In this document: in pieces, positions 1 through 62,402 of the stretch
How positions within the stretch are numbered: position 1 is the first letter of the stretch
How the letters are laid out: every line of letters begins with the position of its first letter
IMG/VR virus record: IMGVR_UViG_3300032241_001301
Coordinates: 1-62,402 of that record
DNA length: 62,402 bases
Reading direction: 5' to 3' (one strand)
Source: a virus
Position numbers and translations under genes: made by a program
Notes under the pieces: generated by a model
Seen by the model: only the letters and a program-made list of their open reading frames with translations
Databases searched by the model: none
Told to the model about the DNA's origin: nothing

Positions 1-301
1 CACGTTGCGCTTGAAACTCGGGGCTACCTTGACCTGACTGCCCCTTACCACCAACATAACTGTCCCCGATATTGAGCCACAGGGTTCCGTCATCGGCCAG
101 CACTCGCCAGACCTCACGGAATAACGCCACCATTTCAGCGACGTAGGCATCTGGCGTTTCTTCCAGCCCGATTTGGTCGCCTACGCCATAGTCTCGGAGT
201 CCAAAGTACGGGGGGCTGGTGATGCAAGTCCTAACCGACCCTTCTGGCAGTTCCGCTAGACGCTTTCTAGCGTCACCGATAAGGATACGAGATGTAGGCA
301 C
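1..301 (-). CDS. DNA methyltransferase, N-terminal part (cut by left window edge)
   Basis: This is the start of a DNA modification methyltransferase whose remainder lies beyond position 1. The reading frame opens at a GTG (position 301), and the visible residues carry the catalytic motif IV TSPPY followed by FGLRDYG, then a WLNIGDSY segment. This is the arrangement of N4-cytosine/N6-adenine methylases in which motif IV precedes the SAM-binding FxGxG motif. It is clearly a paralogue of the complete methyltransferase at 58089-59186 but lacks that protein's cysteine-containing insertion. An ATG at 309 is followed by an in-frame stop, so GTG is preferred. The gene begins 10 nt after the helicase gene ends, so the two are probably co-transcribed. 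Target specificity cannot be read from this fragment. Confidence 0.85.
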   Translation of the reverse strand, partial: MPTSRILIGDARKRLAELPEGSVRTCITSPPYFGLRDYGVGDQIGLEETPDAYVAEMVALFREVWRVLADDGTLWLNIGDSYVGGKGQSGQGSPEFQAQR

Positions 302-310
302 TAAACCATC

Positions 311-2773
311 TTACTTATTTAGACCACGTTCTGCCAGACTTACCAGCAGGTCGCCCACGATAGACGTTGATTCTTCCTCGTCGTTGCTTGACCCGTCAAT
401 GGCACGGTTCACAATCGAACGCTTGTTGTCAATCAGTACGGCAATATCTTCGTCGATGGTGTTGGCGCACAACATAAGCCAACCAGTCACGCTGTCACGC
501 TGACCGATACGGTGGCAACGGTCCACGGCTTGTTCCATGTCGCTTGGTGTCCACCCTTGCTCGAGGAACAACACATCACTAGCAGCAGTCAAAGTAAGCC
601 CAACCCCAGCGGCCTTGATATTGCAAGCAATCACCCTTTGGTCGTCATTGGTTTGGAATGCGTCTACGGCTTCTTGACGCTTTTCGGGGGTTAGCCCACC
701 TTGGATTTTGACCCCGTTGCTGAAGTTCGTGGCAATGTCGTCCACTACCGAACGGTGCCAACCAAACACCACCAACTTCTTATCGCCGTCCACAAAGTTT
801 TCAATCCATTCACGGGCTGATTCCATTTTGGCTTTTGCGGCCAATTGTTTCAAGGTGGAAATAGCGACCAATTGTTCGGCGGCTCGAGCCTTTAGTGCTT
901 TGCGCCACGCTTCGTTTTGTGCTTCCCTATCCGTTGCGCCCGACTGAAGTGCTAGTTCCCGTGCAAGGTCGGCTAGGTAATTTACAATGTCGGCTTCCGC
1001 TTCACGGTATTCCGTCATCACCTTGGCGTTGCCCTCGACAAACACTTGCGACCAACGCTTTGGGGGTAGTTCGGTTAGCACGTCGGCTTTGCGACGACGG
1101 ACGTAGCAGGTGGAACGCAGTTTGCGATTTAAAGCAGCAAGGCTACGACTACTAGCGTTGCCATAGGTGTTGCGAAACTTGGTTGCCCCACCGAAGTCGT
1201 CTAGTCGGTTGATGACCCGAAGTTGGGTGACAATTTCCGTGGGCTGATTGACGATAGGTGTCCCCGATAGGCAAATGCGTATGCCACCCTCCACCACCTT
1301 GTCTGATAGGCGCACACACGCTTTGGAACGCTGTGCTGACCCGTTCTTGATGTAGTGGCTTTCGTCCAAGACCAATGCCTTGATAGGTGGAAACTTATCC
1401 ACCCAGTGGGTAAGAACGTCGTAGTTGATGATGTAGATTTCGGCTTCGGGTACGTCGCCCGTAGTGCCACCTAGAACGGCTACCTTCACGCCCTTTATCC
1501 AACGCTTGGCTTCCCGTTCCCAGTTCAGTTTCAGGCTGGCTGGGACGACTATGACTGCTGGAAAAGCATTAGCCGCCTTGACAATGGCTAGACCCTGCGG
1601 TGTCTTTCCTAGACCCATCTCGTCGCCTACCAACACACCGCCCGTGGTTGGGGTGATTAGTTTCCACTCGCCATCGTTGTGTTCGTATCCCATAGCACGC
1701 ATAGCGTAAGCAACACCGGCACGTTGGAACGGGAACAGTTTGTACTGCTCGTCACCAAACCCCTTGATGTCAATTTCGGCATCGTGGGCTTGGGACGCTT
1801 CAATGATTTCCGCTACCACGTCACTATTGGCTAGTAGTAGTTCCGCTTCCTTGGTCACCACGGCATCGTGCTGGGCAATAAAGTCCTTGATTTCTTGGAC
1901 GCTTTCTACCGGAATGACCCACACACGTTCTTGCGCAACCCAGTAGGACCCTGGCATTTGGCGGATTTGGCTAACCATGTTGTTTTGGAAGTTGAAGGTG
2001 ATAGTAAAGTTTTCGCCCTTGGCGCTGACGATTGGGCTGGGATTTATTTCCTCGCCGTGTAGTCGCTTTACATCTTCGGTAAGAAACAACCTGTAGCGTG
2101 ACGCTATTTCCTTGACCATCATCACGTACTTTGCTGGAACCACCCACGTCTTTTCATCGGCGTTGAAACGACGTTCGGGTATGGTTCGGATAGCGTCAAG
2201 GATTTCTTGGTCGTAGTCAAACGCAATTATTAGGTTGCCCTTGCGAAAGACCACCTCACCCTTCCATTTGGCTGATTCAATTTGTGGCACTTCATTTAGC
2301 AACGCTTTGGCACGGTCCGATACCGGCACGTTGTTTGCTTCAGCCCAGCCGAGAACGGCACCGTATTTGGATACGTCCACCACCCAGCCCCTAATGTCAC
2401 GGTTCCACGTAGCCTTTAGTGGTCCTTTGGGCTGAACGGAGTCGCCGTAGGGTATGAACGCTACGACGTGTCCGTGGCTAATGTCCACAGCCTTTACGCC
2501 ACGGGCTATTGCTTTGGACTTTACCTGTACAACGGGTTCCGGCACGGTGCTAAAGTCAATGCCTAAGCGTTGCAGTTGGTCACGATACTTGCCCAACATA
2601 TGCCACGCTTGGTTCGCCATTTCGTCGGTCCACGCTTCATCGGGTATCTTGGCTAGTTGATTACCAAACTTGGTATCCCCACCGTTGAAGCCAACGTTAT
2701 CCCGTCGCACCGCCCCGTCATCTTGGTGGGCTAAGGCACGAACAGCATTGGCAATTAGTGAGTGACTAGACAT
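311..2773 (-). CDS. SNF2-family DNA helicase/translocase (SMARCAL1-like)
   Basis: An 820-residue superfamily 2 ATPase of the SNF2 group, which moves on double-stranded DNA and remodels or anneals forks. Residues 160-300 hold two HARP-like segments (patterns such as AFDYDQEILDAIRTIPERRF and WVVPAKY). The ATPase motifs follow in order: GDEMGLGKT (383-391, Walker A), DESH (470-473, Walker B), SGT (503-505), and QAVDRCHRIGQ (748-758, motif VI). A HARP-like part before the helicase core is the layout of SMARCAL1-type annealing helicases, so a role at phage replication forks or in recombination is likely. The start codon lies 8 nt after a perfect TATAAT box, which implies a leaderless mRNA. The methyltransferase gene follows. 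Confidence 0.93.
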   Translation of the reverse strand: MSSHSLIANAVRALAHQDDGAVRRDNVGFNGGDTKFGNQLAKIPDEAWTDEMANQAWHMLGKYRDQLQRLGIDFSTVPEPVVQVKSKAIARGVKAVDISHGHVVAFIPYGDSVQPKGPLKATWNRDIRGWVVDVSKYGAVLGWAEANNVPVSDRAKALLNEVPQIESAKWKGEVVFRKGNLIIAFDYDQEILDAIRTIPERRFNADEKTWVVPAKYVMMVKEIASRYRLFLTEDVKRLHGEEINPSPIVSAKGENFTITFNFQNNMVSQIRQMPGSYWVAQERVWVIPVESVQEIKDFIAQHDAVVTKEAELLLANSDVVAEIIEASQAHDAEIDIKGFGDEQYKLFPFQRAGVAYAMRAMGYEHNDGEWKLITPTTGGVLVGDEMGLGKTPQGLAIVKAANAFPAVIVVPASLKLNWEREAKRWIKGVKVAVLGGTTGDVPEAEIYIINYDVLTHWVDKFPPIKALVLDESHYIKNGSAQRSKACVRLSDKVVEGGIRICLSGTPIVNQPTEIVTQLRVINRLDDFGGATKFRNTYGNASSRSLAALNRKLRSTCYVRRRKADVLTELPPKRWSQVFVEGNAKVMTEYREAEADIVNYLADLARELALQSGATDREAQNEAWRKALKARAAEQLVAISTLKQLAAKAKMESAREWIENFVDGDKKLVVFGWHRSVVDDIATNFSNGVKIQGGLTPEKRQEAVDAFQTNDDQRVIACNIKAAGVGLTLTAASDVLFLEQGWTPSDMEQAVDRCHRIGQRDSVTGWLMLCANTIDEDIAVLIDNKRSIVNRAIDGSSNDEEESTSIVGDLLVSLAERGLNK

Positions 2774-2781
2774 ACACCACT

Positions 2782-2810
2782 ATTATACCCTAGTTTAGTT
2801 GCTAGGTCAA
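2782..2810 (-). promoter_or_regulatory. Leaderless sigma70-type promoter of the helicase gene
   Basis: On the minus strand, TTGACC (2805-2810) is followed after 17 nt by a perfect TATAAT (2782-2787). Only 8 nt separate the -10 box from the ATG at 2773, so transcription should begin at or next to the start codon. No Shine-Dalgarno sequence is present. Leaderless mRNAs are common in actinobacteria. Confidence 0.75.
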
Positions 2811-2839
2811 GTATAGCGAAATTGCTATAACCGACGAAA

Positions 2840-3112
2840 CTACTTAGTGTCTCGGTTGTGGTGCTTGTACAAGGCTTGGTCGGTGGTTTCAGCCCACTCG
2901 GCAATCTTGCGCCACGTGACACCCTTTTCACGAAGTCGGGTGACAGTCTGACGACGTTCACGCCCCAGTTCGATTACTTGCTGTTCGTGCTTGCGCATTT
3001 CACGGCAGATGTCACGGATGTGCGAAAGCAACGATGCTACTTCTGGTGAAAAGTCGGCTTCGACTTCCTTGCGAGCGTCAAGAGGGGTAGTGAAATCGTC
3101 GTTGGGGGTCAT
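2840..3112 (-). CDS. Small helix-turn-helix protein
   Basis: A 90-residue charged protein with a helical, arginine-rich middle (REMRKHEQQVIELGRERR) and a C-terminal helix-turn-helix of the form KGVTWRKIAEWAETTDQAL (about residues 64-82). This resembles the sigma-region-4-like or excise-like DNA-binding motif found in many small actinophage proteins. The start is well set: AAGGAG lies 8 nt before the ATG, and a TATACT box lies further upstream, though without a convincing -35. It is probably a small DNA-binding regulator; the target is unknown. Confidence 0.65.
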   Translation of the reverse strand: MTPNDDFTTPLDARKEVEADFSPEVASLLSHIRDICREMRKHEQQVIELGRERRQTVTRLREKGVTWRKIAEWAETTDQALYKHHNRDTK

Positions 3113-3185
3113 AGTGTTTCTCCTTGTACCGATTTAGTATAGTAGGGTTTCCAAAGTCGGGTGGTGGTGCTGTCACACCCGTTTG

Positions 3186-3554
3186 CTAACAAACGTGCTT
3201 TACGGTTAGTGATAATGCGTCTTTGCCGTATTTGGGTGCCAAGAACGTTAGTTTCACTACGATTTGGGAGTGGTCGTCAATAAGTACACCAGCGTCCACC
3301 AGCCCATCGATGGCTGCTTTGACGTGGGGGAAACACGCCCCTACGTCTTGACGGTATCGTGCGCTTAGTACATAGGGCTGGGCGATGATTTCCACCTGTT
3401 CCATGTGGGGAACCATTGCTTCTTGTGCCAAATCGCAGAACGCTTGTCGCCATTCCTTTGTCACTTTCGCCCGAACCATGTGGTGAACGCCACGTTCTTT
3501 ATTGAGCGTAAAGTCAGGTCGCACGTCATAAGTAAGGGTGTACGACTTTTTCAT
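3186..3554 (-). CDS. RusA-like Holliday junction resolvase
   Basis: A 122-residue protein with the RusA-type layout: a beta-rich N-terminal half, then the block RQDVGACFPHVKAAIDGLVDAGVLIDDHSQIV (quoted here in part as a pattern: RxDxG, KAAIDGLVDAGV, DDHSQIV), then a beta strand. In RusA resolvases the acidic residues of the first and DD-containing segments bind the metal that cuts branched DNA. The gene overlaps the upstream Ntn hydrolase gene by 4 nt (ATGA), so translation is coupled. It probably resolves recombination intermediates before packaging. The family call rests on motif spacing, not on overall identity. Confidence 0.6.
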   Translation of the reverse strand: MKKSYTLTYDVRPDFTLNKERGVHHMVRAKVTKEWRQAFCDLAQEAMVPHMEQVEIIAQPYVLSARYRQDVGACFPHVKAAIDGLVDAGVLIDDHSQIVVKLTFLAPKYGKDALSLTVKHVC

Positions 3555-4033
3555 AGTGAAATAACCGTGTATGGGGGGCGTGCGTTAGTCGTGTGGTAGC
3601 CGGTGGCTTTCATTACTAGTTCCATACGCTTTTCAGGGGTGACTTCCTTTCGTTCCAATACGAACAATGCGCTTAGTGCTGATGGTGCGCCTGCTCCGGT
3701 TGCCCCGTAGTTCTCGGCGGATTTCACTACACCAAAGTCGGCACCGATTTCGTAAATGCCCGTTTTGTTGGCTACCAACACCGACCACTCGGTGGGGAAA
3801 CCTGCGTCGTTAGACTTGCTAATAAGAAAATCACGAATTTTGTACGGGTCGCCAATACTGCTGTTCCGAAGAATGTCCATTATTCGGAACGAACCGGCTA
3901 CGCCAACCAAACTTGTATCGGTTTTCCAAACCTTTGGTTGTGCCGAAATAATAACCGTGGTGTCGTCAAATGCGCCACTGTCCCCAGCCATCCAAACCTG
4001 TTTACGGTCTTTCCAAGCGCAGATAACGGTCAC
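3551..4033 (-). CDS. Proteasome-beta/HslV-like Ntn hydrolase
   Basis: A 160-residue protein of the Ntn-hydrolase fold. If the initiator residue is removed, Thr becomes residue 1, Asp of AGDSG becomes residue 17 and Lys of AQPK becomes residue 33. These are the catalytic Thr1, Asp17 and Lys33 of proteasome beta subunits. A VAGSF segment (around residue 45) and a YGATGAGAP segment (around 108-116) match the Gly47 and Ser129 regions of the family. The start is GTG at 4033. The length is somewhat short for HslV (about 175). It is probably a threonine-type peptidase, perhaps self-assembling; substrates are unknown. It sits directly beside the GNQYT-motif protein genes and overlaps the RusA-like gene by 4 nt. 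Confidence 0.7.
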   Translation of the reverse strand: MTVICAWKDRKQVWMAGDSGAFDDTTVIISAQPKVWKTDTSLVGVAGSFRIMDILRNSSIGDPYKIRDFLISKSNDAGFPTEWSVLVANKTGIYEIGADFGVVKSAENYGATGAGAPSALSALFVLERKEVTPEKRMELVMKATGYHTTNARPPYTVISL

Positions 4034-4071
4034 CCTATAAGGCTACTAGTAGATTTCACTACTGCTTTTGG

Positions 4072-4554
4072 CTAAATAGATTCGCTGGCCTGCGTGGCCT
4101 TTTGCGATTCCTTCAATACCCTTTGTGCCATTTTTGACATACCCCTAAGAACCGTTGCGTGGTTGGTGGAGCCAATGGAATTTTCACCCTTGTCGGCATC
4201 AACACGGGCAATCATTGAGGCTGAGGCTGCTCGTTCGTGGAGTCCTTGCGCCCGAACGTGCTTGGCGTATTCCTCACCCGTCGCCTTTTCAGCAGCCTGA
4301 CGGTGAAGTTCCGCCATAGCACGGTGTCCTTGCTCAAGGGCGTGGTAAGCGTCCCACATATGGTCACCGTCGGCAACACCGCCACGTCCCTCTTGACCAC
4401 GTTCTTTGCCAATAGCCCCCTGTAGGTTGCTTTGACCAAAAGAAATGTCGGACTTGGCTTCGGTGTACTGGTTTCCCTCAAAAGGGTGACCAACAACGGC
4501 TCCCTTGGCTACATAACCTTGGGCGTTGATTAGACGGGAAATAAACGTAGACAT
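4072..4554 (-). CDS. GHPFEGNQYT-motif protein A
   Basis: A 160-residue protein of unknown function. Residues 15-31 hold the motif KGAVVGHPFEGNQYT, shared with the next three genes upstream and with the protein at the right edge. The rest is a helical, Ala/His/Glu-rich region (for example ALEQGHRAMAELHRQAAEKA) without membrane segments or known catalytic residues. No Shine-Dalgarno is visible; the ATG follows TAGTGAA directly. It is one of four adjacent paralogues and is not recognised beyond the motif. Confidence 0.75.
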   Translation of the reverse strand: MSTFISRLINAQGYVAKGAVVGHPFEGNQYTEAKSDISFGQSNLQGAIGKERGQEGRGGVADGDHMWDAYHALEQGHRAMAELHRQAAEKATGEEYAKHVRAQGLHERAASASMIARVDADKGENSIGSTNHATVLRGMSKMAQRVLKESQKATQASESI

Positions 4555-4568
4555 TTCACTATCAACGA

Positions 4569-5348
4569 TTAGGAAAATGCACCCACGGTGGCGGCAAGGG
4601 CCTTAAGGCTGGCTTTTGTTGCCAAATCGGTCAAGTAATCAGAGTGACCCATTTTTTGAGAAATGTATCGGCCATCGCCGTATTCTTGCTGTTGCCGAGG
4701 CAATAATGCGGTAGCGGCGGCAGCACGGTGTAATGCGGCAGCCTGCAAGTGAGCCTGAATAGCCTTATCTACTGCTTCACCCTTACCACTTGCAACACCC
4801 AACCTAGGGACTCGTTCGCCACCGGCAAGACGCTCCGCCATGCTTTCGTGGTCACGAGCAAGTTGAGTGTGCGCCCCTTCACGGTTATCAGTACTATTCC
4901 GGCCCTCGTAAGGCATACCAGCAACTTGGGATGCACGAGTGGCGAGTTCGCTTGCCGCTTCGGTGTACTGGTTCCCCTCAAAAGGGTGACCCGTCTGAGC
5001 GCCTTTAGTGAAAACAGCCTTTCCAAAAGTACTTTGGTTCGCCCTTGCCGATGCGACCTGAGCGTCGGCAGAAAAAACGGGGGCGTACTTGGAGCCGTGT
5101 TTAATAGCATCAGCGGCTTTTAGGTGTGCTTCTTGGGCAAATCGGTGAAGGTCTATTTGGTTTTGAGCCTCAGCGCCCCTGCCCTGTGAATAAGCAAACG
5201 AAAGACGCTTTTCAATGTCATTGGCATTCTTCTTGTGTTCCGATGCGGCACTAAGGTGTTCGGTGTACTGGTTGCCCTCAAATGGGTGACCCGGCTGAGC
5301 GCCTTTGGAAATAATGTTTTCCATTTGCTTGCGAATAATGAAGTTCAT
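4569..5348 (-). CDS. GHPFEGNQYT-motif protein B with an internal duplication
   Basis: A 259-residue protein with two copies of the shared motif: GHPFEGNQYTEH near residue 20 and GHPFEGNQYTEA near residue 122, each preceded by KGAQ. Each motif is followed by a helical, His/Ala-rich region (HLQAAALHRAAAATA in the second). The protein looks like two of the neighbouring small motif proteins joined head to tail. AAAGGA lies about 12 nt before the ATG at 5348. The function is unknown. A low-complexity structural or cargo protein is possible. Confidence 0.75.
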   Translation of the reverse strand: MNFIIRKQMENIISKGAQPGHPFEGNQYTEHLSAASEHKKNANDIEKRLSFAYSQGRGAEAQNQIDLHRFAQEAHLKAADAIKHGSKYAPVFSADAQVASARANQSTFGKAVFTKGAQTGHPFEGNQYTEAASELATRASQVAGMPYEGRNSTDNREGAHTQLARDHESMAERLAGGERVPRLGVASGKGEAVDKAIQAHLQAAALHRAAAATALLPRQQQEYGDGRYISQKMGHSDYLTDLATKASLKALAATVGAFS

Positions 5349-5405
5349 TTAGGGGTTCCTTTCGGCTTCGTCATAAATGCTATACCCAGATTTCACTACC
5401 AGCGA

Positions 5406-5831
5406 TTAGGGCAGTGCATCCTTGGAAGCGGCAATCAACGTTTTGGTGTTACGGGCAATATCGTCGCCGTCGGGGGCGTATAGGACACGGCGCAGTTCTA
5501 TTTTGTGCGCCAATTCTGCTACGAGTGAGTGTTTCCAATCTTCCAAAATGTCTGGTACTTTTGAACCAAAAAATGCGTGTCCTCTGGCCAGTGCGCTGTG
5601 AGCGTCAAGCATATGGTAGTCATCAGATAAGGAACCGTGCGACGGGTCACCGTCAAAGCCCTTTGCCAAAGCGCTTTCCAGCATCGAGCGACCTTCACGA
5701 ATATCCGCTATTGCCTTTTCTTTGGTGTATTGGTTGCCGTTGAAAGCATGGCCTGCCAACTCGTACTTCAAGATTTCACTGGCGGTTTTCCAAACTGGAA
5801 CCAGTGCGTCGGTGGAGAAAGGGTTTGACAT
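5406..5831 (-). CDS. GHAFNGNQYT-motif protein C
   Basis: A 141-residue paralogue of its neighbours. The motif reads KYELAGHAFNGNQYTKEK (about residues 24-41), the same subtype as protein D. It is followed by a helical region with DDYHMLDAHSALARGHAFFG, comparable to the DGDHMWDAYHALEQGHRAM segment of protein A. AAGGAA precedes the ATG at 5831. No enzyme motif is seen and the function is unknown. Confidence 0.72.
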   Translation of the reverse strand: MSNPFSTDALVPVWKTASEILKYELAGHAFNGNQYTKEKAIADIREGRSMLESALAKGFDGDPSHGSLSDDYHMLDAHSALARGHAFFGSKVPDILEDWKHSLVAELAHKIELRRVLYAPDGDDIARNTKTLIAASKDALP

Positions 5832-5841
5832 TATGTTTTCC

Positions 5842-6270
5842 TTACTTTGGCAGGTCAGCGTTGCCGTAGTGGTTTACCGCATCCATTGTCTGGTTTACTG
5901 CCTTGGAAGCGTCTGCCCCTACGTTCCTATTGCTGTAGTCCGCAACCTTAGTCCACGTCTTTTGAGCAGCGAGGTGCGCTTTGGCGAGGGCGTTCAGGTT
6001 GTCTGCAACGTCCTTGTAGCCAGTTTCATTTCGTGCTGCCATTGCTTTTGCTGCTTCACCACGGTGGTACTCCGCCATGCTCAAAGCGTCTGCACGGTTT
6101 GGGGCACCGCCAATGCGGTCACTGGCAACCTTGGCTGCTCGGCTCACAATGTTGTCCGTTTTGCCCGCTGTGTACTGGTTCCCATTGAAGGCGTGTCCAG
6201 CCAACTCGTATTTCACCACGGGGTAGCGTGAGAGGGATTTGAGTAGTTCGTCGGGGTGAAAACCGGACAT
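5842..6270 (-). CDS. GHAFNGNQYT-motif protein D
   Basis: A 142-residue paralogue starting MSGFHPDELLKS. The open frame extends further upstream, but the ATG at 6270 is chosen because AAAGGA lies about 11 nt before it. The motif VKYELAGHAFNGNQYTAGK is near residues 19-37, followed by Ala-rich helices (MAEYHRGEAAKAMAARNE). The 5' flanks of this gene and of protein B are alike: both contain a TATAGCATTTA box followed by GAAAGGAA. A recent duplication, including upstream DNA, is likely. The function is unknown. Confidence 0.72.
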   Translation of the reverse strand: MSGFHPDELLKSLSRYPVVKYELAGHAFNGNQYTAGKTDNIVSRAAKVASDRIGGAPNRADALSMAEYHRGEAAKAMAARNETGYKDVADNLNALAKAHLAAQKTWTKVADYSNRNVGADASKAVNQTMDAVNHYGNADLPK

Positions 6271-6328
6271 AGTTTTGCATTCCTTTCGGGTCTGCGTAAA
6301 TGCTATACCTAGATTTCTAAATGTTATT

Positions 6329-6529
6329 TCACCAAGCACCGGGGTCTGCGACGTGCGCCTTTGCGACCCTTTCCGCTTGACTTTCCGTAAAACAACGAGG
6401 TGATGACCAACCGCACGAGCAAAACGGCTCATACAGGGTGGTGTTCAGCATTGCCGATTTGTAAGCCTTGACCTTTGCCTCGTGGTCTGACGGGGCTTTT
6501 TCAGCAACAACTTTCTTTGGGCGTGGCAC
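6329..6529 (-). CDS. Small cysteine-containing protein
   Basis: A 66-residue basic protein, MPRPKKVVAEKAP..., with CSCGW and a further Cys 9 residues on, then an AERVAKAHV helix. It may be a small metal-binding or nucleic-acid-associated domain. The GTG start shares a base with the stop of the upstream gene (TAGTG), so translation is probably coupled. Small proteins of this pattern are frequent in actinophages; the role is unknown. Confidence 0.6.
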   Translation of the reverse strand: MPRPKKVVAEKAPSDHEAKVKAYKSAMLNTTLYEPFCSCGWSSPRCFTESQAERVAKAHVADPGAW

Positions 6530-6885
6530 TAAAAGGACCGCTTAAACAATGTCCACACGGGTTCGCTGTTAGCGTTCACCTCGATAATCCATTGGTCGTA
6601 GCACATCTTGGAAAGACCGTCGGGGTTCTTGCGTGTTTGACCGTGGCACTCCCAGATGGTTCCCACCGGCAACGTCGTTGCGTCGGGGCGGTCACAATCG
6701 TGGGGGGTGTAGATGATTACACCACTTGGGCGCTCGTGTTCTACAGCGACCTGCCACTTATTAGACCATTCGTGCTTCTTTTCCCAAGTGCTGGGCTGAA
6801 CAACCCACGGGTCCTTGCCGTGGGTGCTGTTCCACTTCATGTACTTGTTTTCATTTTGGAATTGCGTAAGCAAAGATTCTCGCAT
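6529..6885 (-). CDS. Hypothetical protein
   Basis: A 118-residue protein starting MRESLLTQFQNENKYMKW. The frame could begin at 6927, but AGGAG sits 7 nt before the ATG at 6885, so that start is used. It is rich in Trp, His and Lys, with paired cysteines (HDCDRP, WECHGQ, KMCYDQW) that could bind metal. I do not recognise the family. It overlaps the next gene by one base. Confidence 0.6.
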   Translation of the reverse strand: MRESLLTQFQNENKYMKWNSTHGKDPWVVQPSTWEKKHEWSNKWQVAVEHERPSGVIIYTPHDCDRPDATTLPVGTIWECHGQTRKNPDGLSKMCYDQWIIEVNANSEPVWTLFKRSF

Positions 6886-6947
6886 AGATAATCTCCTATG
6901 GTGCGCTTCGTTCGGTGTTCCCACCATACCATAGTTAGGTAGTCGAA

Positions 6948-7490
6948 CTACGCAACGCCCATTAGTTCTTGGAGATTGGTTGGTGAAACCATGTACACGT
7001 CGGGTACGTCAAAGTACACACCGGCGTAACGCATTGCTTCGTGCGCAAGGGCGGAACAAATCCACGTTCCCTCACGACGACACTCGAAGAACCACTTAGG
7101 TGAAATAATGTCCACACCGATGCAAATGTCGGACAAAAGCCCATAGGGGTCGCCTACCTGCTGTTCGGCAAACCACGCAGACTTCTCAAGGTCGCCACCA
7201 AGGTTGGTGATGTCGTACATAGACACGATTTCCGACGATGCAATAAGGCTTTCCAAAGTAGATTTCACTACGCCCTTCATTGTCGCTTGGACAATAATAG
7301 TTTCGTCGTAGTTTGACCCTTCGGACACAACGGTAAAGCAGTGGTTGTACTTGCCGTCTTTCCAACGCAACTTTTCACCAAAGCGAATAAGCGCACCCAT
7401 CGTTCCGTCGGTCTTGGCAAAACCCGTCATGCCTCGCTTGATTTCAATAGCGTGGAGGTTTACGGCGCAGTACATTTGTTGCTTGGTCAT
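6948..7490 (-). CDS. Permuted papain-like (YiiX/NlpC-P60-type) hydrolase
   Basis: A 180-residue protein with the circularly permuted papain-like pattern. An early histidine lies in a hydrophobic strand (KYNHCFTVV, near residue 51), and a later cysteine begins a helix (TWICSALAHEAMRYAG, near residue 146). In YiiX-type proteins this His and Cys form the catalytic pair and act on amide or ester bonds in lipids, peptides or cell wall. There is no signal peptide, so a cytoplasmic or virion role is more likely. No clear Shine-Dalgarno is seen before the ATG at 7490. The activity is inferred from the motif order. Confidence 0.55.
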   Translation of the reverse strand: MTKQQMYCAVNLHAIEIKRGMTGFAKTDGTMGALIRFGEKLRWKDGKYNHCFTVVSEGSNYDETIIVQATMKGVVKSTLESLIASSEIVSMYDITNLGGDLEKSAWFAEQQVGDPYGLLSDICIGVDIISPKWFFECRREGTWICSALAHEAMRYAGVYFDVPDVYMVSPTNLQELMGVA

Positions 7491-7506
7491 GAACCAAGAT
7501 TAGACC

Positions 7507-8034
7507 CTATTCCCAAGAATGCTTGGTTAGTCCTAATGCGTGGGCTTCTTTGGGATTTGATTCGCACCACTCGTTATGGTGATTGCAGGCGAGGATAATG
7601 CCGGACATATCCAACAGGTTTGCGTCGCTTTGCCCCGACCTAGCACGACTAAGGATTTCGTGTCCGTTGATTTCACCAAAACACGGAGTGCCAATCAAGT
7701 CACGCATTTGGCACTTCCAAAGTTCCCTTTTGCCAAAATGGGCAAGCATTGCTTCTTTGCGTTGTTTATTGACCAATTTGCGCTTATCGCTCATTGGTTT
7801 TAGGGGTGTTTTTGCCAGATTTGTGGGCTTGCGCTCCACTTGCTTAGTTTTCTGACGTTCACGCTGTCGTTCTTGTGCTTCTTGACGCTTGGTTTGCGTT
7901 TCAGCGTCACGACACGTCTTACACCGTGGTAGGTATTTTCCTGAACCGTCACGCCGTGCCACAAAGTCATCTACTGACTTTATTTCACGGCAACTACCGC
8001 ACTTTTTTACGTCCACGTGATTTGGGGTCGGCAA
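7507..8034 (-). CDS. HNH endonuclease with N-terminal zinc ribbon
   Basis: A 175-residue protein. The N-terminal CGSC...CKTC (about residues 12-38) forms a zinc-ribbon-like knuckle. A basic linker follows, and the C-terminal half carries GEINGHEILSRARSG and later IILACNHHNEW, the His and His-Asn elements of the HNH nuclease fold. Such proteins nick or cut DNA, often in packaging or as free-standing endonucleases. The listed start is TTG (8034); a GTG at 8016 is an alternative that would shorten the overlap with the small membrane protein gene upstream. No terminase gene is nearby to suggest a packaging role. Confidence 0.72.
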   Translation of the reverse strand: MPTPNHVDVKKCGSCREIKSVDDFVARRDGSGKYLPRCKTCRDAETQTKRQEAQERQRERQKTKQVERKPTNLAKTPLKPMSDKRKLVNKQRKEAMLAHFGKRELWKCQMRDLIGTPCFGEINGHEILSRARSGQSDANLLDMSGIILACNHHNEWCESNPKEAHALGLTKHSWE

Positions 8035-8185
8035 TGGTTGAGGTGATTAGCCAAATGACGAGGGTAATGAAAGCCCCCTTAGCGCAATACAAACTTGGTA
8101 GAAAAACCGCAAGGGTAAAGAAAACCCAAAATGCCACTACGGCGATTAGCGACACCACGGCGCATATGCCACGAAATAGTGTCAT
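7994..8185 (-). CDS. Small membrane protein
   Basis: A 63-residue protein that is mostly hydrophobic, with two predicted membrane segments (about residues 8-29 and 36-50) and a basic tail (SRGRKKVR). Its ATG overlaps the stop of the upstream gene (TAATG), which indicates translational coupling. It overlaps the HNH gene by about 40 nt if that gene starts at 8034. A holin-like or host-membrane-modifying role is possible but not shown. Confidence 0.55.
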   Translation of the reverse strand: MTLFRGICAVVSLIAVVAFWVFFTLAVFLPSLYCAKGAFITLVIWLITSTIADPKSRGRKKVR

Positions 8186-8676
8186 TAGTATTTGCTTGCG
8201 TCCGTAGCAATTTGGTTAGACAAAGCCGTGCTGGCGTTGGCATACGCCGACACGTCGGCTTGGAACGTTGCCAAACTAGTGCTGGCGGTCACAGCGTTAA
8301 TGCCGTCCGTTGCTAGGGACTGGATTGCGCTAACAAGGTTTTGTACGTCGGTGTTGGCAACGGGGTCGGGCGAATTGACGTACTTGCTAAGGGTTGCCGC
8401 ATCGGTGGAGAGGTTGGCAAGGTACTTGGTTGCCGAGGCGGTGTTGTTGTTGCTTAGCGCAACGGTGGTTTGCGTGTAGTCGGCTTGGGCTTGGTTCACC
8501 ACGGGGTAAACGTTTTCCTTCCACGTCGCCCATTGGGCGTTGAGGTTGGTGGTCGTGGTGGTCGTTGTTGGCGTTGATGACTTTCCACCAAACGCTACAA
8601 ATGCCAACGCAACAATCACAACGCAAAAGATTGTCAGGGCGTACAACCTCACTGGATAAAGATTTTTGCTGTTCAC
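8185..8676 (-). CDS. Membrane-anchored helical protein
   Basis: A 163-residue protein with one N-terminal membrane segment (about residues 11-30, LYALTIFCVVIVALAFVAF), then a threonine-only stretch (TTTTTTT), then a long Ala/Ser/Thr/Asn-rich region likely to form helices outside the membrane. There is no lipobox cysteine. AGGGGA precedes the GTG start. Its partner is the small membrane protein translationally coupled downstream. No family recognised; a cell-envelope or superinfection role would be speculation. Confidence 0.6.
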   Translation of the reverse strand: MNSKNLYPVRLYALTIFCVVIVALAFVAFGGKSSTPTTTTTTTNLNAQWATWKENVYPVVNQAQADYTQTTVALSNNNTASATKYLANLSTDAATLSKYVNSPDPVANTDVQNLVSAIQSLATDGINAVTASTSLATFQADVSAYANASTALSNQIATDASKY

Positions 8677-8684
8677 TTTTTCCC

Positions 8685-9221
8685 CTAGACAAGTTGCCGA
8701 AGTGGTTGTTCTAACTTTACCACAGTTGAGTCACTTATTGCTACATTACCACGTTCTGGGTCAAAACCAACGCTGGTGATTATGCCGTTGTCGTATGAAT
8801 CCTTTAGTTCGTTGTATGCCTTTAGGAAATGCGCCCGTTCGACCCCAATGGTGGCGCTAAAGCACAGCGCCGAAAACCCAACGGATTTCACTGCATCCTC
8901 AATGAGGGGGTGCGACCAACGATTTCCGTTGCGGTAGAACTCCCGTCCGTGGTCGTCCAATCCTTCGTTTACTTCACGCCACGCTTCAAATGCGGTTGGT
9001 GAAAGGTTGCTAGTGACCTCGGCGCACTTGCGTCGGATACCGGCAATAGTGGGGTTGCGTTCCTCGGTGGCAATCCAATTCATGGCGACTTCGGTAACTA
9101 TTTCACCATCAAGGTCTTGCAACATACGGTGCCACATTTCGATGGTTTCGTCTTTGACACGCCACGCCGGAAAAGCGCCCCCCAACAAAAAACACACCTT
9201 TGCTGTTTCTGCTGGTTGCAT
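8685..9221 (-). CDS. Helicase-loader-like replication protein
   Basis: A 178-residue protein. The N-terminal part (ETAKVCFLLGGAFPAW, then ETIEMWHRMLQDLDGEIV, then NPTIAGIRRKC) follows the pattern of phage helicase loader/inhibitor proteins of the G40P-loader type, in which a helical domain loads the replicative helicase. The C-terminal half is less distinctive. Its ATG overlaps the stop of the replication initiator-like gene (TAATG). That pairing of initiator then loader is common in phage replication modules. No replicative helicase is visible in the window. Confidence 0.55.
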   Translation of the reverse strand: MQPAETAKVCFLLGGAFPAWRVKDETIEMWHRMLQDLDGEIVTEVAMNWIATEERNPTIAGIRRKCAEVTSNLSPTAFEAWREVNEGLDDHGREFYRNGNRWSHPLIEDAVKSVGFSALCFSATIGVERAHFLKAYNELKDSYDNGIITSVGFDPERGNVAISDSTVVKLEQPLRQLV

Positions 9222-10084
9222 TATTCGCCTCGCCTTTTCAGGAAGTTGTCAATGGCGGTCATCGTGTCCGATGGTCGCTGGGTGGTCGGGTTGTTATTCT
9301 CACTCATTCCAGCACCCGTGTCAAGGAAATCTTGGTAGCGCAACGACGACCCGAAAAAAGTAGACCCGTGGAGTGTGTAGATTTCCGGTTGCCCCAGTCG
9401 GGTGGATGCGTAGTTTCGGGTGGCTTCCAAAAGGCGTTCCATGGTTTCACCGGCACGGATACGGGCGATGAAGTTGTCGTGCGCCTTTCCTCTGCCGATT
9501 TTACGAGGGTAAATTGCCCACACTTGCGCAAACTCGAAAGCGTAGGGCTTTTCCTGTGAAGCCTTTTTCACCACTCCCTCGCCGGAAGTGTGTCCATCGC
9601 CCGATTTTTCGGGTGATGCAAAATTACTAATTTCAGTATTTACTTTATTCAGTACTTGTTTAACTTCAGTACTTACTAGGTGAGCAGGTTTGCCGCTGAC
9701 GGTAAACCCGTTGACGGTTCCACCGTTGACGGTAAACCCGTCCACGGTCCCATCAGGGATTATGTGTATTTCAGTACCAATTGCGACCTCATGTACCACC
9801 CTTTCGGTGTGCGAAAAGTGACCATTTTCGCTGTCAATGTACTGTCCGTTGTTGGTGATGTACCCAAGGGTTTCTAGTTCGTCAAGGATGCGCAAAACTT
9901 TTTGTCGCCCAGCCTTTGGACTTTCCTTGACCAAGTGGTTCACCATGATGACCCAATTGTCTGGTTTGCTAATCAAATACGCCAGCATCCCCTTGGCTTC
10001 CCAAGAAAGGCGTGCGTCGTTCAGCGTGACATTGGGCATAATGGTGAACGATTGACGTGTGACTGATGGACTGCGACGTATCAC
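9221..10084 (-). CDS. Replication initiator-like protein (winged-helix)
   Basis: A 287-residue protein. Residues 20-75 form a winged helix of the replication-protein type (LSWEAKGMLAYLISKPDNW ... LDELETLGYI). A short tandem repeat GFTV(N/S)G in the middle (about residues 117-133) links to a C-terminal part with FAQVWAIYPRKIGRGKA and TFFGSSLRYQDFL, as in DnaD-like or phage O-type replication proteins. The GTG at 10084 is chosen over the upstream TTG (10108) because AGGGGAG lies 8 nt before it. It probably binds the phage origin and recruits the loader encoded next. Confidence 0.68.
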   Translation of the reverse strand: MIRRSPSVTRQSFTIMPNVTLNDARLSWEAKGMLAYLISKPDNWVIMVNHLVKESPKAGRQKVLRILDELETLGYITNNGQYIDSENGHFSHTERVVHEVAIGTEIHIIPDGTVDGFTVNGGTVNGFTVSGKPAHLVSTEVKQVLNKVNTEISNFASPEKSGDGHTSGEGVVKKASQEKPYAFEFAQVWAIYPRKIGRGKAHDNFIARIRAGETMERLLEATRNYASTRLGQPEIYTLHGSTFFGSSLRYQDFLDTGAGMSENNNPTTQRPSDTMTAIDNFLKRRGE

Positions 10085-10308
10085 GGTTTGTACTCCCCTG
10101 TAGAGCAAAGTGGATTCGTGACACTACACCATTGGGGGCATACGTGGGTGGACGGGATTTCACTAGGCATCCCAGCCTTTGCCCATAAATTTCCAAATCT
10201 ACACAACATTTAGTGGTGTCCACCCTCGAGGGGCGCAACATCTTGTGGTCGCAACGTGGCTTTGCGTTTTTTGGTGGTAGTGAACCTCTAGAACGCCCTA
10301 GAAAGTCC

Positions 10309-10352
10309 AAAACCCCCCGAACCTACGTTGGGGCATAGGTCGGGGGGTTTGG
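10309..10352 (-). terminator. Rho-independent terminator after the Sak4-like gene
   Basis: Read on the minus strand, an arm AAACCCCCCGACCTA pairs with TAGGTTCGGGGGGTTT (one bulged base), with a 10-nt loop and a short T run. It lies just after the end of the ATPase gene at 10390 and separates it from the replication genes. The rest of the 10085-10389 gap holds one GATTTCACTA motif (10156) and no gene. Confidence 0.8.
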
Positions 10353-10389
10353 TAGCCACACAGGGGTACGTGGCGTTTGTGGTGGAAAC

Positions 10390-11307
10390 CTATTCCGGCA
10401 CAACCTCGTCGGTTGGCGTTTCGGCTTCCACGGTGGCGCACTCGGCAACCAACGCTTCTGCTTCCGCAAGGCGATTCTGGGTAAGGGTGTTCACCTTGGG
10501 CAAGTTAGCCTCGCCCCACTTAAGGGCAAGGACCCGACGTTGGGCTGGGGCCAGCGAACGGATACGTCCATCCAATGCGTCACGCTCGGTGTCGCTAATC
10601 AAGGGGTCGCCCGACTTCAGCCAGTTGTCAAAAATCTTTGCGGCCTCCTCGCCCTTGTTCGAGGGGAACACTTTGTCGGCAAGTGATTCGCAACGGGTCT
10701 TGCCGATAATGGTGCGGTGGTCCACGTCCATTTCAACAACAAGGGTGAACTCGTATTCGATACCGTCACGCTGTTGGGGGGCAAGCCCAACCTTCTTGGG
10801 GGCGGTGCGCCCAGTGCGTTCGTCCTTCTCCAAGGTGTACTCGGTCTTGGAACGCATTGTCGAAATGATGTGTCCGTTGAAGTTCAAAATGGTGTCCACC
10901 ATTCGTTGCTGGATTGGCGTACCAGTTTTCCAACCGGCGAAACCATTACCGCCAGCCTTAGCACCAGCCAAGTCCACCAACTCGAGTAGTCCACCCGAGC
11001 CGTTGTAGAAGTGGGTAAGGCTGTCGATGACAACGACGGCGTAGTTTTCTTGCTCGGCTACCTTGAGGACTTCGACCAAGCGGTCGGGGTGATACGGCGC
11101 ACCCATCGAAAGGGTGTCGAAGTTGAAACGGTCGGCGTACAATTTTGCGCTGTCACGTTCAGTGTCAATCACGGCAATATTGCCACCATCGGCTAGGACT
11201 GTCGCCCACGCCAATGCGCTGTAAGTCTTACCCGACCCCGAAGGTCCGGTGACTGCGATGCGAGCCTTGGCTTGCGCCTTGGTCGCCTTGGTAAATAATG
11301 AACTCAT
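10390..11307 (-). CDS. AAA_24/Sak4-like RecA-fold recombination ATPase
   Basis: A 305-residue ATPase with Walker A GPSGSGKT (21-28), a DTERDSAKLY segment after strand 2 (48-57), and Walker B VVVIDS (91-96). It ends in an acidic tail. This is the layout of the AAA_24 family that includes the phage Sak4 single-strand annealing proteins, a reduced RecA/Rad51 core that promotes strand annealing together with an SSB. It is transcribed alone from a promoter facing away from the plus-strand cassette, and a strong terminator follows. The Gam-like protein at 12940-13518 fits the same recombination role. Confidence 0.8.
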   Translation of the reverse strand: MSSLFTKATKAQAKARIAVTGPSGSGKTYSALAWATVLADGGNIAVIDTERDSAKLYADRFNFDTLSMGAPYHPDRLVEVLKVAEQENYAVVVIDSLTHFYNGSGGLLELVDLAGAKAGGNGFAGWKTGTPIQQRMVDTILNFNGHIISTMRSKTEYTLEKDERTGRTAPKKVGLAPQQRDGIEYEFTLVVEMDVDHRTIIGKTRCESLADKVFPSNKGEEAAKIFDNWLKSGDPLISDTERDALDGRIRSLAPAQRRVLALKWGEANLPKVNTLTQNRLAEAEALVAECATVEAETPTDEVVPE

Positions 11308-11351
11308 CTAGTTCCATCACTTTCTATAACAATAACAATTACAAGACACGT

Positions 11352-11381
11352 ATCTTACTACACGGGCTACACCCATGTCCA
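11352..11381 (-). promoter_or_regulatory. Promoter of the Sak4-like gene
   Basis: On the minus strand, TGGACA (11376-11381) and TAAGAT (11352-11357) are 18 nt apart. It faces away from the plus-strand promoter at 11415-11444, making 11308-11488 a divergent control region. The 18-nt spacing is the same as in the three plus-strand promoters. Confidence 0.6.
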
Positions 11382-11414
11382 CCCTATGTTCAAAAAAAGA
11401 TTTCCGAAAAAGAT

Positions 11415-11444
11415 TTGCGTCACGTCGCTAAACTATGGTAAAGT
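11415..11444 (+). promoter_or_regulatory. Plus-strand promoter 1
   Basis: TTGCGT (11415-11420), 18 nt, TAAAGT (11439-11444). The downstream leader holds ACTGATTAGAG and an AGAAAGG ribosome site before the ATG at 11489. The -35 hexamer, spacing and leader words recur before the genes at 12306 and 12940. Confidence 0.65.
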
Positions 11445-11488
11445 CATTACGTAGTGATTTGGAAACTGATTAGAGAAAGGTAGTGCCA

Positions 11489-11854
11489 ATGAAGTTTGGA
11501 GTTATGAACGCATACGCTGGTCTTGACACCCCAGCGTTGTCCGGTGCCATTGACAACGGCATCGTGTCTGTGTCCGTCACTTTTGGTTACGCTACGGCGA
11601 GCATCGTGTTCCCTGACAAGGAATCGGCGGTGGACGCTATTCGTGTCACGCAATCGTCTTTCGGGGTCATCGCTAACGATGACACGCAGTTTGACCTTGC
11701 GGTGGCGATGTTGTCATTGTTCGCTAACAAGTCCTACGTGCTTCCCAAGCCCGAGGATTTTAGCGATGAAGAAATGGAAGCGTTGATGGCGGAACAGCAA
11801 GCCCTTGACGCTGACATCGAAAACTACTACTTGGAAAAGGCAGGGTGGCTCTAA
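11489..11854 (+). CDS. Hypothetical protein, first gene of plus-strand cassette
   Basis: A 121-residue protein, MKFGVMNAYAGLD..., with an acidic C-terminal half (EDFSDEEMEALMAEQQALDADIENYY). The ATG at 11489 is used rather than the GTG six bases earlier because AGAAAGG is 8 nt before it. It has no membrane segment or known motif. It heads a two-gene unit translationally coupled to the next gene. Small acidic proteins in early phage cassettes often bind host factors; here that is only a possibility. Confidence 0.65.
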   Translation: MKFGVMNAYAGLDTPALSGAIDNGIVSVSVTFGYATASIVFPDKESAVDAIRVTQSSFGVIANDDTQFDLAVAMLSLFANKSYVLPKPEDFSDEEMEALMAEQQALDADIENYYLEKAGWL

Positions 11855-12222
11855 TGGGTCTGGCAATCTACAACAACTTTAGCGACCAGTGCGTCTGGTC
11901 GTCGTCTTACAGTGGCTTTGGTGAATGGCGTGATGCCATTGCTAAGGCGGCAGGTGTAGCCGACTGGCGCACGACTGTTAGCCCAACCGCCGACACGGTA
12001 TTGGGCCTTTGGTCTACGCAACCGGCTGACCCACTGGCGTTTGTTTTGGAACACAGCGACTGCGACGGGTTTATCTTGCCCTACAACGCTGGGCGACTTG
12101 CACGTCGCTTGCGTGGCTTGCTTGATGACCTTGCCGAGAGCGAGTGGTTGGACGCTACCAAGGACTTCATTGTCGCCCTTGAAGAAGCGTTTGAAGACAA
12201 AGCCACTTTGGAATTCATGTAG
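11854..12222 (+). CDS. Hypothetical protein, coupled to previous gene
   Basis: A 122-residue protein, MGLAIYNNFSDQ..., which reuses the last base of the previous stop (TAATG). The C-terminal part has the pattern HSDCDGFILPYNAGRLARRLRGLLDDL, resembling small actinobacterial proteins in which an HSDCDG-type segment is followed by a helical region. I recognise the pattern but not a function. No metal site or membrane segment stands out. Confidence 0.68.
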   Translation: MGLAIYNNFSDQCVWSSSYSGFGEWRDAIAKAAGVADWRTTVSPTADTVLGLWSTQPADPLAFVLEHSDCDGFILPYNAGRLARRLRGLLDDLAESEWLDATKDFIVALEEAFEDKATLEFM

Positions 12223-12238
12223 TTCTATCAAGAAACAC

Positions 12239-12270
12239 TTGCATTGTGTCACACCGTTGTGGCACAATGC
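12239..12270 (+). promoter_or_regulatory. Plus-strand promoter 2 overlapped by a 30-bp palindrome
   Basis: TTGCAT (12239-12244), 18 nt, CACAAT (12263-12268). Positions 12241-12270 form an interrupted palindrome, GCATTGTG...CACAATGC outside and CACA...TGTG inside, exactly covering the promoter. It could be an operator for a dimeric repressor, or a hairpin that ends the transcript from upstream. The segment GTGTCACACCG recurs as GCGTCACACCG in promoter 3. Confidence 0.55.
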
Positions 12271-12305
12271 TTGTGTACCGATTTAGCAACTGATTAGGAG
12301 ACAAA

Positions 12306-12860
12306 ATGACTTACTATCGCAATCCAGAGAACATGGCTTCTACCTACGGCGTTCGTGGAACGTGCCGGTGCGGAACTAACGACGTTATGGAGTGTCGTGA
12401 CCAAGGTGGTTGCGATGAATTCTGGGCTGAGGTTTGGGCCTCAAAGCGCCGCCGTGAGGCACCACGTTCGTACACCGCCACGCAGAAGCAGATTGGGTTC
12501 ATGCGCTCGATGGTCGCCAAGAAGCAATTGACCGACGAAGCCATCATCGCCAAACACGCCAACGTGGAACGTATCCTCAGCGAGGGTCGTGGTGTCAATG
12601 GTTTCTCTGTGAGCGCCATCATTGACCACGCTAAGACGTGCGCCGACAAAATTGCCACCCCCGAGGTGACTGCCCCTATCGCCAACGTCGAGCCAGCCTC
12701 GGTAAAGCAGATTGGATTTATGAACGTCTTGCTCAAGAAGAAGGACGTGTCGCCTGAACTGCTAGCGCAGGTAGACGAAGCCAAGGCATCTAAGGCTAAG
12801 GCTTCAAAGTTGATTGACGCATTGACCAAGTGCGCCGACAAAGTTTTGACCAACGTTTAA
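12306..12860 (+). CDS. Zinc-ribbon protein with a duplicated KQIGFM domain
   Basis: A 184-residue protein. Residues 20-36 contain four cysteines (CRCG...C...C) that could bind zinc. Two copies of a helical domain follow: KQIGFMRSMVAKKQL ... IDHAKTCADK (about 61-115) and KQIGFMNVLLKKKDV ... IDALTKCADK (about 134-180). Such Q-x-x-F-(I/M) ... LID-L repeats are found in phage and plasmid DNA-metabolism proteins of unclear activity. The ATG has AGGAG 6 nt upstream and its own promoter. A nucleic-acid-binding role is plausible. Confidence 0.62.
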   Translation: MTYYRNPENMASTYGVRGTCRCGTNDVMECRDQGGCDEFWAEVWASKRRREAPRSYTATQKQIGFMRSMVAKKQLTDEAIIAKHANVERILSEGRGVNGFSVSAIIDHAKTCADKIATPEVTAPIANVEPASVKQIGFMNVLLKKKDVSPELLAQVDEAKASKAKASKLIDALTKCADKVLTNV

Positions 12861-12861
12861 T

Positions 12862-12891
12862 TTGCGTTGCGTCACACCGATGTAGTAAGAT
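12862..12891 (+). promoter_or_regulatory. Plus-strand promoter 3
   Basis: TTGCGT (12862-12867), 18 nt, TAAGAT (12886-12891), starting right after the previous stop codon. The spacer shares GTCACACCG with promoter 2. An ACTGATGAAAGGA leader follows before the ATG at 12940. Confidence 0.65.
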
Positions 12892-12939
12892 AGTACCGTA
12901 GTACAGTAGTTCCAAACCAACTGATGAAAGGATTACCAA

Positions 12940-13518
12940 ATGTCACAAGACATTGTTGATGTAAGCCTTGAGGACTTTCTGGCGCAAGCCGGTCAGCCTG
13001 AAGGGTACGTAGAAGCCGATGCGTCGTACCGCATCACCAACGACGACGAAGCCTTGTGGGCTATGCGTCGCTTGGCACAGGCACAGCGTCGCATTGACGC
13101 TGTGAAGGCACAGGCACAGGTCGAGGTTGACCGTATCAACGCTTGGGTCGAAGCAAACACCACCGACAACAAGGCAACGGTTGATTACTTTGACCGTATC
13201 CTTGGTGACTACCTGATGACCGTTCGTGAGAACGAGGCTGACGGTCGCAAGTCGCTGGACTTCCCTGACGGTACAGTGTCAAGCCGTGCCACCCAGCCCA
13301 AGGTTGCTGTTGAAGACCTCGAGGCGTTCCTTACTTGGGCTGACGCTAACGGTCACTCCGAGTGGGTTCGTGTCAAGCGTGAGGCTGACATCGCCACTAT
13401 CAAAAAGGTCGTAGACCTTAGCGACGCTGGTGTTGTTGACCCAGCCACCGGCGAAGTTGTCGAGGGGCTGTCGTTCGTCGAGGGTGGCGTGTCCACCACC
13501 GTCAAGGTGAACGACTAA
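12940..13518 (+). CDS. Gam-like host-nuclease inhibitor
   Basis: A 192-residue protein matching the phage Mu Gam pattern: a long N-terminal helical region (LAQAQRRIDAVKAQAQVEVDRI), then the block GRKSLDFPDGTVSSR, then a valine-led domain with FLTWADANGHSEWVRVK. Gam proteins bind double-stranded DNA ends and shield them from host exonucleases such as RecBCD or AdnAB. Together with the Sak4-like ATPase it suggests protected linear DNA and annealing-based recombination. AAAGGA lies 8 nt before the ATG. It is the last gene before a structured region and a terminator. Confidence 0.75.
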   Translation: MSQDIVDVSLEDFLAQAGQPEGYVEADASYRITNDDEALWAMRRLAQAQRRIDAVKAQAQVEVDRINAWVEANTTDNKATVDYFDRILGDYLMTVRENEADGRKSLDFPDGTVSSRATQPKVAVEDLEAFLTWADANGHSEWVRVKREADIATIKKVVDLSDAGVVDPATGEVVEGLSFVEGGVSTTVKVND

Positions 13519-13528
13519 CCAAGTTCGT

Positions 13529-13632
13529 CACGGTGGGTAAGGGAAACTAACCATTCGGTTGTTATCCGCCCCCTTGCCCACTGTGCCGTCATTCCAATCC
13601 CCGACCAATCGTGAGGAACGGTTGGTGATTGG
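13529..13632 (+). other. Two hairpins upstream of the terminator
   Basis: Immediately after the Gam-like gene, CACGGTGGGTAAGGG (13529-13543) pairs with CCCTTGCCCACTGTG (13571-13585), 15 bp with two G-U pairs. A second hairpin spans 13594-13632 (CCAATC...GATTGG with further pairing inside). With the terminator, that is three stem-loops in 150 nt without a gene. It may be a processed 3' UTR RNA or an mRNA-stabilising element. Confidence 0.5.
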
Positions 13633-13638
13633 ATAAAG

Positions 13639-13681
13639 CAAAACCCCTAGCCAATCCGTTTTGGAAAGGCTAGGGGTTTTG
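13639..13681. terminator. Bidirectional terminator between converging genes
   Basis: CAAAACCCCTAGCC (13639-13652) and GGCTAGGGGTTTTG (13668-13681) are perfect complements, 14 bp, flanked by A and T runs on each side. It lies between the plus-strand Gam-like gene and the converging minus-strand holin-like gene, so it can end transcripts from both sides. Confidence 0.88.
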
Positions 13682-13736
13682 TTACGCCTACCAAGGTGGG
13701 CATGAACTCTTGTCGGGGTTCAGCCCCAACGTAGCA

Positions 13737-14051
13737 CTACTTAGTGGCGCTAGTGACACCCGTGGATACGACGGGCTTGGTTGCCTTGACACCAAGCAAG
13801 CGACCGAACTCGGGAACCTTGCTCTCAAGGTAGCGGACGATAATGAAGTAGCCCGACGACACGAAGGGGAAAATCCGCTGGTATGCCTCGGCGGTCGTAA
13901 GGTGGAAGCCAACCTTAGCGCCAAGGGTAATGAACCAACCAACGAGGATTGGGGTGACGTAGCGGACGACTTCCAAACCAAACTCGTCTACGGGGTTGGT
14001 TGTTGCTACGGGAGTACTGCTAGGTGTTTGATTGACCGTTTGGTCGGACAT
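13737..14051 (-). CDS. Holin-like membrane protein
   Basis: A 104-residue protein with a Ser/Thr/Pro-rich N-terminus, two hydrophobic segments (about residues 28-46, YVTPILVGWFITLGAKVGF, and 56-73, RIFPFVSSGYFIIVRYLE) and a short polar C-terminus. The ATG at 14051 is fixed by an AGGAGG site 6 nt upstream. Actinophage holins often look like this and stand beside a second small membrane protein, as here. It would form holes in the host membrane at lysis. The lysin at 59833-60375 is far away, so the pairing is an inference. Confidence 0.6.
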   Translation of the reverse strand: MSDQTVNQTPSSTPVATTNPVDEFGLEVVRYVTPILVGWFITLGAKVGFHLTTAEAYQRIFPFVSSGYFIIVRYLESKVPEFGRLLGVKATKPVVSTGVTSATK

Positions 14052-14370
14052 CTGTTGCCTCCTTAGAAAGCATTTGGGGTAAATGCACTTCGGCTTCGGC
14101 ACGATGCCAGCCCAAGTGCCTTTCTACCTTATCCTCAATTGAGTCCAAACGTAGGTCTAAACGGGCAAAATTTGTGTCAATGCGTTCAAAACGGGTGTCT
14201 ATCTGAACTAGTTTTTCGGATACTTGTTCTACTTGGTGAATAACTTTGTCAGTGTCCCTGTGTCCCTGTTTGCCATTTCGGTGCGCCGAATACCAAGCAG
14301 CCGTGGCTCCAAGTGTCGCCGGAATAGCACTAATAAGCGACGCTATGACGTAGGGATTTGATTGGGCCAT
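14020..14370 (-). CDS. Membrane-anchored coiled-coil protein (possible second holin)
   Basis: A 116-residue protein with one N-terminal hydrophobic segment (about residues 6-26), then a charged stretch and a heptad-like region (VEQVSEKLVQIDTRFERIDT, continuing to residue 85). It overlaps the holin-like gene by 32 nt. Proteins with one membrane helix and a coiled coil beside a two-helix holin are typical of actinophage lysis modules. No strong ribosome site is seen. Confidence 0.55.
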   Translation of the reverse strand: MAQSNPYVIASLISAIPATLGATAAWYSAHRNGKQGHRDTDKVIHQVEQVSEKLVQIDTRFERIDTNFARLDLRLDSIEDKVERHLGWHRAEAEVHLPQMLSKEATDVRPNGQSNT

Positions 14371-14399
14371 GCCCCAATCTTAGAGTAGGTTTTCCAAAA

Positions 14400-15407
14400 C
14401 TATTGTCCGGTCACAGGGCCGTGGTCGTAAATAGTGATGCTTAGATTTGGCGATGTATCTTTAGTGAAAACAATGTTAGGTACTGGATTTCCAATGTAGC
14501 CAGAGCCAGAAGATGTTTGGTTCTGCGCCAACACGGCAATTGTCCATGAAAACTGATTATGGGGATATTGCTTTGCCCATTCGCCAGCCTTGAGGTTGGG
14601 TGGTGAATCATACGTTGGTGATGAAACGCCATTTATGTACTCAACCGCTCCACCGCTTGGCGTGTCTACTGCGTGGTTGTTTGACCAGATGGTTTCTGAA
14701 CCCGTTGGGCCGGTTAATGAAAAACTAATACTTGTGTGGTCGCCAGCGCAACTGTTGATTTTGAAACGTGCCGTCAAGGTGGCGGTATACATACGGTTTG
14801 GTAAAAACTGAGTGATAACACTTGCCGGAAGCGTGTTTGTTCCGCTTCCGTAACCATAGGTGTAATCCAAGTAAAAGTTTTTTGTCCCAGCAATAGTGGG
14901 GGTTCCACCAATAACAACCGTTTGCTTGACTGGCGTGGTGGTTCCATCAGGGTTGGTTGTTGTTCCCGTAACAATGTTGGTGGTATTTCCAGCAGCAGCC
15001 CCAACCACATACACCTCGGTGCCGTACACCAAACAGCGAACCGCCTGATTCATGACGGGCGTGTAGTTATGCTCAAACCGGCACCCGTGAATGGCAACAT
15101 TATCGCCAGCCAAAAACACACTTACCGCCGGGTAGGTCCCCGTTACTAGGGTGGACGAGTTAGTGTTTTCACTAGAAGATGTGTTGTAAACAGTTGGAAC
15201 TGGTTGGCTTGTTGCCACTGATTGACCAATACTGGCACCATTGTTGAATGACGGGTCATACCCAGCAATTGTTCCAAGTCGCTCCACCGCTTGTGGTGGT
15301 AAAACCATTTGCCCGTTGTTGATAAGGGCGTTTGTAAGGTCGCCAAAGTCAAACGGTGGCGTAGGACCAATACTTGGTGAACCGTTGTATTTGCTATAAA
15401 CCGGCAT
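14400..15407 (-). CDS. Virion-associated tail protein, unrecognised
   Basis: A 335-residue protein starting MPVYSKYNG at 15407 (15416 is an alternative); the longer frame into the upstream gene is not supported by a ribosome site. It is rich in Asn, Thr, Ser and Gly with alternating beta-strand patterns, as in tail tip or fibre proteins. It is the last gene of the tail module, overlapping the end of the DUF5047-like gene. The function is inferred only from position and composition. Confidence 0.6.
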   Translation of the reverse strand: MPVYSKYNGSPSIGPTPPFDFGDLTNALINNGQMVLPPQAVERLGTIAGYDPSFNNGASIGQSVATSQPVPTVYNTSSSENTNSSTLVTGTYPAVSVFLAGDNVAIHGCRFEHNYTPVMNQAVRCLVYGTEVYVVGAAAGNTTNIVTGTTTNPDGTTTPVKQTVVIGGTPTIAGTKNFYLDYTYGYGSGTNTLPASVITQFLPNRMYTATLTARFKINSCAGDHTSISFSLTGPTGSETIWSNNHAVDTPSGGAVEYINGVSSPTYDSPPNLKAGEWAKQYPHNQFSWTIAVLAQNQTSSGSGYIGNPVPNIVFTKDTSPNLSITIYDHGPVTGQ

Positions 15408-17136
15408 TGGGGTCATCCTGTGAGTATTCGGCAATACGAACAGCATCCTTGCGTGTACCGACACGACGCTCACGCATTGTAATCTCAATTTCCGTAGTGA
15501 AATCTAACGGAATAACGATTTTGTCAATGTAGTAGTTGACCGCACCATCGTTGCTAGTGATTTTGGGGTCAAGGATACTTACGCCAATCACATAGTCGTT
15601 TGTTGGGGTGAAAGGGGCAACGTTCAGAACCGTATTGGTGCTTGTGGCGGTTTGCGTGGTGGTGATTTCCTGTGTTCCAATACCCGTTTTGATAATCAAC
15701 GTTGTTCCGGCTGGAATGTCGTTTACCAAGGGCAACACCGTGATTTGTGTGTATGACTGGGTGTGCTTTAGGAACGTGTCAATTACTGCAACTACTTCAT
15801 AGGCGTTATACACGCCAAGACGCTTGCGCCGAACACGCACTACGTCATTTACGTCAAGCAACGGGTTTGGAACGCCCTTCATAACCATTTGGTCATCGCC
15901 ACCCGTGAACCAACTAAGAAAAGTCCGAGCGGCTACCTGTGTCTGCTGTAATGTGGTCAGCAGTTTGTGGCCCGGTTCGTAGGCGACGACACGCCCAAAC
16001 GGCCCGTTTACATACGTTGGTGAAGTTGGGTCAGTGTCTGAGGCCACGGCTTTGTATGGCTGGTTTAGGGTAATGCTTTCACCAGTGGCAATAACGAAGT
16101 TCACGGCTTTGGAGTCTGAAATAGTACGGCTTACATTGGTAAGTAAACCACCGGCTCCATCGCCGTTTCCATCAAAGAAATCCCATACAGGTTCCACCGC
16201 ATTAGGGTCCGCAATGGCAACCATTTTAAACTTGCCCTCCACGTCCACGTACAATTCACCAATTCCACCACCAACAGCGGCGGCCAATCCCGAAATGTCC
16301 GTCCACGGGCTGTTGGAGCCAGAATTGGAAACAGTGTGCGACCCCATAATCACGGGTACTTTTAGTGGTACGTCTTGTATTCCACTGAAATCAAATGAAT
16401 CGTCAGTGAGGGGCCATAAGGCTGGGTTGTTGGGCCAACGGTCATAAATCAACAGTTTGATTGCTTCTTGGATTCCAGCAGAAGCCAACGTAAGTCCGCC
16501 GTAGTTGTTTGGCAACGTGTACGTTTGCTGAATGGGGTAATAAGCATCAGCGGCACTATTTCCAACGTCAGAAGTTGAGGGCGCAACAATCGGGGGCTGA
16601 ACGCCAGCCTTCCAAATCGTAACGGGTTCAGTCCAGTGGTTTTTAGCAATGTTGTTGCTAACGTCCGTTCCGTCCACCGTGATAGAAACGTCGCCGTCCT
16701 TGTCTTCGGTTATTTTCAGCGAGTTGATACGAAATACGCCAACAGGGACTAGTTCATACGCACCATTGGCTGGTCGCAAAAAATCATCGGCAAGAGGGGC
16801 GTGTGCCGAATACACACCAGTCGCTTCCACCTCATCTATGTTCCAAACAATGCCACGATAAATGTACAGGTGATTGCCGTAGATGTTAAGTGGGTCGTAG
16901 TCCTTCATTGGAATCATCGAGGCATTTGTGCCGTCCGGTTGCTCCACAAACAAACTATTGACCACGATTTCACAAGTACGTCGAAAGTCTTGCGAGGTGC
17001 GGTCTGCGGTTACAGTCCCACTGACAATAGGAATGTTTGTCGTAGTGCCATTTACCGACAACGCTTTCACTAGAACCATTGGTCGGTGCGATGTTTTTAG
17101 GCTGTCTATGAACTTCTGTGTTGCCTTAGCGTACAT
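15394..17136 (-). CDS. Minor tail protein (DUF5047-like, tail tip/hub)
   Basis: A 580-residue protein. The first 60 residues, with FIDSLKTSHRPMVLVKAL and IVSGTVTADRTSQDFRRTCEI, match the start of DUF5047-type minor tail proteins, which lie at the tail tip after the tape measure and distal tail proteins. The middle holds a hub-like beta-rich region (DVSITVDGTDVSNNIA). Its ATG follows the stop of the giant tail protein by 2 nt, so the two are almost certainly co-translated. Confidence 0.68.
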   Translation of the reverse strand: MYAKATQKFIDSLKTSHRPMVLVKALSVNGTTTNIPIVSGTVTADRTSQDFRRTCEIVVNSLFVEQPDGTNASMIPMKDYDPLNIYGNHLYIYRGIVWNIDEVEATGVYSAHAPLADDFLRPANGAYELVPVGVFRINSLKITEDKDGDVSITVDGTDVSNNIAKNHWTEPVTIWKAGVQPPIVAPSTSDVGNSAADAYYPIQQTYTLPNNYGGLTLASAGIQEAIKLLIYDRWPNNPALWPLTDDSFDFSGIQDVPLKVPVIMGSHTVSNSGSNSPWTDISGLAAAVGGGIGELYVDVEGKFKMVAIADPNAVEPVWDFFDGNGDGAGGLLTNVSRTISDSKAVNFVIATGESITLNQPYKAVASDTDPTSPTYVNGPFGRVVAYEPGHKLLTTLQQTQVAARTFLSWFTGGDDQMVMKGVPNPLLDVNDVVRVRRKRLGVYNAYEVVAVIDTFLKHTQSYTQITVLPLVNDIPAGTTLIIKTGIGTQEITTTQTATSTNTVLNVAPFTPTNDYVIGVSILDPKITSNDGAVNYYIDKIVIPLDFTTEIEITMRERRVGTRKDAVRIAEYSQDDPNAGL

Positions 17137-17138
17137 AG

Positions 17139-20100
17139 TTATTGTCCATAGGTGTAAGAATAGCCACTGGGCGGTGGTGCCTCCACGTAAGTAATAGACA
17201 CCTCACGGTACGGAGAGCCACCGGAGTTGTGCGTCACCTTTACGTCGTCGCTGAGCGCAATGTAGCGACGCTCGCCTTCTACGGGGTCGGTAAGAACCAA
17301 AGTTTCACCAAGGTTGAGCATATTTATAAAGTCTTGCCAGTGTTCGATGTCCGTCCAAATGATGGTGATGGTTGCGTCCCGACCTTGCACCACACCTTGC
17401 GTGATGACTGGGCGTGACGAGCCAAGTGGGTAGAACACACCGACAGGGTGCTTTTGCGTTTCTTCCACCTGGTTCTGAACCAACACGGGGAATCGCAACG
17501 CAGGGTTGGACGTACTGCCGAGCCACCACGAGTTGGTCTGTAGTTTTGGTGATGGCAGTCCCGACACACTTACACCCGGTACCGACGTGCCGTTGATGTC
17601 AACAAATGTGGGGATTACTTGGTAGTAATTAACCGCATTTGGAATAACTTGTACGTCGGTTTGCAGTGCTACGCCGGTTTCATCAGCGGAAACAGCGTTT
17701 GCGCCGTACAAAGTTGTGTACGTGATTCCACCATCGTCACTGCGTTGGACGTTGTAACTGTATGTGGTGTTCGGAGTGTTGATGTACCCATCATTGTTGT
17801 AGTTGAACACGCCAACCAGCGTTCCGGCTTTCTGCGTGTGCTTTAGACCATTGGTAATCAACGTAACCGTAGCCGAAACGATTTCACCTACATTGTGGTT
17901 GTACACAAGGGGGTCGTTTAGAGCCACCGTTTCTGTTCCGTCCCACGCACTGCTTACGTAGTTTGTTTCATTTGTTTGCCCCGAGCCAATAGTTATTTCA
18001 GCACCACGAGCCAAGCCATTGACGTTATTCAACGAAATGGTTTCGTCACCTGCCAAAGCATTGGAAGCAATCGCATAAGACGCACTTGTGGGTGACGTTC
18101 CACGGTGAAGTTCACGGGTTGAGTTGTCATTGGTTGGGTCAAACAAGTACAGCGTATTTACACCAGATGTTGGCGTGGTCTGCGGAATAGCAAACGTGTT
18201 CACCGGAGCATTGAGGGGGTTTGGCGTTTGCGTCAATGCTGGCAATAGGGTGTTTAGGGGTACGTAGGTGTTGTCGGGTAGGTGGGGTGTCATGGCTTGG
18301 AAAATAAGCCCTGACACGGCATACACGTCACCACTTTGGGTGTTGCTGAACTGTATACGAGGGCAAGCGTAGGTCGCTTGTATGTTCAGGGTGTACGAAC
18401 CACCGGCAGTTTTGGGGCCGTTGCGATTGGGGAACTTGACGGTAACCGAGGTATCCGCATCTACGGGCTTGGAAATAACACCGTTTGCCACGCCCTCGAC
18501 GGTGATGTTCGTGCCTTGCGCCAAAGTCAAAACGCCATTTGAGGAACTGTTGAAGGTTCCACCATTTTGTGGGTTGGCAGGGTCGGTTGGCGTGTACTTA
18601 GCCCCAGTGAAAACGGTAAGGGGGGGTGCCTTGAATACAATGGCGCTGGGTTGCCACGCAATGCTAGTGAAATCCGACGATGGCATCGTTCCGAGAGTAT
18701 TGAAGTAGTTTTGTTCGCCCGTCGCCAAACTGGTTGTTCCGTCGTCTGTGACTAGGAAGTTTCCAGCATTGTCGTACCAATCGACCAACAACTTGAACGT
18801 CGGCTCAACAGTGATGGTGAATGGCAGTTCGGTAATAACCCCAAGAGCAGATGCAATCGCAAACTCCTGCGTGGGAACCAACGTAAGTTGCGTGGAGTTT
18901 AGAACGTTATCCACTGTGGTGTTGATGCCATACAATACGTTTTGAACCGTAGAGCCAACCGTAATGCCCGTAGTGTCAGAAATGGTAATGGTGTTGCCAC
19001 TAACTGCCGATGGGGTCACTGTAATTGAATCACGCTTAGGAACATACAGGCTTGTTCCAAAACCGGCAAAACCGTAGGTCTGTCCAACATTGACCGGAAT
19101 AGCGTTTTGGTTGTTGAAACCGTTAGCACTGTAAGTAGTGATTTCACCAAACGTGCCTGATGCTGTGATTTGCAAAGCATTGGCACCGAAAGGACTGGGG
19201 ACGCTGAAAAGTACGGGAATGTGCCGGTCAAACGAACGCCGTGAACGGAATGGAATAACCGGAACGCTTGTGCTTCCTGCTGGAATGACAAACGAGTTAG
19301 AGGCATACACCGTAATGGTTTGTTCAGTGGCATACGTTGTACTGGTGACAGCAGGGACGTAGCCAACGTTTCCACCAAAGTAAATAACCTCAAGTCCACC
19401 GCCCGGTGAGTACAGATTGGTAACAACGGTTCCGACAGGAAGCCCCTGCGCTTGGATTACCGAACCGGCGCTTACTCCCGTGACAGAGGTTGATACTGAA
19501 AAGGCGTTGAAGGCGTAGTTGTTTGCGCCAGAAGGGTATGTACCGCTACTGCTGATTTGGGTAAAGGTAGATGTCCCCGTGTCGTACCAACCCATAATCG
19601 CATCAGCATAAATGGGGGGTGCGTTGAAACCAATTCTAAATGGTTCACTGAAACTGTATTGCGTGGGAACAAGTTGGTTCCCATTTACCTTGTGTGCTGA
19701 AATGTCTTTTGTACCAAGGCTTGTGTGGGTGGCACCAGCACGGGTGTTGTAAAAGTTTGCCGAGTCGTACTTGTGAAGCAACAACCCTGCTGGCAGAACC
19801 GTAGATTGACCAGCCGATAGGGTGAGTTCCAGCACTTGTCCGTTGCCCTCAACGGGTACTGCCTCGGTAATGACGTAGTAAACCTTGGCGTTTGGTGGAA
19901 TGTATGCGCACGCAACTACCTTGTTTGTTGCAGGGTCTTTGAAAGAAAAGGCAAAATCACCAAAACTTGCCAAACCATTTGAGACGTTGAGGTTTAGTGG
20001 GTTGTAACCATTGGCACTGGCAGAACCCTTAGCGTAGATTGCCGCAAACGGGTCGAATGTTTGGGAAAGGGTGAACGCAACTTGGACATTGTTGCGAATC

Positions 20101-23100
20101 CACGGCGTTTCACCAGTGGCTGGTGTAAATGCGTTAGAGCCTCCGTTGGGCGTAGAAACACCGTCAGGGTTGTTGATTATTTCTTTGGCATCTGTCCCAA
20201 CAAGCAAATAGTCCCCTACGGAAATTCCAGCAACTCCCGAAAGAACAAAAGTATTGCTAGTTGCTGTTCCAATGTCGTAAGAAACATACGTGTTGTAGTC
20301 GGTAACTACACTTCCACCAGCCGATGAACCCGTGTAACCATTCACACCTGTGAAAGTAACGGTGTCTCCTGAAATGCCAGTTACTTGACAAATTCCAACA
20401 TCAGTACCCCACGAACCGGGGTGCCAACAAACGGCTGACGCAATAACGGCGTAAGGTGCTTTTTCTCCCGAGGGGTACGGCAAACCGGGGACTACTGAAA
20501 TAGTGGGGTCATTCAGTGCTTGGAAAATGTAGTTGTATCCAAACTCGGATGCCCCAGCCTGAAGCCAAGCGGCAGTAGCCTCTGCCCCTCCGTCAGGGCT
20601 GTGGAACCTAAGAAACTTTCCTGCTGGTTGAAGGCTGGCAGGACCAGACCAACCCCCCACACCGGGAATGGTTATGGTCTTGTAAGTACCCGGAGAGGGC
20701 GCAGTGCCACCTTCCCACCAAGAAGAACTTGGTGAAATGTTAATGGGGTTGTTGTAGGCAACTTCATTTCCTTCAGCAGTTGACCAACGCAAAAACGCTT
20801 GCAATGATTCTTGCGACGGGTTTCTGATGCCGTAGGCCGACATAAACGTGTAAACCCATTCTGGGTAGTTTTTGTTTTCACCAAAAATAAGTTGCGTGTA
20901 TTCTCCGCCAGTCGGTGGTCGGAGGTCGGGAATGAACTTGCTAGCGTCCCAAGTATCCACCTCAATAATGATTTGGTCACCTGCGGAAAGTTTGGGATTT
21001 TTCTTTGTTCCAAACTTTTGCTTGAACGATTGGATGTCATTGGCGTTGAAACTTGTTCCTGTTGGGGTGGTGAGCAGTTGGATGGTCTTGCCCAAAGCAC
21101 CCGCCCCTGTGCCGTTTGACGAGTAGCCAAGTGAACTTGCCGTAGAAGCAATGTAGCCCGAGTTGTATTGGTCGGTAATGGAACCGCCAGTGGTTATGCC
21201 AAGTAGCCAGTTGGCAATTTGGTCGGCAACGCCATTGCTGTTGCCGGTGGCTCCAATAGTGGCCTTGAGCAAAGCGGTCTGAACTGCTTGCACCGTAAAT
21301 GACGATTTTGGCTTTGGCGGAAATACCAGCGTAGGGTTAGGAGGGGACCCCGGTGCTGGGGGGACGGTGGTGCTAAACGTAACCTCATCGCCTGGCTGGA
21401 TTCCACCACTTGTAGAAATAACGTACACAATGTTGTCGGCAGTGGGCAACCCGTCGCCATTTGGAATAAAGATTGACTGACCCGTAATACTGGTGGTAAC
21501 CGCCGGACCTTGCGTGGTAGTTGGCAATGTAGCCGGAACGTCGGCAACCAATACAAGGTCTTTTACCTGTTCCTGTGCTTGGGTGGCTGGGTAGTTGAAG
21601 TAAACATTTCCTTCATAACCAGCGTAAATGTCGTTCTGCAATCCGTAGGTCACGGTGGCGTTGAGGCTGTGACTGGCTGGGGTCGTTCCCAAGTAGCCAC
21701 GCTGAATAATTTGGAGTTCACTACCTTGGCCCGTGGACTTTGGAACAGTCTCCACCAAGATTTTTTCACTACCAACCAATACCCAGTATTGCTTACCCGG
21801 CAAGGGGAAGCCAATGGCCTCAGTAGCAAGGGCCTCGTTCATCACGACTTGCGTTCCGCTCGCAGTAGCGGCTTGGCTGAACTTGAAGTTCCACGTGACA
21901 TTTGAGGCGGTTTGACTGGAATACGCCACACTCAAAAGCGACGTAAGCGGTGGGAAGTTCTTGCTAACCACCAACCAGTTCAGGGGAATGTTGGTGTCGT
22001 TAGGCAAAGTTACGCCCGTGACAGTGTTGCTACCTGCCGTAACCGTACCCGTAATGTAGAAAGCGCCAGCGGTGTTTTCCGCCGTATTACGGATTGTGTT
22101 GCCGGTTACTGAAAAAACACCCGTACCCGTTCCGCTAAGTGCGCCAACGTCAGAAATGGAACCAACCGCACCAATAGAAATTTGTGTGTAGGTAGAACCA
22201 GCCACGAGGTCTTGCCCCAAGGTGATTCCCGTACCGCCGGAGTCCAAAATACTGTCGGTGTCATTGGCGGTGGTGTGCCAACCGCTTGCTCCGTTATCAA
22301 AAGAACCGTTTTGCGCCGAGAACAAGTTGTCGGAGGTTTGGATTGACAACTTGTTTGCTGAAATAGAAGCGTCGGGGCTTACGGCAACAAGTGGCGGAAG
22401 AGGTTGCTCAACGGTGGTGGCAAACGATGTAGCAACCCAATCGGTGTACTCGGTTTGCGCTTCCTTTTGCTTCAGCACTCGAACAAAGGCAACATACGTC
22501 GCCCCATTGACATACCCGTCGCTCCAAGTGATAGCCGATGAGGTGTATGGCCCCCTGCCGACAGTGTGAACCAATGGATTTGTGGAATCTGGTGAAAAAA
22601 ACTTGGAACTAGCAACTGCAGCGTCGTAAATCTTTATTTCGTAGCCAACTGGCGGAACCGTCTTGATGCCGTCGTTGTACACCCAGTTGATGGTGTAGCC
22701 GTTTTGCGCAGGGTCACCACTTTGAGAAACGGTTTGGTAGTTGCCGTTGATACGCTCAAACAAAACGTTGCTTGACGGTGCCATGTAAACAGAATCAAGT
22801 TGTCCCTTAGGGCGAATAACAAAAACACCCCGAGTGGAACGGTGGAGGGTTTTCTTGCCAGCAGGCGTAGTAGTGGAAACACGAATGGCGGTGGTGTGGA
22901 GGTCGCTTGGCTTCCACTTTCTACCACTTGGGTGCGTGCTTCTCTTTCCCCCCATACGAACTGTGTGGGTGGGAACGTTGAGGTTGTTTGCGAACTGCGA
23001 AAGGGTGTCAAGTGGAACAACGTCGCCGGTCTGGGTGTCCAACAATTCTAGTGAAATCTTGTCGTTTCCATTCGTAGAACTTTGGGCGGCGTGGTGAACC

Positions 23101-26100
23101 TGAACCGAACTGATTTCAGAGTCAATCCACTTCTTACCGTTGTACGTCTTTAGTTTCTTGGTGTCAGGAGTGATAACCGTATCGCCCACGTGAGTAATCG
23201 GTTTACGGTAGTACGTGACAGTGGTGTTATTGCTGTGTGGGTACAACATCGGACGAGCAAGTGACAATCGCCACGGGTCGCCGGTAGGCAACAAAACTGG
23301 TGGAACCGCCGGTACAAGTTCTTCCGTGTTGTTGCCGTCGTTCATGTTGTAGACGGGGGGCGTGGTGATTGAAGTTCCATTGGTATAGAACGAAATGCTT
23401 GATTGGTCAGATACCGAGTTGGTGGAAAGGTTTAACAGCCACTCGGTAATAGACACACCGTTGTACAAAAGTGGTGAAATCATAATTTCACTACCGCTTA
23501 TGGGAATACCAACTAATTCGCACGTTGGCGAATTTCCGGTCCACGACCAAAAAATGGTATTGGTGTTGTCGCAATAGAAATTTAGCCCCCCACTTACTGG
23601 TGCCAAACCTTCTGACGTGAAAGACCCCGACGTGAACGAGGCAATGTTCGCAATATAAATGTTTTCACTAATGTTGAATACCAAGAAACCGTAAAACCAC
23701 TCCATAACGCCATTGCTAACTCCCGTGGTAAGGGTGGTGTCGTTGTAGTACGTGACAGTTCCGCTGGAATTTACGGACGCAACCGCTAATCCGCCCGTGG
23801 TTCCCAACATCCAAATAAGTGTCCCGTCATACGCAATGTTGCCCAACAGGGTCATACCGGAAATGACACCGTGAGCGAAGGCGTTTCCACCAGTATCCCA
23901 ACGCAATAGGCGTTGCGTTCCATTGTTATCAGCAACATACAAGTATGTACCATCAGAAATAATGTTGTTGTTGACCGAGGTAATGCTGTCGCCAATAAGG
24001 GGAACTGCGGTAAACGTTCCAGACGTAGACACCTTGTACACGGTTGGTGATGTTTCACCGGCACCAGCCCAACCACTTGTCCACAAGTTTCCATCGGGAC
24101 CTAAGCACAAAGAACCATTTTGATAAGTGGGGAACGGCGTACTATACGTAGTGAAAGTACCCGAATAGGACATACGGACAAGCAACGTTCCGTCGTCGTT
24201 GTAATACCAAATCGCCCCGTCGCTTCCTGCGCAAGCAGATTGGAAAACACCAGAAAAGTAAGTGCTTGCCGGAAAGAAGTTCTCAACAACTCCGGTTGGT
24301 GAAATTTTGAAGATACCCACGTTGCCTGTGTTTGAGAATCCATAAAGGTTTCCGTCGCCACCGACAACCATGTTTTCCAATCCACCGTAGTACGTCGTCC
24401 CACCGCCCGACACAACGGTAGTGGTGGAAACTGATTGGACAAATGCCGAGGCTCCACTGAATACGTCGTTACCTGACCCGTCAAAGATTTGCTGACCAAC
24501 ATGGATAGAGCCACCATTTGTGGTAGCCACAACGTTAGAGCCACTAGTTACTGAACCAGTAAAAGCAATGCCCGTGGGGTTATCGTCGTAGGCGTAGTTT
24601 GGTGAAAAAGGTTCTACGACAATTGACGTGGCATCAAAACTTGGCGTTTCGGCTACGACTAACGATTGCGAAATTGGAAGTTCTGGCTCTAGAGAGTTAC
24701 TCGCAACAAGAACAATGGGGTCACCGGCAAGGATTTGGTTAGGCAAACCATATGAAGCGACGGTTCCACCATTGACATTCCCGTTGTTCCAACCAAACAG
24801 CGCACCGTTAGAAACGACAGAACACTCGTGGCTAAACGTTGGGACGTATGGCTCAATGGTGATTGAGGTGTCGCCTACGTTGGCACTTGACGCAAGGGTA
24901 ACTTGGTCGCTGTGACCGCCAGAGGAAAGGTGAATAGTATCCCCTGCGGACAAAGCAACTGCCAATGGGGTTGTGTAGACAGTGGTGAAACCAGTGTTGG
25001 GAGTTTGCCCAATTGCCGTCGGCAGTCCGGCGTAAATGTTGATGGTTTGTGTTCCGCTAACTGTGGCACTTGCCGGTCCGATAGCACTATTAGTCCCATA
25101 GGCGTTAGTGAAATACCCTAATGTAACTGTGCTTCCCGATACGTTCTGAATAAACGAACCCAACGGAACACCCTCACCCTGCACCTCAAAGGCTGCCCAG
25201 AGGCTTCCGTAGGCGGAGTCGTTCAAGAATGGCTTGGACAGTACGGCTGTGCTTGTGGTGGAATCAAACGACACAATGTACGTGTCTTTTTGGATAGAAG
25301 CGTCACCAAAAATACGCATACCGATTTGTGGGGGGGAATAATCAAAAGACAACGTATTTTGACCGGCGGTTCCACCACTTGACGAATACACCGAACCCAT
25401 CAGTTCCGTAGAACTAACCACGCCAGTTACGGATGCGCTTCCTTCGGTTAGCACACCTGTAAAACTGCGATTTAGGCGGAAGTTTGGAACGTAAACGCTG
25501 TTGTACCGTGAGGAAGGCGAAAGTGCGCCTACGTGGACTGGCGTTCCGTCATAGTAGTTATTTGCCGTGTTGCTAAACAACAACACATCAACGGCATTAG
25601 TTGAGGAAACCGACGATGACGGGTTTCCACCATAGACGTAGTAGTAATCCGTGCCAATGCGAACGGAAAAAAGGTCTTTCGGAAGGGATGTTTCCGAAAG
25701 GACTAGTGAAATCGTATTGGTGCCGGAAGCCGTGTACCCAGCCAAGCGACCAACTTCAGGGGTGACAAAGTTGGTGGTGTTGTAAGGGGTATCAAAGTTG
25801 TCGGGGAAACCACTGATGTTGGTTAGCGTGATTGAGGTGTCACCAGAACTAGAACTGTTGATAACCGTTGCCGAGGTATTTGGGGTGTTCTTTGCGCCGA
25901 CAGGCACAAGGATTGGTGAAAGGCCAAGTGTAAACGTGGCAGTAGTGGCAACTTGACCATTGGTGTTGTCTACAACAACCGAGTTGATTCCTTGGTTTCC
26001 AGCACTGTTGTCCGCACCACCCAAAATCGGCGCTTCCTTGGCGTGCTGATTCGCAAATCCCGTTGTCTTGATGTTTGGAACAAAGACGGGTTCGCCAACA

Positions 26101-29100
26101 GCGTGAGGGTAGGAGAAGGCTTGACCCTTTGCCAGTTGGAACGTTGCTGGTGAAACTGTGTTGCCCGTTTCTTGCCCCGACGTAAAAGCGTAGTTGGTGG
26201 TGAAAATGACACTTTCTTGGGTGTCGCCTTGACCAACAACCATAACGCCCCACACGTCAGGGGTAAAGGTGAACGTACCGTCCTCTACCGCCGAGGCCGT
26301 GGCGTTATTGGAAATGCCGATTTCAGTACCACGAACATACGTCACAAACGTATTTGCTGGGATGCCAGCACCCGTTACGTTCCACCCGACGCTCGGGCGA
26401 CCGCCATTCGTAGGGTTGGTGTTCCACACGGCGGTGATGTAGTTGTTCCCCTCGTAGACCGTACAACCCTTCAGGGACGTTCCACTGGTGATTGGGAAGC
26501 CCTGTGTGGCGACATTGCCATACTGGTCGTAGTACGTTCCACCAACAAGGTTGCTGGTGTTCTTTAGTGGGGCAACAGTAGCGGACGTAGCACCAGGGTT
26601 GACTGACTTAGAAAGGGTCGTTCCAAACAACGAACCAATGTTGATTGGTGAAAGGGTTTCCAAGTCGCCAACCGTAGACGAACCAAAGTAGCGATTTCCC
26701 TTGTCGTATGAAGAAACCGCTGTTCCAGCATCGTGGTTGCCTGTGATGTTGCCACGCAAGGCAATAACGCCAGCGCCACTGCCATCTTGTAAAGGCGTGG
26801 TGAAAGCCGAGGCAATTGGAACGGTATTGGTCACGGGGTAAATGGAGTTTTGATTGTTGCCATTTGGGTAAGCACTTGTATTGACAAACTTTCCACCAAC
26901 CGGCAACGGCTTGTCCACGGCCCACATCAACGCTGTGTTCTTGGTTGCGTTGATACCCAAGCAAACAAGGCGACTTTTGTTGTAAATGTATTGTGGCGTG
27001 TAGTTGACAAACGTACCGCTTTGGTCGCCTTCACCAGTACCGTCGAGAGGGGCGTACTTGATGGGGTACGGCTGACCGTCATTGTCCTCAAGGAAAACCG
27101 TGTAGACGTTTTCACCATTGGAAATACCGCCCGAAACAATGGAGGAAACAAAAGCATTGCTGTAGCCAGCCCACCCTTCAGGGTTTAGGCCACCCACCGA
27201 ATAAGGAATGTACACCACGTCGCCAATGTTGATGTTGGCGATTGCTGATTCACTTACCTGACAAATACCGTTATTGGTGGTGGCAATGTTGCCAGTCCAA
27301 ACGTTCGGCGTGGCGACACTAAGGTTTTCAGTACCCTCAACTTCCATCGTGTACGTCGAAGATGTGCCGTAATACGAACCGCTAACAACCGCTTCACCAA
27401 CAACAATGCGAGTGTTGTACGAATCGGCGTGGGTGACGTGGTAGCCGTTGAATACGTTGGTTGTTCCGCCGACATACTCGCCAATGTAAATGTTGTAGTA
27501 GTTGGCGGTGAAAGAAGAAAGGGTGCTGGTGCTGGTGGCGTTGGCAGACAGGGTGATTTGATTTGCCGTGTCTACCGATTCAATGACCGTTCCAGCAGGA
27601 ACGTATGTTCCGCTTACCGCCATGCCAACCAAAAGCCCTTGCGTATTTGGAATGTTGTTGATAACCGCCGAGTTGAACGACGTATTGCCAGTAAACGTTT
27701 TTGTGTCCACCACGGGGTCGAGCGTGGCGTTACTGCTTAGTAACACGCTTGACACGGCTGGGGAGTAATGGCTTCCGCTAACGCTCAAAGTGGTGAAACC
27801 GCTGGCGTATGCCTGTCCGATAGAAACACCAGTCAAGTCTGCAATCTGCACTGGTGGGGTGGCAATGATTTGTGCAGTTACCGTGGTCCCGCCATCTACG
27901 CCACTTTGAAAAAAGTCTGGGGTGAACGTAATGGTTGTACCCGATACTGCGGTAATGGTAAGGACTCCACCCTGCGTTCCAAAGAAAACAAGGTTTCCAC
28001 CACTACCGCCCTTGATAAACAGTTGGCTACCAACCCGAATGTCGCCCTTCACCGAGGACACGGTGGCAGTGTTCTCGGCGTAAGTTCCACCACTGGCGAT
28101 AAATGTTCCAACAAAAGTGGAAGATTGGAATACATTGGCGTACTTTTCAGTACCTGAAACAAAACTGTTGTTGTTTCCAATGGTGGCAACGCTGGTGGCA
28201 TTAGTTAGTGGCGTATTGCTAATGCTGTTGATTTTTACGGGCAAAATCAACAAACCGCCGTAGTTCGGATTGTTGTATGGTGAGGTGGCGACATAAGGTG
28301 CTGAAAAGAACTCACACTTGTACCCAACGCCCCCATCGGTGTTGAGAAGGGTGGTGTGTCCCTCAATGGTTGCGCCAAAAGCCGTAGCAGTGGACACGGT
28401 GTACCCAACAGTAAGTTTTACCTTGCCACTGCCCGTTGCCGGTTGCGAGAGATAAACGTACCCGTTGTATCCATTGAGTTGGATGGTTTCAGTGGTTCCC
28501 GCCCACACTTCAGAAAGGGTAATTGTTCCGTCGCCGGTGTTGATACCGGCAATGGTGTAGTTGGCACCGTACAACTGGTTGGTGCAAATAACCGTTCCCT
28601 GCGTAAGACCGTAGAAAACTGACGAATATGACGTGTTGGTTTCCGTCAGGGTGACGGTGGTGGAACCATTAGTAACCTCACCGACAAACGAAAATGTTTG
28701 TGCGTACATTGGCTCGGTGGTGAAGTTCTCAAACGCTGGCAAACTAACCGTTTGCGTAGGAGTGTTGCTAACGGTGATGTAGCCGTCCGTGGTGTTGATG
28801 CCGATAATGCACGTTCCGTCAGGGAAGTAGTTGCTTGGCGCAAGGATTTGCCCAACCGAAAGTCCAAACATACCGTTGGACGTGTAACCACTGGGGAGTG
28901 TGGTGGAAGCAACGTTGATGGTGTTTACGCCCGTGGCAAAAGACCCCTCAAAGGTAACGGGCTGACCGCTTACATACGCATCTTCTACGCCATTGGGGTT
29001 AGCAACCGTGGTGGTGCCAGATACATAACTGCCCGTGACCGACATTCCAGCAAGGAGACTCCCCTGCACTTGGGAAACTGGCGACATAAGGACGGACGTA

Positions 29101-30632
29101 TTGGAAACCAAAGCGTCAAAAGTAAAGGAACTTTTGTATCCACCGCTAATAGTGAAATCGTAAACGGCACTAGTTAGTTCGGCGCTACTTCCTGATGCCG
29201 TAGTTGTTTTGCTGATTACAACCGTAACTGAACTGCCAGAACCCGATGAACTAACGACGGTTGCCCCTGCTGGAATACCCGTTCCAACAACGTATTGTCC
29301 GGCAACCACCGTTGCTCCGCTGAGAAAACCCGTCAAGTGGGTGGTTCCGCTTGCCCACGTCAAAGAAGTGTCGTTCGCATTTCCTAAAGCAACAAACTGG
29401 TCGCCCGTAGCAGTTCCACCAGCACCCGTCGCAAGGGTGATGTATGTGCCAGAAACTGACGTAATGGCGTTTTCAGTAACATACGACGTGTGCGTGGAGT
29501 CGTTGACAAGCATCCCCGGTACGAAACCGTTGTATGCCGAAAGGTTGGTGATGTGCGTTGAGCCGGTGGTGACGTTTCCCACGAAGCCAACATTGGGAGT
29601 TGGCAATACAAAGTTGCGCTCGTCAATGCCGGTAATGCCCAATACATAAGGCGTAAAAATGTCATAGTTGGTGTAAAGAACGCCATTGGTGCTGTCAATA
29701 GAAATAATCTTTCCGCAGTTCCAACCAGTCGGAACAGGATTTTGGTTTGTGGATTCCAAACCAAAATAAACCGTGACAGTTTGCCCCACGGCAAAACCCA
29801 CGGTGGTGGAAACCAAAATCTGCGTCTTGCTGTATCCAACAATGATTTTGTTTACAAATGGTGGGCTGAAAATGCCAGCCGTAGCGTCGGGAAGGATTGT
29901 GTTCAGGTTGGACAAAGATTGTTCGTCTGCTGAAGCGGAAATGTACATCGGGGCGACACTGCCGTTTCCTACGTAATAAGGAAGCGGTGGATTGCCCTCA
30001 ATGTTGGGGGAATAAATGTTGCTGGAAAAGAACTGACCAACAGCCTTATTCGCCGGTGGGTTGTAGAAAGACAGGTTCGGTGACATAACCGACGAAATGT
30101 TGCCCGACCCTTGTGGCAACATAAGTGCTGAAAGGGGGAAATCAAAAGGGTCAATGGATTGGTTGCTGGGCGTTGTTGGAACAAGACCCGTGGCTCCGAC
30201 CTCAAGCCACTCGCTAAATGGTGCGTCAGTAGATGTAGCGTCTGGTGAAAAAATGACTTGGTTGGTCTGTTGCCCTTCCAAAATAGCAAGCACTTGCCCT
30301 TCAGAAGTTTTTTCGATTGAGTCTACGTAGATAAAAGTGTCGCCACCTGAAGCCGAAAACGTGCCACTTGACCCGTCATTGGGGTTGCCTACAGTGGTGT
30401 TGAGGCTACGAGTACCAGCCGTAGGTTGCGTGGACTGCGTGTAGTTGGTGAAAAACTGGTCAACGTGTTCGGCGTTGCCGTAATACGTGTAACCCGATTC
30501 ATCGGGGATTGGCGCAGTACTGAAATGCGTAAAGTCATTGAGAGCAGAAGCAATGTCGCTTCCGTCGCCCACCACCGTAATTGTTCCGTTGGAGTCAATA
30601 GTTGTTGATGGAATAGCAACAATGGGCTTCAT
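17139..30632 (-). CDS. Giant tail protein (4497 residues) with lysozyme-like and beta-propeller domains
   Basis: One uninterrupted frame of 13.5 kb. It lies directly after the tape measure gene, where distal tail and tail-lysin proteins are encoded. Residues about 340-1050 and scattered later copies hold beta modules of the form F-x-G-x-V-x-x-GS-x-x-V ... VG-x-x-V ... ITLS. About 2085-2375 is a propeller of streptogramin-lyase type (repeats such as GGDGNLYGF, GSDGAIWYY, GPDGNLWTS). A fibronectin III-like part is near 2650-2730. About 3250-3405 resembles a lysozyme-like cell-wall hydrolase (FLRWSTAEGNEVAYNNPINI, catalytic Glu near 3285). The end (WTDIEHWQDFINMLNLGETL, GERRY) resembles minor tail protein C-termini. 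It probably spans the tail tip, reaches the host surface and opens the wall. Confidence 0.85.
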   Translation of the reverse strand: MKPIVAIPSTTIDSNGTITVVGDGSDIASALNDFTHFSTAPIPDESGYTYYGNAEHVDQFFTNYTQSTQPTAGTRSLNTTVGNPNDGSSGTFSASGGDTFIYVDSIEKTSEGQVLAILEGQQTNQVIFSPDATSTDAPFSEWLEVGATGLVPTTPSNQSIDPFDFPLSALMLPQGSGNISSVMSPNLSFYNPPANKAVGQFFSSNIYSPNIEGNPPLPYYVGNGSVAPMYISASADEQSLSNLNTILPDATAGIFSPPFVNKIIVGYSKTQILVSTTVGFAVGQTVTVYFGLESTNQNPVPTGWNCGKIISIDSTNGVLYTNYDIFTPYVLGITGIDERNFVLPTPNVGFVGNVTTGSTHITNLSAYNGFVPGMLVNDSTHTSYVTENAITSVSGTYITLATGAGGTATGDQFVALGNANDTSLTWASGTTHLTGFLSGATVVAGQYVVGTGIPAGATVVSSSGSGSSVTVVISKTTTASGSSAELTSAVYDFTISGGYKSSFTFDALVSNTSVLMSPVSQVQGSLLAGMSVTGSYVSGTTTVANPNGVEDAYVSGQPVTFEGSFATGVNTINVASTTLPSGYTSNGMFGLSVGQILAPSNYFPDGTCIIGINTTDGYITVSNTPTQTVSLPAFENFTTEPMYAQTFSFVGEVTNGSTTVTLTETNTSYSSVFYGLTQGTVICTNQLYGANYTIAGINTGDGTITLSEVWAGTTETIQLNGYNGYVYLSQPATGSGKVKLTVGYTVSTATAFGATIEGHTTLLNTDGGVGYKCEFFSAPYVATSPYNNPNYGGLLILPVKINSISNTPLTNATSVATIGNNNSFVSGTEKYANVFQSSTFVGTFIASGGTYAENTATVSSVKGDIRVGSQLFIKGGSGGNLVFFGTQGGVLTITAVSGTTITFTPDFFQSGVDGGTTVTAQIIATPPVQIADLTGVSIGQAYASGFTTLSVSGSHYSPAVSSVLLSSNATLDPVVDTKTFTGNTSFNSAVINNIPNTQGLLVGMAVSGTYVPAGTVIESVDTANQITLSANATSTSTLSSFTANYYNIYIGEYVGGTTNVFNGYHVTHADSYNTRIVVGEAVVSGSYYGTSSTYTMEVEGTENLSVATPNVWTGNIATTNNGICQVSESAIANINIGDVVYIPYSVGGLNPEGWAGYSNAFVSSIVSGGISNGENVYTVFLEDNDGQPYPIKYAPLDGTGEGDQSGTFVNYTPQYIYNKSRLVCLGINATKNTALMWAVDKPLPVGGKFVNTSAYPNGNNQNSIYPVTNTVPIASAFTTPLQDGSGAGVIALRGNITGNHDAGTAVSSYDKGNRYFGSSTVGDLETLSPINIGSLFGTTLSKSVNPGATSATVAPLKNTSNLVGGTYYDQYGNVATQGFPITSGTSLKGCTVYEGNNYITAVWNTNPTNGGRPSVGWNVTGAGIPANTFVTYVRGTEIGISNNATASAVEDGTFTFTPDVWGVMVVGQGDTQESVIFTTNYAFTSGQETGNTVSPATFQLAKGQAFSYPHAVGEPVFVPNIKTTGFANQHAKEAPILGGADNSAGNQGINSVVVDNTNGQVATTATFTLGLSPILVPVGAKNTPNTSATVINSSSSGDTSITLTNISGFPDNFDTPYNTTNFVTPEVGRLAGYTASGTNTISLVLSETSLPKDLFSVRIGTDYYYVYGGNPSSSVSSTNAVDVLLFSNTANNYYDGTPVHVGALSPSSRYNSVYVPNFRLNRSFTGVLTEGSASVTGVVSSTELMGSVYSSSGGTAGQNTLSFDYSPPQIGMRIFGDASIQKDTYIVSFDSTTSTAVLSKPFLNDSAYGSLWAAFEVQGEGVPLGSFIQNVSGSTVTLGYFTNAYGTNSAIGPASATVSGTQTINIYAGLPTAIGQTPNTGFTTVYTTPLAVALSAGDTIHLSSGGHSDQVTLASSANVGDTSITIEPYVPTFSHECSVVSNGALFGWNNGNVNGGTVASYGLPNQILAGDPIVLVASNSLEPELPISQSLVVAETPSFDATSIVVEPFSPNYAYDDNPTGIAFTGSVTSGSNVVATTNGGSIHVGQQIFDGSGNDVFSGASAFVQSVSTTTVVSGGGTTYYGGLENMVVGGDGNLYGFSNTGNVGIFKISPTGVVENFFPASTYFSGVFQSACAGSDGAIWYYNDDGTLLVRMSYSGTFTTYSTPFPTYQNGSLCLGPDGNLWTSGWAGAGETSPTVYKVSTSGTFTAVPLIGDSITSVNNNIISDGTYLYVADNNGTQRLLRWDTGGNAFAHGVISGMTLLGNIAYDGTLIWMLGTTGGLAVASVNSSGTVTYYNDTTLTTGVSNGVMEWFYGFLVFNISENIYIANIASFTSGSFTSEGLAPVSGGLNFYCDNTNTIFWSWTGNSPTCELVGIPISGSEIMISPLLYNGVSITEWLLNLSTNSVSDQSSISFYTNGTSITTPPVYNMNDGNNTEELVPAVPPVLLPTGDPWRLSLARPMLYPHSNNTTVTYYRKPITHVGDTVITPDTKKLKTYNGKKWIDSEISSVQVHHAAQSSTNGNDKISLELLDTQTGDVVPLDTLSQFANNLNVPTHTVRMGGKRSTHPSGRKWKPSDLHTTAIRVSTTTPAGKKTLHRSTRGVFVIRPKGQLDSVYMAPSSNVLFERINGNYQTVSQSGDPAQNGYTINWVYNDGIKTVPPVGYEIKIYDAAVASSKFFSPDSTNPLVHTVGRGPYTSSAITWSDGYVNGATYVAFVRVLKQKEAQTEYTDWVATSFATTVEQPLPPLVAVSPDASISANKLSIQTSDNLFSAQNGSFDNGASGWHTTANDTDSILDSGGTGITLGQDLVAGSTYTQISIGAVGSISDVGALSGTGTGVFSVTGNTIRNTAENTAGAFYITGTVTAGSNTVTGVTLPNDTNIPLNWLVVSKNFPPLTSLLSVAYSSQTASNVTWNFKFSQAATASGTQVVMNEALATEAIGFPLPGKQYWVLVGSEKILVETVPKSTGQGSELQIIQRGYLGTTPASHSLNATVTYGLQNDIYAGYEGNVYFNYPATQAQEQVKDLVLVADVPATLPTTTQGPAVTTSITGQSIFIPNGDGLPTADNIVYVISTSGGIQPGDEVTFSTTVPPAPGSPPNPTLVFPPKPKSSFTVQAVQTALLKATIGATGNSNGVADQIANWLLGITTGGSITDQYNSGYIASTASSLGYSSNGTGAGALGKTIQLLTTPTGTSFNANDIQSFKQKFGTKKNPKLSAGDQIIIEVDTWDASKFIPDLRPPTGGEYTQLIFGENKNYPEWVYTFMSAYGIRNPSQESLQAFLRWSTAEGNEVAYNNPINISPSSSWWEGGTAPSPGTYKTITIPGVGGWSGPASLQPAGKFLRFHSPDGGAEATAAWLQAGASEFGYNYIFQALNDPTISVVPGLPYPSGEKAPYAVIASAVCWHPGSWGTDVGICQVTGISGDTVTFTGVNGYTGSSAGGSVVTDYNTYVSYDIGTATSNTFVLSGVAGISVGDYLLVGTDAKEIINNPDGVSTPNGGSNAFTPATGETPWIRNNVQVAFTLSQTFDPFAAIYAKGSASANGYNPLNLNVSNGLASFGDFAFSFKDPATNKVVACAYIPPNAKVYYVITEAVPVEGNGQVLELTLSAGQSTVLPAGLLLHKYDSANFYNTRAGATHTSLGTKDISAHKVNGNQLVPTQYSFSEPFRIGFNAPPIYADAIMGWYDTGTSTFTQISSSGTYPSGANNYAFNAFSVSTSVTGVSAGSVIQAQGLPVGTVVTNLYSPGGGLEVIYFGGNVGYVPAVTSTTYATEQTITVYASNSFVIPAGSTSVPVIPFRSRRSFDRHIPVLFSVPSPFGANALQITASGTFGEITTYSANGFNNQNAIPVNVGQTYGFAGFGTSLYVPKRDSITVTPSAVSGNTITISDTTGITVGSTVQNVLYGINTTVDNVLNSTQLTLVPTQEFAIASALGVITELPFTITVEPTFKLLVDWYDNAGNFLVTDDGTTSLATGEQNYFNTLGTMPSSDFTSIAWQPSAIVFKAPPLTVFTGAKYTPTDPANPQNGGTFNSSSNGVLTLAQGTNITVEGVANGVISKPVDADTSVTVKFPNRNGPKTAGGSYTLNIQATYACPRIQFSNTQSGDVYAVSGLIFQAMTPHLPDNTYVPLNTLLPALTQTPNPLNAPVNTFAIPQTTPTSGVNTLYLFDPTNDNSTRELHRGTSPTSASYAIASNALAGDETISLNNVNGLARGAEITIGSGQTNETNYVSSAWDGTETVALNDPLVYNHNVGEIVSATVTLITNGLKHTQKAGTLVGVFNYNNDGYINTPNTTYSYNVQRSDDGGITYTTLYGANAVSADETGVALQTDVQVIPNAVNYYQVIPTFVDINGTSVPGVSVSGLPSPKLQTNSWWLGSTSNPALRFPVLVQNQVEETQKHPVGVFYPLGSSRPVITQGVVQGRDATITIIWTDIEHWQDFINMLNLGETLVLTDPVEGERRYIALSDDVKVTHNSGGSPYREVSITYVEAPPPSGYSYTYGQ

Positions 30633-30663
30633 AGATAACCCTTACTTTACTACGCTATTTCGA

Positions 30664-33600
30664 TTAGCGACCCCTAGTTTTCAGGGTGTAGCGCAACGGT
30701 TTCAGCACTTGTTCATTGACGTGGTGTGCCACAAGGTCGGCAACGTGTTGTGGGTCTGTAGTTCCATTGACGTTGATTTGGATAGCCCCAGAGGCCACCT
30801 GAACGGTGCCACCACCAATGCCTGCGGTATTACCACTAGCGACCGCTGTAGCACTGTGAGCAAGGGCAGTAGCAGTGCTAGGGCCACCAATGGTGGAAAG
30901 CGTATTGACGTGGACCGCCCCACCAAGCCACGGTATCCACCCCGTTAGGGCATCCCACGCTTTAATAATCAAGTTCACCGTATCAACAAACCCGTTGTAC
31001 ATACCGTCCCAAATCGTTGTGCCAAGTTTGGTGATGGTGTTCCACAAACTAGTGAACCAATCGCCAACTGCGTCAAGGCCCTTCATGATTTCAGTACCAG
31101 CCCACTTAGCAGCATCAACAATGGCGTGCCAAACGTCCACAACAAACTTCTTTACGGTGTTCCAGTGGGTCACTAGCACGTAAGTGATGGCAATCACACC
31201 AGCAATAGCAAGAACCACAAGGGCAATGGGCCACGTAGCCGCAAAAACAGCAACAGCAGTAGCGGTCCAACCGGCAATCATTTCCGCAAAGAAGCCAACG
31301 CCTTCTGCCATCAAACCAGCCTCTTCGGCTGCGATAGTGGCGTTGGATGCCGTAGCAATAGCAGTTATTTCACCATAGGCGGCATTCGCTTCCATTGTCA
31401 TAGTTGCGTATTTTGTGGTGGTTTCGGCAGTAGCGGTAGCCGTTTCACCACTTACAGCCGTTGCCATTTCGGTAGTAGATGCAACCGCATCGCTAGCGGC
31501 CTTAGAAAAGACCGAACTAAAGACGTTGCCCAAACCGCTAACCATGTCCTTGATGCCGGTGAACATTGGACCAATCCCACTAAGCACCATAGACAGTTGC
31601 ATAGCGGAATTAGCCATGGTTTGGAAATCAACCGATTTCTTTGTCCCTATGTTCCCAAGGGTGGAGAACGACGAAAGATTAGCAAAGGGGTTTCCACCCA
31701 TAAATCCCATCGCAGCCATCCCAGCGCCCATACCAGCGCCCATAAGACCGCCACCCATACGACCCATACCGCCAAGTGCGCCAAAGAAACGACTGCCACG
31801 CATAGATTTGGCAATGTTTTCACTAGCAATAGTTTGCTTGACAGCGGATTCGGCAAGAAGGGCTTGCGCCTCTGCTGTTTTGGGGTTGGAAAAATTGTCG
31901 CTAACGTACAAACCGTTCTCTTCCCTAGTGAAACTTCCAAACCCAGGCACGTTCTCCACAGCCTTAGCAACGTTTTGGGCGGTGTTGCTTCCCGACCCAC
32001 CAATACCCATTTCCGTAATTTGTGCAAGGGTCTTTTCTTGAACGTCAAGTTGTTCGTGAGCGACTTCCACCAAAGCGTTGCTGTTCATACGCTGGATGTC
32101 CTCGGGAGACAAGTTGCCCAAAAGGTAGTTCTTTAGTGCCCCGGGATTTTGTTGGCGAATAGCGGCATACAATTCACCACGACGTTCTTGACGGAAAGCA
32201 GCCTTTTCTGACGGACCCTGCATCTGAGTCATTGTCCGGTAACGTTCAGCCAAACGAACAGGCATTTCACCACGGTTGACCAGTTCGTTGATTTTGCGAT
32301 AGGCAAGTTCCTCTTGACCCTTACCAATGCCAAGGCGATATTGACCTAAGTATTTCAGTGGGTTGGCACCACTAAGGTTCCCGAAAGCGGACTTCTGCAC
32401 CACCACAAGGCGTTCCAGTGCCTTCATAGCCAGTTCGGCACCTTGACCAATAGCCTTGAAGGGCATAAGGATTGCGTTAATAGCAAACTTGGCACCAAAG
32501 AAAGCCAACAACGCCCCTCCGGCAATTTCAAGAATTCCGTTCCAGTGCGTCGCCCATTTGGTCACGTCATCAACAATGCGAACCAACCAACCCTCGACCT
32601 TGGCAAAGCCCAATGCAAATGTGGTGAACCACTTTGCCCCCACCTCAATAAGGGGGGCGATAGCAATAAGAATGTTGGCAAATGCCGTAGCCATAGCCGG
32701 AAGGATAGGCATAATGGCCTGCAACACCGCTAACCATGATTTCATAAGTGCGTCCAACGTTCCGTCGGATTCCATTTGCTTAAAAACCTTCATAAGAGCA
32801 TCAAGACCCGGCATGAGTGCCTTTACAATTTCGTCAGCCAAAGCACTGAAATCGGCAAGGAGAGTTTTTATCGCTTTGTTGTTGAACAGTGAGTTCAGGT
32901 CGGTAGCGATAGTGGTAATAAACCCAAAGATTGGCTGAAAAATACTCATAATCGCTGGGATAATGCCGTTCACCATAAGGTTGATAAGCGGTTGAAAGGC
33001 CACCAGCAAGTTACCAATGTCTTTACCAATGGCGGTGGCGATTGGTGTGAAGGCCGAGGCGGCCGCTGTGATGACGTTTAGCAACGGCTGAAGGGTAACC
33101 GTCAGGATAGATGCCATTTGGTCAAGGATTGGAAGCAGACCCGTGCCAAGTGTTTGCATCAGGAGGTTGAGGTCGTTCTGCATACGCTCAACCGGCGACA
33201 TAGCGGCCTCAGCAGCACCCTTGGTGTGTTTGTTAATCAACTGCAAAAACTGTTCCTGCGCCGCCATAAGACCGTTCATGGCCTCAGTTCGCCCAATGCG
33301 CAACTGTTCTTGCTTAGACAACTGAATACCCATACGGGTCATTGCGCTCATGTGCTTGGCTGGGTCAGCCATAACACGAGCCAACATACGTGCTGAACTA
33401 GTAAGACCGCCACTACTGTTTCCCATTACTGCCGCTACGTTGGCGGCAACACTCAACGTCTGCTGGAAAGTTTGTGGCATTTTTTTGTAAAGATTTGCCA
33501 AGTCTTGGTTCGGGAGCAAAAGGTTCTGCGCCTGAACAATTTGGTTCTTTTGGATACCCGTTTGTAGTGAAAGGGTAGTTGCTTGTTGGTTAAGAACCTT

Positions 33601-33951
33601 GGAATACTGTTCGCCGTCTTTTTTCAGCGCACTTACTGAACCGGCAACGGTAGAAAGGTTGCCGACAAATGCCGCACCGGAAAGACCTTGGTTCTTGATG
33701 AGGTTAGCCTGAACTGCTTGGATGCTTTCCTGCTGGGAAGCCAAGTCCATGCCCTTGTCGATAATGTCTGCGACACCACCAATAACAAAGGCTTTGGTTA
33801 GAACGCCACCAAGGTCGCTAAACAAACCGCCCATTTTGCCCGTAGCGGCTTGGGTGTAGGCCACCATTTGGTCAAGGGCTTTATGTGCCGGTGCTGGGTC
33901 AAGGTCAAGCATCGCTCGGATTTCAGACCCGTTGCTCATTGTGTCACTCAT
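30664..33951 (-). CDS. Tape measure protein
   Basis: A 1095-residue protein, long, helical and Ala-rich, with extended hydrophobic stretches (for example ALMPGLDALMKVF, IMPILPAMATAFANILIAIAPLI) and a C-terminal Gly/Val-rich part. It follows the frameshifting tail assembly chaperone, as tape measure genes do. From the usual rule of about 1.5 angstrom per residue the tail would be near 160 nm. Glycine-methionine repeats (GGMGRMGGGLMGAGMGAGMA, about residue 735) form a flexible section. The ATG at 33951 has GGAAGGGGG upstream. No peptidase motif is apparent within it. Confidence 0.93.
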   Translation of the reverse strand: MSDTMSNGSEIRAMLDLDPAPAHKALDQMVAYTQAATGKMGGLFSDLGGVLTKAFVIGGVADIIDKGMDLASQQESIQAVQANLIKNQGLSGAAFVGNLSTVAGSVSALKKDGEQYSKVLNQQATTLSLQTGIQKNQIVQAQNLLLPNQDLANLYKKMPQTFQQTLSVAANVAAVMGNSSGGLTSSARMLARVMADPAKHMSAMTRMGIQLSKQEQLRIGRTEAMNGLMAAQEQFLQLINKHTKGAAEAAMSPVERMQNDLNLLMQTLGTGLLPILDQMASILTVTLQPLLNVITAAASAFTPIATAIGKDIGNLLVAFQPLINLMVNGIIPAIMSIFQPIFGFITTIATDLNSLFNNKAIKTLLADFSALADEIVKALMPGLDALMKVFKQMESDGTLDALMKSWLAVLQAIMPILPAMATAFANILIAIAPLIEVGAKWFTTFALGFAKVEGWLVRIVDDVTKWATHWNGILEIAGGALLAFFGAKFAINAILMPFKAIGQGAELAMKALERLVVVQKSAFGNLSGANPLKYLGQYRLGIGKGQEELAYRKINELVNRGEMPVRLAERYRTMTQMQGPSEKAAFRQERRGELYAAIRQQNPGALKNYLLGNLSPEDIQRMNSNALVEVAHEQLDVQEKTLAQITEMGIGGSGSNTAQNVAKAVENVPGFGSFTREENGLYVSDNFSNPKTAEAQALLAESAVKQTIASENIAKSMRGSRFFGALGGMGRMGGGLMGAGMGAGMAAMGFMGGNPFANLSSFSTLGNIGTKKSVDFQTMANSAMQLSMVLSGIGPMFTGIKDMVSGLGNVFSSVFSKAASDAVASTTEMATAVSGETATATAETTTKYATMTMEANAAYGEITAIATASNATIAAEEAGLMAEGVGFFAEMIAGWTATAVAVFAATWPIALVVLAIAGVIAITYVLVTHWNTVKKFVVDVWHAIVDAAKWAGTEIMKGLDAVGDWFTSLWNTITKLGTTIWDGMYNGFVDTVNLIIKAWDALTGWIPWLGGAVHVNTLSTIGGPSTATALAHSATAVASGNTAGIGGGTVQVASGAIQINVNGTTDPQHVADLVAHHVNEQVLKPLRYTLKTRGR

Positions 33952-33975
33952 GCACCACCCCCTTCCAAAAGGAAA

Positions 33976-34021
33976 AAACGACTAAACACCTAGTGAAATC
34001 GTACTAGGGGTTTAGCCGTTT
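33976..34021 (-). terminator. Terminator between tail chaperone and tape measure genes
   Basis: On the minus strand AAACGGCTAAACCCCTAG (34021-34004) pairs with CTAGGTGTTTAGTCGTTT (33993-33976) over 18 positions (one mismatch, one G-U), followed by a run of six T. The stem contains the stop codon of the frameshift product (34012-34014). The 10-nt loop carries most of a GATTTCACTA motif. The tape measure gene begins 25 nt later, so read-through must be set here. Confidence 0.85.
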
Positions 34022-34565
34022 CTTGCTTGTTTCATTGCCTGCTCATGCTCAAAGGCACGGAGTTTCCATACCGCTTGCCACTCAACAACCTCAATGGCAG
34101 TAATGGGCTTATGCGCTGGTGAACCGTCTAGCAACTCGCCAACAGTCCTACCAAGTTTTTCCGCTAGTTCGTAGAGGAATCGTCGGTAGGGGTTGGCGAG
34201 GAGTCTTTTCCCGCTTCGTCCACCGCCGAAGTTCCGTCTGCGCTGTCAAGCATTCCACTAAGACGCATAGCCGTGTTAGCAATAAGTTCGATAGGTGCTG
34301 ACGACTTAGCCATCAAAGCGTCACGGTCAGACTCGAAGAACACACGCTCGCCGGTATTGGGGTCGTAGGTACACATAATCACCATGTCGGGCAACAGTTC
34401 CTGAACGTTGAACTGACCACCGTTTGCGACGGCGTTGGCAATCATCTGTGAACGTGCCTTTGCGGTCATGGATTTCACCATAACAGTGACGTTCCACTGG
34501 GGAACAAAAAGCGTTTCACTTTCGATGTCATCCGTGGCAAAAATCTGTGCTGAAAGCGTGGACAT
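34012..34565 (-). CDS. Tail assembly chaperone, -1 frameshift product
   Basis: Translation of the gene starting at 34565 can shift back one base at the slippery site GGGAAAA (34206-34212) and continue to a TAA at 34012-34014. The added part reads RLLANPYRRFLYELAEKLG, then VGELLDGSP and IEVVEWQAVWKL, the classic C-terminal domain of long-form (gpGT-like) tail chaperones. The long form and short form together bind the tape measure protein and recruit tail tube subunits. The zero frame at the site is GCG GGA AAA, exactly the X XXY YYZ pattern. Confidence 0.85.
34164..34565 (-). CDS. Tail assembly chaperone, short form (gpG-like)
   Basis: A 133-residue protein, acidic at the C-terminus (DSADGTSAVDEAGKDSSPTP), encoded between the tail tube and tape measure genes. 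It is the unshifted product of the slippery-site gene. Residues 20-60 hold the typical FVPQWNVTVMVKSMTAKARS pattern of tail chaperone N-termini. It coats the tape measure during tail assembly and is not expected in the mature virion. Confidence 0.85.
   Translation of the reverse strand: MSTLSAQIFATDDIESETLFVPQWNVTVMVKSMTAKARSQMIANAVANGGQFNVQELLPDMVIMCTYDPNTGERVFFESDRDALMAKSSAPIELIANTAMRLSGMLDSADGTSAVDEAGKDSSPTPTDDSSTN
34206..34212 (-). promoter_or_regulatory. Programmed -1 ribosomal frameshift site
   Basis: The heptamer GGGAAAA on the minus strand, in zero frame G GGA AAA, fits the X XXY YYZ rule. After slipping, the codons read GGG AAA AGA and lead into the chaperone C-terminal domain. The unshifted stop lies 40 nt downstream. 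This class of site is used in lambda G/GT and in most siphovirus tail chaperones. Confidence 0.85.
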
Positions 34566-34605
34566 AGAATCTCCTACTAGGGTTTATACCTAGTAGTGTA
34601 GCGTA

Positions 34606-35361
34606 CTAAATCAAGTCACGGGATACTGAACCCGTAACCTGTAGTTCAGCATCAAACGTGATGACACCGCTAACCGGCGACTTCAAATCGTACTTGGTAA
34701 GCACGCCTTGACCAAAATACTTGGGCGAGGGGTTTCCACCAACAAACCCACCGGGGTCAGCAGGGCCATACACAAAATTGATAAACGAACCGGGCGTGTT
34801 CTGGTAATTAAACATTTGCTGGAAAATGTAGTCAAGACCGCCATTGGATTCGCCAAAAATGGTGCTGGAACCGTCGTACTGACCACTGAACGTAAGGGTG
34901 TAGTCCTTCAGACCCACGATGTACGACTTGACACCAGTGGCGTTGAAAGTCGTAGTTTCAGCAGCGTCAACAGCCGTCGGGAACTCAATGGTGTTGATGT
35001 AGGGCGAAAGGTTGAACATTGGCAAAGCGTAACCAGTACCCGACGTAAAGGAAACGCTGTTGTCAATGGTGTTCGCCCATGCAAACGTACCCGTAGCAGG
35101 GGCAGCCAGCGAAACAACGGGGTACGCCAACGAGGGCATCGGAACCATGTTTTGGTTTCCAGCAGGAAGGATAAACGCACCGTAGTACGAGGTCGAACCA
35201 ACCACTGCCAAAGCAGTGTCATTCGCAAGCAAAGAACCACCCTGAACGGTCAAAGAACACGAGTTGGCAGTCAGGCTGGTGAACGTGTTGGTGTTCTGCG
35301 TGGCGGCGTTCTCAAACCCAAGTGCAAGAAACGCATTCTTACCGTGCTGGAAAATTGGCAT
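34606..35361 (-). CDS. Major tail tube protein
   Basis: A 251-residue protein beginning MPIFQHGKNAFLALG. It contains DAAETTTFNATGVKSYIVGLKDYTLTFSG (pattern DAAETTTF, KSYIVGL) and ends with KSPVSGVITFDAELQVTGSV, the beta pattern of tail tube proteins. It stands immediately before the tail chaperone. AAGGAGC lies 6 nt before the ATG. The next gene upstream encodes a longer paralogue, so the phage has two tube-like proteins. This shorter one is the better candidate for the main tube subunit. Confidence 0.82.
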   Translation of the reverse strand: MPIFQHGKNAFLALGFENAATQNTNTFTSLTANSCSLTVQGGSLLANDTALAVVGSTSYYGAFILPAGNQNMVPMPSLAYPVVSLAAPATGTFAWANTIDNSVSFTSGTGYALPMFNLSPYINTIEFPTAVDAAETTTFNATGVKSYIVGLKDYTLTFSGQYDGSSTIFGESNGGLDYIFQQMFNYQNTPGSFINFVYGPADPGGFVGGNPSPKYFGQGVLTKYDLKSPVSGVITFDAELQVTGSVSRDLI

Positions 35362-35464
35362 TGTGGCTCCTTAGTAGCGACCAGCACGAAAAAACAAACC
35401 GTGCGTCTAGGTAAATAGTACCCCAGAATTGGAAAATCACTATCTTGTAGAAAGTTAGTGAAAT

Positions 35465-37264
35465 CTAGTATCGGGCGAAACCGTAGTATCCCTGAAAGTT
35501 AGCGTTAGTTCCCTGCACAATAACTTGCATTTGCGTGTATCGCTGAATTGGCCCCGTTATTTCAAATACGCCAGTGGTGTTTGCGGTTTGACCTTCTGAA
35601 TACAAGTATTCCCGTGAGGTCCACGTTGTTCCGTCTGCTGAATCGGCAAATTGAAGAACGTAAAAAGAAGAAGGTGGGGTGGAAGAAGAAATTGACGGGT
35701 AAGTGGGGTTACTGAAACCGATTACCGGCATAGCAGATGATGGGCGTCCGCCACCCGTGAAATAATCATCGGGGTAATTGCCTACGACCTGCACATAAAT
35801 ACCCTCACCGTTGTTCCCAATGCTAAGGCTGTATCCCGTCAATCCATTGAAATACGCCCCAATGGTTGAAGAGATGGCACTTTCCAAATCCCCAATTGTT
35901 GAGTATGTGCCAGAGGGAAGATTGAAAGCGGTCGTGGTAGAGCCGTGAACGTACTCGAAATAACTATTGCCATAGACAGCAGTGCCAAAGGTGGGGTTGG
36001 TGGTAAATCCGCAGGCAATAGCGCCATTAGCACCTATGTAGTCGCTACCAAACTGACCAGGTACATTAATTTCAATACCCTCACCGTTTACGCCAATGCC
36101 GTATGTTCCATATTGCTGAGTCAAATACGCACCAAAAGTTTGAGTTTCGTCGCTACTCAAGGCACTTGACATAGCGCTCGCCACGTCGCCAACCGTGGAA
36201 TAGGTATTAGCGGCAATAGTGAAAGCGAATAAATTTTCATTGTGGACAAATTGGAAAACGTCATTATCGCCGGTGGTAATGGTTAGCGGAAGCGATGGAA
36301 GCGAATTTGCTTGGAACGTAGTTGAGTCGCCAACAACGGTTACGGGAAGCGATGGAAGCGACGTTCCCTGAAACGTGGAGGTGTACGTAGGCACAGGCGC
36401 ACTGCTTTTTGCCGTCATACCCGTTACCAGCAAGCCACCTTTATCGCTAGGTGTTTTGTTATCGTATCCAGTGGTAGATGCCGTGTAGGAAACATACCCA
36501 GAGGTCAAAAGATTGAAATACTGACCAATGCCGTTCCAAACGCCACCGCTTGCCTGAACCTCCATGTCGGCAGTAACTACGCCAGCGACGGGGGATTTCA
36601 GGTCGTACTTGGTATTGACACCGCTAGCCAAGTGGCAACGGTAGTCCTTACCCAAGTTAGATGGGATTTCACCTGAGTAGGAGGTTTGTTCGCCACCTGG
36701 GAAAACTACAACGGCAGGCAATTGGTATTGGTATGTCGCAGGGCTGGTGTTTTGGTTAGCAAGGACGGCACTAAAGAAAGCGTCCGTACCTTGTACCGTT
36801 CCTTCGTACATACCCGAAAGGTCAATCGTGCCGTCACCAAGTCCCGTAATGTACGACTTAGTGTCACCTGTGCGGAACGTCGTGGTTTCAGTAGCATCAA
36901 TGGCACGGCTAACGTCGGCACTATTGAAGTACTTGGAAAGGTCGGCGGTGTAACCGTTGTAATACGACATATAGTAACTGCTGTATCCAACGCCAGCGAT
37001 AAAAACACTTTGGGGCGTGGTCACCGTGTTGCTGATGTTATCGGCAATGGTGATGACGGCACCGGCAAGCGAATACGACACTGACGTAATGATTGACTCA
37101 AACGCTTCCGAAAGAACGTACATACCTTCGTAAATTGGGGCGTTGGCGGAAACAATGGTGATTGTCTGCGCTGTCGAATCCCACGTCGCAAGAATGTTTG
37201 TACCTTGCCAACTTGGATTGGAATAAAGTACCCGTGTATTTTTACCGTGATTGAAAATAGGCAT
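35465..37264 (-). CDS. Second, extended tail tube-like protein
   Basis: A 599-residue paralogue of the tube protein: same start (MPIFNHGKNTRVL), DATETTTFRTGDTKSYITGL in the middle and KSPVAGVVTADMEVQ. After about residue 240 it carries an extension with two copies of a domain (TYSTVGDVASAMSS ... VNGEGIEINVPG and TYSTIGDLESAISS ... NNGEGIYVQVVG), then a beta domain (FYVLQFADSADGTTWTS). The extension may project from the tail as a surface decoration. Its ATG overlaps the preceding stop (TAATG). Confidence 0.75.
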   Translation of the reverse strand: MPIFNHGKNTRVLYSNPSWQGTNILATWDSTAQTITIVSANAPIYEGMYVLSEAFESIITSVSYSLAGAVITIADNISNTVTTPQSVFIAGVGYSSYYMSYYNGYTADLSKYFNSADVSRAIDATETTTFRTGDTKSYITGLGDGTIDLSGMYEGTVQGTDAFFSAVLANQNTSPATYQYQLPAVVVFPGGEQTSYSGEIPSNLGKDYRCHLASGVNTKYDLKSPVAGVVTADMEVQASGGVWNGIGQYFNLLTSGYVSYTASTTGYDNKTPSDKGGLLVTGMTAKSSAPVPTYTSTFQGTSLPSLPVTVVGDSTTFQANSLPSLPLTITTGDNDVFQFVHNENLFAFTIAANTYSTVGDVASAMSSALSSDETQTFGAYLTQQYGTYGIGVNGEGIEINVPGQFGSDYIGANGAIACGFTTNPTFGTAVYGNSYFEYVHGSTTTAFNLPSGTYSTIGDLESAISSTIGAYFNGLTGYSLSIGNNGEGIYVQVVGNYPDDYFTGGGRPSSAMPVIGFSNPTYPSISSSTPPSSFYVLQFADSADGTTWTSREYLYSEGQTANTTGVFEITGPIQRYTQMQVIVQGTNANFQGYYGFARY

Positions 37265-37605
37265 TACTTACCCTCAGTGGTGGTGGTTTCGGCAGGTGCA
37301 GGCGTTTCCTCGGGGGTGCTAGGGGTAGCCGGTGCTGTTTCGGGGGTCGCAGGGGGCGTTGTAGCGTTTGCTTGCGCACGGGCTTCTGCAAACTTTGCTT
37401 GCAGGGAGGAAACAATGGTGGGGGTGACGGTGGCGTTGCCATTCGACGGTGCCATCACGGGGGTGATGTTTCCTTGAGCCAACAACCAACCAATAGATTC
37501 ACTTGGGATGTCGCTGACCACTGAACCCTTGCCTACGGTCTTGCCGTTGTACGTAAGGTCGGACTTGTCGGTGACCTGATACCACTGTGTTGATGCCTTA
37601 GCCAT
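37264..37605 (-). CDS. Small virion-module protein with Pro/Thr-rich tail
   Basis: A 113-residue protein starting MAKASTQWYQV at 37605, chosen because AAAGGG lies 7 nt upstream. The first 50 residues (TDKSDLTYNGKTVGKGSVVSDIP) look like a small beta-barrel. The C-terminal 40 residues are almost only Pro, Thr, Ala and Glu. It stands between the connector genes and the tail tube genes and is coupled to the latter. I do not recognise it. Confidence 0.6.
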   Translation of the reverse strand: MAKASTQWYQVTDKSDLTYNGKTVGKGSVVSDIPSESIGWLLAQGNITPVMAPSNGNATVTPTIVSSLQAKFAEARAQANATTPPATPETAPATPSTPEETPAPAETTTTEGK

Positions 37606-37660
37606 TTTGCGCCCTTTTAGATACGTGCCTACCGAAAATCGTACCATTGAAAGGGGAAAT

Positions 37661-37701
37661 CCCCCACTAGTACCATCGGGGGTAAACGGTACTAGTGGGG
37701 G
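37661..37701 (-). terminator. Hairpin terminator before the tail tube genes
   Basis: CCCCCACTAGTACC (37661-37674) and GGTACTAGTGGGGG (37688-37701) are perfect 14-bp complements with a 13-nt loop. On the minus strand it follows the small gene ending at 37716. The T run is short, so it may reduce transcription rather than stop it. Confidence 0.75.
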
Positions 37702-37715
37702 AAACTGTGGTGTCG

Positions 37716-37994
37716 CTAAGCAGCCTCTTGGTCAGCCTTGCGACGCTTGGTGCGAACCTTCGTCACCCTATCGGGGTAGAACGCTCGCATGGTCGTGTGT
37801 CCGTACACTCCGCCGTGGGCGATAATGCTGATTGCCTTACCGTCCACTACGTGTGCCGAAATAAATCGGAAATCGCCACGTTCACCAGAAACCTTGATGG
37901 TGTCGCCTGCAATCAAATCATTCCATTCCTCTACCGCTACCCACTGTGGGGTGTAGGCAGGGGTCATGGGTTCTGCGATATTACGCTTTGCCAT
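37716..37994 (-). CDS. Small conserved phage protein
   Basis: A 92-residue protein with WNDLIAGDTIKVSGERGDFRFISAHV, then GGVYGHTTMRAFYPDRV and a basic tail (KVRTKRRKADQEAA). The pattern is that of a small KOW- or SH3-like beta-barrel seen in many actinophages. It lies inside the structural region but has its own promoter (38037-38065), an AGGAG site and a following terminator. It may be an early regulator rather than a virion part. Confidence 0.65.
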   Translation of the reverse strand: MAKRNIAEPMTPAYTPQWVAVEEWNDLIAGDTIKVSGERGDFRFISAHVVDGKAISIIAHGGVYGHTTMRAFYPDRVTKVRTKRRKADQEAA

Positions 37995-38036
37995 TCACTT
38001 CTCCTAAATAATCAGTATCTAAACTACAACACGTTC

Positions 38037-38065
38037 ATCTTATCATGCGCACGTCACAAAATCAA
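38037..38065 (-). promoter_or_regulatory. Promoter inside the structural region
   Basis: On the minus strand TTGATT (38060-38065), 17 nt, TAAGAT (38037-38042). The leader contains ACTGATTA and AGGAG before the ATG at 37994, like the leaders of the plus-strand cassette and of the gene at 59758. It begins inside the 3' end of the preceding gene. Confidence 0.65.
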
Positions 38066-38319
38066 ATTGAGATTTGCTCACCACAATCGCACAGGCGATA
38101 CGAACCAGACATAGTGGATACCACTACCCCTTTTTTGTGGGTGCAAGCCTCGAGGGCAAGTTCCAACTGCTGTTCGCCATCGTCGGGATTTTCTGACGGG
38201 GATGTGGTGTCGCCATATCCCAGCATTTGCTCAACGGCTAGCAAAGCGTTGATAGACGCTTCGTTTGCCAGACGGGCCGCACGGAGGCTAACAATGATTG
38301 GTGAAAGTTCATCGGTCAT
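38062..38319 (-). CDS. Small protein with C-terminal cysteine/histidine ribbon
   Basis: An 85-residue protein: helical N-terminal half (IIVSLRAARLANEASINALLAV), acidic linker, and a C-terminal CTHKKGVVV ... LCDCGEQ that could bind zinc. The ATG overlaps the previous stop by 4 nt (ATGA). It is not recognised. Its position after the tail terminator gene suggests a virion or regulatory role. Confidence 0.6.
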   Translation of the reverse strand: MTDELSPIIVSLRAARLANEASINALLAVEQMLGYGDTTSPSENPDDGEQQLELALEACTHKKGVVVSTMSGSYRLCDCGEQISI

Positions 38320-38771
38320 AGGACAGGAAGATTACTACTGTCGGCGTTCGTGTGGAAAGTAAAGTTCATGGTGAACTTGGGTCGGTTGATGTCGTCGTAG
38401 CCCGTGGGGTTTGGAATACCTTGCGGTTCGATACGAATAACATACGGAAAATACGTTTCATCAGGAACAACGTAGCCACACAGGGTGTTGCGGATTAGCA
38501 CGCACCACGCCTTGACCGTCGGGTAATCCTCCGGTTCACCACGCACGGAAATTTGAATACGTGGGTGTTCCAATGCAGAAATGTATGAACCCATGGTGAA
38601 GGTAGGGGGTTGCCCCTCGTACTCGTAAATGGTGACGACGCTGTTCCCTGCCTCGGCTGGGGTGCGACCAAGAAACAGGTTCACGCCCGTCTTTAGATAC
38701 TGGTCTGGGTAATCGGTAGGGTTCAGTTTTGCTGAAAGAAACGAGGCAATGCTCTCGATTAGTGCGGTCAT
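38316..38771 (-). CDS. Tail terminator/minor capsid protein
   Basis: A 151-residue protein with a helical start (MTALIESIASFLSAKL), then VVTIYEYEGQPPTF and a long central beta-alpha part (PRIQISVRGEPEDYPTVKAW). This is the layout of the phage tail-terminator/minor capsid family that closes the tail tube at the head side. It overlaps its upstream neighbour by 4 nt. The order connector, closure, gp10-like, terminator, tube fits that call. Confidence 0.7.
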   Translation of the reverse strand: MTALIESIASFLSAKLNPTDYPDQYLKTGVNLFLGRTPAEAGNSVVTIYEYEGQPPTFTMGSYISALEHPRIQISVRGEPEDYPTVKAWCVLIRNTLCGYVVPDETYFPYVIRIEPQGIPNPTGYDDINRPKFTMNFTFHTNADSSNLPVL

Positions 38772-39184
38772 TTTCTCTTCATGCCTTTCTTTACGCCCTC
38801 GACCAACGCCTGCTTAGCGGCATCCCTTAGTCGTTGTTCGTTTTGCGCCATTGGAGTTTCCAAATATTTGGCTTGAGTGGGTGGCTTGTGAAAAACCGAC
38901 AAATCTTCGTGTACCTCTACAGCGTAGGTTACTGAAGGATTGCCGTACTTGATGTCTGCTTTTATTTTTTCGCCGTCAGCATTTTCGCTGGCTGGTGTGA
39001 AAACGCCCGACGCTTTTAAGGCACCTGTTTTCACCGGCACAAGTTCTTGGCTCTGGTCAAATACTTCTTTCATTATTTCGTCCACTGAAACAGAAACAAT
39101 TTCGTTAACTTGTTTCATAATGCGCTTGGGGTTGGGCAAAGTTTTTTTATCCAACGTCAGTTTGAACTTGAATCCTTGCGCCAT
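38768..39184 (-). CDS. HK97 gp10-like neck protein
   Basis: A 138-residue protein with QSQELVPVKTGALKASG (about residues 44-60) and a basic C-terminus (KKGMKRK). The VPVKTGxLxxS pattern is the hallmark of the HK97 gp10-like family, needed to join the tail to the head. It overlaps the tail terminator gene by 4 nt (ATGA). Confidence 0.8.
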   Translation of the reverse strand: MAQGFKFKLTLDKKTLPNPKRIMKQVNEIVSVSVDEIMKEVFDQSQELVPVKTGALKASGVFTPASENADGEKIKADIKYGNPSVTYAVEVHEDLSVFHKPPTQAKYLETPMAQNEQRLRDAAKQALVEGVKKGMKRK

Positions 39185-39192
39185 TGCACTAC

Positions 39193-39663
39193 CTACTCGA
39201 AGTGCAGGGTTGTGTTGTAGCCAATCAACCCACTTTCGTCGTAGTTGTTCTCGACGTACATAATGACGGGGTGCTTTAGCGACGGTTGCGTTTGGTTGGG
39301 GACGGTGACACGGCTTTCGGTGCTAATACCCAAGTAGAACCCGTCTAGATACGCACGCCCCGAACTAACACGGTCACGCCCGTCAATGGTTGCTAGAACC
39401 TTTATTTGGTATTCCAAACGGCACAAATACTTCTGGGGCGGTCCGTATTCCACCGTGCTGTTGCTTGTTCCGCTAGGTTCCACAAAGTGGCGACCATACC
39501 CGTCAAGGGTGGCGGTGTTCGGGTTGGCAACGTAGTTAGGGTTTGGAATAACGTTTTCTACCAAAATAGTTTGTGTCATTAAGGCTTTTAGTTCAGGGTC
39601 AATCCCGACGGTTGCTATACCGTTGGGATTATTCTGTCCTTCGTAGCCGTAATAAATCGTCAT
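39193..39663 (-). CDS. Head closure/head-tail joining protein
   Basis: A 156-residue beta-rich protein (KYLCRLEYQIKVLATIDGRD, RVTVPNQTQPSLKHPVIMYV). It lies between the head-tail adaptor and the gp10-like gene, where the head-completion protein is encoded in related phages. The ATG is next to the stop of the adaptor gene. The role is assigned by gene order; the sequence alone is not decisive. Confidence 0.5.
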   Translation of the reverse strand: MTIYYGYEGQNNPNGIATVGIDPELKALMTQTILVENVIPNPNYVANPNTATLDGYGRHFVEPSGTSNSTVEYGPPQKYLCRLEYQIKVLATIDGRDRVSSGRAYLDGFYLGISTESRVTVPNQTQPSLKHPVIMYVENNYDESGLIGYNTTLHFE

Positions 39664-40223
39664 TAGTCGGCGTTGCCTTCCGACAAAACGGACTCGATTT
39701 CACCTTGTACCAAGTCGTCGTCGGTAATAATGTCGCCAGTTTCGGCGGTGTAGTCACCCATGTATTCGGGGGCATAGCCCGTTCCATACGTGGTGGTAGT
39801 GCCAAGAATTGAGCCGCTAGGCCATGCATTTGGAACGGCGTAGTAGGGGTCGAACTCGCCAATAACCAGTTCCGCACCCAAAGCATTGGGGTCTGCTGAA
39901 ACAAGTGGCGGATTGACACGACGACCACGGAGTAACAAGTCCTTAGCAAGACGCTCGTAGCGTTGCGCACGGTCGCCATACGACTGCGACAGGCTAAGTC
40001 CACCAACAGACTTAGAGGTGGATTGCGCAAGGCCGGTGAACTGGGCTGCCAAGTTGTAGCAAACATTGGAAGCGGCCCGATACAGGTTTTGATTTACTTC
40101 GCCTAGTGAAAAGTAAATCTCCTCGTCTTGAACAAGGGGGTTTGCTTCTACGGTGTCACCAATCATGAACCGTAGTGCGTCCTTGCCGGAACTTTGGGGA
40201 TTACCCGAGTACGTCCACGTCAT
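39663..40223 (-). CDS. Head-tail adaptor protein
   Basis: A 186-residue protein with the start pattern DALRFMIGDTVEANPLVQDEEIYFSL and then NLYRAASNVCYNLAAQF, typical of the helical connector proteins that bind under the portal (HK97 gp6 type). The C-terminal third is acidic and Gly/Tyr-rich. It shares a base with the genes on both sides. Confidence 0.72.
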   Translation of the reverse strand: MTWTYSGNPQSSGKDALRFMIGDTVEANPLVQDEEIYFSLGEVNQNLYRAASNVCYNLAAQFTGLAQSTSKSVGGLSLSQSYGDRAQRYERLAKDLLLRGRRVNPPLVSADPNALGAELVIGEFDPYYAVPNAWPSGSILGTTTTYGTGYAPEYMGDYTAETGDIITDDDLVQGEIESVLSEGNAD

Positions 40224-40576
40224 TAGACCAGCACACTTTCGTCAATAATCAACGTTCCCGTCATAACACGGGAAGCCCCGTTCGAGGTTTGGGCGGCGGT
40301 GATTTGGAAACGCCAACGCCCAGCAGACAAAGCGGAAAGTTCACCGATAGCCCAGTTCACGGTCAAGTTGGGTTGTCCGGCAACGGGTGGTGACATTGTG
40401 TTGGGAACAAAGTACGTTTGGTCGGTCTTGGTAACGACAGCAGGGTTCGGTGGTTGTCCAATCGTCATCTTGAACGTCCATCCACTACTGAAATCCAACG
40501 GGTTTCCTGACGCATCTACCCATTGAAACGAAGCGGCTGGCAAATTGACAGCAGGGGTGGGGTAATGAATGGTCAT
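40223..40576 (-). CDS. Small beta-sandwich virion protein
   Basis: A 117-residue protein with FQWVDASGNPLDFSSGWTF at the start, GRWRFQITA near the end, and a predicted all-beta fold like the N-terminal domain of baseplate upper proteins. It ends one base into the adaptor gene. It may attach a fibre or decorate the neck. The assignment is tentative. Confidence 0.5.
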   Translation of the reverse strand: MTIHYPTPAVNLPAASFQWVDASGNPLDFSSGWTFKMTIGQPPNPAVVTKTDQTYFVPNTMSPPVAGQPNLTVNWAIGELSALSAGRWRFQITAAQTSNGASRVMTGTLIIDESVLV

Positions 40577-40606
40577 TTTTATCCTTTAGCGACTAGATGG
40601 GGAGCG

Positions 40607-41263
40607 TTAGTGTCCGTCTGCATAAAATGATACCCCGTCCTCTTGGAAAGTCTCGGTTGATACACCCGTTGTATATTCCCCGTTTGTGGGGTTTGTAAAG
40701 GTTTCACTGGTGTTCTTGGTGTAGAACGGACTGGGATTTTGGCTTCCGAAAATGAACGACGTTATTGCCGACTTGAAGTAGTGGGAAATGCCAACGGACT
40801 TTTCCACCAGTGATACAGCGCTGGCACGCAAAGCCGAAACGGATTTTCTGCCCGTGCTTGACGACGGTAGTGCTGATGCCGAACCCGTAGTGTAGGTCCT
40901 TGCCTTGGGCGAGTTGGTGCTTTCCAAAAGTGCTGTTTCACTTATTGCACTTACGGTGCGAGACTTTGTGCCGTTGGTGACTTCCACCTCGGAAACCTCT
41001 GTAAATCGAACCGCATCGACGTTTCGTGAACCATTAGCCGTTTCCACCAATGCGTTGCTTGACGACCGTACCGCCGAGTAATTATTGGACACTTGGGACA
41101 ATTGGATTTCACTACTAGCGGAAACCCTGACACGCCCGTGAATTGAAGTGGCGTTGTTTAGTTCTTGCAGGCTCGCTTCGCTGGCGTTGGAGAGAAAACG
41201 ACCAGAAAAGTAGTATTGACCGCCATTTCGGAACGCTTGGCTGTACTTTGCTCCCCGTGCCAT
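40607..41263 (-). CDS. Ser/Thr-rich repetitive protein
   Basis: A 218-residue protein with an imperfect repeat of about 22-24 residues (VSASSEIQLSQVSNN, AVRSSSNALVETANGS, AVRFTEVSEVEVTNGT, AISETALLESTNS, ALRASAVSLVEKSVG). The repeat suggests a fibrous beta-solenoid. It lies next to the glycosyltransferase-methyltransferase gene, and its many Ser/Thr residues could be glycosylated. Function unknown; a neck whisker or fibre is possible. Confidence 0.55.
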   Translation of the reverse strand: MARGAKYSQAFRNGGQYYFSGRFLSNASEASLQELNNATSIHGRVRVSASSEIQLSQVSNNYSAVRSSSNALVETANGSRNVDAVRFTEVSEVEVTNGTKSRTVSAISETALLESTNSPKARTYTTGSASALPSSSTGRKSVSALRASAVSLVEKSVGISHYFKSAITSFIFGSQNPSPFYTKNTSETFTNPTNGEYTTGVSTETFQEDGVSFYADGH

Positions 41264-41282
41264 TTGCGCCCCTAAATGCTAC

Positions 41283-42527
41283 CTAGATGGAAAGGATACC
41301 ACCGAAACGCTCGCTATCATTTTTCAGCGCAATCAAGTTTGCTTGTACATAACTAATGTCGTTTTGTTGGTGCCACTCGGTGGGGTAATACGTGCGCAAG
41401 CGTGAAACTTGGAACCGTGCGGTCACTTCGGGGACAAATCGCTGAAAATTCAAGTCAGTCCAATACCAATGGCTTTGCTCAACGTAGTACGAGATGTGCG
41501 TCGGGTCCATAAATGCGCCGTTCCCTCGAGCCGATGGTGTCAGGGTAAGCATCATTCCACCATTAGCAAGTACACGGTGGGCTTCGTTCCAAAACTCGAT
41601 TTTGCGCATTGGGTCAAGGTGTTCCAAGAAGTCCGACGCACGGATTACACCAACACTGTCGTCGGGGCAAGCACCCAATACGTCAAACACGTCGCCAATG
41701 TGGTCGGCTGGTTCGTGCAAATCTACCGTTTGGTAACCAATGGCTGGGTTGTGCGCACCGCCTAGGTCAAAGGCAAACAAGTCATTGTCCTTAGACCATT
41801 TCACCATTAGGTCCGAGATATGGCGTTCGTATAGTTCTAGTGTTCCAGTTTGGATTGCTGGGTTGACATCTGGTTGCGCTTGTGTTTGACCGGAGTGAAC
41901 ACGTTGTAGGTACAAGTTTTTTTTAATGTGGTGAAAACGTGTAACCGTGTATAAACGACACATCAGGTCTTGGTCATCTAGGACGGTAAAGGTGTGGTTG
42001 TATCCGCCAACGGCTTTATACGGTTCACGACGAAATGCTCGTAGGTGATTAGGGGCGTACCAGATTTGTGCGACGTGGTGGGGATGTGGAGACTTTCCAT
42101 TTACCACCAAGTAATCGCCCATTTCATACGTCCACCCATACGCTGGGTTGAATATTGTGTGGTTAGGTGTTCCGTCCTCGTTGATTTGGGCAAAGTCGGA
42201 ATACACAAACCCTACGTCGGGGTTTTCACTAAACGCACTAGCCACTTCTTCCAATGCAGTTGGCATAAGAAGGTCGTCGTGGTCAAGTTCTAGCAGTATG
42301 TCGCCGGTACAAAGTTCTACAGCGTACTTTTTTAGCGCACCCACGCCTTTTACGTTTGGTTCGGCGTGGTGAACCTTTATACGGTCATCAAGTGGCGATT
42401 CCCACTCCGCCCCGTTGTTTAGCAAGACAACCCATTCCCAGTTGGGGTTGGTTTGAAAAAGCAAACTTTCGGAGGCTTCGTTTAGCCACTTTGGATTGTG
42501 GCTAGGGGTAAATACTGAAATCGTCAT
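41283..42527 (-). CDS. Family 2 glycosyltransferase fused to a SAM methyltransferase
   Basis: A 414-residue fusion. Residues 1-220 are a GT-A glycosyltransferase of family 2: SVFTPSHNP start, ELDHDDLL with the metal-binding DHDD at 82-85, and FVYSDFAQINEDG. From about 250 the protein becomes a class I methyltransferase: FDLGGAHNPAIGYQTVDLHEPADH, then RASDFLEHLDP and EAHRVLANGGMMLTLTP. It could add a sugar and then methylate it. It sits between a Ser/Thr-rich protein and the collagen-like fibre, so self-glycosylation of virion fibres is a reasonable inference. Confidence 0.82.
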   Translation of the reverse strand: MTISVFTPSHNPKWLNEASESLLFQTNPNWEWVVLLNNGAEWESPLDDRIKVHHAEPNVKGVGALKKYAVELCTGDILLELDHDDLLMPTALEEVASAFSENPDVGFVYSDFAQINEDGTPNHTIFNPAYGWTYEMGDYLVVNGKSPHPHHVAQIWYAPNHLRAFRREPYKAVGGYNHTFTVLDDQDLMCRLYTVTRFHHIKKNLYLQRVHSGQTQAQPDVNPAIQTGTLELYERHISDLMVKWSKDNDLFAFDLGGAHNPAIGYQTVDLHEPADHIGDVFDVLGACPDDSVGVIRASDFLEHLDPMRKIEFWNEAHRVLANGGMMLTLTPSARGNGAFMDPTHISYYVEQSHWYWTDLNFQRFVPEVTARFQVSRLRTYYPTEWHQQNDISYVQANLIALKNDSERFGGILSI

Positions 42528-42546
42528 AGACGATAACTATAGCCCT

Positions 42547-45500
42547 TTACGCTAAGCGTTTTACAAAAGCCAACGAGGTCATAACAGCACTAGAGCCAGG
42601 GGTCACGTCGAGGTGAATGGATTGTGCCGTTGAAACTGTCACGGTTCCAGTTGAGCCTGGGATGGGGGAGGCAAATAGTCCCAGACCCGTCGAAGATGTC
42701 AGTTCGTTTTGCGCAAAGGCGGCGCAGGCAAAGGTCGCCGTGCCGGTAGTAATCGCCGTACACATAGCCACCACACGGATTGCGGATTGGTCAATGGCGG
42801 CGGTGTTGGTTCCCGAGGTCCACGTTGCGATAGATGTGTCGGTTGTCGCACCCGAGGTGGTCGTACCCACACGAACGTTCATGCTCCACGTCGCCGTACC
42901 TGCGCCAGTTTTGATAAGTTGCACGTCCCATTCCCAGCACGAGTTGACGCTAATGTCACCAGCCACCGTAAGGGGCCACACGGAACCCGTGAGGATGTTG
43001 TCCGAACTTGCCGTGAGCGACTGCAGAGACGATGGAATGGCGGTGGGGGTTGCTAAACGGTAAATGAGTCCCGTTCCGGCGGCGTTGGTTTGTAGCGTCG
43101 AGCCTGCTACGCCGACTGCGCTGAGGTTTGTACCACCATTAGCGACGGGCAAAACACCAGTTACACCAGTGGTTAGTGAAACGTTAGTGATTGTGTTGTT
43201 TGACCCGTTGATGGTCTTGTTTGTGAGCGTTTGCGTAGCGGCGATTGCTGCTACTGTGTCTGTTACCGCAGGGTGCGTTAAGGTAAACCCATTTTGTACA
43301 AGGTTAAGCACGTTTCCCGTGGAGTTCATCTGGATTGTATTGCCAAAAAGCCCCAGCGTCAAAATCCCCGAAATTTGTGGGCTGTTTTGTTGAACCACCA
43401 AACCCGTACCCGTACCGCTTACCCACGATGGTACTTGCGTGGCACCAGTTGACGCAAGGAACTCACTGTTGTAAGTAGGGTTAGAACTTGGTATATAACC
43501 GAGTACCGTACCACTAACGGCATAAGGTATTGACCCCGTAGAAGGAACTGTAGATGTTCCCGTGCCACCGTTAGCAATTGGAAGTGCGCCGGTAACACCA
43601 GTCGTTAGGGAAACGTTGCTTATGGTGTTGTTAGTCCCAGAAATATTTTTGTTAGTAAGTGTTTGGTTAGCGGCTACCCCAGCAAGGGTATCGGGACCAT
43701 TTGGCAGGGTTAGCGAACCAGAAGCAGTAAGGGCGGCAGCAAGGGTAACCGTACCAGTATTTGCCCCTGAAAAACTTACCGCTCCTGTTAACAAGGGGGC
43801 GGAAAGTGTTTTGTTAGTAAGGGTAGCCGTTGACGATAGTGAAACCAAAATGTCACTACCGCCAATAAAAGGCGGAGTATAAAGTGTTCCACCACCAGTT
43901 GTCGTTGTAGCCGAAACATTTAAAAGTGTGCTACTACCTGTGCCTTGAAGGTAAAAACCACTTATACTAAAGTTTTTGTTGGTATTAGAAAGCGAAGAGT
44001 TGCTTGTGATTAATGAGTATGGATTTATTGCACTTACGCCTAGCGTCCCACTAGAACTAAATGGAATTTGATACACCGCACCGCCGAGTGCGGTTCCTGA
44101 TTGAACATTAACCAACGAAGCGGCAAGTTTTGCAGGTGTGTCTGCATCGTTATCACGGGTGAAAACTACAGGCGCATTGACGTATCCAAATGTTACGCTA
44201 GCCGTTCCAGGGTTAAACACCAAACCTGCGGTAGTTATGGCTCCTGACGATATGGTGGCGATTTTCCAAACGCCGTTGTATCCCGTGACAGTTGCACCAG
44301 TTACTGAAATGTATTGACCAACAGAAAGCCCAAGTGTTCCAAAAACGTTTCCTGTTTGGAAAAAAGTTATTGTTCCAGCAGACCATGAAGCATTACTAAC
44401 GGCGATTGTTGATGACGTACCCGTGAATACCTGTGTGGCGTTCCAAATACCATTTTGTGTGGCGGTACTTTGCCCTGTAAACAAATATCGTGTGCCGAGG
44501 GAAGCAATAATGCCATCAGCAGTAAAAGTGCCAGTTGGCCCAAAAAACATATCCGTTGCAAGGGGATAGTCAAGGGTTAGGTTGCCAATTTGTGCTGTTC
44601 CAAAACCCGTTGCCGTACCGCCAGCGCCGTTGGTGGAATATGTAGTAAACGTTGTGGAAGTGGCACTATTAATGACATACGTTCCGTTTAGCGACGATGG
44701 TGTCATTCCCGTAATGGTAACTAGCGTTCCAGCAACGGGAGTTATGCCGGTAGTGGTGTAGGTATAGACGGCGTTATTCGCCCCGTATGAAGCGGCCGTA
44801 ATAGTTAGGGTTTGCCCAACCACATACGTTCCCGAAACATTACTTTGGGCAACTGCCGACACGGGTTCGTGAATTGTGTATGAAACCCATTCGGGTCCAC
44901 CGTTAGCAATGTTTCCGTATGACGTAAGCAACTGACCGGCGCTTCCAGCCCCACCACCGTTGCTTGATGTATCGGTGTAACCACCCGAGCCATTACCAAA
45001 CACGACTGCGCCAGCAGAAGGAGTGTACGAACCAACACCACCGTTGGCGGCTGGCAGAGTCCCTGTCACGCCGCTCGTCAATGAAACGTTAGTGATTGTG
45101 TTGTTTGACCCGTTGATGGTCTTGTTGGTGAGCGTTTGTGTTGCGGCGATTGCGGCGACCGTGTCAGTTGAACCAACGAGTGTCGGGAGGGAGAACGTCG
45201 TATTTGTCGATTGTCCCGAGGGCGCAGTAATTGTGGCGTTGCCGCCCGACCCCGTTGAGAATGAAGCAGTCCCGGGGTAAGTCGTGCCACCAGCATTGGT
45301 GAACGTTGGCGACACGATAGTCGGATTGTTAATGATTGGCGATGCCGAAAGCACGACGCTACCCGCACCAGTTACGGACTTGCTACTGAACACCTGATAG
45401 ACCGGGATAGCAGTTGTACCAAGCGTGGCTGAAGCAGTGTTCGCCAAAGCAATCTGCCACGTCGTTCCACCGTAGGTCGTACCCTGATTGACCTGAATGA

Positions 45501-48500
45501 GCGAGGCGGCCAGTTTTGAGGGCGTGTCTGCGTCGTTGTCTCGGCAGAATACTGCTGAAACTCCAGTTGTGCCAGTAGTCGTACAGAGCCATACGCCGTT
45601 CTGCGTCTGCGTCGTCTGACCGGCAAACAGCACACGGTCACCCGTTGATGCGCTTATTGTGTATCCATCAACGACAAAAGCCCCCGTCGCCGTGACGGTG
45701 AAGGTATCCACGTTGAGGGGAATGTCATTGGTTGTGTTTGCGCCGGTGGTGACTGTGCCGTTCGGGTTTGCGGCAGAGATACCCGTCGAGACGTAGGTTC
45801 CAGCGATGTTGGACGTGGAGACCACTTGGACCGACTGGTGGAGTTGGAAGTTCACCCACTCAGGGCCGCCGTTGGCGATGTTGCCGTAGGACATGAGCAG
45901 AGAGCCCGCCGAGCCGGTAGCGCCACCACCGTTGGAGGACGTGTCGGTGTAGCCACCGGATGCGTTTCCGAATGGAATAGCACCAGGGGTAAGCCCAACG
46001 TCTTGCGTGACGATGTTGGTGTCAATAACGTACCAACCAGGCGTGGTGGTAGTGAGGTAGCAGAACTGAACCGAACCGCCAGCAGGGATGCTGAAAGTTG
46101 TAAGTGCCGTTGAGTTAAAAGCGTAGATGTTACTGCTGTTGGGGTTGACCGTCAACGTCTGTGTCGAGTTGTTGGTGATGGTGTTAATGGTTGAGTTTTG
46201 AAGTGCGCTAGTTCCGCCGGGTGGGTAGTAGCCCGAAGGCAAGGTGGTCGGTGGAAGATACATCGTGAGGGCTGATGTACCCGTGACAATAGTTTCTTCG
46301 CCAGGGTAGACAGGCGCACCCGAAGTGGTGGAAGCGGAACGAATCTGTGCGTAGTTTGACTGCGACAGAAGGGTGGCGTGAGCCGTGGTTACACCAATAC
46401 CCTGAATAGCACTAACCTTAGTAAGACCCGTATTGGTTAGTGAAACGTCGCCGGAGAAAGACTGCGCCCCCCACTGAGTGCCATTGTAAATAATGGTTTG
46501 ACCCGATGTAGATGGGTTGTTGACGAACTGCGAACCCTGAATGTAATTCTGTGGTCCAGCAGCACCCTGCGAACCATTGGTTCCGTTTGTTCCGGCAACC
46601 CCCTGTGGCCCTTGGGGAATGGCGAAATTCAAAGTTGCGGCACCAGCAGTACCTGTGTTAGTAACTAATGCTGGGTTGCCATACGTAGTGGTGGAAACGG
46701 TGCCTACGGCTACTGATGCCTGTACGCCTTGGTATCCCTGATTTCCCTGCGCACCGTTTGTACCGTTTGTACCGTTATTACCTTGGAACCCTTGGAACCC
46801 TTGGAACCCTTGATTGCCTTGGTTTCCTTTTTGTGATTGCACCAGCCACGTATTGGCATTGTTGTCGTAGACAAATGACACTGAACCGTACACACCGGAC
46901 GCAAGGGTGATAGACCCACCCTGAATAGTGTCGGACCCCGAGGCGCTGATTACTGTCTGGTAAGTAGCCGTAGCAAGGGAAGCAACCGACACGACTGACC
47001 CGTTGCTCGGTGCGCTGGGTAGTGAAATAGTAATACCCGTAGTTGTTGGGTTGCAGACTACGTAGTCATTTGGTAAAGCATTGTAACTGGCGTTGGTAGT
47101 GACCGTTGGAACAAGAAGCGTCGAGGTGGCTGGCGACCATTGGTTCGTAGTAGTGCTGTAGCGCAACACTTGATTGTTTGTAGGCGTTGTATTGGCTACG
47201 GGAAAGCCCTGTATTCCACCAACAACGGGTTTGGGGTATGACCCCGTAAGGTCGCCAGTGGCAACCGTTCCCCACTCGTCTACTTGGAGCAACCACGTGG
47301 TGTTATTTGCGTCGTAGACAAACGAACGGGAGTTGAAGAACCCGTAGGCAAGGGTGGAACTACCGCCCGAAATAACGTCTGAACCACTTGGCGTAATGGT
47401 GACTGTTTGTGTGGCGGTAGAAAGGTTGCATACCGAAACTACTGAACCATTTGCCGGTGTTGCCGGTAGTGAAATGGTGATACCAGCCGACGTGGGATTG
47501 CAAACGACATAATCATTTGGAATTGCCGAATAGTTTGCCGTCTTGGTGGTGGTTGGAATAAGAAGCGTAGATGTTGCCGGTGTCCACGCATTGGTGGACG
47601 AGTTGTAGCGAAGCACTTGGTTGCTCGTGGGGGCAACATTGGAAACCGCAACCCCTTGTATTTTGGCAACGGTGGGGTTAGGGTAGTTTCCGCTAAGGTC
47701 GCCACCAGCAGTGCCATTTGATGGCCCCTGAATACCTTGGTAGCCTTGATAGCCCTGATTTCCCTGAGTTCCTTGGTTGCCCTGATAACCCTGTACCCCT
47801 TGAACCCCTTGTGTACCTTGGTACCCCTGATTTCCCTGTACGCCCTGATAGGTGATTTGTTGGATACTGAAAAGAACACTGTCGCCTGCAGGGACGGTTG
47901 GGCTTGTCTGCGCTGGTATGGCGTAGATGCTTACGCTTGTTGCGGAAGGAACCCAACAAAGTTGGTAGTAGTCGTTGGCGTTTGCTGGAATATTGAACGT
48001 TGCCGTTCCCGATGCAAAGCCGTTTGAGCCAGCGTGTGATGATGGCACGTTGACAACAATGTTGGTAGTTGGAACATCGGCCCCGTTTAGGCGTATCCAA
48101 AGGTCGGCGTTCTGTTCTTGATTACTACTGCTAGTGAAAAATACTTGGTAAGTAAGCGTGTAGTTGCCAGCGTTGGCAATCTTAACTTGCGAACCGTTGC
48201 TTGCCGTTGAGCCAGCATTTACCAACGTAATGCCATTTTGGAAAGCAACACTACCAATGGCGACAATGTTTACTGCGGTGGTAGAACCCGTTTGATTGGT
48301 CGTGTCGTAAAAGCCACCCCAATACGAATTGACACCACCAGCACCCTGAACGCCTTGATAGCCTTGCGCACCGATACCGCCTGCTTGCGTAAAGTTGATA
48401 GGGTCGGTACCAATACGGATTGTTCCGTCAGGGTTGGAACCATCGTCGTATTGCACCCACGTTGTTCCGGCATACAGCGTTCCACTAATGACGAACACAT

Positions 48501-50124
48501 AGTCGCCACTTTCCACCTGACCCGTGACGTGGTTGTTGTAGTCGGTGGCACGGGTAAAGACGTACCTAGTGCTTGCTGAACCCAAACTAGTGACGGTGTA
48601 GATACCATTTTCAGTGGCGTTGGTTCGCCCAGTTAAAAGAACACGGCTGCCTACCGAAAGGGTAACGCCGTCAATTGTTCCAAGTAAGCCGTTGGCGTTT
48701 GCGGTAATGGTTGCCCCAACACCTGTTCCGTTTTCTGCGTCTGCGCTTCCGTTTGCGTAAGTCGCTGGCAAGTTGGTGGTGGAAACGGCATTTACGGCTG
48801 CGTGGACGTTGGCTGAACTAGTTTCGCCTTGTACACCCTGTACACCTTGTGTTCCTTGTACGCCTTGTGTTCCCTGAACACCCTGATTTCCTTGATTGCC
48901 CTGTGAACCAGTGTTTCCCTGAACACCTTGTACCCCCTGCGCACCAGTGAAACCTTGGTTTCCTTGTGCGCCGGTGAAACCTTGGTTTCCCTGCAAGCCC
49001 TGAAAACCCTGATTACCAGTTGTTCCGGTTACGCCTTGATAACCCTGCGCCCCTTGATTTCCTTGATTACCCTGAAATCCTTGTGTACCTTGTACGCCGG
49101 TAGCACCTTGAACGCCTTGAACACCCTGTGACCCGTTGGTTCCAGCAGTACCCTGTGTACCCTGATTGCCTTGCGCACCTTGTGCGCCGGTAGCGCCCGT
49201 GGTGCCAGTTGCGCCTTGTGAGCCTGTTGCGCCAGTAGACCCCTGAGCGCCAGTAGACCCCTGATAACCCGTTGAACCTTGGTTCCCTTGGTTCCCTTGG
49301 AACCCTTGGAACCCTTGGAACCCTTGGAACCCTTGATTGCCTTGGTTTCCTTGTGAGCCGGTGTTGCCCTGATTACCCTGAAAACCTTGGAACCCCTGTG
49401 TTCCTTGGTTTCCTTGATTGCCTTGGGAGCCGGTAGTTCCTTGGTAGCCCTGATTGCCTTGGCTACCCTGCGAGCCGGTGGAGCCTTGCGCACCAGTGGC
49501 TCCCTGAACACCTTGATACCCCTGAGTGCCTTGTGAGCCGGTTTGACCTTGGTAGCCCTGTGCGCCATTGCTACCTTGTGAACCAGTAGAACCTTGAACG
49601 CCTTGCGGTCCTTGCTGACCGTAAACAGTCAGGTATTCCAATGTAGAACCGTCTGGGCTAACACCTAATACTTGATTAGGGCTTCCGATTGGCAACGCCT
49701 CGAGAGTGTTTTCACTAGCCCCAATAAGAAGGTCGCCGTAGTTTTGGATTTGACCAACGGTTTGGGATACTGAGTAGTTGGCTTCGGAAATGTCCGTCGA
49801 GGTGATAATTGGAACAACGGCTACACCTACATCGTGAGGAACGCCATTTCCACCATTGTCGTATCCACGAACAACATCATTTAATACAACGGTAGAACTT
49901 GCCCAATCGTATGAACCTGCTGGAACGTAAATGTGTTCTTCATTGACCGTGTTGTAGTCAATGGCTAGGTAGAAACCACCCGAAACTCCCAAACCTGTCC
50001 ACGAGCCAATACCCTCGGTAAAGGTTAGTGAAATAGTAGTGTCAGTCGGACCAATGGGCGTGGTCAATATGGAGGCGTAAGGGTCGCCTACATAACTATT
50101 TAGTGTGTACGGTGTACGTGCCAT
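42547..50124 (-). CDS. Collagen-like tail fibre protein (2525 residues)
   Basis: The N-terminal domain (to about 167) has DPYASILTTPIGPTDTTISL and EEHIYVPAGS, like phage fibre attachment domains. A long Gly-X-Y tract follows (about 168-434), mainly GNQ, GYQ, GFQ, GTQ and GVQ triplets, with shorter tracts near 590, 760-800, 1100-1135 and 1170-1190. Between and after them are beta modules, several containing VSLTTGVTGVLPVANGG or GGYTDTSSNGGG. Collagen-like triplets form trimeric rods in phage fibres. The C-terminal part probably binds the receptor. DNA repeats inside the gene (49 and 45 bp, exact) point to duplication or recombination. Confidence 0.85.
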   Translation of the reverse strand: MARTPYTLNSYVGDPYASILTTPIGPTDTTISLTFTEGIGSWTGLGVSGGFYLAIDYNTVNEEHIYVPAGSYDWASSTVVLNDVVRGYDNGGNGVPHDVGVAVVPIITSTDISEANYSVSQTVGQIQNYGDLLIGASENTLEALPIGSPNQVLGVSPDGSTLEYLTVYGQQGPQGVQGSTGSQGSNGAQGYQGQTGSQGTQGYQGVQGATGAQGSTGSQGSQGNQGYQGTTGSQGNQGNQGTQGFQGFQGNQGNTGSQGNQGNQGFQGFQGFQGFQGNQGNQGSTGYQGSTGAQGSTGATGSQGATGTTGATGAQGAQGNQGTQGTAGTNGSQGVQGVQGATGVQGTQGFQGNQGNQGAQGYQGVTGTTGNQGFQGLQGNQGFTGAQGNQGFTGAQGVQGVQGNTGSQGNQGNQGVQGTQGVQGTQGVQGVQGETSSANVHAAVNAVSTTNLPATYANGSADAENGTGVGATITANANGLLGTIDGVTLSVGSRVLLTGRTNATENGIYTVTSLGSASTRYVFTRATDYNNHVTGQVESGDYVFVISGTLYAGTTWVQYDDGSNPDGTIRIGTDPINFTQAGGIGAQGYQGVQGAGGVNSYWGGFYDTTNQTGSTTAVNIVAIGSVAFQNGITLVNAGSTASNGSQVKIANAGNYTLTYQVFFTSSSNQEQNADLWIRLNGADVPTTNIVVNVPSSHAGSNGFASGTATFNIPANANDYYQLCWVPSATSVSIYAIPAQTSPTVPAGDSVLFSIQQITYQGVQGNQGYQGTQGVQGVQGYQGNQGTQGNQGYQGYQGIQGPSNGTAGGDLSGNYPNPTVAKIQGVAVSNVAPTSNQVLRYNSSTNAWTPATSTLLIPTTTKTANYSAIPNDYVVCNPTSAGITISLPATPANGSVVSVCNLSTATQTVTITPSGSDVISGGSSTLAYGFFNSRSFVYDANNTTWLLQVDEWGTVATGDLTGSYPKPVVGGIQGFPVANTTPTNNQVLRYSTTTNQWSPATSTLLVPTVTTNASYNALPNDYVVCNPTTTGITISLPSAPSNGSVVSVASLATATYQTVISASGSDTIQGGSITLASGVYGSVSFVYDNNANTWLVQSQKGNQGNQGFQGFQGFQGNNGTNGTNGAQGNQGYQGVQASVAVGTVSTTTYGNPALVTNTGTAGAATLNFAIPQGPQGVAGTNGTNGSQGAAGPQNYIQGSQFVNNPSTSGQTIIYNGTQWGAQSFSGDVSLTNTGLTKVSAIQGIGVTTAHATLLSQSNYAQIRSASTTSGAPVYPGEETIVTGTSALTMYLPPTTLPSGYYPPGGTSALQNSTINTITNNSTQTLTVNPNSSNIYAFNSTALTTFSIPAGGSVQFCYLTTTTPGWYVIDTNIVTQDVGLTPGAIPFGNASGGYTDTSSNGGGATGSAGSLLMSYGNIANGGPEWVNFQLHQSVQVVSTSNIAGTYVSTGISAANPNGTVTTGANTTNDIPLNVDTFTVTATGAFVVDGYTISASTGDRVLFAGQTTQTQNGVWLCTTTGTTGVSAVFCRDNDADTPSKLAASLIQVNQGTTYGGTTWQIALANTASATLGTTAIPVYQVFSSKSVTGAGSVVLSASPIINNPTIVSPTFTNAGGTTYPGTASFSTGSGGNATITAPSGQSTNTTFSLPTLVGSTDTVAAIAATQTLTNKTINGSNNTITNVSLTSGVTGTLPAANGGVGSYTPSAGAVVFGNGSGGYTDTSSNGGGAGSAGQLLTSYGNIANGGPEWVSYTIHEPVSAVAQSNVSGTYVVGQTLTITAASYGANNAVYTYTTTGITPVAGTLVTITGMTPSSLNGTYVINSATSTTFTTYSTNGAGGTATGFGTAQIGNLTLDYPLATDMFFGPTGTFTADGIIASLGTRYLFTGQSTATQNGIWNATQVFTGTSSTIAVSNASWSAGTITFFQTGNVFGTLGLSVGQYISVTGATVTGYNGVWKIATISSGAITTAGLVFNPGTASVTFGYVNAPVVFTRDNDADTPAKLAASLVNVQSGTALGGAVYQIPFSSSGTLGVSAINPYSLITSNSSLSNTNKNFSISGFYLQGTGSSTLLNVSATTTTGGGTLYTPPFIGGSDILVSLSSTATLTNKTLSAPLLTGAVSFSGANTGTVTLAAALTASGSLTLPNGPDTLAGVAANQTLTNKNISGTNNTISNVSLTTGVTGALPIANGGTGTSTVPSTGSIPYAVSGTVLGYIPSSNPTYNSEFLASTGATQVPSWVSGTGTGLVVQQNSPQISGILTLGLFGNTIQMNSTGNVLNLVQNGFTLTHPAVTDTVAAIAATQTLTNKTINGSNNTITNVSLTTGVTGVLPVANGGTNLSAVGVAGSTLQTNAAGTGLIYRLATPTAIPSSLQSLTASSDNILTGSVWPLTVAGDISVNSCWEWDVQLIKTGAGTATWSMNVRVGTTTSGATTDTSIATWTSGTNTAAIDQSAIRVVAMCTAITTGTATFACAAFAQNELTSSTGLGLFASPIPGSTGTVTVSTAQSIHLDVTPGSSAVMTSLAFVKRLA
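43177..43221 (-). repeat. 45-bp exact repeat within fibre gene, copy 1
   Basis: Identical to 45082-45126. It encodes part of the module NKTINGSNNTITNVSLT. A third, diverged copy lies near 43610. The flanking bases differ between the copies, so the identity is local. Confidence 0.8.
45082..45126 (-). repeat. 45-bp exact repeat within fibre gene, copy 2
   Basis: Second copy of the repeat at 43177-43221. The DNA around it (about 45040-46450) uses more G/C-ending codons than the rest of the gene, which suggests a segment acquired by recombination. Confidence 0.8.
46781..46829 (-). repeat. 49-bp exact repeat, copy 1 (fibre gene)
   Basis: This segment is identical to 49304-49352. Both encode GNQGFQGFQGFQG-type collagen triplets and contain the 9-mer AACCCTTGG in tandem (plus-strand reading). 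Identity at third codon positions suggests recent copying rather than protein-level selection. Confidence 0.85.
49304..49352 (-). repeat. 49-bp exact repeat, copy 2 (fibre gene)
   Basis: Second copy of the repeat at 46781-46829. Here the AACCCTTGG array is longer and continues leftward from 49301. Such arrays allow length change of the collagen rod by slippage. Confidence 0.85.
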
Positions 50125-50145
50125 TTCACCCTCGACGGGTCATCC

Positions 50146-50862
50146 TTAGTTGCTCAGCAACCACGTTGGCGTGACCTTCAAGGTGTCATTAGCCCCAAGG
50201 ATAGGTCCATTGTTCGACCCCGAACTGTCGGCAAAATTGGACGCAAAGTAGATGTTTCCACCAGTACCGGAGGGGTCGTCGGTGATGAAATATCCGTTCA
50301 CTTGGGGCCATGTTCCATAGGCGGTGAACGTAACTTGGCTACCTGTGGACTTTTGACCGTTTACGCTATCGCCAATGTAGACAGTAGTGCCATTCCCCCA
50401 AGCGAAATTGGAAATTGGTGATGAAAGAGTGACTGACGAACCGTTGATGCCGGTGATGACCCGAATATCGTCAATGCCGGTTCCAAAACCAATGTCTATT
50501 GTCATTCCAACAGCCACGCCAGCGGTGCTAGAAAGTCCAATCAACCAATCGCCAATGTTTGCGTTGCCAGATGTAGTGGTGGAAATGTCTGGCACGATGT
50601 ATGACGTAGCAGTAGTGACTTCATTCCACGTCACGGGCTGACGGGAATAACCAGATGCCAAGTTGCCACCACTGCCCCAGATTTCGTACCCATTGTCGTT
50701 TAGCAAGTAAAGGGTTTGGGTGGGGTCAGGAACGGTAGTGCCACTAAATCCGGTGAAAAGACCAACGTAGTACGCAGCCCCGTGAAGGGTAGAACCAGAC
50801 GTAGGAATCAAAAGTTGGTTGAAAATGGCGGTCAGCCCTTGATTAAAGAATACTTGCGCCAT
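50146..50862 (-). CDS. Virion structural protein, fibre-associated
   Basis: A 238-residue protein with FFNQGLTAIFNQLLIP at the start and YYVGLFTGFSG, then beta-rich repeats (AGVAVGMTIDIGFG, VRVITGINGSSVTLSSP pattern). The start is like that of small phage proteins encoded before tail fibres. The middle module resembles those in the giant tail protein. It is transcribed just ahead of the collagen-like fibre and may cap or attach it. Confidence 0.6.
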   Translation of the reverse strand: MAQVFFNQGLTAIFNQLLIPTSGSTLHGAAYYVGLFTGFSGTTVPDPTQTLYLLNDNGYEIWGSGGNLASGYSRQPVTWNEVTTATSYIVPDISTTTSGNANIGDWLIGLSSTAGVAVGMTIDIGFGTGIDDIRVITGINGSSVTLSSPISNFAWGNGTTVYIGDSVNGQKSTGSQVTFTAYGTWPQVNGYFITDDPSGTGGNIYFASNFADSSGSNNGPILGANDTLKVTPTWLLSN

Positions 50863-50888
50863 TTATGCTCCCGTAGGTTTCGTTGTTC

Positions 50889-51383
50889 CTATTCTTTCAC
50901 AACATTTGGATTTTCTAGCAACGCCCCTATTTTACTATGCAATTTGTGGATTTCGTGGGTAAGTCGGGTGTTGGTAGAAAGTTCCCGTTCGACCTTTTGG
51001 AGCATTTCTGAGATTTCCCGTGAAAGGTTTAAGTGCGCTGTTGACTGCTCAGCAGCAATTGCATCAGCACGTTTGGCTGCGATAAGCAGGATTGACCCTT
51101 GTAGTCCAGCCAACATAGAAAGAAACAAGTTCAGCAAAATGAAGGGATAGGGGTCGAACCCCTTATTGTTGAGCCAATAGACATTGACACTTGCCCAAAT
51201 CACCATAAACGATAGAAACGACGCTACAAATCCCCAACTACCCATTTTGTTTCGTACCGCATCGGCTGCTTTTTCACCACGGGTTAGTTCGCCCCCCGTG
51301 CGTACATACGGGTGGTCGTTCCACGGATTAGACGGGTCGTTCCAATCCGGTGTGGTTCCGTCGGTCCAAATGTCGTTAGACAT
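50889..51383 (-). CDS. DUF1003 family membrane protein
   Basis: A 164-residue protein. After a polar N-terminus come GSWGFVASFLSFMVIWASVNV and FDPYPFILLNLFLSMLAGLQ, the two membrane helices and the FDPYPFILLN signature of DUF1003. A coiled-coil tail (LSREISEMLQKVERELSTN) follows, facing the cytoplasm. DUF1003 proteins are widespread in bacteria but their role is not settled. It overlaps the DUF4406 gene by 8 nt. In a phage it may modify the host membrane or act in lysis or exclusion. Confidence 0.78.
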   Translation of the reverse strand: MSNDIWTDGTTPDWNDPSNPWNDHPYVRTGGELTRGEKAADAVRNKMGSWGFVASFLSFMVIWASVNVYWLNNKGFDPYPFILLNLFLSMLAGLQGSILLIAAKRADAIAAEQSTAHLNLSREISEMLQKVERELSTNTRLTHEIHKLHSKIGALLENPNVVKE

Positions 51384-51741
51384 TTAGCATTTCCGCCCTT
51401 GTGATTATTTTCACATTGGTAAGTAGTTCCAGTACTTCGGGACGGTGCTTGTGGTACGCATACACGGGAATACCCGACGCTACAGCGCAGGTGATTTCTA
51501 CTTTGGAACCCTCACTGCGTGACCAGCCCGGGAGGACTACGACGGCATCACATTTCAGTAGTTGTTCCAAATGCGACTTCATCAACGAGGCAAGTTGTTC
51601 AGGGGTTTCTGATGCTACGTTGGATTCAGCAGGGCAATACACGTCATTGCCTTTATTCCGTAGACGTAGGCGTGCTTCCTCAAATGCTGAAAAGTTATGG
51701 TGTGGGATACCCCTCATGGGGCCAGAAATGAATAACCGCAT
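51376..51741 (-). CDS. DUF4406 / nucleoside 2-deoxyribosyltransferase-like protein
   Basis: A 121-residue protein starting MRLFISGPMRGIPHHNFSAF, with VYCPAESN, CDAVVVLPGWSRSEGSKVEI and AVASGIPVYAY. These are the conserved blocks of DUF4406, a Rossmann-like relative of nucleoside 2-deoxyribosyltransferases. A nucleotide-metabolism role is likely. A TTG 12 nt upstream could add four residues; neither start has a strong ribosome site. Confidence 0.78.
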   Translation of the reverse strand: MRLFISGPMRGIPHHNFSAFEEARLRLRNKGNDVYCPAESNVASETPEQLASLMKSHLEQLLKCDAVVVLPGWSRSEGSKVEITCAVASGIPVYAYHKHRPEVLELLTNVKIITRAEMLNV

Positions 51742-51776
51742 AGTCAAATACAACGATACCTGACGTATTTGTAAAT

Positions 51777-52034
51777 CTACTTCTTAGCAGTAGCCTTAGC
51801 CTTCTTGGCAGTGGTGATTGGAACCACAACCTCGTCGGGCGTTTCGTCAACGGGGGTTTCCACCACAGTTTGCGATAGTTCTTCGATTTCCGCCTTTGTC
51901 AAAGGAATAAGGAAATCAGTACTTACTAGAACGGTGGTGTTATTCCAACCTGAAGCGTCTACAAGGTCGCCAACGTGGTAATCAACGGAACCGGCAGGAA
52001 GGAATTTAGCGACACGGTGAGTGGGTGTAGTCAT
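51777..52034 (-). CDS. Small protein after the capsid gene
   Basis: An 85-residue protein starting MTTPTHRVAKFLPAGSVDYHVGDLVDASGW and ending in a Lys/Ala tail (KKAKATAKK). An alternative GTG at 52043 would add three residues. The ATG is 7 nt after a TATAGT box, so it may be leaderless, although the -35 is poor. It lies behind the capsid terminator. Not recognised; a head-associated role is possible. Confidence 0.55.
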   Translation of the reverse strand: MTTPTHRVAKFLPAGSVDYHVGDLVDASGWNNTTVLVSTDFLIPLTKAEIEELSQTVVETPVDETPDEVVVPITTAKKAKATAKK

Positions 52035-52062
52035 ACTTTTCACTATACCACACTATAAAGCA

Positions 52063-52094
52063 GAAACCCCCCACCCGTGGGGGCAGGGGGTTCC
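52063..52094 (-). terminator. Terminator after the major capsid gene
   Basis: On the minus strand GAACCCCCTGCCCCCAC pairs with GTGGGGGGTTTC, then a short T-rich tail. It lies 20 nt after the capsid stop codon. It would favour capsid mRNA over downstream genes. Confidence 0.75.
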
Positions 52095-52113
52095 CACTTG
52101 AGACTTTTGGAAC

Positions 52114-53112
52114 TTAGATAATGCTGTTCCAGAAGAAGCCGAGGTCGGCAGCGACAACCTTGTCGTCGAAAGCGATTTCACCTTCAACACGGTCAGCCTT
52201 GAGTTCTTCCATACGGAAGCGGCTAACACCGACGGTCGTACCAAGACCACCCGAAACACCAGTCCACATGAACGTGTAACCAGCCGAAGGGGTCATCAGA
52301 CCGGGGTTAGGAGCCGAGTAGCACAGCAAGGCGTTGGTGTTCGCCGTGAAGTTGTACGAACCAGCAACACCCTCGTCAGACGTGTTCACGACTGCCTTAG
52401 CAACCAGCACACGGTCGAGGCCGAACAACTGCGCAAGCAGGTCTTCGGTCACGATGGCACCGGCTTGGGTGTACTTGTAGCGGTCAACCAGCGTAGGGTG
52501 GGCCTTCAACTTCTGAAAGACAGGGTACGACAACACCAAGGTGTTGGGTTCGTAACCAGTGTTCTGAAGCACGGTGTACTTGGCGTACTCAACGTCCACG
52601 ATAGGCAGGGCGTTGGTGTAGTCCGACCACTTGATGGTGCTGTTCGTACCAGGAACGTAGGTAGTACCACCCGAAGAGTAGGCACCGGCTACGGCATCCG
52701 TACCCCACACGCCACCTTGGAAGAAGTCAGTCGCCCACTGAATCTCACGGCGGAGAAGCAGACGCTGGGTGACGAACTGAGTCGCTTCCATGTCGGGGTT
52801 GAGGGGGTTGTCGGCGTTAGCACGGGTCTGGTCACCAATGTCCTTGTGGAAGGCGAACACGTCGGCTTGGTAGGTGTCCGTGGTAAGACCGTAGCCTGAA
52901 CCAGCGGAAGCCGTACCGTCAGCACGACGCTGAGCCTCGTCACGGAACCAGTCGTCCTTGGTGTACTTGAAGTACAGGTTGGACTTCTTGTCAACAGGAA
53001 TCACGGGGAAAACCTTGTCGGCAATAAAGTTGTTGGTGTTCTGCAAGTACGCAACCGAGATGTTGGTCAAGATTGCGTCAATGTGAACATTGTTTACGTT
53101 GGGCTGTGGCAT
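52114..53112 (-). CDS. Major capsid protein
   Basis: A 332-residue protein with HIDAILTNISVAYLQ and FIADKVFPVIPVDKKS at the start, DDWFRDEAQRRADGTASAG, then RANADNPLNPDMEATQFV and LLLRREIQWATDFF. This is the gpE-like/actinophage major capsid family, HK97 fold. It follows scaffold and decoration genes and is followed by a terminator. The codons are more G/C-ending than those of the neighbours, as expected of the most highly expressed gene. Confidence 0.9.
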   Translation of the reverse strand: MPQPNVNNVHIDAILTNISVAYLQNTNNFIADKVFPVIPVDKKSNLYFKYTKDDWFRDEAQRRADGTASAGSGYGLTTDTYQADVFAFHKDIGDQTRANADNPLNPDMEATQFVTQRLLLRREIQWATDFFQGGVWGTDAVAGAYSSGGTTYVPGTNSTIKWSDYTNALPIVDVEYAKYTVLQNTGYEPNTLVLSYPVFQKLKAHPTLVDRYKYTQAGAIVTEDLLAQLFGLDRVLVAKAVVNTSDEGVAGSYNFTANTNALLCYSAPNPGLMTPSAGYTFMWTGVSGGLGTTVGVSRFRMEELKADRVEGEIAFDDKVVAADLGFFWNSII

Positions 53113-53134
53113 TTTATTTCACTAGCCTTTCTGA

Positions 53135-53845
53135 CTAAGCCACACGACCGGCAGCGGCGGTAGCAACAGCGACGGTAATAACGTCGCCAGCACCAGTGCT
53201 GGGGGTCAAAGCGGTTCCGAGTACAAAGTAGGAGTTGGGGGCGTAGGTAGTGCTGGAAGCAAACGTCGCCGTAACGGCACGACCCTGCGAGTCAATGGTG
53301 ATAGCGTCACCGGCGGTAACAACACCACCAGAAATAACCTTGCTAACACCAGAAACCGTGATTTCCGCCTCCGAGAAGCCCTCCACCGCCGAGGTGGCGT
53401 TCAACTTGGTGATGGGCTGGTTCTGGAGAATACCAATCGGGCGGTCCGTCGAAGCCGATACCGCCGTGGCAACGGGGCCATTCTGGTAAGGCTGTGACGA
53501 AGGAATCACCGTCAAGGTGCAAGACGACTGGGCAGACGTAGCAGGCGTAGAGATGTTGATGCTGTACGTCGTACCGTTGATGGCGATGTTGGTGATAAAG
53601 GCACCCGTGGGGATACCCGTACCGGCGACGCTGGCACCAGTGACCAGACCAACCAGCGACGAAACGCCAGTAATTGAGGTCGTACCGGAAACGACGTTGC
53701 CGGTGATGGTGGCAGTCTTACCAGCAATCTTCACAAACTTGAACTGCGCCGACGAGGACACAGAGCCGTTAGTGATGGTGCTAGCAAGCGAGTTGTCAGC
53801 CGTAAGGGAAATCTTTACGGCGTAGGGGTTCTGTTCAAAAGCCAT
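53135..53845 (-). CDS. Capsid decoration protein with inserted beta module
   Basis: A 236-residue protein. The C-terminal half (STDRPIGILQNQPITKL, SKVISGGVVTAGDAITIDSQGRAV) matches DUF2190-type head decoration proteins, which stabilise the capsid surface. Residues about 40-110 carry an extra module, ITGNVVSGTTSITGVSSLVG then GASVAGTGIPTGAFIT, of the same type as those repeated in the giant tail protein. The insertion probably projects outward. It lies between scaffold and capsid genes. Confidence 0.75.
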   Translation of the reverse strand: MAFEQNPYAVKISLTADNSLASTITNGSVSSSAQFKFVKIAGKTATITGNVVSGTTSITGVSSLVGLVTGASVAGTGIPTGAFITNIAINGTTYSINISTPATSAQSSCTLTVIPSSQPYQNGPVATAVSASTDRPIGILQNQPITKLNATSAVEGFSEAEITVSGVSKVISGGVVTAGDAITIDSQGRAVTATFASSTTYAPNSYFVLGTALTPSTGAGDVITVAVATAAAGRVA

Positions 53846-53848
53846 GGA

Positions 53849-54670
53849 CTATCGAGCCTTCTCGTTGAGGTACTGCGTGTAAAGGTCGGGGTTCGACTGC
53901 GCAACAGCCATCAAAGCAGCCTCAAACGAAGGAGCCGTGCCGGAAGCAACAGCAGCCTTAGCGAGGTTCTCCATCTTGGAGAAAGCGTCGTCGGAGGGAA
54001 CAACAGCGTCCGAACCGATTTCAGTAAAGACGGCGTTAGCGTCCATAAGGGCGTTAGCGCTGTCCAGTGCCTTGACAACTTCGTTGGCGAGGATACCGTC
54101 GGACTCGGCAAGGCGACGAAGCGCCGGACCGACAACGGTGGGGTCAATGTTGAGGTGCGACCAGCCAGCAGCCTTGATAACCGCAGCCTCATCAGCACGG
54201 GCTTCACGCTCGGCAATGAGGGCGGCTTCCGAAGCAGCGGCCTTACGAAGAGCAGCCTCGGCGGATGCCGAAGCCTCGTCCAACATCTTGCGGATAGCCT
54301 GCGGCATAGCCTTCAAAATGTCGGCCTCGTTCGCAGCCTCTGGGTAGATGGTCACATCGGTGTCCATCGCAGAAAACTGTGACATAATTTCTTCTTTCTT
54401 GAAATTATTGAGGGTTTCCAAAACGGCGTATGCCGCCTTGGCGGTTTCCAACTCAAACGTTTCCGTGGTTTCCACCACAGGCGCTTCCGCAACCACGTTT
54501 TCAACGACGGGCGCTTCGGCAACGATTTCAGTAGGACGGATTTCGTCAAGCAGGGCAGATGCTTCTTCTGGGTTTGCAGACTTCATAACGACCCAACCAT
54601 CGTGGAGGTGCGCAGGGTGGTCAACACCCGACGTTTCCTTGATGCTCAGGCGTACTAGTTTGCGAGCCAT
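53849..54670 (-). CDS. Capsid scaffolding protein (XkdF-like start)
   Basis: A 273-residue protein. The start, ARKLVRLSIKETSGVDHPAH and GWVVMKSANPEE, has the pattern found at the N-terminus of phage scaffold/maturation-protease proteins. The rest is helical, Ala/Glu-rich (ASAEAALRKAAASEAALIAE, continuing), as in scaffolds. The ATG at 54670 is used instead of the far upstream frame start because the homologous region begins there. No complete protease triad is seen; maturation could depend on another protein. Confidence 0.68.
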   Translation of the reverse strand: MARKLVRLSIKETSGVDHPAHLHDGWVVMKSANPEEASALLDEIRPTEIVAEAPVVENVVAEAPVVETTETFELETAKAAYAVLETLNNFKKEEIMSQFSAMDTDVTIYPEAANEADILKAMPQAIRKMLDEASASAEAALRKAAASEAALIAEREARADEAAVIKAAGWSHLNIDPTVVGPALRRLAESDGILANEVVKALDSANALMDANAVFTEIGSDAVVPSDDAFSKMENLAKAAVASGTAPSFEAALMAVAQSNPDLYTQYLNEKAR

Positions 54671-54722
54671 AAATTCACTTTCTGCTTGACCAGTAGGTAA
54701 CCCAATGGTCTTGACAAAAGAA

Positions 54723-54750
54723 AGCGTAAATGACGTTTTGGAAATGTCAA
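54723..54750 (-). promoter_or_regulatory. Candidate promoter of the capsid operon
   Basis: On the minus strand TTGACA (54745-54750), 16 nt, TACGCT (54723-54728). It lies in the 110-bp gap before the scaffold gene and after the nuclease gene. A small CCCC/GGGG hairpin sits just upstream. Likely start of the structural transcript. Confidence 0.5.
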
Positions 54751-54780
54751 GTGTTGAAACCCCTAATGGGGTGAAACGCC

Positions 54781-55596
54781 CTAAAAGGGGTCGTCGGCAA
54801 CCGTTGAAAACAACGGGCAAATGTTCTTAAACGAACACCACTTATCGCACAAATTGTTGGCGGTTGGTGGAAAGTATCCGGCGTTGTACCAACCCTCAAT
54901 CTTGGACCACGCTTCACGGACACGCTTTTCAGCGTAAGCCACGTCGGCATCGGTCACTTCGACGGTAAGGGTCTTTCCAAACTGGACGTAGTGAAGTTGG
55001 ATTTCGACGGGACGTTCACCTAGTTCCCGTTCGCAAAGATAGGCGTAGATTTTCGCCGGAAGGATTGCTGAAGCCTTGTACTTATCTTGTGGCACCTTGC
55101 CGGTCTTGTAGTCCACAATGACTAGTGCGCCATCAGCACGCCGGTCTAAGCGGTCTAGGATGCCACGAAGCAACCAGCCACCCATGTCGGTGTCCAACTT
55201 GATTTCGATACCCTCGGTGGTGATTTCCGTGGGGTTTTCCATCTTGAAGTAGTTGCGTATGTATTTAGCAACGTCGGCGGTAAGCGATTGTGCGCCGATT
55301 TCGTCTAGTTCCATTTCGGAAGCAATTTCGGGGGTGACTAGCGTGGGCATAAGTTTACGCATAATCGCCATTGTTAGTTCAATGGTGCGTTCGTGGGGCG
55401 TTTCCACCGTGCGCAGAAACATCTCCTCGAGGATGGCGTGGAACACGGTGCCACGGTACGTTTCCATTTTCTTTCGTTCTGGCAAACGTTCGATGGTGGA
55501 GTACTGGTATTGACGTGGGCAATTTTCGATTTGCCCTACCCGACTTGGTGATACACCATAGGGCTTTTCGCCAAGATACACGGGGGTTGCCGACAC
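54781..55596 (-). CDS. Cas4/RecB-like PD-(D/E)XK exonuclease with iron-sulphur cysteines
   Basis: A 271-residue nuclease. Motifs: His53 in GTVFHAILEE, Asp148 in GILDRLD, Asp162-x-Lys164 in VDYKTGK, and Gln200 in the following strand. Cys26 together with Cys250, Cys254 and Cys260 (CDKWCSFKNIC) forms the set that binds a 4Fe-4S cluster in Cas4 and AddB. It cuts or resects DNA ends. No Cas genes or CRISPR array are near, so a recombination or host-DNA degradation role is preferred. The start is GTG at 55596. Confidence 0.85.
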   Translation of the reverse strand: MSATPVYLGEKPYGVSPSRVGQIENCPRQYQYSTIERLPERKKMETYRGTVFHAILEEMFLRTVETPHERTIELTMAIMRKLMPTLVTPEIASEMELDEIGAQSLTADVAKYIRNYFKMENPTEITTEGIEIKLDTDMGGWLLRGILDRLDRRADGALVIVDYKTGKVPQDKYKASAILPAKIYAYLCERELGERPVEIQLHYVQFGKTLTVEVTDADVAYAEKRVREAWSKIEGWYNAGYFPPTANNLCDKWCSFKNICPLFSTVADDPF

Positions 55597-55616
55597 GATT
55601 ACAACCCTAGCAGACC

Positions 55617-55886
55617 CTATTCATACAGTGGTGTAAGGGTGTTGTATTTCATTACGGGCAATAGTGCGATGCAAATGTTCTCGGCTAGGTACTTTGCTTG
55701 CGTCAAGTCTTTAGCGTAAATAGAAAAGTCGCTAATCGGGGCAATTACTCCACCAACGTTGTCACGTCGTATGACACGTAGTTCGCCGTATTCTTTGCCT
55801 TGCCAAGCGATAAAGGTGAACGCCCCATACGTCGCCTCCGTTTGCCCGAAGTCATCGACCTCGGACCACTCGACGTTATTGGGCAT
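55617..55886 (-). CDS. Hypothetical protein
   Basis: An 89-residue protein starting MPNNVEWSEVDDFGQ at 55886. It overlaps the upstream coiled-coil gene by 11 nt. It has an alternating beta pattern (YGAFTFIAWQGKEYGELRVI) and no known motif. It shares a transcript with the nuclease gene. Confidence 0.6.
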   Translation of the reverse strand: MPNNVEWSEVDDFGQTEATYGAFTFIAWQGKEYGELRVIRRDNVGGVIAPISDFSIYAKDLTQAKYLAENICIALLPVMKYNTLTPLYE

Positions 55887-56151
55887 CGGTTTCCTCGGCG
55901 TACTGGACAAGGTGGTGCGCCGTCTGAAGGACCGTAAGGCCGTCAATCTTGTTTTCCAACTTGGTGATTTGTTCGCCAGCATCGACAACGGCTTGGCGCA
56001 GTCGGGCGTTGTCGCTAACAAGGTGTTCGATAGTGGCACGCTGGGTCAACGCCGTATCCATAAGTGCGGTGATGTCGTTGGTGTTGTAAGCGTCTTGTAC
56101 AAGTGCCGTATGGATTTTGTTAACAAGTTCATCGAGGGTAATCGTGGTCAC
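55876..56151 (-). CDS. Small coiled-coil protein
   Basis: A 91-residue, mostly helical protein (VSDNARLRQAVVDAGEQIT with heptads) starting at a GTG with AGGAG 6 nt upstream. A weak promoter (TTCACT, 18 nt, TACACT) may lie before it. Not recognised; the pattern suits a small oligomer or adaptor. Confidence 0.6.
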   Translation of the reverse strand: MTTITLDELVNKIHTALVQDAYNTNDITALMDTALTQRATIEHLVSDNARLRQAVVDAGEQITKLENKIDGLTVLQTAHHLVQYAEETDAQ

Positions 56152-56209
56152 GTTTGCTCCTAACGGCAGTAGATACTACCTACCTATAGTGTAGCACGGT
56201 TATACGGTG

Positions 56210-56584
56210 TCAGTGAACTTCGCCGGTGTACTTTAGCAAGTCCGTAAGCGGTGCGTCCGCCGGTGGGTTGTATTCGACTTCGGTGCGATGGTGGCAAAAC
56301 GAACATTGGATTAGCAACGGGTTCGCAACTTTGCTAACTCGCCAATCGTGTTCGCACGTCTTAGGGTCGCCCGTGTTCACCACACGTATGTTCCGGTTCT
56401 TTGCGCCGAAGGTGATTAGACCCCGTTGCTTTAGGCGCATAAGCATCACGTGAACGGACGACGTTGATTTGTACCCGACCGCCTGCATAATCGCCCGATA
56501 GGACGGTGCGCAATGAAGTTCTTTCCAGTGCCATTTGATGAATTCCAGTGCGTCCCAATCGGAGATAGGTAGTTCATTAGGCAT
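56210..56584 (-). CDS. LexA-type DNA-binding protein with zinc ribbon, no peptidase
   Basis: A 124-residue protein. Residues 8-67 form a LexA-like winged helix (ALEFIKWHWKELHCAPSYRA, VGYKSTSSVHVMLMRLKQRG, LITF). The C-terminal half has CEHDW ... CSFCHH, a likely zinc ribbon, in place of the self-cleaving LexA peptidase domain. It cannot therefore respond to RecA as LexA does. Its leaderless promoter faces away from the promoter of the large RNA, 52 bp separating the two -35 boxes. It is a strong candidate regulator of that region. Confidence 0.75.
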   Translation of the reverse strand: MPNELPISDWDALEFIKWHWKELHCAPSYRAIMQAVGYKSTSSVHVMLMRLKQRGLITFGAKNRNIRVVNTGDPKTCEHDWRVSKVANPLLIQCSFCHHRTEVEYNPPADAPLTDLLKYTGEVH

Positions 56585-56592
56585 AGGTAAAT

Positions 56593-56622
56593 AGTCTAGC
56601 GTGGTTTAGTGTGTAATGCCAA
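56593..56622 (-). promoter_or_regulatory. Leaderless promoter of the LexA-like gene
   Basis: On the minus strand TTGGCA (56617-56622), 18 nt, TAGACT (56593-56598). The ATG at 56584 is 8 nt after the -10 box, the same distance as at the helicase gene. No Shine-Dalgarno is present. Confidence 0.72.
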
Positions 56623-56674
56623 ACCCCAATAAATACAAGGGGAAAAAGATTTCTAAAAAACTTTGCGAAATAAC

Positions 56675-56703
56675 TTGACAATGTGACTAGACCCCTGTAT
56701 AGT
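56675..56703 (+). promoter_or_regulatory. Strong promoter of the large structured RNA
   Basis: TTGACA (56675-56680), 17 nt, TATAGT (56698-56703): a consensus -35, ideal spacing, and a near-consensus -10. It is one of the best promoters in the window. It faces a region without a credible protein gene. The start of transcription would be near 56710. Confidence 0.85.
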
Positions 56704-56709
56704 TGTTTA

Positions 56710-57307
56710 TGTAGTAACCGCAGTTGCCTGATGTAAAGACCCCACAAGTAAGTGGTCGTCGGGGGCTGGGGGTGTAGTATGGCAGTATCCGGTAAGTGTG
56801 GACCTTCCTCGATGCAAAGACGCTTCTAAGGCGTTTAGGGTGGCGGAGGTACTAACTTAGAAACGGTGCTTCCGATGTGCGTTCTACGTCGGGGGTCAGT
56901 AGGTGCGGTTGTCTTTTGCAAAAGGCAACCGGCAACTATTGGCTGACAGGCGTGTGGGCTAGGTCGGGGTTGGTGCCAGGCTTATCGGGTACTGTTGAGT
57001 GGTGTGTGGTTCGTAGTGCGATTGAGAAAAGCCCTAGAAGAAGTACCAAATCGAGTGAAGAAGGTTGGGTGGAGCGAAAGTTCCTTTTTCTCAATGGCAC
57101 TACGAGCCATCACCACGCAGTATAAAATCAAAATAAAAGTTGCACGGCGCAAGTGGTGTAGCAAGCCTTGACGGTGACACTCGTAGGGGTGTCAAGCAGG
57201 TCGGGAAGTTGGAAGCGAAGCGGTTAGCCCTAGGAAACGGGAAGTCCGATAAGTAGTCCAGCGATGGTGAAGTCCCCTAGCAAACGGCTGGGGGACTTTG
57301 CTTTTTT
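56710..57307 (+). ncRNA. Large structured non-coding RNA, about 600 nt
   Basis: A plus-strand transcription unit between minus-strand genes, with a strong promoter and a rho-independent terminator. Long-range pairing closes it: TAACCGC (56715-56721) with GCGGTTA (57220-57226). A hairpin joins 57011-57030 with 57086-57105 (19 of 20 pairs) and extends outward through TGG/CCA and GTGGTG (56999-57004)/CACCAC (57111-57116). Another spans 56896-56947 (GTCAG/CTGAC outside; GGTTGTCTTTT with AAAAGGCAACC inside). Smaller hairpins lie at 56818-56836 and 57167-57196. Frames inside are short and lack ribosome sites. Size, structure and phage context recall the large ornate RNAs GOLLD and ROOL. Sequence relatedness is not established. 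Confidence 0.82.
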
Positions 57308-57308
57308 G
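57270..57308 (+). terminator. Terminator of the large RNA
   Basis: AAGTCCCCTAGC (57270-57281) pairs with GGCTGGGGGACTT (57287-57299) around a short AAAC-type loop, followed by TGCTTTTTTGG. It is in the same orientation as the promoter at 56675. Confidence 0.88.
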
Positions 57309-57311
57309 GTG

Positions 57312-57340
57312 TTGATTTCCAAAATAAACAATGATAGAAT
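57312..57340 (+). promoter_or_regulatory. Second plus-strand promoter after the large RNA
   Basis: TTGATT (57312-57317), 17 nt, TAGAAT (57335-57340). It begins right after the large RNA's terminator. The overlapping inverted repeat TTCGCCC...GGGGCGAA (57340-57365) could be an operator. Confidence 0.5.
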
Positions 57341-57346
57341 TCGCCC

Positions 57347-57422
57347 GACAGTCTTGGGGGCGAATGGACACAACGCCAAGAACTTTCAGCCCTGCCCCTG
57401 CCGAAAGGTGGGGGCTTTGGCT
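57347..57422 (+). ncRNA. Possible small RNA of about 75 nt
   Basis: The stretch after the promoter contains TCTTGG (57352-57357) able to pair with CCAAGA a short way downstream, and then a GC-rich hairpin (AGCCC...GGGGGCT, about 57391-57416) followed by a T-rich end. There is no open frame of note. It ends where the minus-strand gene at 57422 ends, so the hairpin may also serve that gene. Confidence 0.4.
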
Positions 57423-57712
57423 TACTGTTGGGTAATCCCTAGTTCCCGACGTGCTTCATCCAACAACCGTTCGGTGAAAACTGCTGGGTCATCTTCCGTT
57501 TTGGAATACGCCATTAGTCGCCCCGAAGCGATGCTGAACGCCCAGTTGTACAGGCGTAGTTCGTTCTTTAGTTCTTCAATGGTGTGGTGAAGTTCGTTGT
57601 TGTGCGCCACCATTGTGTCGTGTTGGCGTACTAGCAACTCGAGGGACTTATTGGCGGTTGATAAGTTGTTCTTTGCCGACTCGAGTTGTTCTTTGATTTC
57701 GTTCTTACGCAC
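57422..57712 (-). CDS. Coiled-coil protein
   Basis: A 96-residue helical protein with heptads (LESAKNNLSTANKSLELLV, HNNELHHTIEELKNELRL). The GTG start at 57712 lies inside the last codons of the 55-residue gene before it, so translation is coupled. Function unknown. Confidence 0.62.
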   Translation of the reverse strand: MRKNEIKEQLESAKNNLSTANKSLELLVRQHDTMVAHNNELHHTIEELKNELRLYNWAFSIASGRLMAYSKTEDDPAVFTERLLDEARRELGITQQ

Positions 57713-57872
57713 GATGGCCCTTGGTGAAATCTATGAACTTAGTTTGGAAGTTAGACGCTTCGGCTTGTGTAGTGAAATCCGGCGTAGTAATCACGGTGTG
57801 ATAGTACCCGTCGTCGCCTTGGTACGTCTTTAGGTAATACCCGTTTCCATTCCAAATTTCTACTAACCGCAC
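57705..57872 (-). CDS. Small 55-residue protein (short overlapping gene)
   Basis: A GTG-started frame, MRLVEIWNGNGYYLKTYQGD ... ending IDFTKGHRA, fills the otherwise empty gap between two genes. It overlaps the previous gene by 10 nt and the next by 8 nt, the pattern of a tightly packed operon. The composition is that of a folded protein, with WNGNGYYLKTY and HTVITTPDFTTQAEA segments. Two GATTTCA words within it (57723 region and 57770) are part of the dispersed motif. Function unknown. Confidence 0.6.
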   Translation of the reverse strand: MRLVEIWNGNGYYLKTYQGDDGYYHTVITTPDFTTQAEASNFQTKFIDFTKGHRA

Positions 57873-58078
57873 TGTTCGTCCATTCCTTTATAGGATTGCG
57901 CCACCGCCTCCCATTCCTGAATGTTACCAACACGGACGACGTGGACGCAGATGTCATTTCCAGCATCAACAAGTTCTACTTCGGTGGGCGACATTTCGTA
58001 TCCCTCGTGCGTGTCGCACACGATTTCACTAACGTATCCAAGGGATTGACCGTATGTAATCCATTCAACAAAATTCAT
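57863..58078 (-). CDS. Small hypothetical protein
   Basis: A 71-residue protein, MNFVEWITYGQSLGYVSEIV, then CDTHEGYEMSPTEVELVDAG and CVHVVRV. It starts at the ATG at 58078, just after the methyltransferase stop at 58089; a longer frame into the methyltransferase gene is not needed. Acidic, with CDTHEG and CVHV that may bind metal. Not recognised. Confidence 0.62.
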   Translation of the reverse strand: MNFVEWITYGQSLGYVSEIVCDTHEGYEMSPTEVELVDAGNDICVHVVRVGNIQEWEAVAQSYKGMDEQCG

Positions 58079-58088
58079 CTGCTTGTGC

Positions 58089-59186
58089 TTATCCAAGTTC
58101 GACGGTGTTGAAGAGGGGTGCGTCACTAGTAATCCTGCTTTCTGCAAGTTTGGCGTATTCGGGGTTCAATTCTGTCCCCACAAAGTTTCTACCATACCGA
58201 AGCGCAACTACCGCCGTTGTACCAGAACCTGTAAAGGGGTCAAGGACGGTATCGCCTTCTGCTGAACCTGCCAAGACACACGGGGTAATCAAATCTTCGG
58301 GGTAAGTGGCAAAGTGCGCCCCCTTGTACGGCTTGGTGGAAACAGTCCATACGTCACGCTTATTCCGTGTTTCGTAGGACTTGGTTAGACCGCTGTGTGG
58401 TGTTAGACCCGTACCCTCGTTGTGGTACTTGCCGTTGGTGCGGTCACGGGTTCCCCAATCTTGGGCTGGTTCCTTGATTGCTTCATTATCAAAGTAATAA
58501 CGTGGTGATTTAGAAAGCAGGAAGATGTATTCGTGCGATTTTGTACAACGGTCACTAACCGATTCGGGCATTGGATTTGGTTTCGCCCAGATAATGTCCT
58601 GACGCAAAATCCAGCCATCATCTTGTAGGGCAAATGCCAAACGCCACGGAATACCAATCATGTTCTTGGCTGGCAAATCTACGCCCGATTTCACTAACGT
58701 GCCTTCCAAAGTTCCCTGACTTGTGGCTTGCTTGCTTTCGGGGTCAACATTTACCGTGCCGTCGCCATTTCTGCCTTTACCCGACCCAGCGTAGGAATCA
58801 CCAATGTTTAGCCAGACTGTTCCGTCGTCAGTAAGCACACGGCGTATTTCACGGAATAAAACAACAAGGGCTTCGACAAATTCTTCTGGTGTTTCTTCCA
58901 AGCCCATTTGTTCATCTTCACGGATAGCACCGCAACGTGGGCATACGGTCTTGTAGATAGCGTCGCCTACGGTAAGCAGTTCGTTGGCGTGACCTGTCTC
59001 GGTGGACTTGCCACGCTTGTTGTCACGCTGGTGGGTACAATCAGGGTCACCACCTTGCCAATCGCCTGTTCCATAGTCTCGTAGACCGTAATAAGGCGGT
59101 GAGGTGATGACGGTACGAACGCTTTGGTCGGGCAGTTCCTTTAGCCTGACGTTGGCATTACCTATGAGTATTTTGGCGTTGGACAC
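58089..59186 (-). CDS. DNA methyltransferase with zinc-finger-like insertion
   Basis: A 365-residue modification methylase. Motif IV TSPPY is at 28-32, and the SAM-binding motif DPFTGSGTT near 317-325, followed by GTELNPEYAKLAESRI. An insertion at about 45-95 has CTHQ and CPRCG and could bind zinc. The order IV before I is that of N4-cytosine/N6-adenine methylases of the beta type. No restriction partner is visible, so the protein probably protects phage DNA. It is a paralogue of the truncated gene at the left edge. Start GTG at 59186. Confidence 0.9.
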   Translation of the reverse strand: MSNAKILIGNANVRLKELPDQSVRTVITSPPYYGLRDYGTGDWQGGDPDCTHQRDNKRGKSTETGHANELLTVGDAIYKTVCPRCGAIREDEQMGLEETPEEFVEALVVLFREIRRVLTDDGTVWLNIGDSYAGSGKGRNGDGTVNVDPESKQATSQGTLEGTLVKSGVDLPAKNMIGIPWRLAFALQDDGWILRQDIIWAKPNPMPESVSDRCTKSHEYIFLLSKSPRYYFDNEAIKEPAQDWGTRDRTNGKYHNEGTGLTPHSGLTKSYETRNKRDVWTVSTKPYKGAHFATYPEDLITPCVLAGSAEGDTVLDPFTGSGTTAVVALRYGRNFVGTELNPEYAKLAESRITSDAPLFNTVELG

Positions 59187-59195
59187 CCTACTAAC

Positions 59196-59444
59196 TTAGC
59201 AGGGTTTAGTACCCCTGTGCTGTTCAAAGAACAAGTGACCTGATTCGTTTCCCTCTGCGTCGGCTGATGGGATAAGCACCATACCGTTGTCGAAGAAAAT
59301 CATCATCGGTGGTGTTTTCCATACGGAAATATCCCAGCCGTATGAGGAAGCCTCGCCAGTCGTCATCGCACGAACTTCGGTAACCCTCAAGCCAACCATG
59401 TGACCGTAGTTGTCCTCGACGTATTCCTCTGGTGTGTACTTCAT
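59196..59444 (-). CDS. Small hypothetical protein
   Basis: An 82-residue protein, MKYTPEEYVEDNYGHMVGLR, whose ATG overlaps the previous stop (TAATG). It contains an alternating beta region (MMIFFDNGMVLIPSADAEGN), as in small phage proteins that bind a partner. Unrecognised. Confidence 0.65.
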   Translation of the reverse strand: MKYTPEEYVEDNYGHMVGLRVTEVRAMTTGEASSYGWDISVWKTPPMMIFFDNGMVLIPSADAEGNESGHLFFEQHRGTKPC

Positions 59445-59758
59445 TACCGTCCAGCCCACGCCTTCTCACACTCGGCTACAAACGTCTTAGCCTCCGCAAC
59501 GTCGTCGTTGGTGAACATAGCGACGAAACTGATGTTGTTGTCGGTGTGCGCTTCGTCAAGGAAGAAGCCCCAACCGTAGGTGGTGTCCACTTCCTCGTAG
59601 CAACCCTTACAGACGTGGCTGTCCTCAACGTAGGTCGTTGAAGCGTTGCAACACTTGGTCATCACCACGACATAGCCACGACCGTCGTTCGCAATGTCGA
59701 TAATCAGTGAGCGACCCATTTCTACGACAGGTCCATTGACCATGGTTTCCGTTGCCAT
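59444..59758 (-). CDS. Small zinc-ribbon-like protein
   Basis: A 104-residue protein with CC (KCCNAS, about 35-36) and CKGC (about 50-53), a likely zinc knuckle, and an acidic C-terminal half (FTNDDVAEAKTFVAECEK). It has its own promoter and an AAGGAAG ribosome site. The leader carries the word AACTGATTAG shared with the plus-strand cassette. Confidence 0.65.
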   Translation of the reverse strand: MATETMVNGPVVEMGRSLIIDIANDGRGYVVVMTKCCNASTTYVEDSHVCKGCYEEVDTTYGWGFFLDEAHTDNNISFVAMFTNDDVAEAKTFVAECEKAWAGR

Positions 59759-59798
59759 TTTGACTTCCTTTGCTAATCAGTTGGATAGGTACATAACT

Positions 59799-59827
59799 AC
59801 TCTATCCCCGTTTAGTCACGCTGTCAA
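59799..59827 (-). promoter_or_regulatory. Promoter of the zinc-ribbon gene
   Basis: On the minus strand TTGACA (59822-59827), 17 nt, TAGAGT (59799-59804). It lies directly after the lysin gene and drives the genes at 59758 and 59444, perhaps also the methyltransferase. Confidence 0.75.
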
Positions 59828-59832
59828 GTCAT

Positions 59833-60375
59833 TTAGTAGCAACTGTAGTCGCCATCCCATTCGGGGTGGAATCCACCGTTGCGCTTGTAATAGAAAGACG
59901 CAACACGGAACTGGTCGGTGACGCTTGCTTCTTGGGCGTAGGTCGCTGAAATGCCTAGTGCCTTTGCCCCGTACTGCCAAATGTACGGAATGAACTGGAA
60001 GATACCACCAGCGCCTTGTTCGGCGTTGTAGTCCGTAGGGTGGAACACCGTGGGGGTCGAACGTGACTCGTGCCACATAATGCACGTGAAACCGGCACGG
60101 CTAGACGGTGGCAACAAATACATTGGGGCAGAAACGGGTTCAATTCGGGGCTTTGGAATTGCCCGATGGTGAACCGGCAACGTGGGGTGATACACCTTTG
60201 TGTGGGGCTTGGGGAAACTATTGCCAAACCACAAAATGGTGATGGTCTTGGGTGCCACATGGACGTGGGGCTTTTGGGCGTGAGGTTTCCCGATGGGGTG
60301 CGTGGTGAACACACTTGCCACTAGCGAAACTACAACTGTCAGTGCGAGGAAGCCACCTCGCACGGTGCCTAGCAC
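59833..60375 (-). CDS. Secreted lysozyme/transglycosylase-like lysin
   Basis: A 180-residue protein. Residues 9-24 are a hydrophobic signal or anchor (FLALTVVVSLVASVF). A His/Pro/Lys-rich linker to about 90 follows, then a lysozyme-like domain: CIMWHESR (catalytic Glu103), GAGGIFQFIPYIWQYG, and CY at the end; Cys98 and Cys179 may form a disulphide. This is the pattern of soluble transglycosylase/Rpf-like cell-wall hydrolases. With its own export signal it could act as endolysin without a classical holin, or remodel the wall. Start GTG at 60375. Confidence 0.72.
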   Translation of the reverse strand: MLGTVRGGFLALTVVVSLVASVFTTHPIGKPHAQKPHVHVAPKTITILWFGNSFPKPHTKVYHPTLPVHHRAIPKPRIEPVSAPMYLLPPSSRAGFTCIMWHESRSTPTVFHPTDYNAEQGAGGIFQFIPYIWQYGAKALGISATYAQEASVTDQFRVASFYYKRNGGFHPEWDGDYSCY

Positions 60376-60446
60376 CAGCCTGCCTTTATAGGCGAATACG
60401 AACTACCGCTAAAAACACGGCGTACAGCATTGGGGTTGTTGGACAC
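60369..60446 (-). CDS. Leader peptide-like ORF of 25 residues before the lysin
   Basis: A GTG-started frame, MSNNPNAVRRVFSGSSYSPI then KAGWC, with AAAGGAGG upstream, the best ribosome site nearby. It ends 7 nt inside the lysin gene start, so it could couple lysin translation. The alternative is that it is only a landing site for ribosomes. It is too short to prove as a protein. Confidence 0.4.
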   Translation of the reverse strand: MSNNPNAVRRVFSGSSYSPIKAGWC

Positions 60447-60480
60447 AACGCCTCCTTTGGTTGCCCATTGGGGTTGTCCT

Positions 60481-60509
60481 AGTTTACCCGACTGTGACGG
60501 ATAAGGCAA
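60481..60509 (-). promoter_or_regulatory. Promoter of the lysin unit
   Basis: On the minus strand TTGCCT (60504-60509), 17 nt, TAAACT (60481-60486). It lies in the 95-nt gap between the large right-edge gene (ends 60542) and the leader ORF. Confidence 0.6.
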
Positions 60510-60541
60510 GTATCAGAAAGTTTGCCCCTGTTTATCAGGTA

Positions 60542-62402
60542 TTATGGTAGTTTTTTGCCCTCAAGAAGCCACCTAAAGTTAGTTGGTTCGCTAGTGTCGA
60601 TGTCGTGCCATTCGCCGTTAGCGTCCATCCACTTATCACCCTCAACCCACATTGGACCAAGCAAGCCATCGGCAACATAGCCGATAGGTGCGACCCCACT
60701 TGTGGTGTTGGTGTTCTTTGACATAAACCCTACTTTAGCAGATTTGTCTATCTTTGTCCAGCCCATTATGTCAGCAATGTTCTTGACTATTGGAATGTCG
60801 GGGATAAGTGGTGATTGGAACGCACTGTGCGCCTCGGCAATCATTTCTTGCAGACTGCTGGAACCGTATCGTGACATACCCATTGACTGAAGGGTTTTTT
60901 GGATACTGTCGCTTAGTAGGTAACGCCCCACCCCTTGGTTCAGCAAGTAGTCAGCCATGTCAGCACGTTGGATAATGCTTCCGTCTGGCTGTCTCCAACC
61001 CGAGGTGCGTGGGTTGCTGGCAATGTAGTTTCTGATTGCGGTTTCTTGGCTTTTCTGCCAGTCCACTGGGGTTGTGCCAAGTTCTTGGGTGGTCTTTTCC
61101 AATGCTGGAAATATTTGGTTTATTTTCATACCCTGCGTATCGAAACTAGTGTGACCAAGTTCGTGGGTAATGGTTGCTTCAACGCTTGATTCGGGATTTA
61201 GAATGTCGTCGCTGTATGTCCACGATTTACTCATTGACTCTGGTGTGAAATCGCCCTGAACAACCGTGGGCCAACCACCCGACACGTTATTGTTGTAGAA
61301 ATCCTTTAGTTCTTGTGGGGCTTCTCCCATACCGGGTATTTCACCTGAACGCCAGTATGTTGTGACCGCCACCGACGACCACTTACCCATGTTGATGATG
61401 TTTGGTTTACCATCATTAACCCATGCGTGTGTTTGTTGAGATGCGTCAGGTGCTTTAGTGAAATCCAATGTTTTGCCTGGCCCGAACTTATCCAAAGCGG
61501 TCATCGCTGCTACGGAAAGTCGCTCGTCGGGCTTCCACCCCCTAGAACCTTTGGCAAAGATAGCGGTAGTGCCGTTCTTGGACTTGTAAAAGATTTGCTT
61601 CCCGTCTGGTGAAGTGCCGGTTTGCTTCCATCCCTTTGGAACGCCAACCTTGATACGTGGCACGTTTTTAGCATCGGTTAGTGCCTTGTAAGCGTTCCAA
61701 CCTTCTTTGGTGCCACTCCAACGAACATTATTTATTGTTTCCGCTTCACCGATTCCACCAGTCCATTGGTTGCCGTGAAAGTTATGCCCCTTTTTGTCGC
61801 CCTTGGTGATTTTGGCTTGGTCCTCGTCGAATTGTGCATTGATGGCAAGGTAGCGCAGTCGGTCGCCCTCTACCTCGTCGCCCTTATCGTAAGCGTCCTT
61901 GCTTTGCGCCCGTAGTTGTTCGGCGGTTGGCTTTTTGCCCTTACGCAGTGATTTCACTACATACGTGTTCCAAAGTTGATTGGCGACTTGGGAGATGGAT
62001 TGCTTCTTGGTGATACTTGATTTCGCCGCTTCCAAAAGTGCGTTGGCGTAGTCCTTTGCTTCAGCGTCGGTGCAAGTAGCAATGCCTTGGAAACGACCAA
62101 CAAGTTCGGGTGTTGCTGGAACAACGTCCCAATGCTTCACAATGGCAAAAGAACTCTTTAGAAAGTTGTCTTTTAGTTCCTGAAGGGTTTGTTCGCCGTT
62201 TCCGTCCACAAACTTATCGTCACCGATTTGTAGTGCGTAGTGCTGAACAAAGACGGGTGGGTAGTCCTTGCCTTCCTCCGGCTTGATTGGGTCGCCAATA
62301 GCGACAGGCTTGCCGTTGGGGTAGATGTTCTGTAGCGCCTTCATCACCACGCCGCAGCCACCAAACAAAGGGTGGTTGTTTGGGTAGGCGAGAAACCCTT
62401 GC
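60542..62402 (-). CDS. Multidomain protein with papain-like start, GNQW motif and HELGH metalloprotease (cut by right edge)
   Basis: The frame is open to the window end, so the N-terminus is missing. The visible part (over 600 residues) begins near PLFGGCGVVMKAL and VQHYALQIGDDKFVDGNGEQ, which suggests a Cys-His catalytic pair of a papain-like fold. GHNFHGNQWTGG (around residue 195 of the visible part) repeats the motif of proteins A-D. A region with ATITHELGHTSFD (around residue 402) has the HExxH zinc-protease signature; the third ligand is not identified. The gene precedes the head genes by several operons, where minor head or internal virion proteins may be encoded. Domain calls are inferred from motifs. 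Confidence 0.68.
   Translation of the reverse strand, partial: QGFLAYPNNHPLFGGCGVVMKALQNIYPNGKPVAIGDPIKPEEGKDYPPVFVQHYALQIGDDKFVDGNGEQTLQELKDNFLKSSFAIVKHWDVVPATPELVGRFQGIATCTDAEAKDYANALLEAAKSSITKKQSISQVANQLWNTYVVKSLRKGKKPTAEQLRAQSKDAYDKGDEVEGDRLRYLAINAQFDEDQAKITKGDKKGHNFHGNQWTGGIGEAETINNVRWSGTKEGWNAYKALTDAKNVPRIKVGVPKGWKQTGTSPDGKQIFYKSKNGTTAIFAKGSRGWKPDERLSVAAMTALDKFGPGKTLDFTKAPDASQQTHAWVNDGKPNIINMGKWSSVAVTTYWRSGEIPGMGEAPQELKDFYNNNVSGGWPTVVQGDFTPESMSKSWTYSDDILNPESSVEATITHELGHTSFDTQGMKINQIFPALEKTTQELGTTPVDWQKSQETAIRNYIASNPRTSGWRQPDGSIIQRADMADYLLNQGVGRYLLSDSIQKTLQSMGMSRYGSSSLQEMIAEAHSAFQSPLIPDIPIVKNIADIMGWTKIDKSAKVGFMSKNTNTTSGVAPIGYVADGLLGPMWVEGDKWMDANGEWHDIDTSEPTNFRWLLEGKKLP

Follow-up and report, generated by a model that had tools for sequence, protein, structure and literature searches.

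What kind of gene fills 13.5 kb between the tape measure and the hub of a phage genome, and is it one gene at all? The window, by which we mean the whole stretch of DNA analysed here, covers a linear virus record from end to end (62,402 bases). The initial annotation described a single open reading frame without a stop codon over this distance, lying directly after the tape measure gene, and both descriptions hold. The features that frame the question are as follows:

17139..30632, minus strand: the giant gene, a single ATG-started frame of 4,497 codons encoding 4,497 residues (469 kDa, pI 4.5)
30664..33951, minus strand: tape measure protein, 1,095 residues (PHROG, E 7e-19)
15394..17136, minus strand: DUF5047 / phrog_1887 tail protein, 580 residues, probable baseplate hub
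14400..15488, minus strand: next tail gene, kept after the hub in relatives (25–33% identity)

The start ATG at 30632 is preceded by an AAGGG motif, the stop codon ends at 17139, and the ATG of the next gene lies two bases further on. The tape measure has 24% of the length of the giant, in line with the quarter first estimated. At this composition, a frame of such length would stay open by chance with a probability of about 10^-89. A codon-usage model, trained on five other virion genes, preferred frame 1 in each of 88 slices of 300 nt across the gene, and no hidden frameshift was seen in these slices. The reading frame of 4,497 codons is real.

Clues to the setting come from the neighbours. 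The tape measure matches Microbacterium phages, and the hub matches Brevibacterium, Streptomyces, Rhodococcus and Actinoplanes phages; in Streptomyces phage Samy, the homologue of the hub bears a baseplate-hub annotation. On the basis of these sequence matches, the virus falls in an actinophage neighbourhood. Two scans of bacterial genomes found no host, and a DNA-level search against phages gave no useful match.

Several other genes on the minus strand of the window are worth recording. Two adjacent major-tail-protein paralogues of 251 and 599 residues (34606-35361 and 35465-37264) share 32% identity across their first ~245 residues, the longer one having a C-terminal extension of ~350 residues. 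A collagen-like protein of 2,525 residues (42547-50124; Pfam collagen, E 8e-48) has a Gxx tract spanning residues 169-435 and other, shorter tracts, and is directly followed by a glycosyltransferase-2/methyltransferase fusion (41283-42527), which might glycosylate it. A GHxFxGNQ[YW]T motif occurs in six copies in five otherwise unlike proteins (4072-6432 and 60542-62368). Finally, a protein of 180 residues (59833-60375) with a hydrophobic N-terminus and the sequence CIMWHESRS...GGIFQF is possibly a lysozyme-like enzyme, with a weak match to Phage_lysozyme2 (E 0.08).

Relatives of the locus were gathered by scans with the tape measure, the N-terminal part of the giant (N-part), the hub and the C-terminus. 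Seven related viral contigs (L012, L014 and L047-L051) carry the same string of domains between the tape measure and the DUF5047 hub, in the same order and with the same neighbours, but as two genes with a variable cut. In every relative that covers the region the locus runs from the tape measure (where reached) through the arm region and the C-terminal part (C-part) to the hub, and the hub has 55–57% identity to that of the closer relatives. One of the contigs, L014, comes from the Trout Bog epilimnion (IMG 3300000439; PMC5636890), and similarity and record numbers suggest a lake origin for the other contigs as well; the phage of the window is likewise a freshwater one. The giant divides with respect to these relatives as follows:

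22986..30632, minus strand: N-part, residues 1-2549, a separate gene of 2,971-3,270 residues in relatives
29403..30632, minus strand: residues 1-410, a conserved N-terminal stretch sharing 43-50% identity with the closer relatives
22968..22988, minus strand: fusion junction, residues 2549-2555
17142..22970, minus strand: C-part, residues 2555-4497, a separate gene of ~1,560-1,620 residues in most relatives

In L012, L013, L014, L047 and L048 the first gene encodes 2,971-3,270 residues and the second ~1,560-1,620. The giant matches the first gene over residues 1-2052 and ~2394-2549, these blocks being about 35-50% identical, and the second over residues 2555-3168 and 3507-4496. The two genes together encode 3,300-4,890 residues where complete. 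We therefore reject the idea that size makes the giant a different kind of protein, because the relatives hold as much sequence in two genes. It is of interest that relatives 92-99% identical to each other differ by the gain or loss of blocks of ~100-200 residues, so that the arm appears, on sequence grounds, to evolve by block exchange.

The position of the cut varies. In the L012-type arrangement, which corresponds to residue ~2550 of the giant, the stop codon of the first gene is followed by ~50 nt that include a 25-bp conserved element; the second gene then starts at a GTG with a Shine-Dalgarno-like GGAGA before it. Across the whole viral collection, seven contigs have the element, AAATCGCTTTAGTGGGGTARGATTT (L012:15871-15922 and the equivalent site in other relatives), in a single copy apiece, and every one is a relative showing the L012-type split. 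A search of the window that tolerated three mismatches did not find it. Within the element, TARGAT resembles a −10 box and is promoter-like. In L034/L051 and L037/L049 the cut falls ~30 residues earlier (~2520), and the stop codon overlaps the next start within GTGA or ATGA. In L036/L050 it falls near residue 1560, with GAGGG before the ATG. The three positions indicate that one domain string has been divided into genes at different places.

These comparisons bear directly on the possibility, raised in the initial annotation, that an assembly error has merged two genes. A search with the junction peptide found no second contig with exactly this fusion, and the single uninterrupted frame is peculiar to this virus. 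Against an error, the window is ~80 nt shorter than L012-type relatives at the junction, and this difference is in frame and removes the stop, the spacer and the start together. Base composition and codon usage are even, and the same protein string occurs at the same place in independently assembled contigs. Moreover, the second gene of L036/L050 (2,204 residues) runs unbroken through the position of the window junction (25% identity over ~340 residues, E 1e-27), and a continuous chain across it is therefore present in two independent assemblies. Since the frame, the codon usage and the relatives all agree, we reject an assembly artefact as highly improbable. The related concern that the frame represents several separate proteins is partly borne out by the relatives, in which the string is two genes; in the window it is one frame.

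Judged by comparison of the sequences, two tail genes, kept apart in most relatives, are joined in frame in the giant gene. The direction of the change may be fusion or fission: the word "fused" is used here in comparison with relatives that include no outgroup bearing the N-part. A related suggestion is that the giant is a polyprotein, made as one chain and cut in the virion into an arm and a ring protein. The relatives do produce two chains from the same string. They separate the two by gene boundaries and not by processing, however, and neither a protease nor a cleavage motif could be recognised, so this appears improbable.

The domains within the giant have been further analysed, and those that could be delimited are as follows:

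28743..29363, minus strand: cluster of ~60-residue "TGIP" beta modules, residues 424-630 (HMM from relatives)
23454..24476, minus strand: insert 1, residues 2053-2393, Vgb-like beta-propeller (unmatched in all seven relatives)
20115..21128, minus strand: insert 2, residues 3169-3506 (without a match in the seven relatives)
20385..20909, minus strand: lysozyme-like candidate within insert 2, residues 3242-3416 (motif only, WSTAEG...NNPIN)
17853..18092, minus strand: small beta-barrel module, residues 4181-4260 (AF2 model, structure alignment)
17142..17540, minus strand: C-terminal ring-forming domain of tail-tube/Dit type, residues 4365-4497

The giant was originally thought to contain many beta modules, a propeller, a fibronectin-like region, a wall hydrolase and a tail-tip C-terminus. 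Several beta modules can indeed be recognised. An HMM of the TGIP module, built from the relatives only, gives nine matches in the giant and none in 20 shuffles per protein; further copies or part-copies beyond the main cluster are at residues 980-1037, 1399-1448, 1724-1838, 2861-2912 and 3715-3740. Single copies of this module also occur in two other minus-strand genes of the window, one at 53135-53845, a neighbour of the head genes that is partly like a head scaffolding family, and one at 50146-50862, which precedes the collagen-like protein. The small beta-barrel at residues 4181-4260 resembles a domain of the phage Mystique tail tube protein (9n71; Z 11.7, rmsd 2.5, 24% identity). The fibronectin-like region could not be substantiated: no fibronectin type III match was found in the giant in Pfam. 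Residues 2647-2787 are weakly similar to residues 184-328 of REQ1 Orf79.

The two inserts, of ~340 residues each, are private to the window when compared with the seven relatives. In insert 1, residues ~2088-2212 match virginiamycin B lyase structures (PDB, E 2.6e-9), which bears out the propeller, and no such match was found in the relatives tested. The match to the Pfam virginiamycin B lyase family covers positions 60-176 of the 290 in the profile (33.1 bits, E 3.5e-8), below the curated cut-off of 50 bits. Because the profile covers less than half of the enzyme, the sequence of insert 1 is best described as propeller-like and not as a Vgb enzyme, and we make no claim of antibiotic degradation. 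Insert 2 contains WSTAEGNEVAYNNPIN, which is reminiscent of lysozyme-like domains, and is an unproven candidate for a lysozyme-like wall hydrolase. The hydrolase is not established by the searches: no family or fold match to insert 2 was found in Pfam, NCBIfam, the PDB, phages or viral contigs, an approximate, self-written consensus query of 107 residues for a lysozyme-like domain found nothing, and a single-sequence AF2 model failed to fold (pLDDT 33). Statements of absence made here apply to these collections and at these sensitivities.

At the C-terminus of the giant, an AF2 model of residues 4080-4497, made from eight sequences, has a mean pLDDT of 57, with the ring domain mostly at 70-84 apart from a dip to ~40 near residues 4390-4420. 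Residues 286-418 of the model were aligned using VIA-align to ring and tube proteins with Z scores of 7-10: contractile-injection-system baseplate ring proteins (10.1, 9.8 and 9.7), phiCD508 (9.7), the lambda tail tip (8.7), the phage p2 baseplate chain 4v5i_AS (8.6) and the SPP1 tail tube (7.4). Foldseek taken by itself gave weak matches (E 0.004-0.08), among which SPP1 Dit was listed with a probability of 0.96. The last ~130 residues are modelled, with middling confidence, as a tail-tube ring fold, a fold that many tail proteins share.

The sequence of this region agrees with the modelled fold. A single slot gene between the tape measure and the hub is found in Madraxi, REQ1, Jflix2, Shagrat, AGM1 and VWB, with one small extra gene after the tape measure in Samy and Rowa, and the giant likewise lies between the tape measure and a DUF5047-type hub. 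A C-terminal HMM made from the lake viruses was run against 763 ORFs of these eight actinophage loci, and all eight slot genes were among its nine matches; with the Rhodococcus sequences added, it found slot genes only, always towards the C-terminus (Samy 4.5e-7, VWB 6e-5, AGM1 0.008, Rowa 0.009). It matched no other ORF of the window. The slot proteins of the four Rhodococcus phages match directly (E 1e-7 to 1e-10). In REQ1 Orf79 and Madraxi gp26 (1,326-1,333 residues), which share both slot and neighbours with the giant, the C-terminal ~200 residues are homologous to it (26% identity, E 5e-10 to 1e-11), and the top viral fold match, G9FHI6, equals REQ1 Orf79 in length (1,326 residues). These proteins are 3.4 times shorter than the giant, and have no detectable N-part, propeller or insert 2.

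The slot proteins of Streptomyces phages VWB, Samy and Rowa (738-759 residues, phrog_16363) and of Brevibacterium phage AGM1 (286 residues, phrog_11649) are six to sixteen times shorter, and show weak C-terminal homology to the giant after one profile round. That of Samy is annotated with a putative hydrolase domain. PHROG links AGM1 gp17 (286 residues) to the C-terminal end of the ~750-residue Streptomyces proteins (E 2e-7). One slot therefore holds proteins of 286, 738-759, 1,322-1,333 and 4,497 residues with the anchor at the C-terminal end. By sequence, homology links the last ~130 residues of the giant to the C-terminal ends of the slot proteins of Rhodococcus phages and, weakly, of Streptomyces and Brevibacterium phages. 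The tail-tip C-terminus first proposed is thus supported by both the modelled fold and the homology.

Siphophage Dit/DTP proteins, such as SPP1 Dit and the DTP of mycobacteriophages Claus and Corndog, resemble the giant in having a ring fold and a place between tape measure and hub. In those mycobacteriophage baseplates that have been solved, the layers under the tube consist of a distal tail protein hexamer and a hub trimer, in 6:6:3 stoichiometry and with accessory proteins around them, and the ring domain of the solved distal tail proteins is N-terminal (PMC13252515). The canonical order, with a second domain at the C-terminus, is not that of the giant, in which the ring domain (4365-4497 of 4497) is C-terminal and preceded by a huge arm. 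Because the order is reversed, we propose that the giant works like these proteins, and do not claim that it is one of them.

On the basis of these observations, we hypothesise, with a probability of about 0.7, that the phage is siphovirus-like and that the giant is its tail-tip (Dit-slot) protein, anchored by a ring domain at the C-terminus and bearing an N-terminal arm of ~4,300 residues composed of beta modules. It occupies the slot that is filled by the distal tail protein in studied actinophages. The slot and the ring-type domain together point to a hexameric ring with N-terminal arms: the C-terminal domains of six copies would assemble into a ring that lies between the hub and the final ring of the tube, and the remaining ~4,300 residues of each copy would hang from it as an arm, made of small beta domains plus a propeller, which may hold or sense the cell surface.

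Alternatively, the giant could be a tail fibre or a receptor-binding protein and use a tube-like adaptor to dock on the ring, the true distal tail ring being a different protein. Most of the chain looks adhesin-like, its domain order is unlike that of solved distal tail proteins, and one of the two major-tail-protein paralogues (251 and 599 residues) could be a specialised terminal ring. However, there is no other candidate for the ring between the tape measure and the hub, and the AGM1 slot protein has a ring domain in just 286 residues, which leaves little room for a fibre. We regard this alternative as rather unlikely.

The initial annotation suggested a very large tail-tip or wrapping structure. 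The slot and the ring fold argue for the tail tip. The great length and repeated modules would suit a protein that wraps the tail tube lengthwise, but the conserved anchor, a ring domain, sits at one end of the protein, and a string of ~4,740 residues accompanies the shortest tape measure (814 residues). In the six genomes in which both are complete, an underpowered sample, string and tape measure lengths show no clear relation (rho 0.64, p 0.17). Wrapping is therefore rejected, and we find it scarcely credible.

Returning to the tail-tip protein, the fusion would set the ratio of arm to ring at 1:1, which relatives with ATGA or GTGA overlaps may reach by translational coupling, and insert 2 may cut the wall. 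A fuller and more tentative proposal is that one polypeptide combines the ring, six adhesive arms of ~4,300 residues and a wall-cutting domain (~2.8 MDa if hexameric), from a string that relatives cut variably. This is possible but speculative; if true, the fusion would be direct evidence that arm and ring are paired 1:1 in other lake phages.

The giant is the largest single chain seen here in the slot, yet no record among phages. The largest phage protein in a 2021 survey was the 7,312-residue baseplate wedge initiator of Prochlorococcus phage P-SSM4 (PMC8553790), also a baseplate-associated giant and 1.6 times longer. The protein is an enlarged, fused member of a known actinophage tail-tip family, and not a new kind of machine. 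It links the very large and mostly unannotated tail proteins of lake viruses to the tape measure–ring–hub module of actinophages, and extends a size series within one gene slot (286, ~750, ~1,330 and 4,497 residues) that keeps a conserved C-terminal anchor. As a natural fusion, it predicts which tail proteins touch one another in uncultured phages.

Follow-up and report, generated by a model that had tools for sequence, protein, structure and literature searches.

To our knowledge, GOLLD and ROOL are large structured phage RNAs whose roles are not known. Their genes are often located near tRNA islands, an association which for GOLLD is frequent and not universal. Described phage morons are mostly protein genes, and many small RNAs of bacteria are intergenic and possess their own promoter and terminator. 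Here, we analysed a putative RNA gene in a 62,402-nt stretch of viral DNA (IMG/VR record IMGVR_UViG_3300032241_001301; the whole stretch is hereafter called the window), for which a reading made from the letters alone had proposed either membership in the GOLLD/ROOL class or a new class in an actinobacterial phage. No description of this RNA was found in the literature.

The gene occupies positions 56675-57308 of the plus strand and comprises a promoter, about 600 nt of predicted RNA and an intrinsic terminator. The sigma-70-type promoter (56675-56703) consists of TTGACA (56675-56680) and TATAGT (56698-56703) separated by 17 nt; with a score of 11/12 it is the best among 9 sigma-70-like sites in 50000-62402, a region whose shuffles yield 8.6 such sites of any quality, and within the 100 nt around the RNA start this score is reached by 0.3% of shuffles. 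Both boxes are identical in the related loci L003/L088 and L121 and similar in L166, L173, L096, and L177, with weak matches in L107, L116, L108, and L175. The terminator (57266-57307) is formed by a stem of 16 pairs followed by T6. The flanking genes, 56210-56584 (PHROG 3502, unknown function) and 57422-57712, are both on the minus strand, as are nearly all genes adjacent to the RNA in the 62.4-kb virus record. ORFs of 82, 58, and 54 aa overlap the RNA, none having a counterpart in relatives, and on the RNA strand no ORF within the RNA is common to them. Thus, own signals, the lack of a credible protein gene between them and the opposite orientation of both neighbours, all claimed by the sequence-only reading, were confirmed. 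The actinophage setting is supported as well: by capsid protein the nearest isolates are phages of Arthrobacter and Microbacterium (about 50% identity, 52% for Arthrobacter), which makes an actinobacterial host likely. Judged by these signals, the gene is predicted to be transcribed, and the RNA would be made independently of its phage neighbours. Directly behind it lies a second small RNA-like unit (57312-57418, plus strand) with a promoter TTGATT-17-TAGAAT, a terminator-like hairpin and a conserved TCGCCCGA...CTTGG...GGACACAACGCCAAG stretch; it is represented by 6 distinct sequences (window, L003, L085, L092, L097, and L144), also at other sites, and its helix reads CUUGG/CCAAG in the window and CUUAG/CUGAG in L097.

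Relatives were revealed by a search with the neighbouring protein (L003, belonging to the same contig as L088), by a survey of loci found with the capsid protein (L121/L123, L107, L116, L096, L092, and L108), by pattern scans (L166, L168, L173, L175, and L177) and by a site survey (L156). Their comparison resolves the window RNA into modules following each other in the order A, B, D, and C. In L003 the promoter, the initial 75 nt and the final 190 nt are retained and the roughly 130 nt between them are unrelated (A+D'+C), while in L121/L123 the 5′ and 3′ parts are in nearly direct contact (A+C; L121, which lacks the entire middle of the window locus, has a vestige of the 5′ edge of B). A short 5′ end followed by B and C is found in L166 and L173; A+E+C3 in L096; A+E+F+C in L177; and A+E+F without core C in L092/L094, modules E and F being defined from shared sequence only. 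Judged by eye alone, F could be distantly related to C3. In L107 and L116, module C stands by itself, about 165 nt long. L108-110 carry module B continued by a different 3′ part having no core C match; the other structure seen there (L108 6740-6880, minus strand, also in L109 and L110) is perhaps a further 3′ core type. With lengths ranging among relatives from about 165 to 600 nt, the large size claimed for the RNA is valid for the window locus and does not characterise the class.

Core C, which measures about 125 nt without the terminator, contains hairpin C1 (57139-57162), whose GC-GNRA-GU tip has a single exception, L116, and in which 6 of 9 pairs change on both sides. It is followed by helix P2 and inner hairpin P2b (57175-57194), together spanning 57167-57205, with compensatory change illustrated by P2 itself (CUUGAC/GUCGGG in the window, CCCAAG/CUUGGG in L166, and CCUAGA/UCUAGG in L173), and by rod C3 (57208-57262) with conserved internal loops and a conserved apical GGAAA loop. 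Covariance model R1 describes the rod (7 sequences), and model R2 the whole core. Together they find the window, L088, the L121 group, L177, L166, L173, L107, L116, and L096 (R2 E about 1e-7 or better); L156, standing outside the R2 building set, is found by R2 at E 2e-4. In the R2 alignment, which contains 10 distinct core C sequences and, being fitted to the structure, leans towards it, two-sided change is seen at 18 of 37 pairs (0/500 shuffles as good) and 95% of cells pair against 30-46% in slid controls. A plain MAFFT alignment of 6 sequences gives the same picture, with 10/37 pairs changing on both sides (2/500 shuffles as good; 0/500 for the covariation score). The structure proposed for core C is thus supported by compensatory changes.

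Upstream modules are less constant. Module A (56710-56778) includes the start region and a 5′ hairpin (56719-56768) with conserved TGTAAAG.CCCCAC...GTGGTCG; it is conserved in L003, L121, L175, L092, L094, L096, and L177, and its inner helix changes from UGAUG/CGUCG in the window to GCUUG/CGAGC in L096/L177 with the hairpin kept. Module B (56781-56994) is a 215-nt domain closed by pairing of GGCAGTATCCGGTAAG (56781-56796) with CTTATCGGGTACTG (56981-56994) and occurring also in L166, L173, and L108-110; its end motifs stand 175-178 nt apart in the window, L166, and L108-110, an almost constant length, and two-sided change affects 23 of its 60 pairs (0/500 shuffles as good) among only 4 sequences, 2 of them close. 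Module D (57000-57124), a long hairpin, is the least conserved one; L003 has an unrelated hairpin in its place, and L121 lacks it. Its arms constitute the 20-position stem with one mismatch reported before, TCGTAGTGCGATTGAGAAAA at 57011-57030 with 57086-57105, which is indeed present. Of the 7-bp closing helix proposed between the two ends, probably TAACCGC (56715-56721) with GCGGTTA (57220-57226), the complementarity is real, but as a family feature the helix was rejected: its 3′ side is kept in relatives having no 5′ partner, and the pairing, which is not conserved, competes with conserved core helix P3c.

Folding energy agrees with a structured product. The RNA strand has an MFE of -269.7 kcal/mol and a z-score of -11.5 against 100 dinucleotide shuffles (-4.9 for the opposite strand), and among 84 windows of 600 nt sampled from both strands the lowest z belongs to the RNA locus, the runner-up overlapping it; with z about -11 to -14, this is the strongest fold sampled in the record. 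Several ORFs of 54-82 aa overlapping the locus might be taken to indicate that the locus is no RNA gene and reflects either fortuitous inverted repeats or an overlooked coding region; this hardly deserves consideration given such a z-score, both-sided changes at 18 pairs of core C and 23 of module B, and the absence of any frame surviving the indels and whole-domain losses between relatives. The compensatory-change check formulated beforehand for aligned relatives thus came out in favour of an RNA. A strong fold (600-nt z of roughly -6.5 to -7 for either strand) was also observed at 13515-13685, after the plus-strand genes 12306-13518, as nested hairpins and a terminator-like stem.

With these features, the RNA resembles GOLLD in being phage-borne, large and ornate and in the general plan of a conserved 3′ region, here core C, and variable 5′ region, here the changing modules. 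The resemblance concerns layout (PMC12286853) and does not extend to sequence or structure model. No Rfam family matched the RNA either at the gathering score or at E<=10 with permissive filters, the best hits at E<=10 being terminator-like stems, nothing above chance. The GOLLD and ROOL covariance models gave no match at either setting, and OLE, HEARO, and T-large, as far as each is included in the Rfam copy searched, gave none. Unlike GOLLD, the RNA has no tRNA neighbourhood (no tRNA genes were detected across the 62-kb window), and its family includes minimal members of about 165 nt with modules swapped or lost outright. ROOL is comparable in being a structured RNA of phages and in its length of about 600 nt, whereas length and domains vary widely among relatives of the window RNA. 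Assignment to the GOLLD/ROOL class therefore failed, and the alternative offered together with it, a new class, is favoured by covariation combined with the absence of any Rfam match. Formation of homo-oligomers or cages in the manner of GOLLD and ROOL, for which phage origin, length near 600 nt and elaborate structure speak, is unlikely given that none of GOLLD, ROOL and OLE matched at E<=10 and that the window is devoid of tRNA genes; moreover, a large cage as shared function is hardly possible since L107 and L116 carry core C only.

Genomic positions of the RNA vary. It resides beside the 56210 gene in the window and L088; before an exonuclease gene in L107, L116, L108-110, L121, and L156; beside a homologue of gene 59833 in L092, L094, L096, L175, and L177; and at further sites in L166 and L173, being at all carrier sites oriented opposite to its neighbours. 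In front of the exonuclease gene, where carriers have the RNA, the gap measures 21-59 nt in most relatives, so that the arrangement expected of a moron, a reversed insertion between genes adjacent in relatives, is observed. The same site in L138 (2530-2870, minus strand) contains, in reverse orientation, a small protein gene equipped with a TTGACA promoter of its own, found also in the same gap of L139 and L140. Since the RNA is present there in carriers and the protein gene in L138-140, the site appears to be an insertion hot spot taking both RNA and protein morons. The RNA itself is 91-93% identical between the window and L121, whose capsid, exonuclease and scaffold genes reach 64-80%; between L166 and L173 the identity is 92%, with neighbours at about 70%; between the window and L088 a methyltransferase gene (98%) is more alike than the RNA. 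Conservation above most genes may reflect a recent transfer, a strong constraint or a combination of the two.

Distribution of the RNA is spotty. At the site before the exonuclease gene it is absent from L085 and L086, which have a 95% identical capsid protein, and many whole relatives lack a core C match. Arthrobacter phages Ottawa and Salgado and Microbacterium phage ValentiniPuff, isolated relatives chosen for similar capsid, show neither a right-sized gap nor a core match in the vicinity of the capsid gene, and 41 methyltransferase-gene loci have no copy. DNA similarity searches gave only chance matches or terminator hairpins among 50,697 phage records and no copy of the RNA among plasmids; of 3 hits from a pattern scan of 84,980 genomes, the covariance model supports none, so that the scan revealed no copy in a host or prophage. 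Known distinct carriers of core C number only about ten, all uncultured, a count which excludes metagenome contigs, and the family is probably larger. The location within a few kb of the capsid gene in several carriers could point to a packaging or virion RNA of the pRNA type, a very improbable role given the mobility between sites; since the RNA is absent at that place from such close relatives as L085 and L086, and since many whole relatives have no core match, it cannot be a general requirement of packaging.

Transcription signals, compensatory change, gain, loss and exchange of modules, variety of sites and the lack of a conserved ORF make it probable that the locus encodes an autonomous, horizontally exchanged actinophage non-coding RNA "moron", a stable trans-acting folded RNA with a constant core and swappable domains. 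Own promoter and terminator, direction against the genes and spotty distribution are shared with phage morons; the present element differs in encoding a structured RNA, and one of its sites is occupied in some relatives by a protein moron. Such an RNA would act, if at all, as a folded molecule in trans. Core C with its GNRA tip and purine-rich GGAAA loop may represent a common effector or binding platform, and it is likely the functional centre because it recurs more frequently than any other part and occurs also by itself. The 5′ modules A, B, D, E, and F may be additions which are gained, lost and exchanged and which adjust the core to host factors. Pairing with phage or host mRNAs is a further conceivable mode of action, in line with the intergenic position and individual promoter and terminator typical of many bacterial sRNAs; the large size, high degree of structure and short, purine-rich conserved loops make this regulatory function quite unlikely.

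Module exchange, spotty presence and the moron site fit a host-facing role, and participation of the RNA moron in host takeover or counter-defence is a tentative proposal, somewhat short of an even chance. One form of it would be a decoy or mimic acting against host defence in the sense of an RNA anti-CRISPR or an antitoxin-like RNA. Moron setting, spotty distribution, module exchange and site changes fit an arms race, and phage RNA anti-CRISPRs (Racrs) are documented (PMC10651486). Like Racrs, the window RNA is a phage-encoded non-coding RNA with a candidate host-facing role; whereas Racrs mimic solitary CRISPR repeats, no such mimic was found in it. No CRISPR-repeat family of Rfam was detected at the gathering score, in a search that is not exhaustive as regards the host's own repeats, and one CRISPR-DR21 hit (E 6.4) is the terminator stem. 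The RNA also exceeds a repeat mimic by far in size and structure, and the decoy is rather doubtful. Tentative, with odds below even, is also the proposal of a new modular phage RNA class combining one conserved effector-like core with exchangeable folded domains, an RNA moron carried between phages and acting by shape against host factors; if true, it would be the RNA counterpart of domain-shuffled protein inhibitors. A search for a partner protein by co-occurrence yielded no clean candidate. Shuffling of folded-RNA domains coupled with moron movement would be unusual, and comparison of carriers with non-carriers offers a route to function. The family itself supplies natural deletion and swap variants down to about 165 nt, in which the functional part may be separable from ornaments.

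Other features of the window concern its proteins. Two minus-strand ORFs, 17139-30632 and 42547-50124, encode 4497 and 2525 aa, which is unusual for a 62-kb phage. The peptide motif GH.F.GNQ(W/Y) is present in the products of 4072-6432 and 60542-62368 and in many genes of L092, L096, L173, and L177, its hosts being many otherwise different phage proteins, some of them encoded in tandem gene runs.
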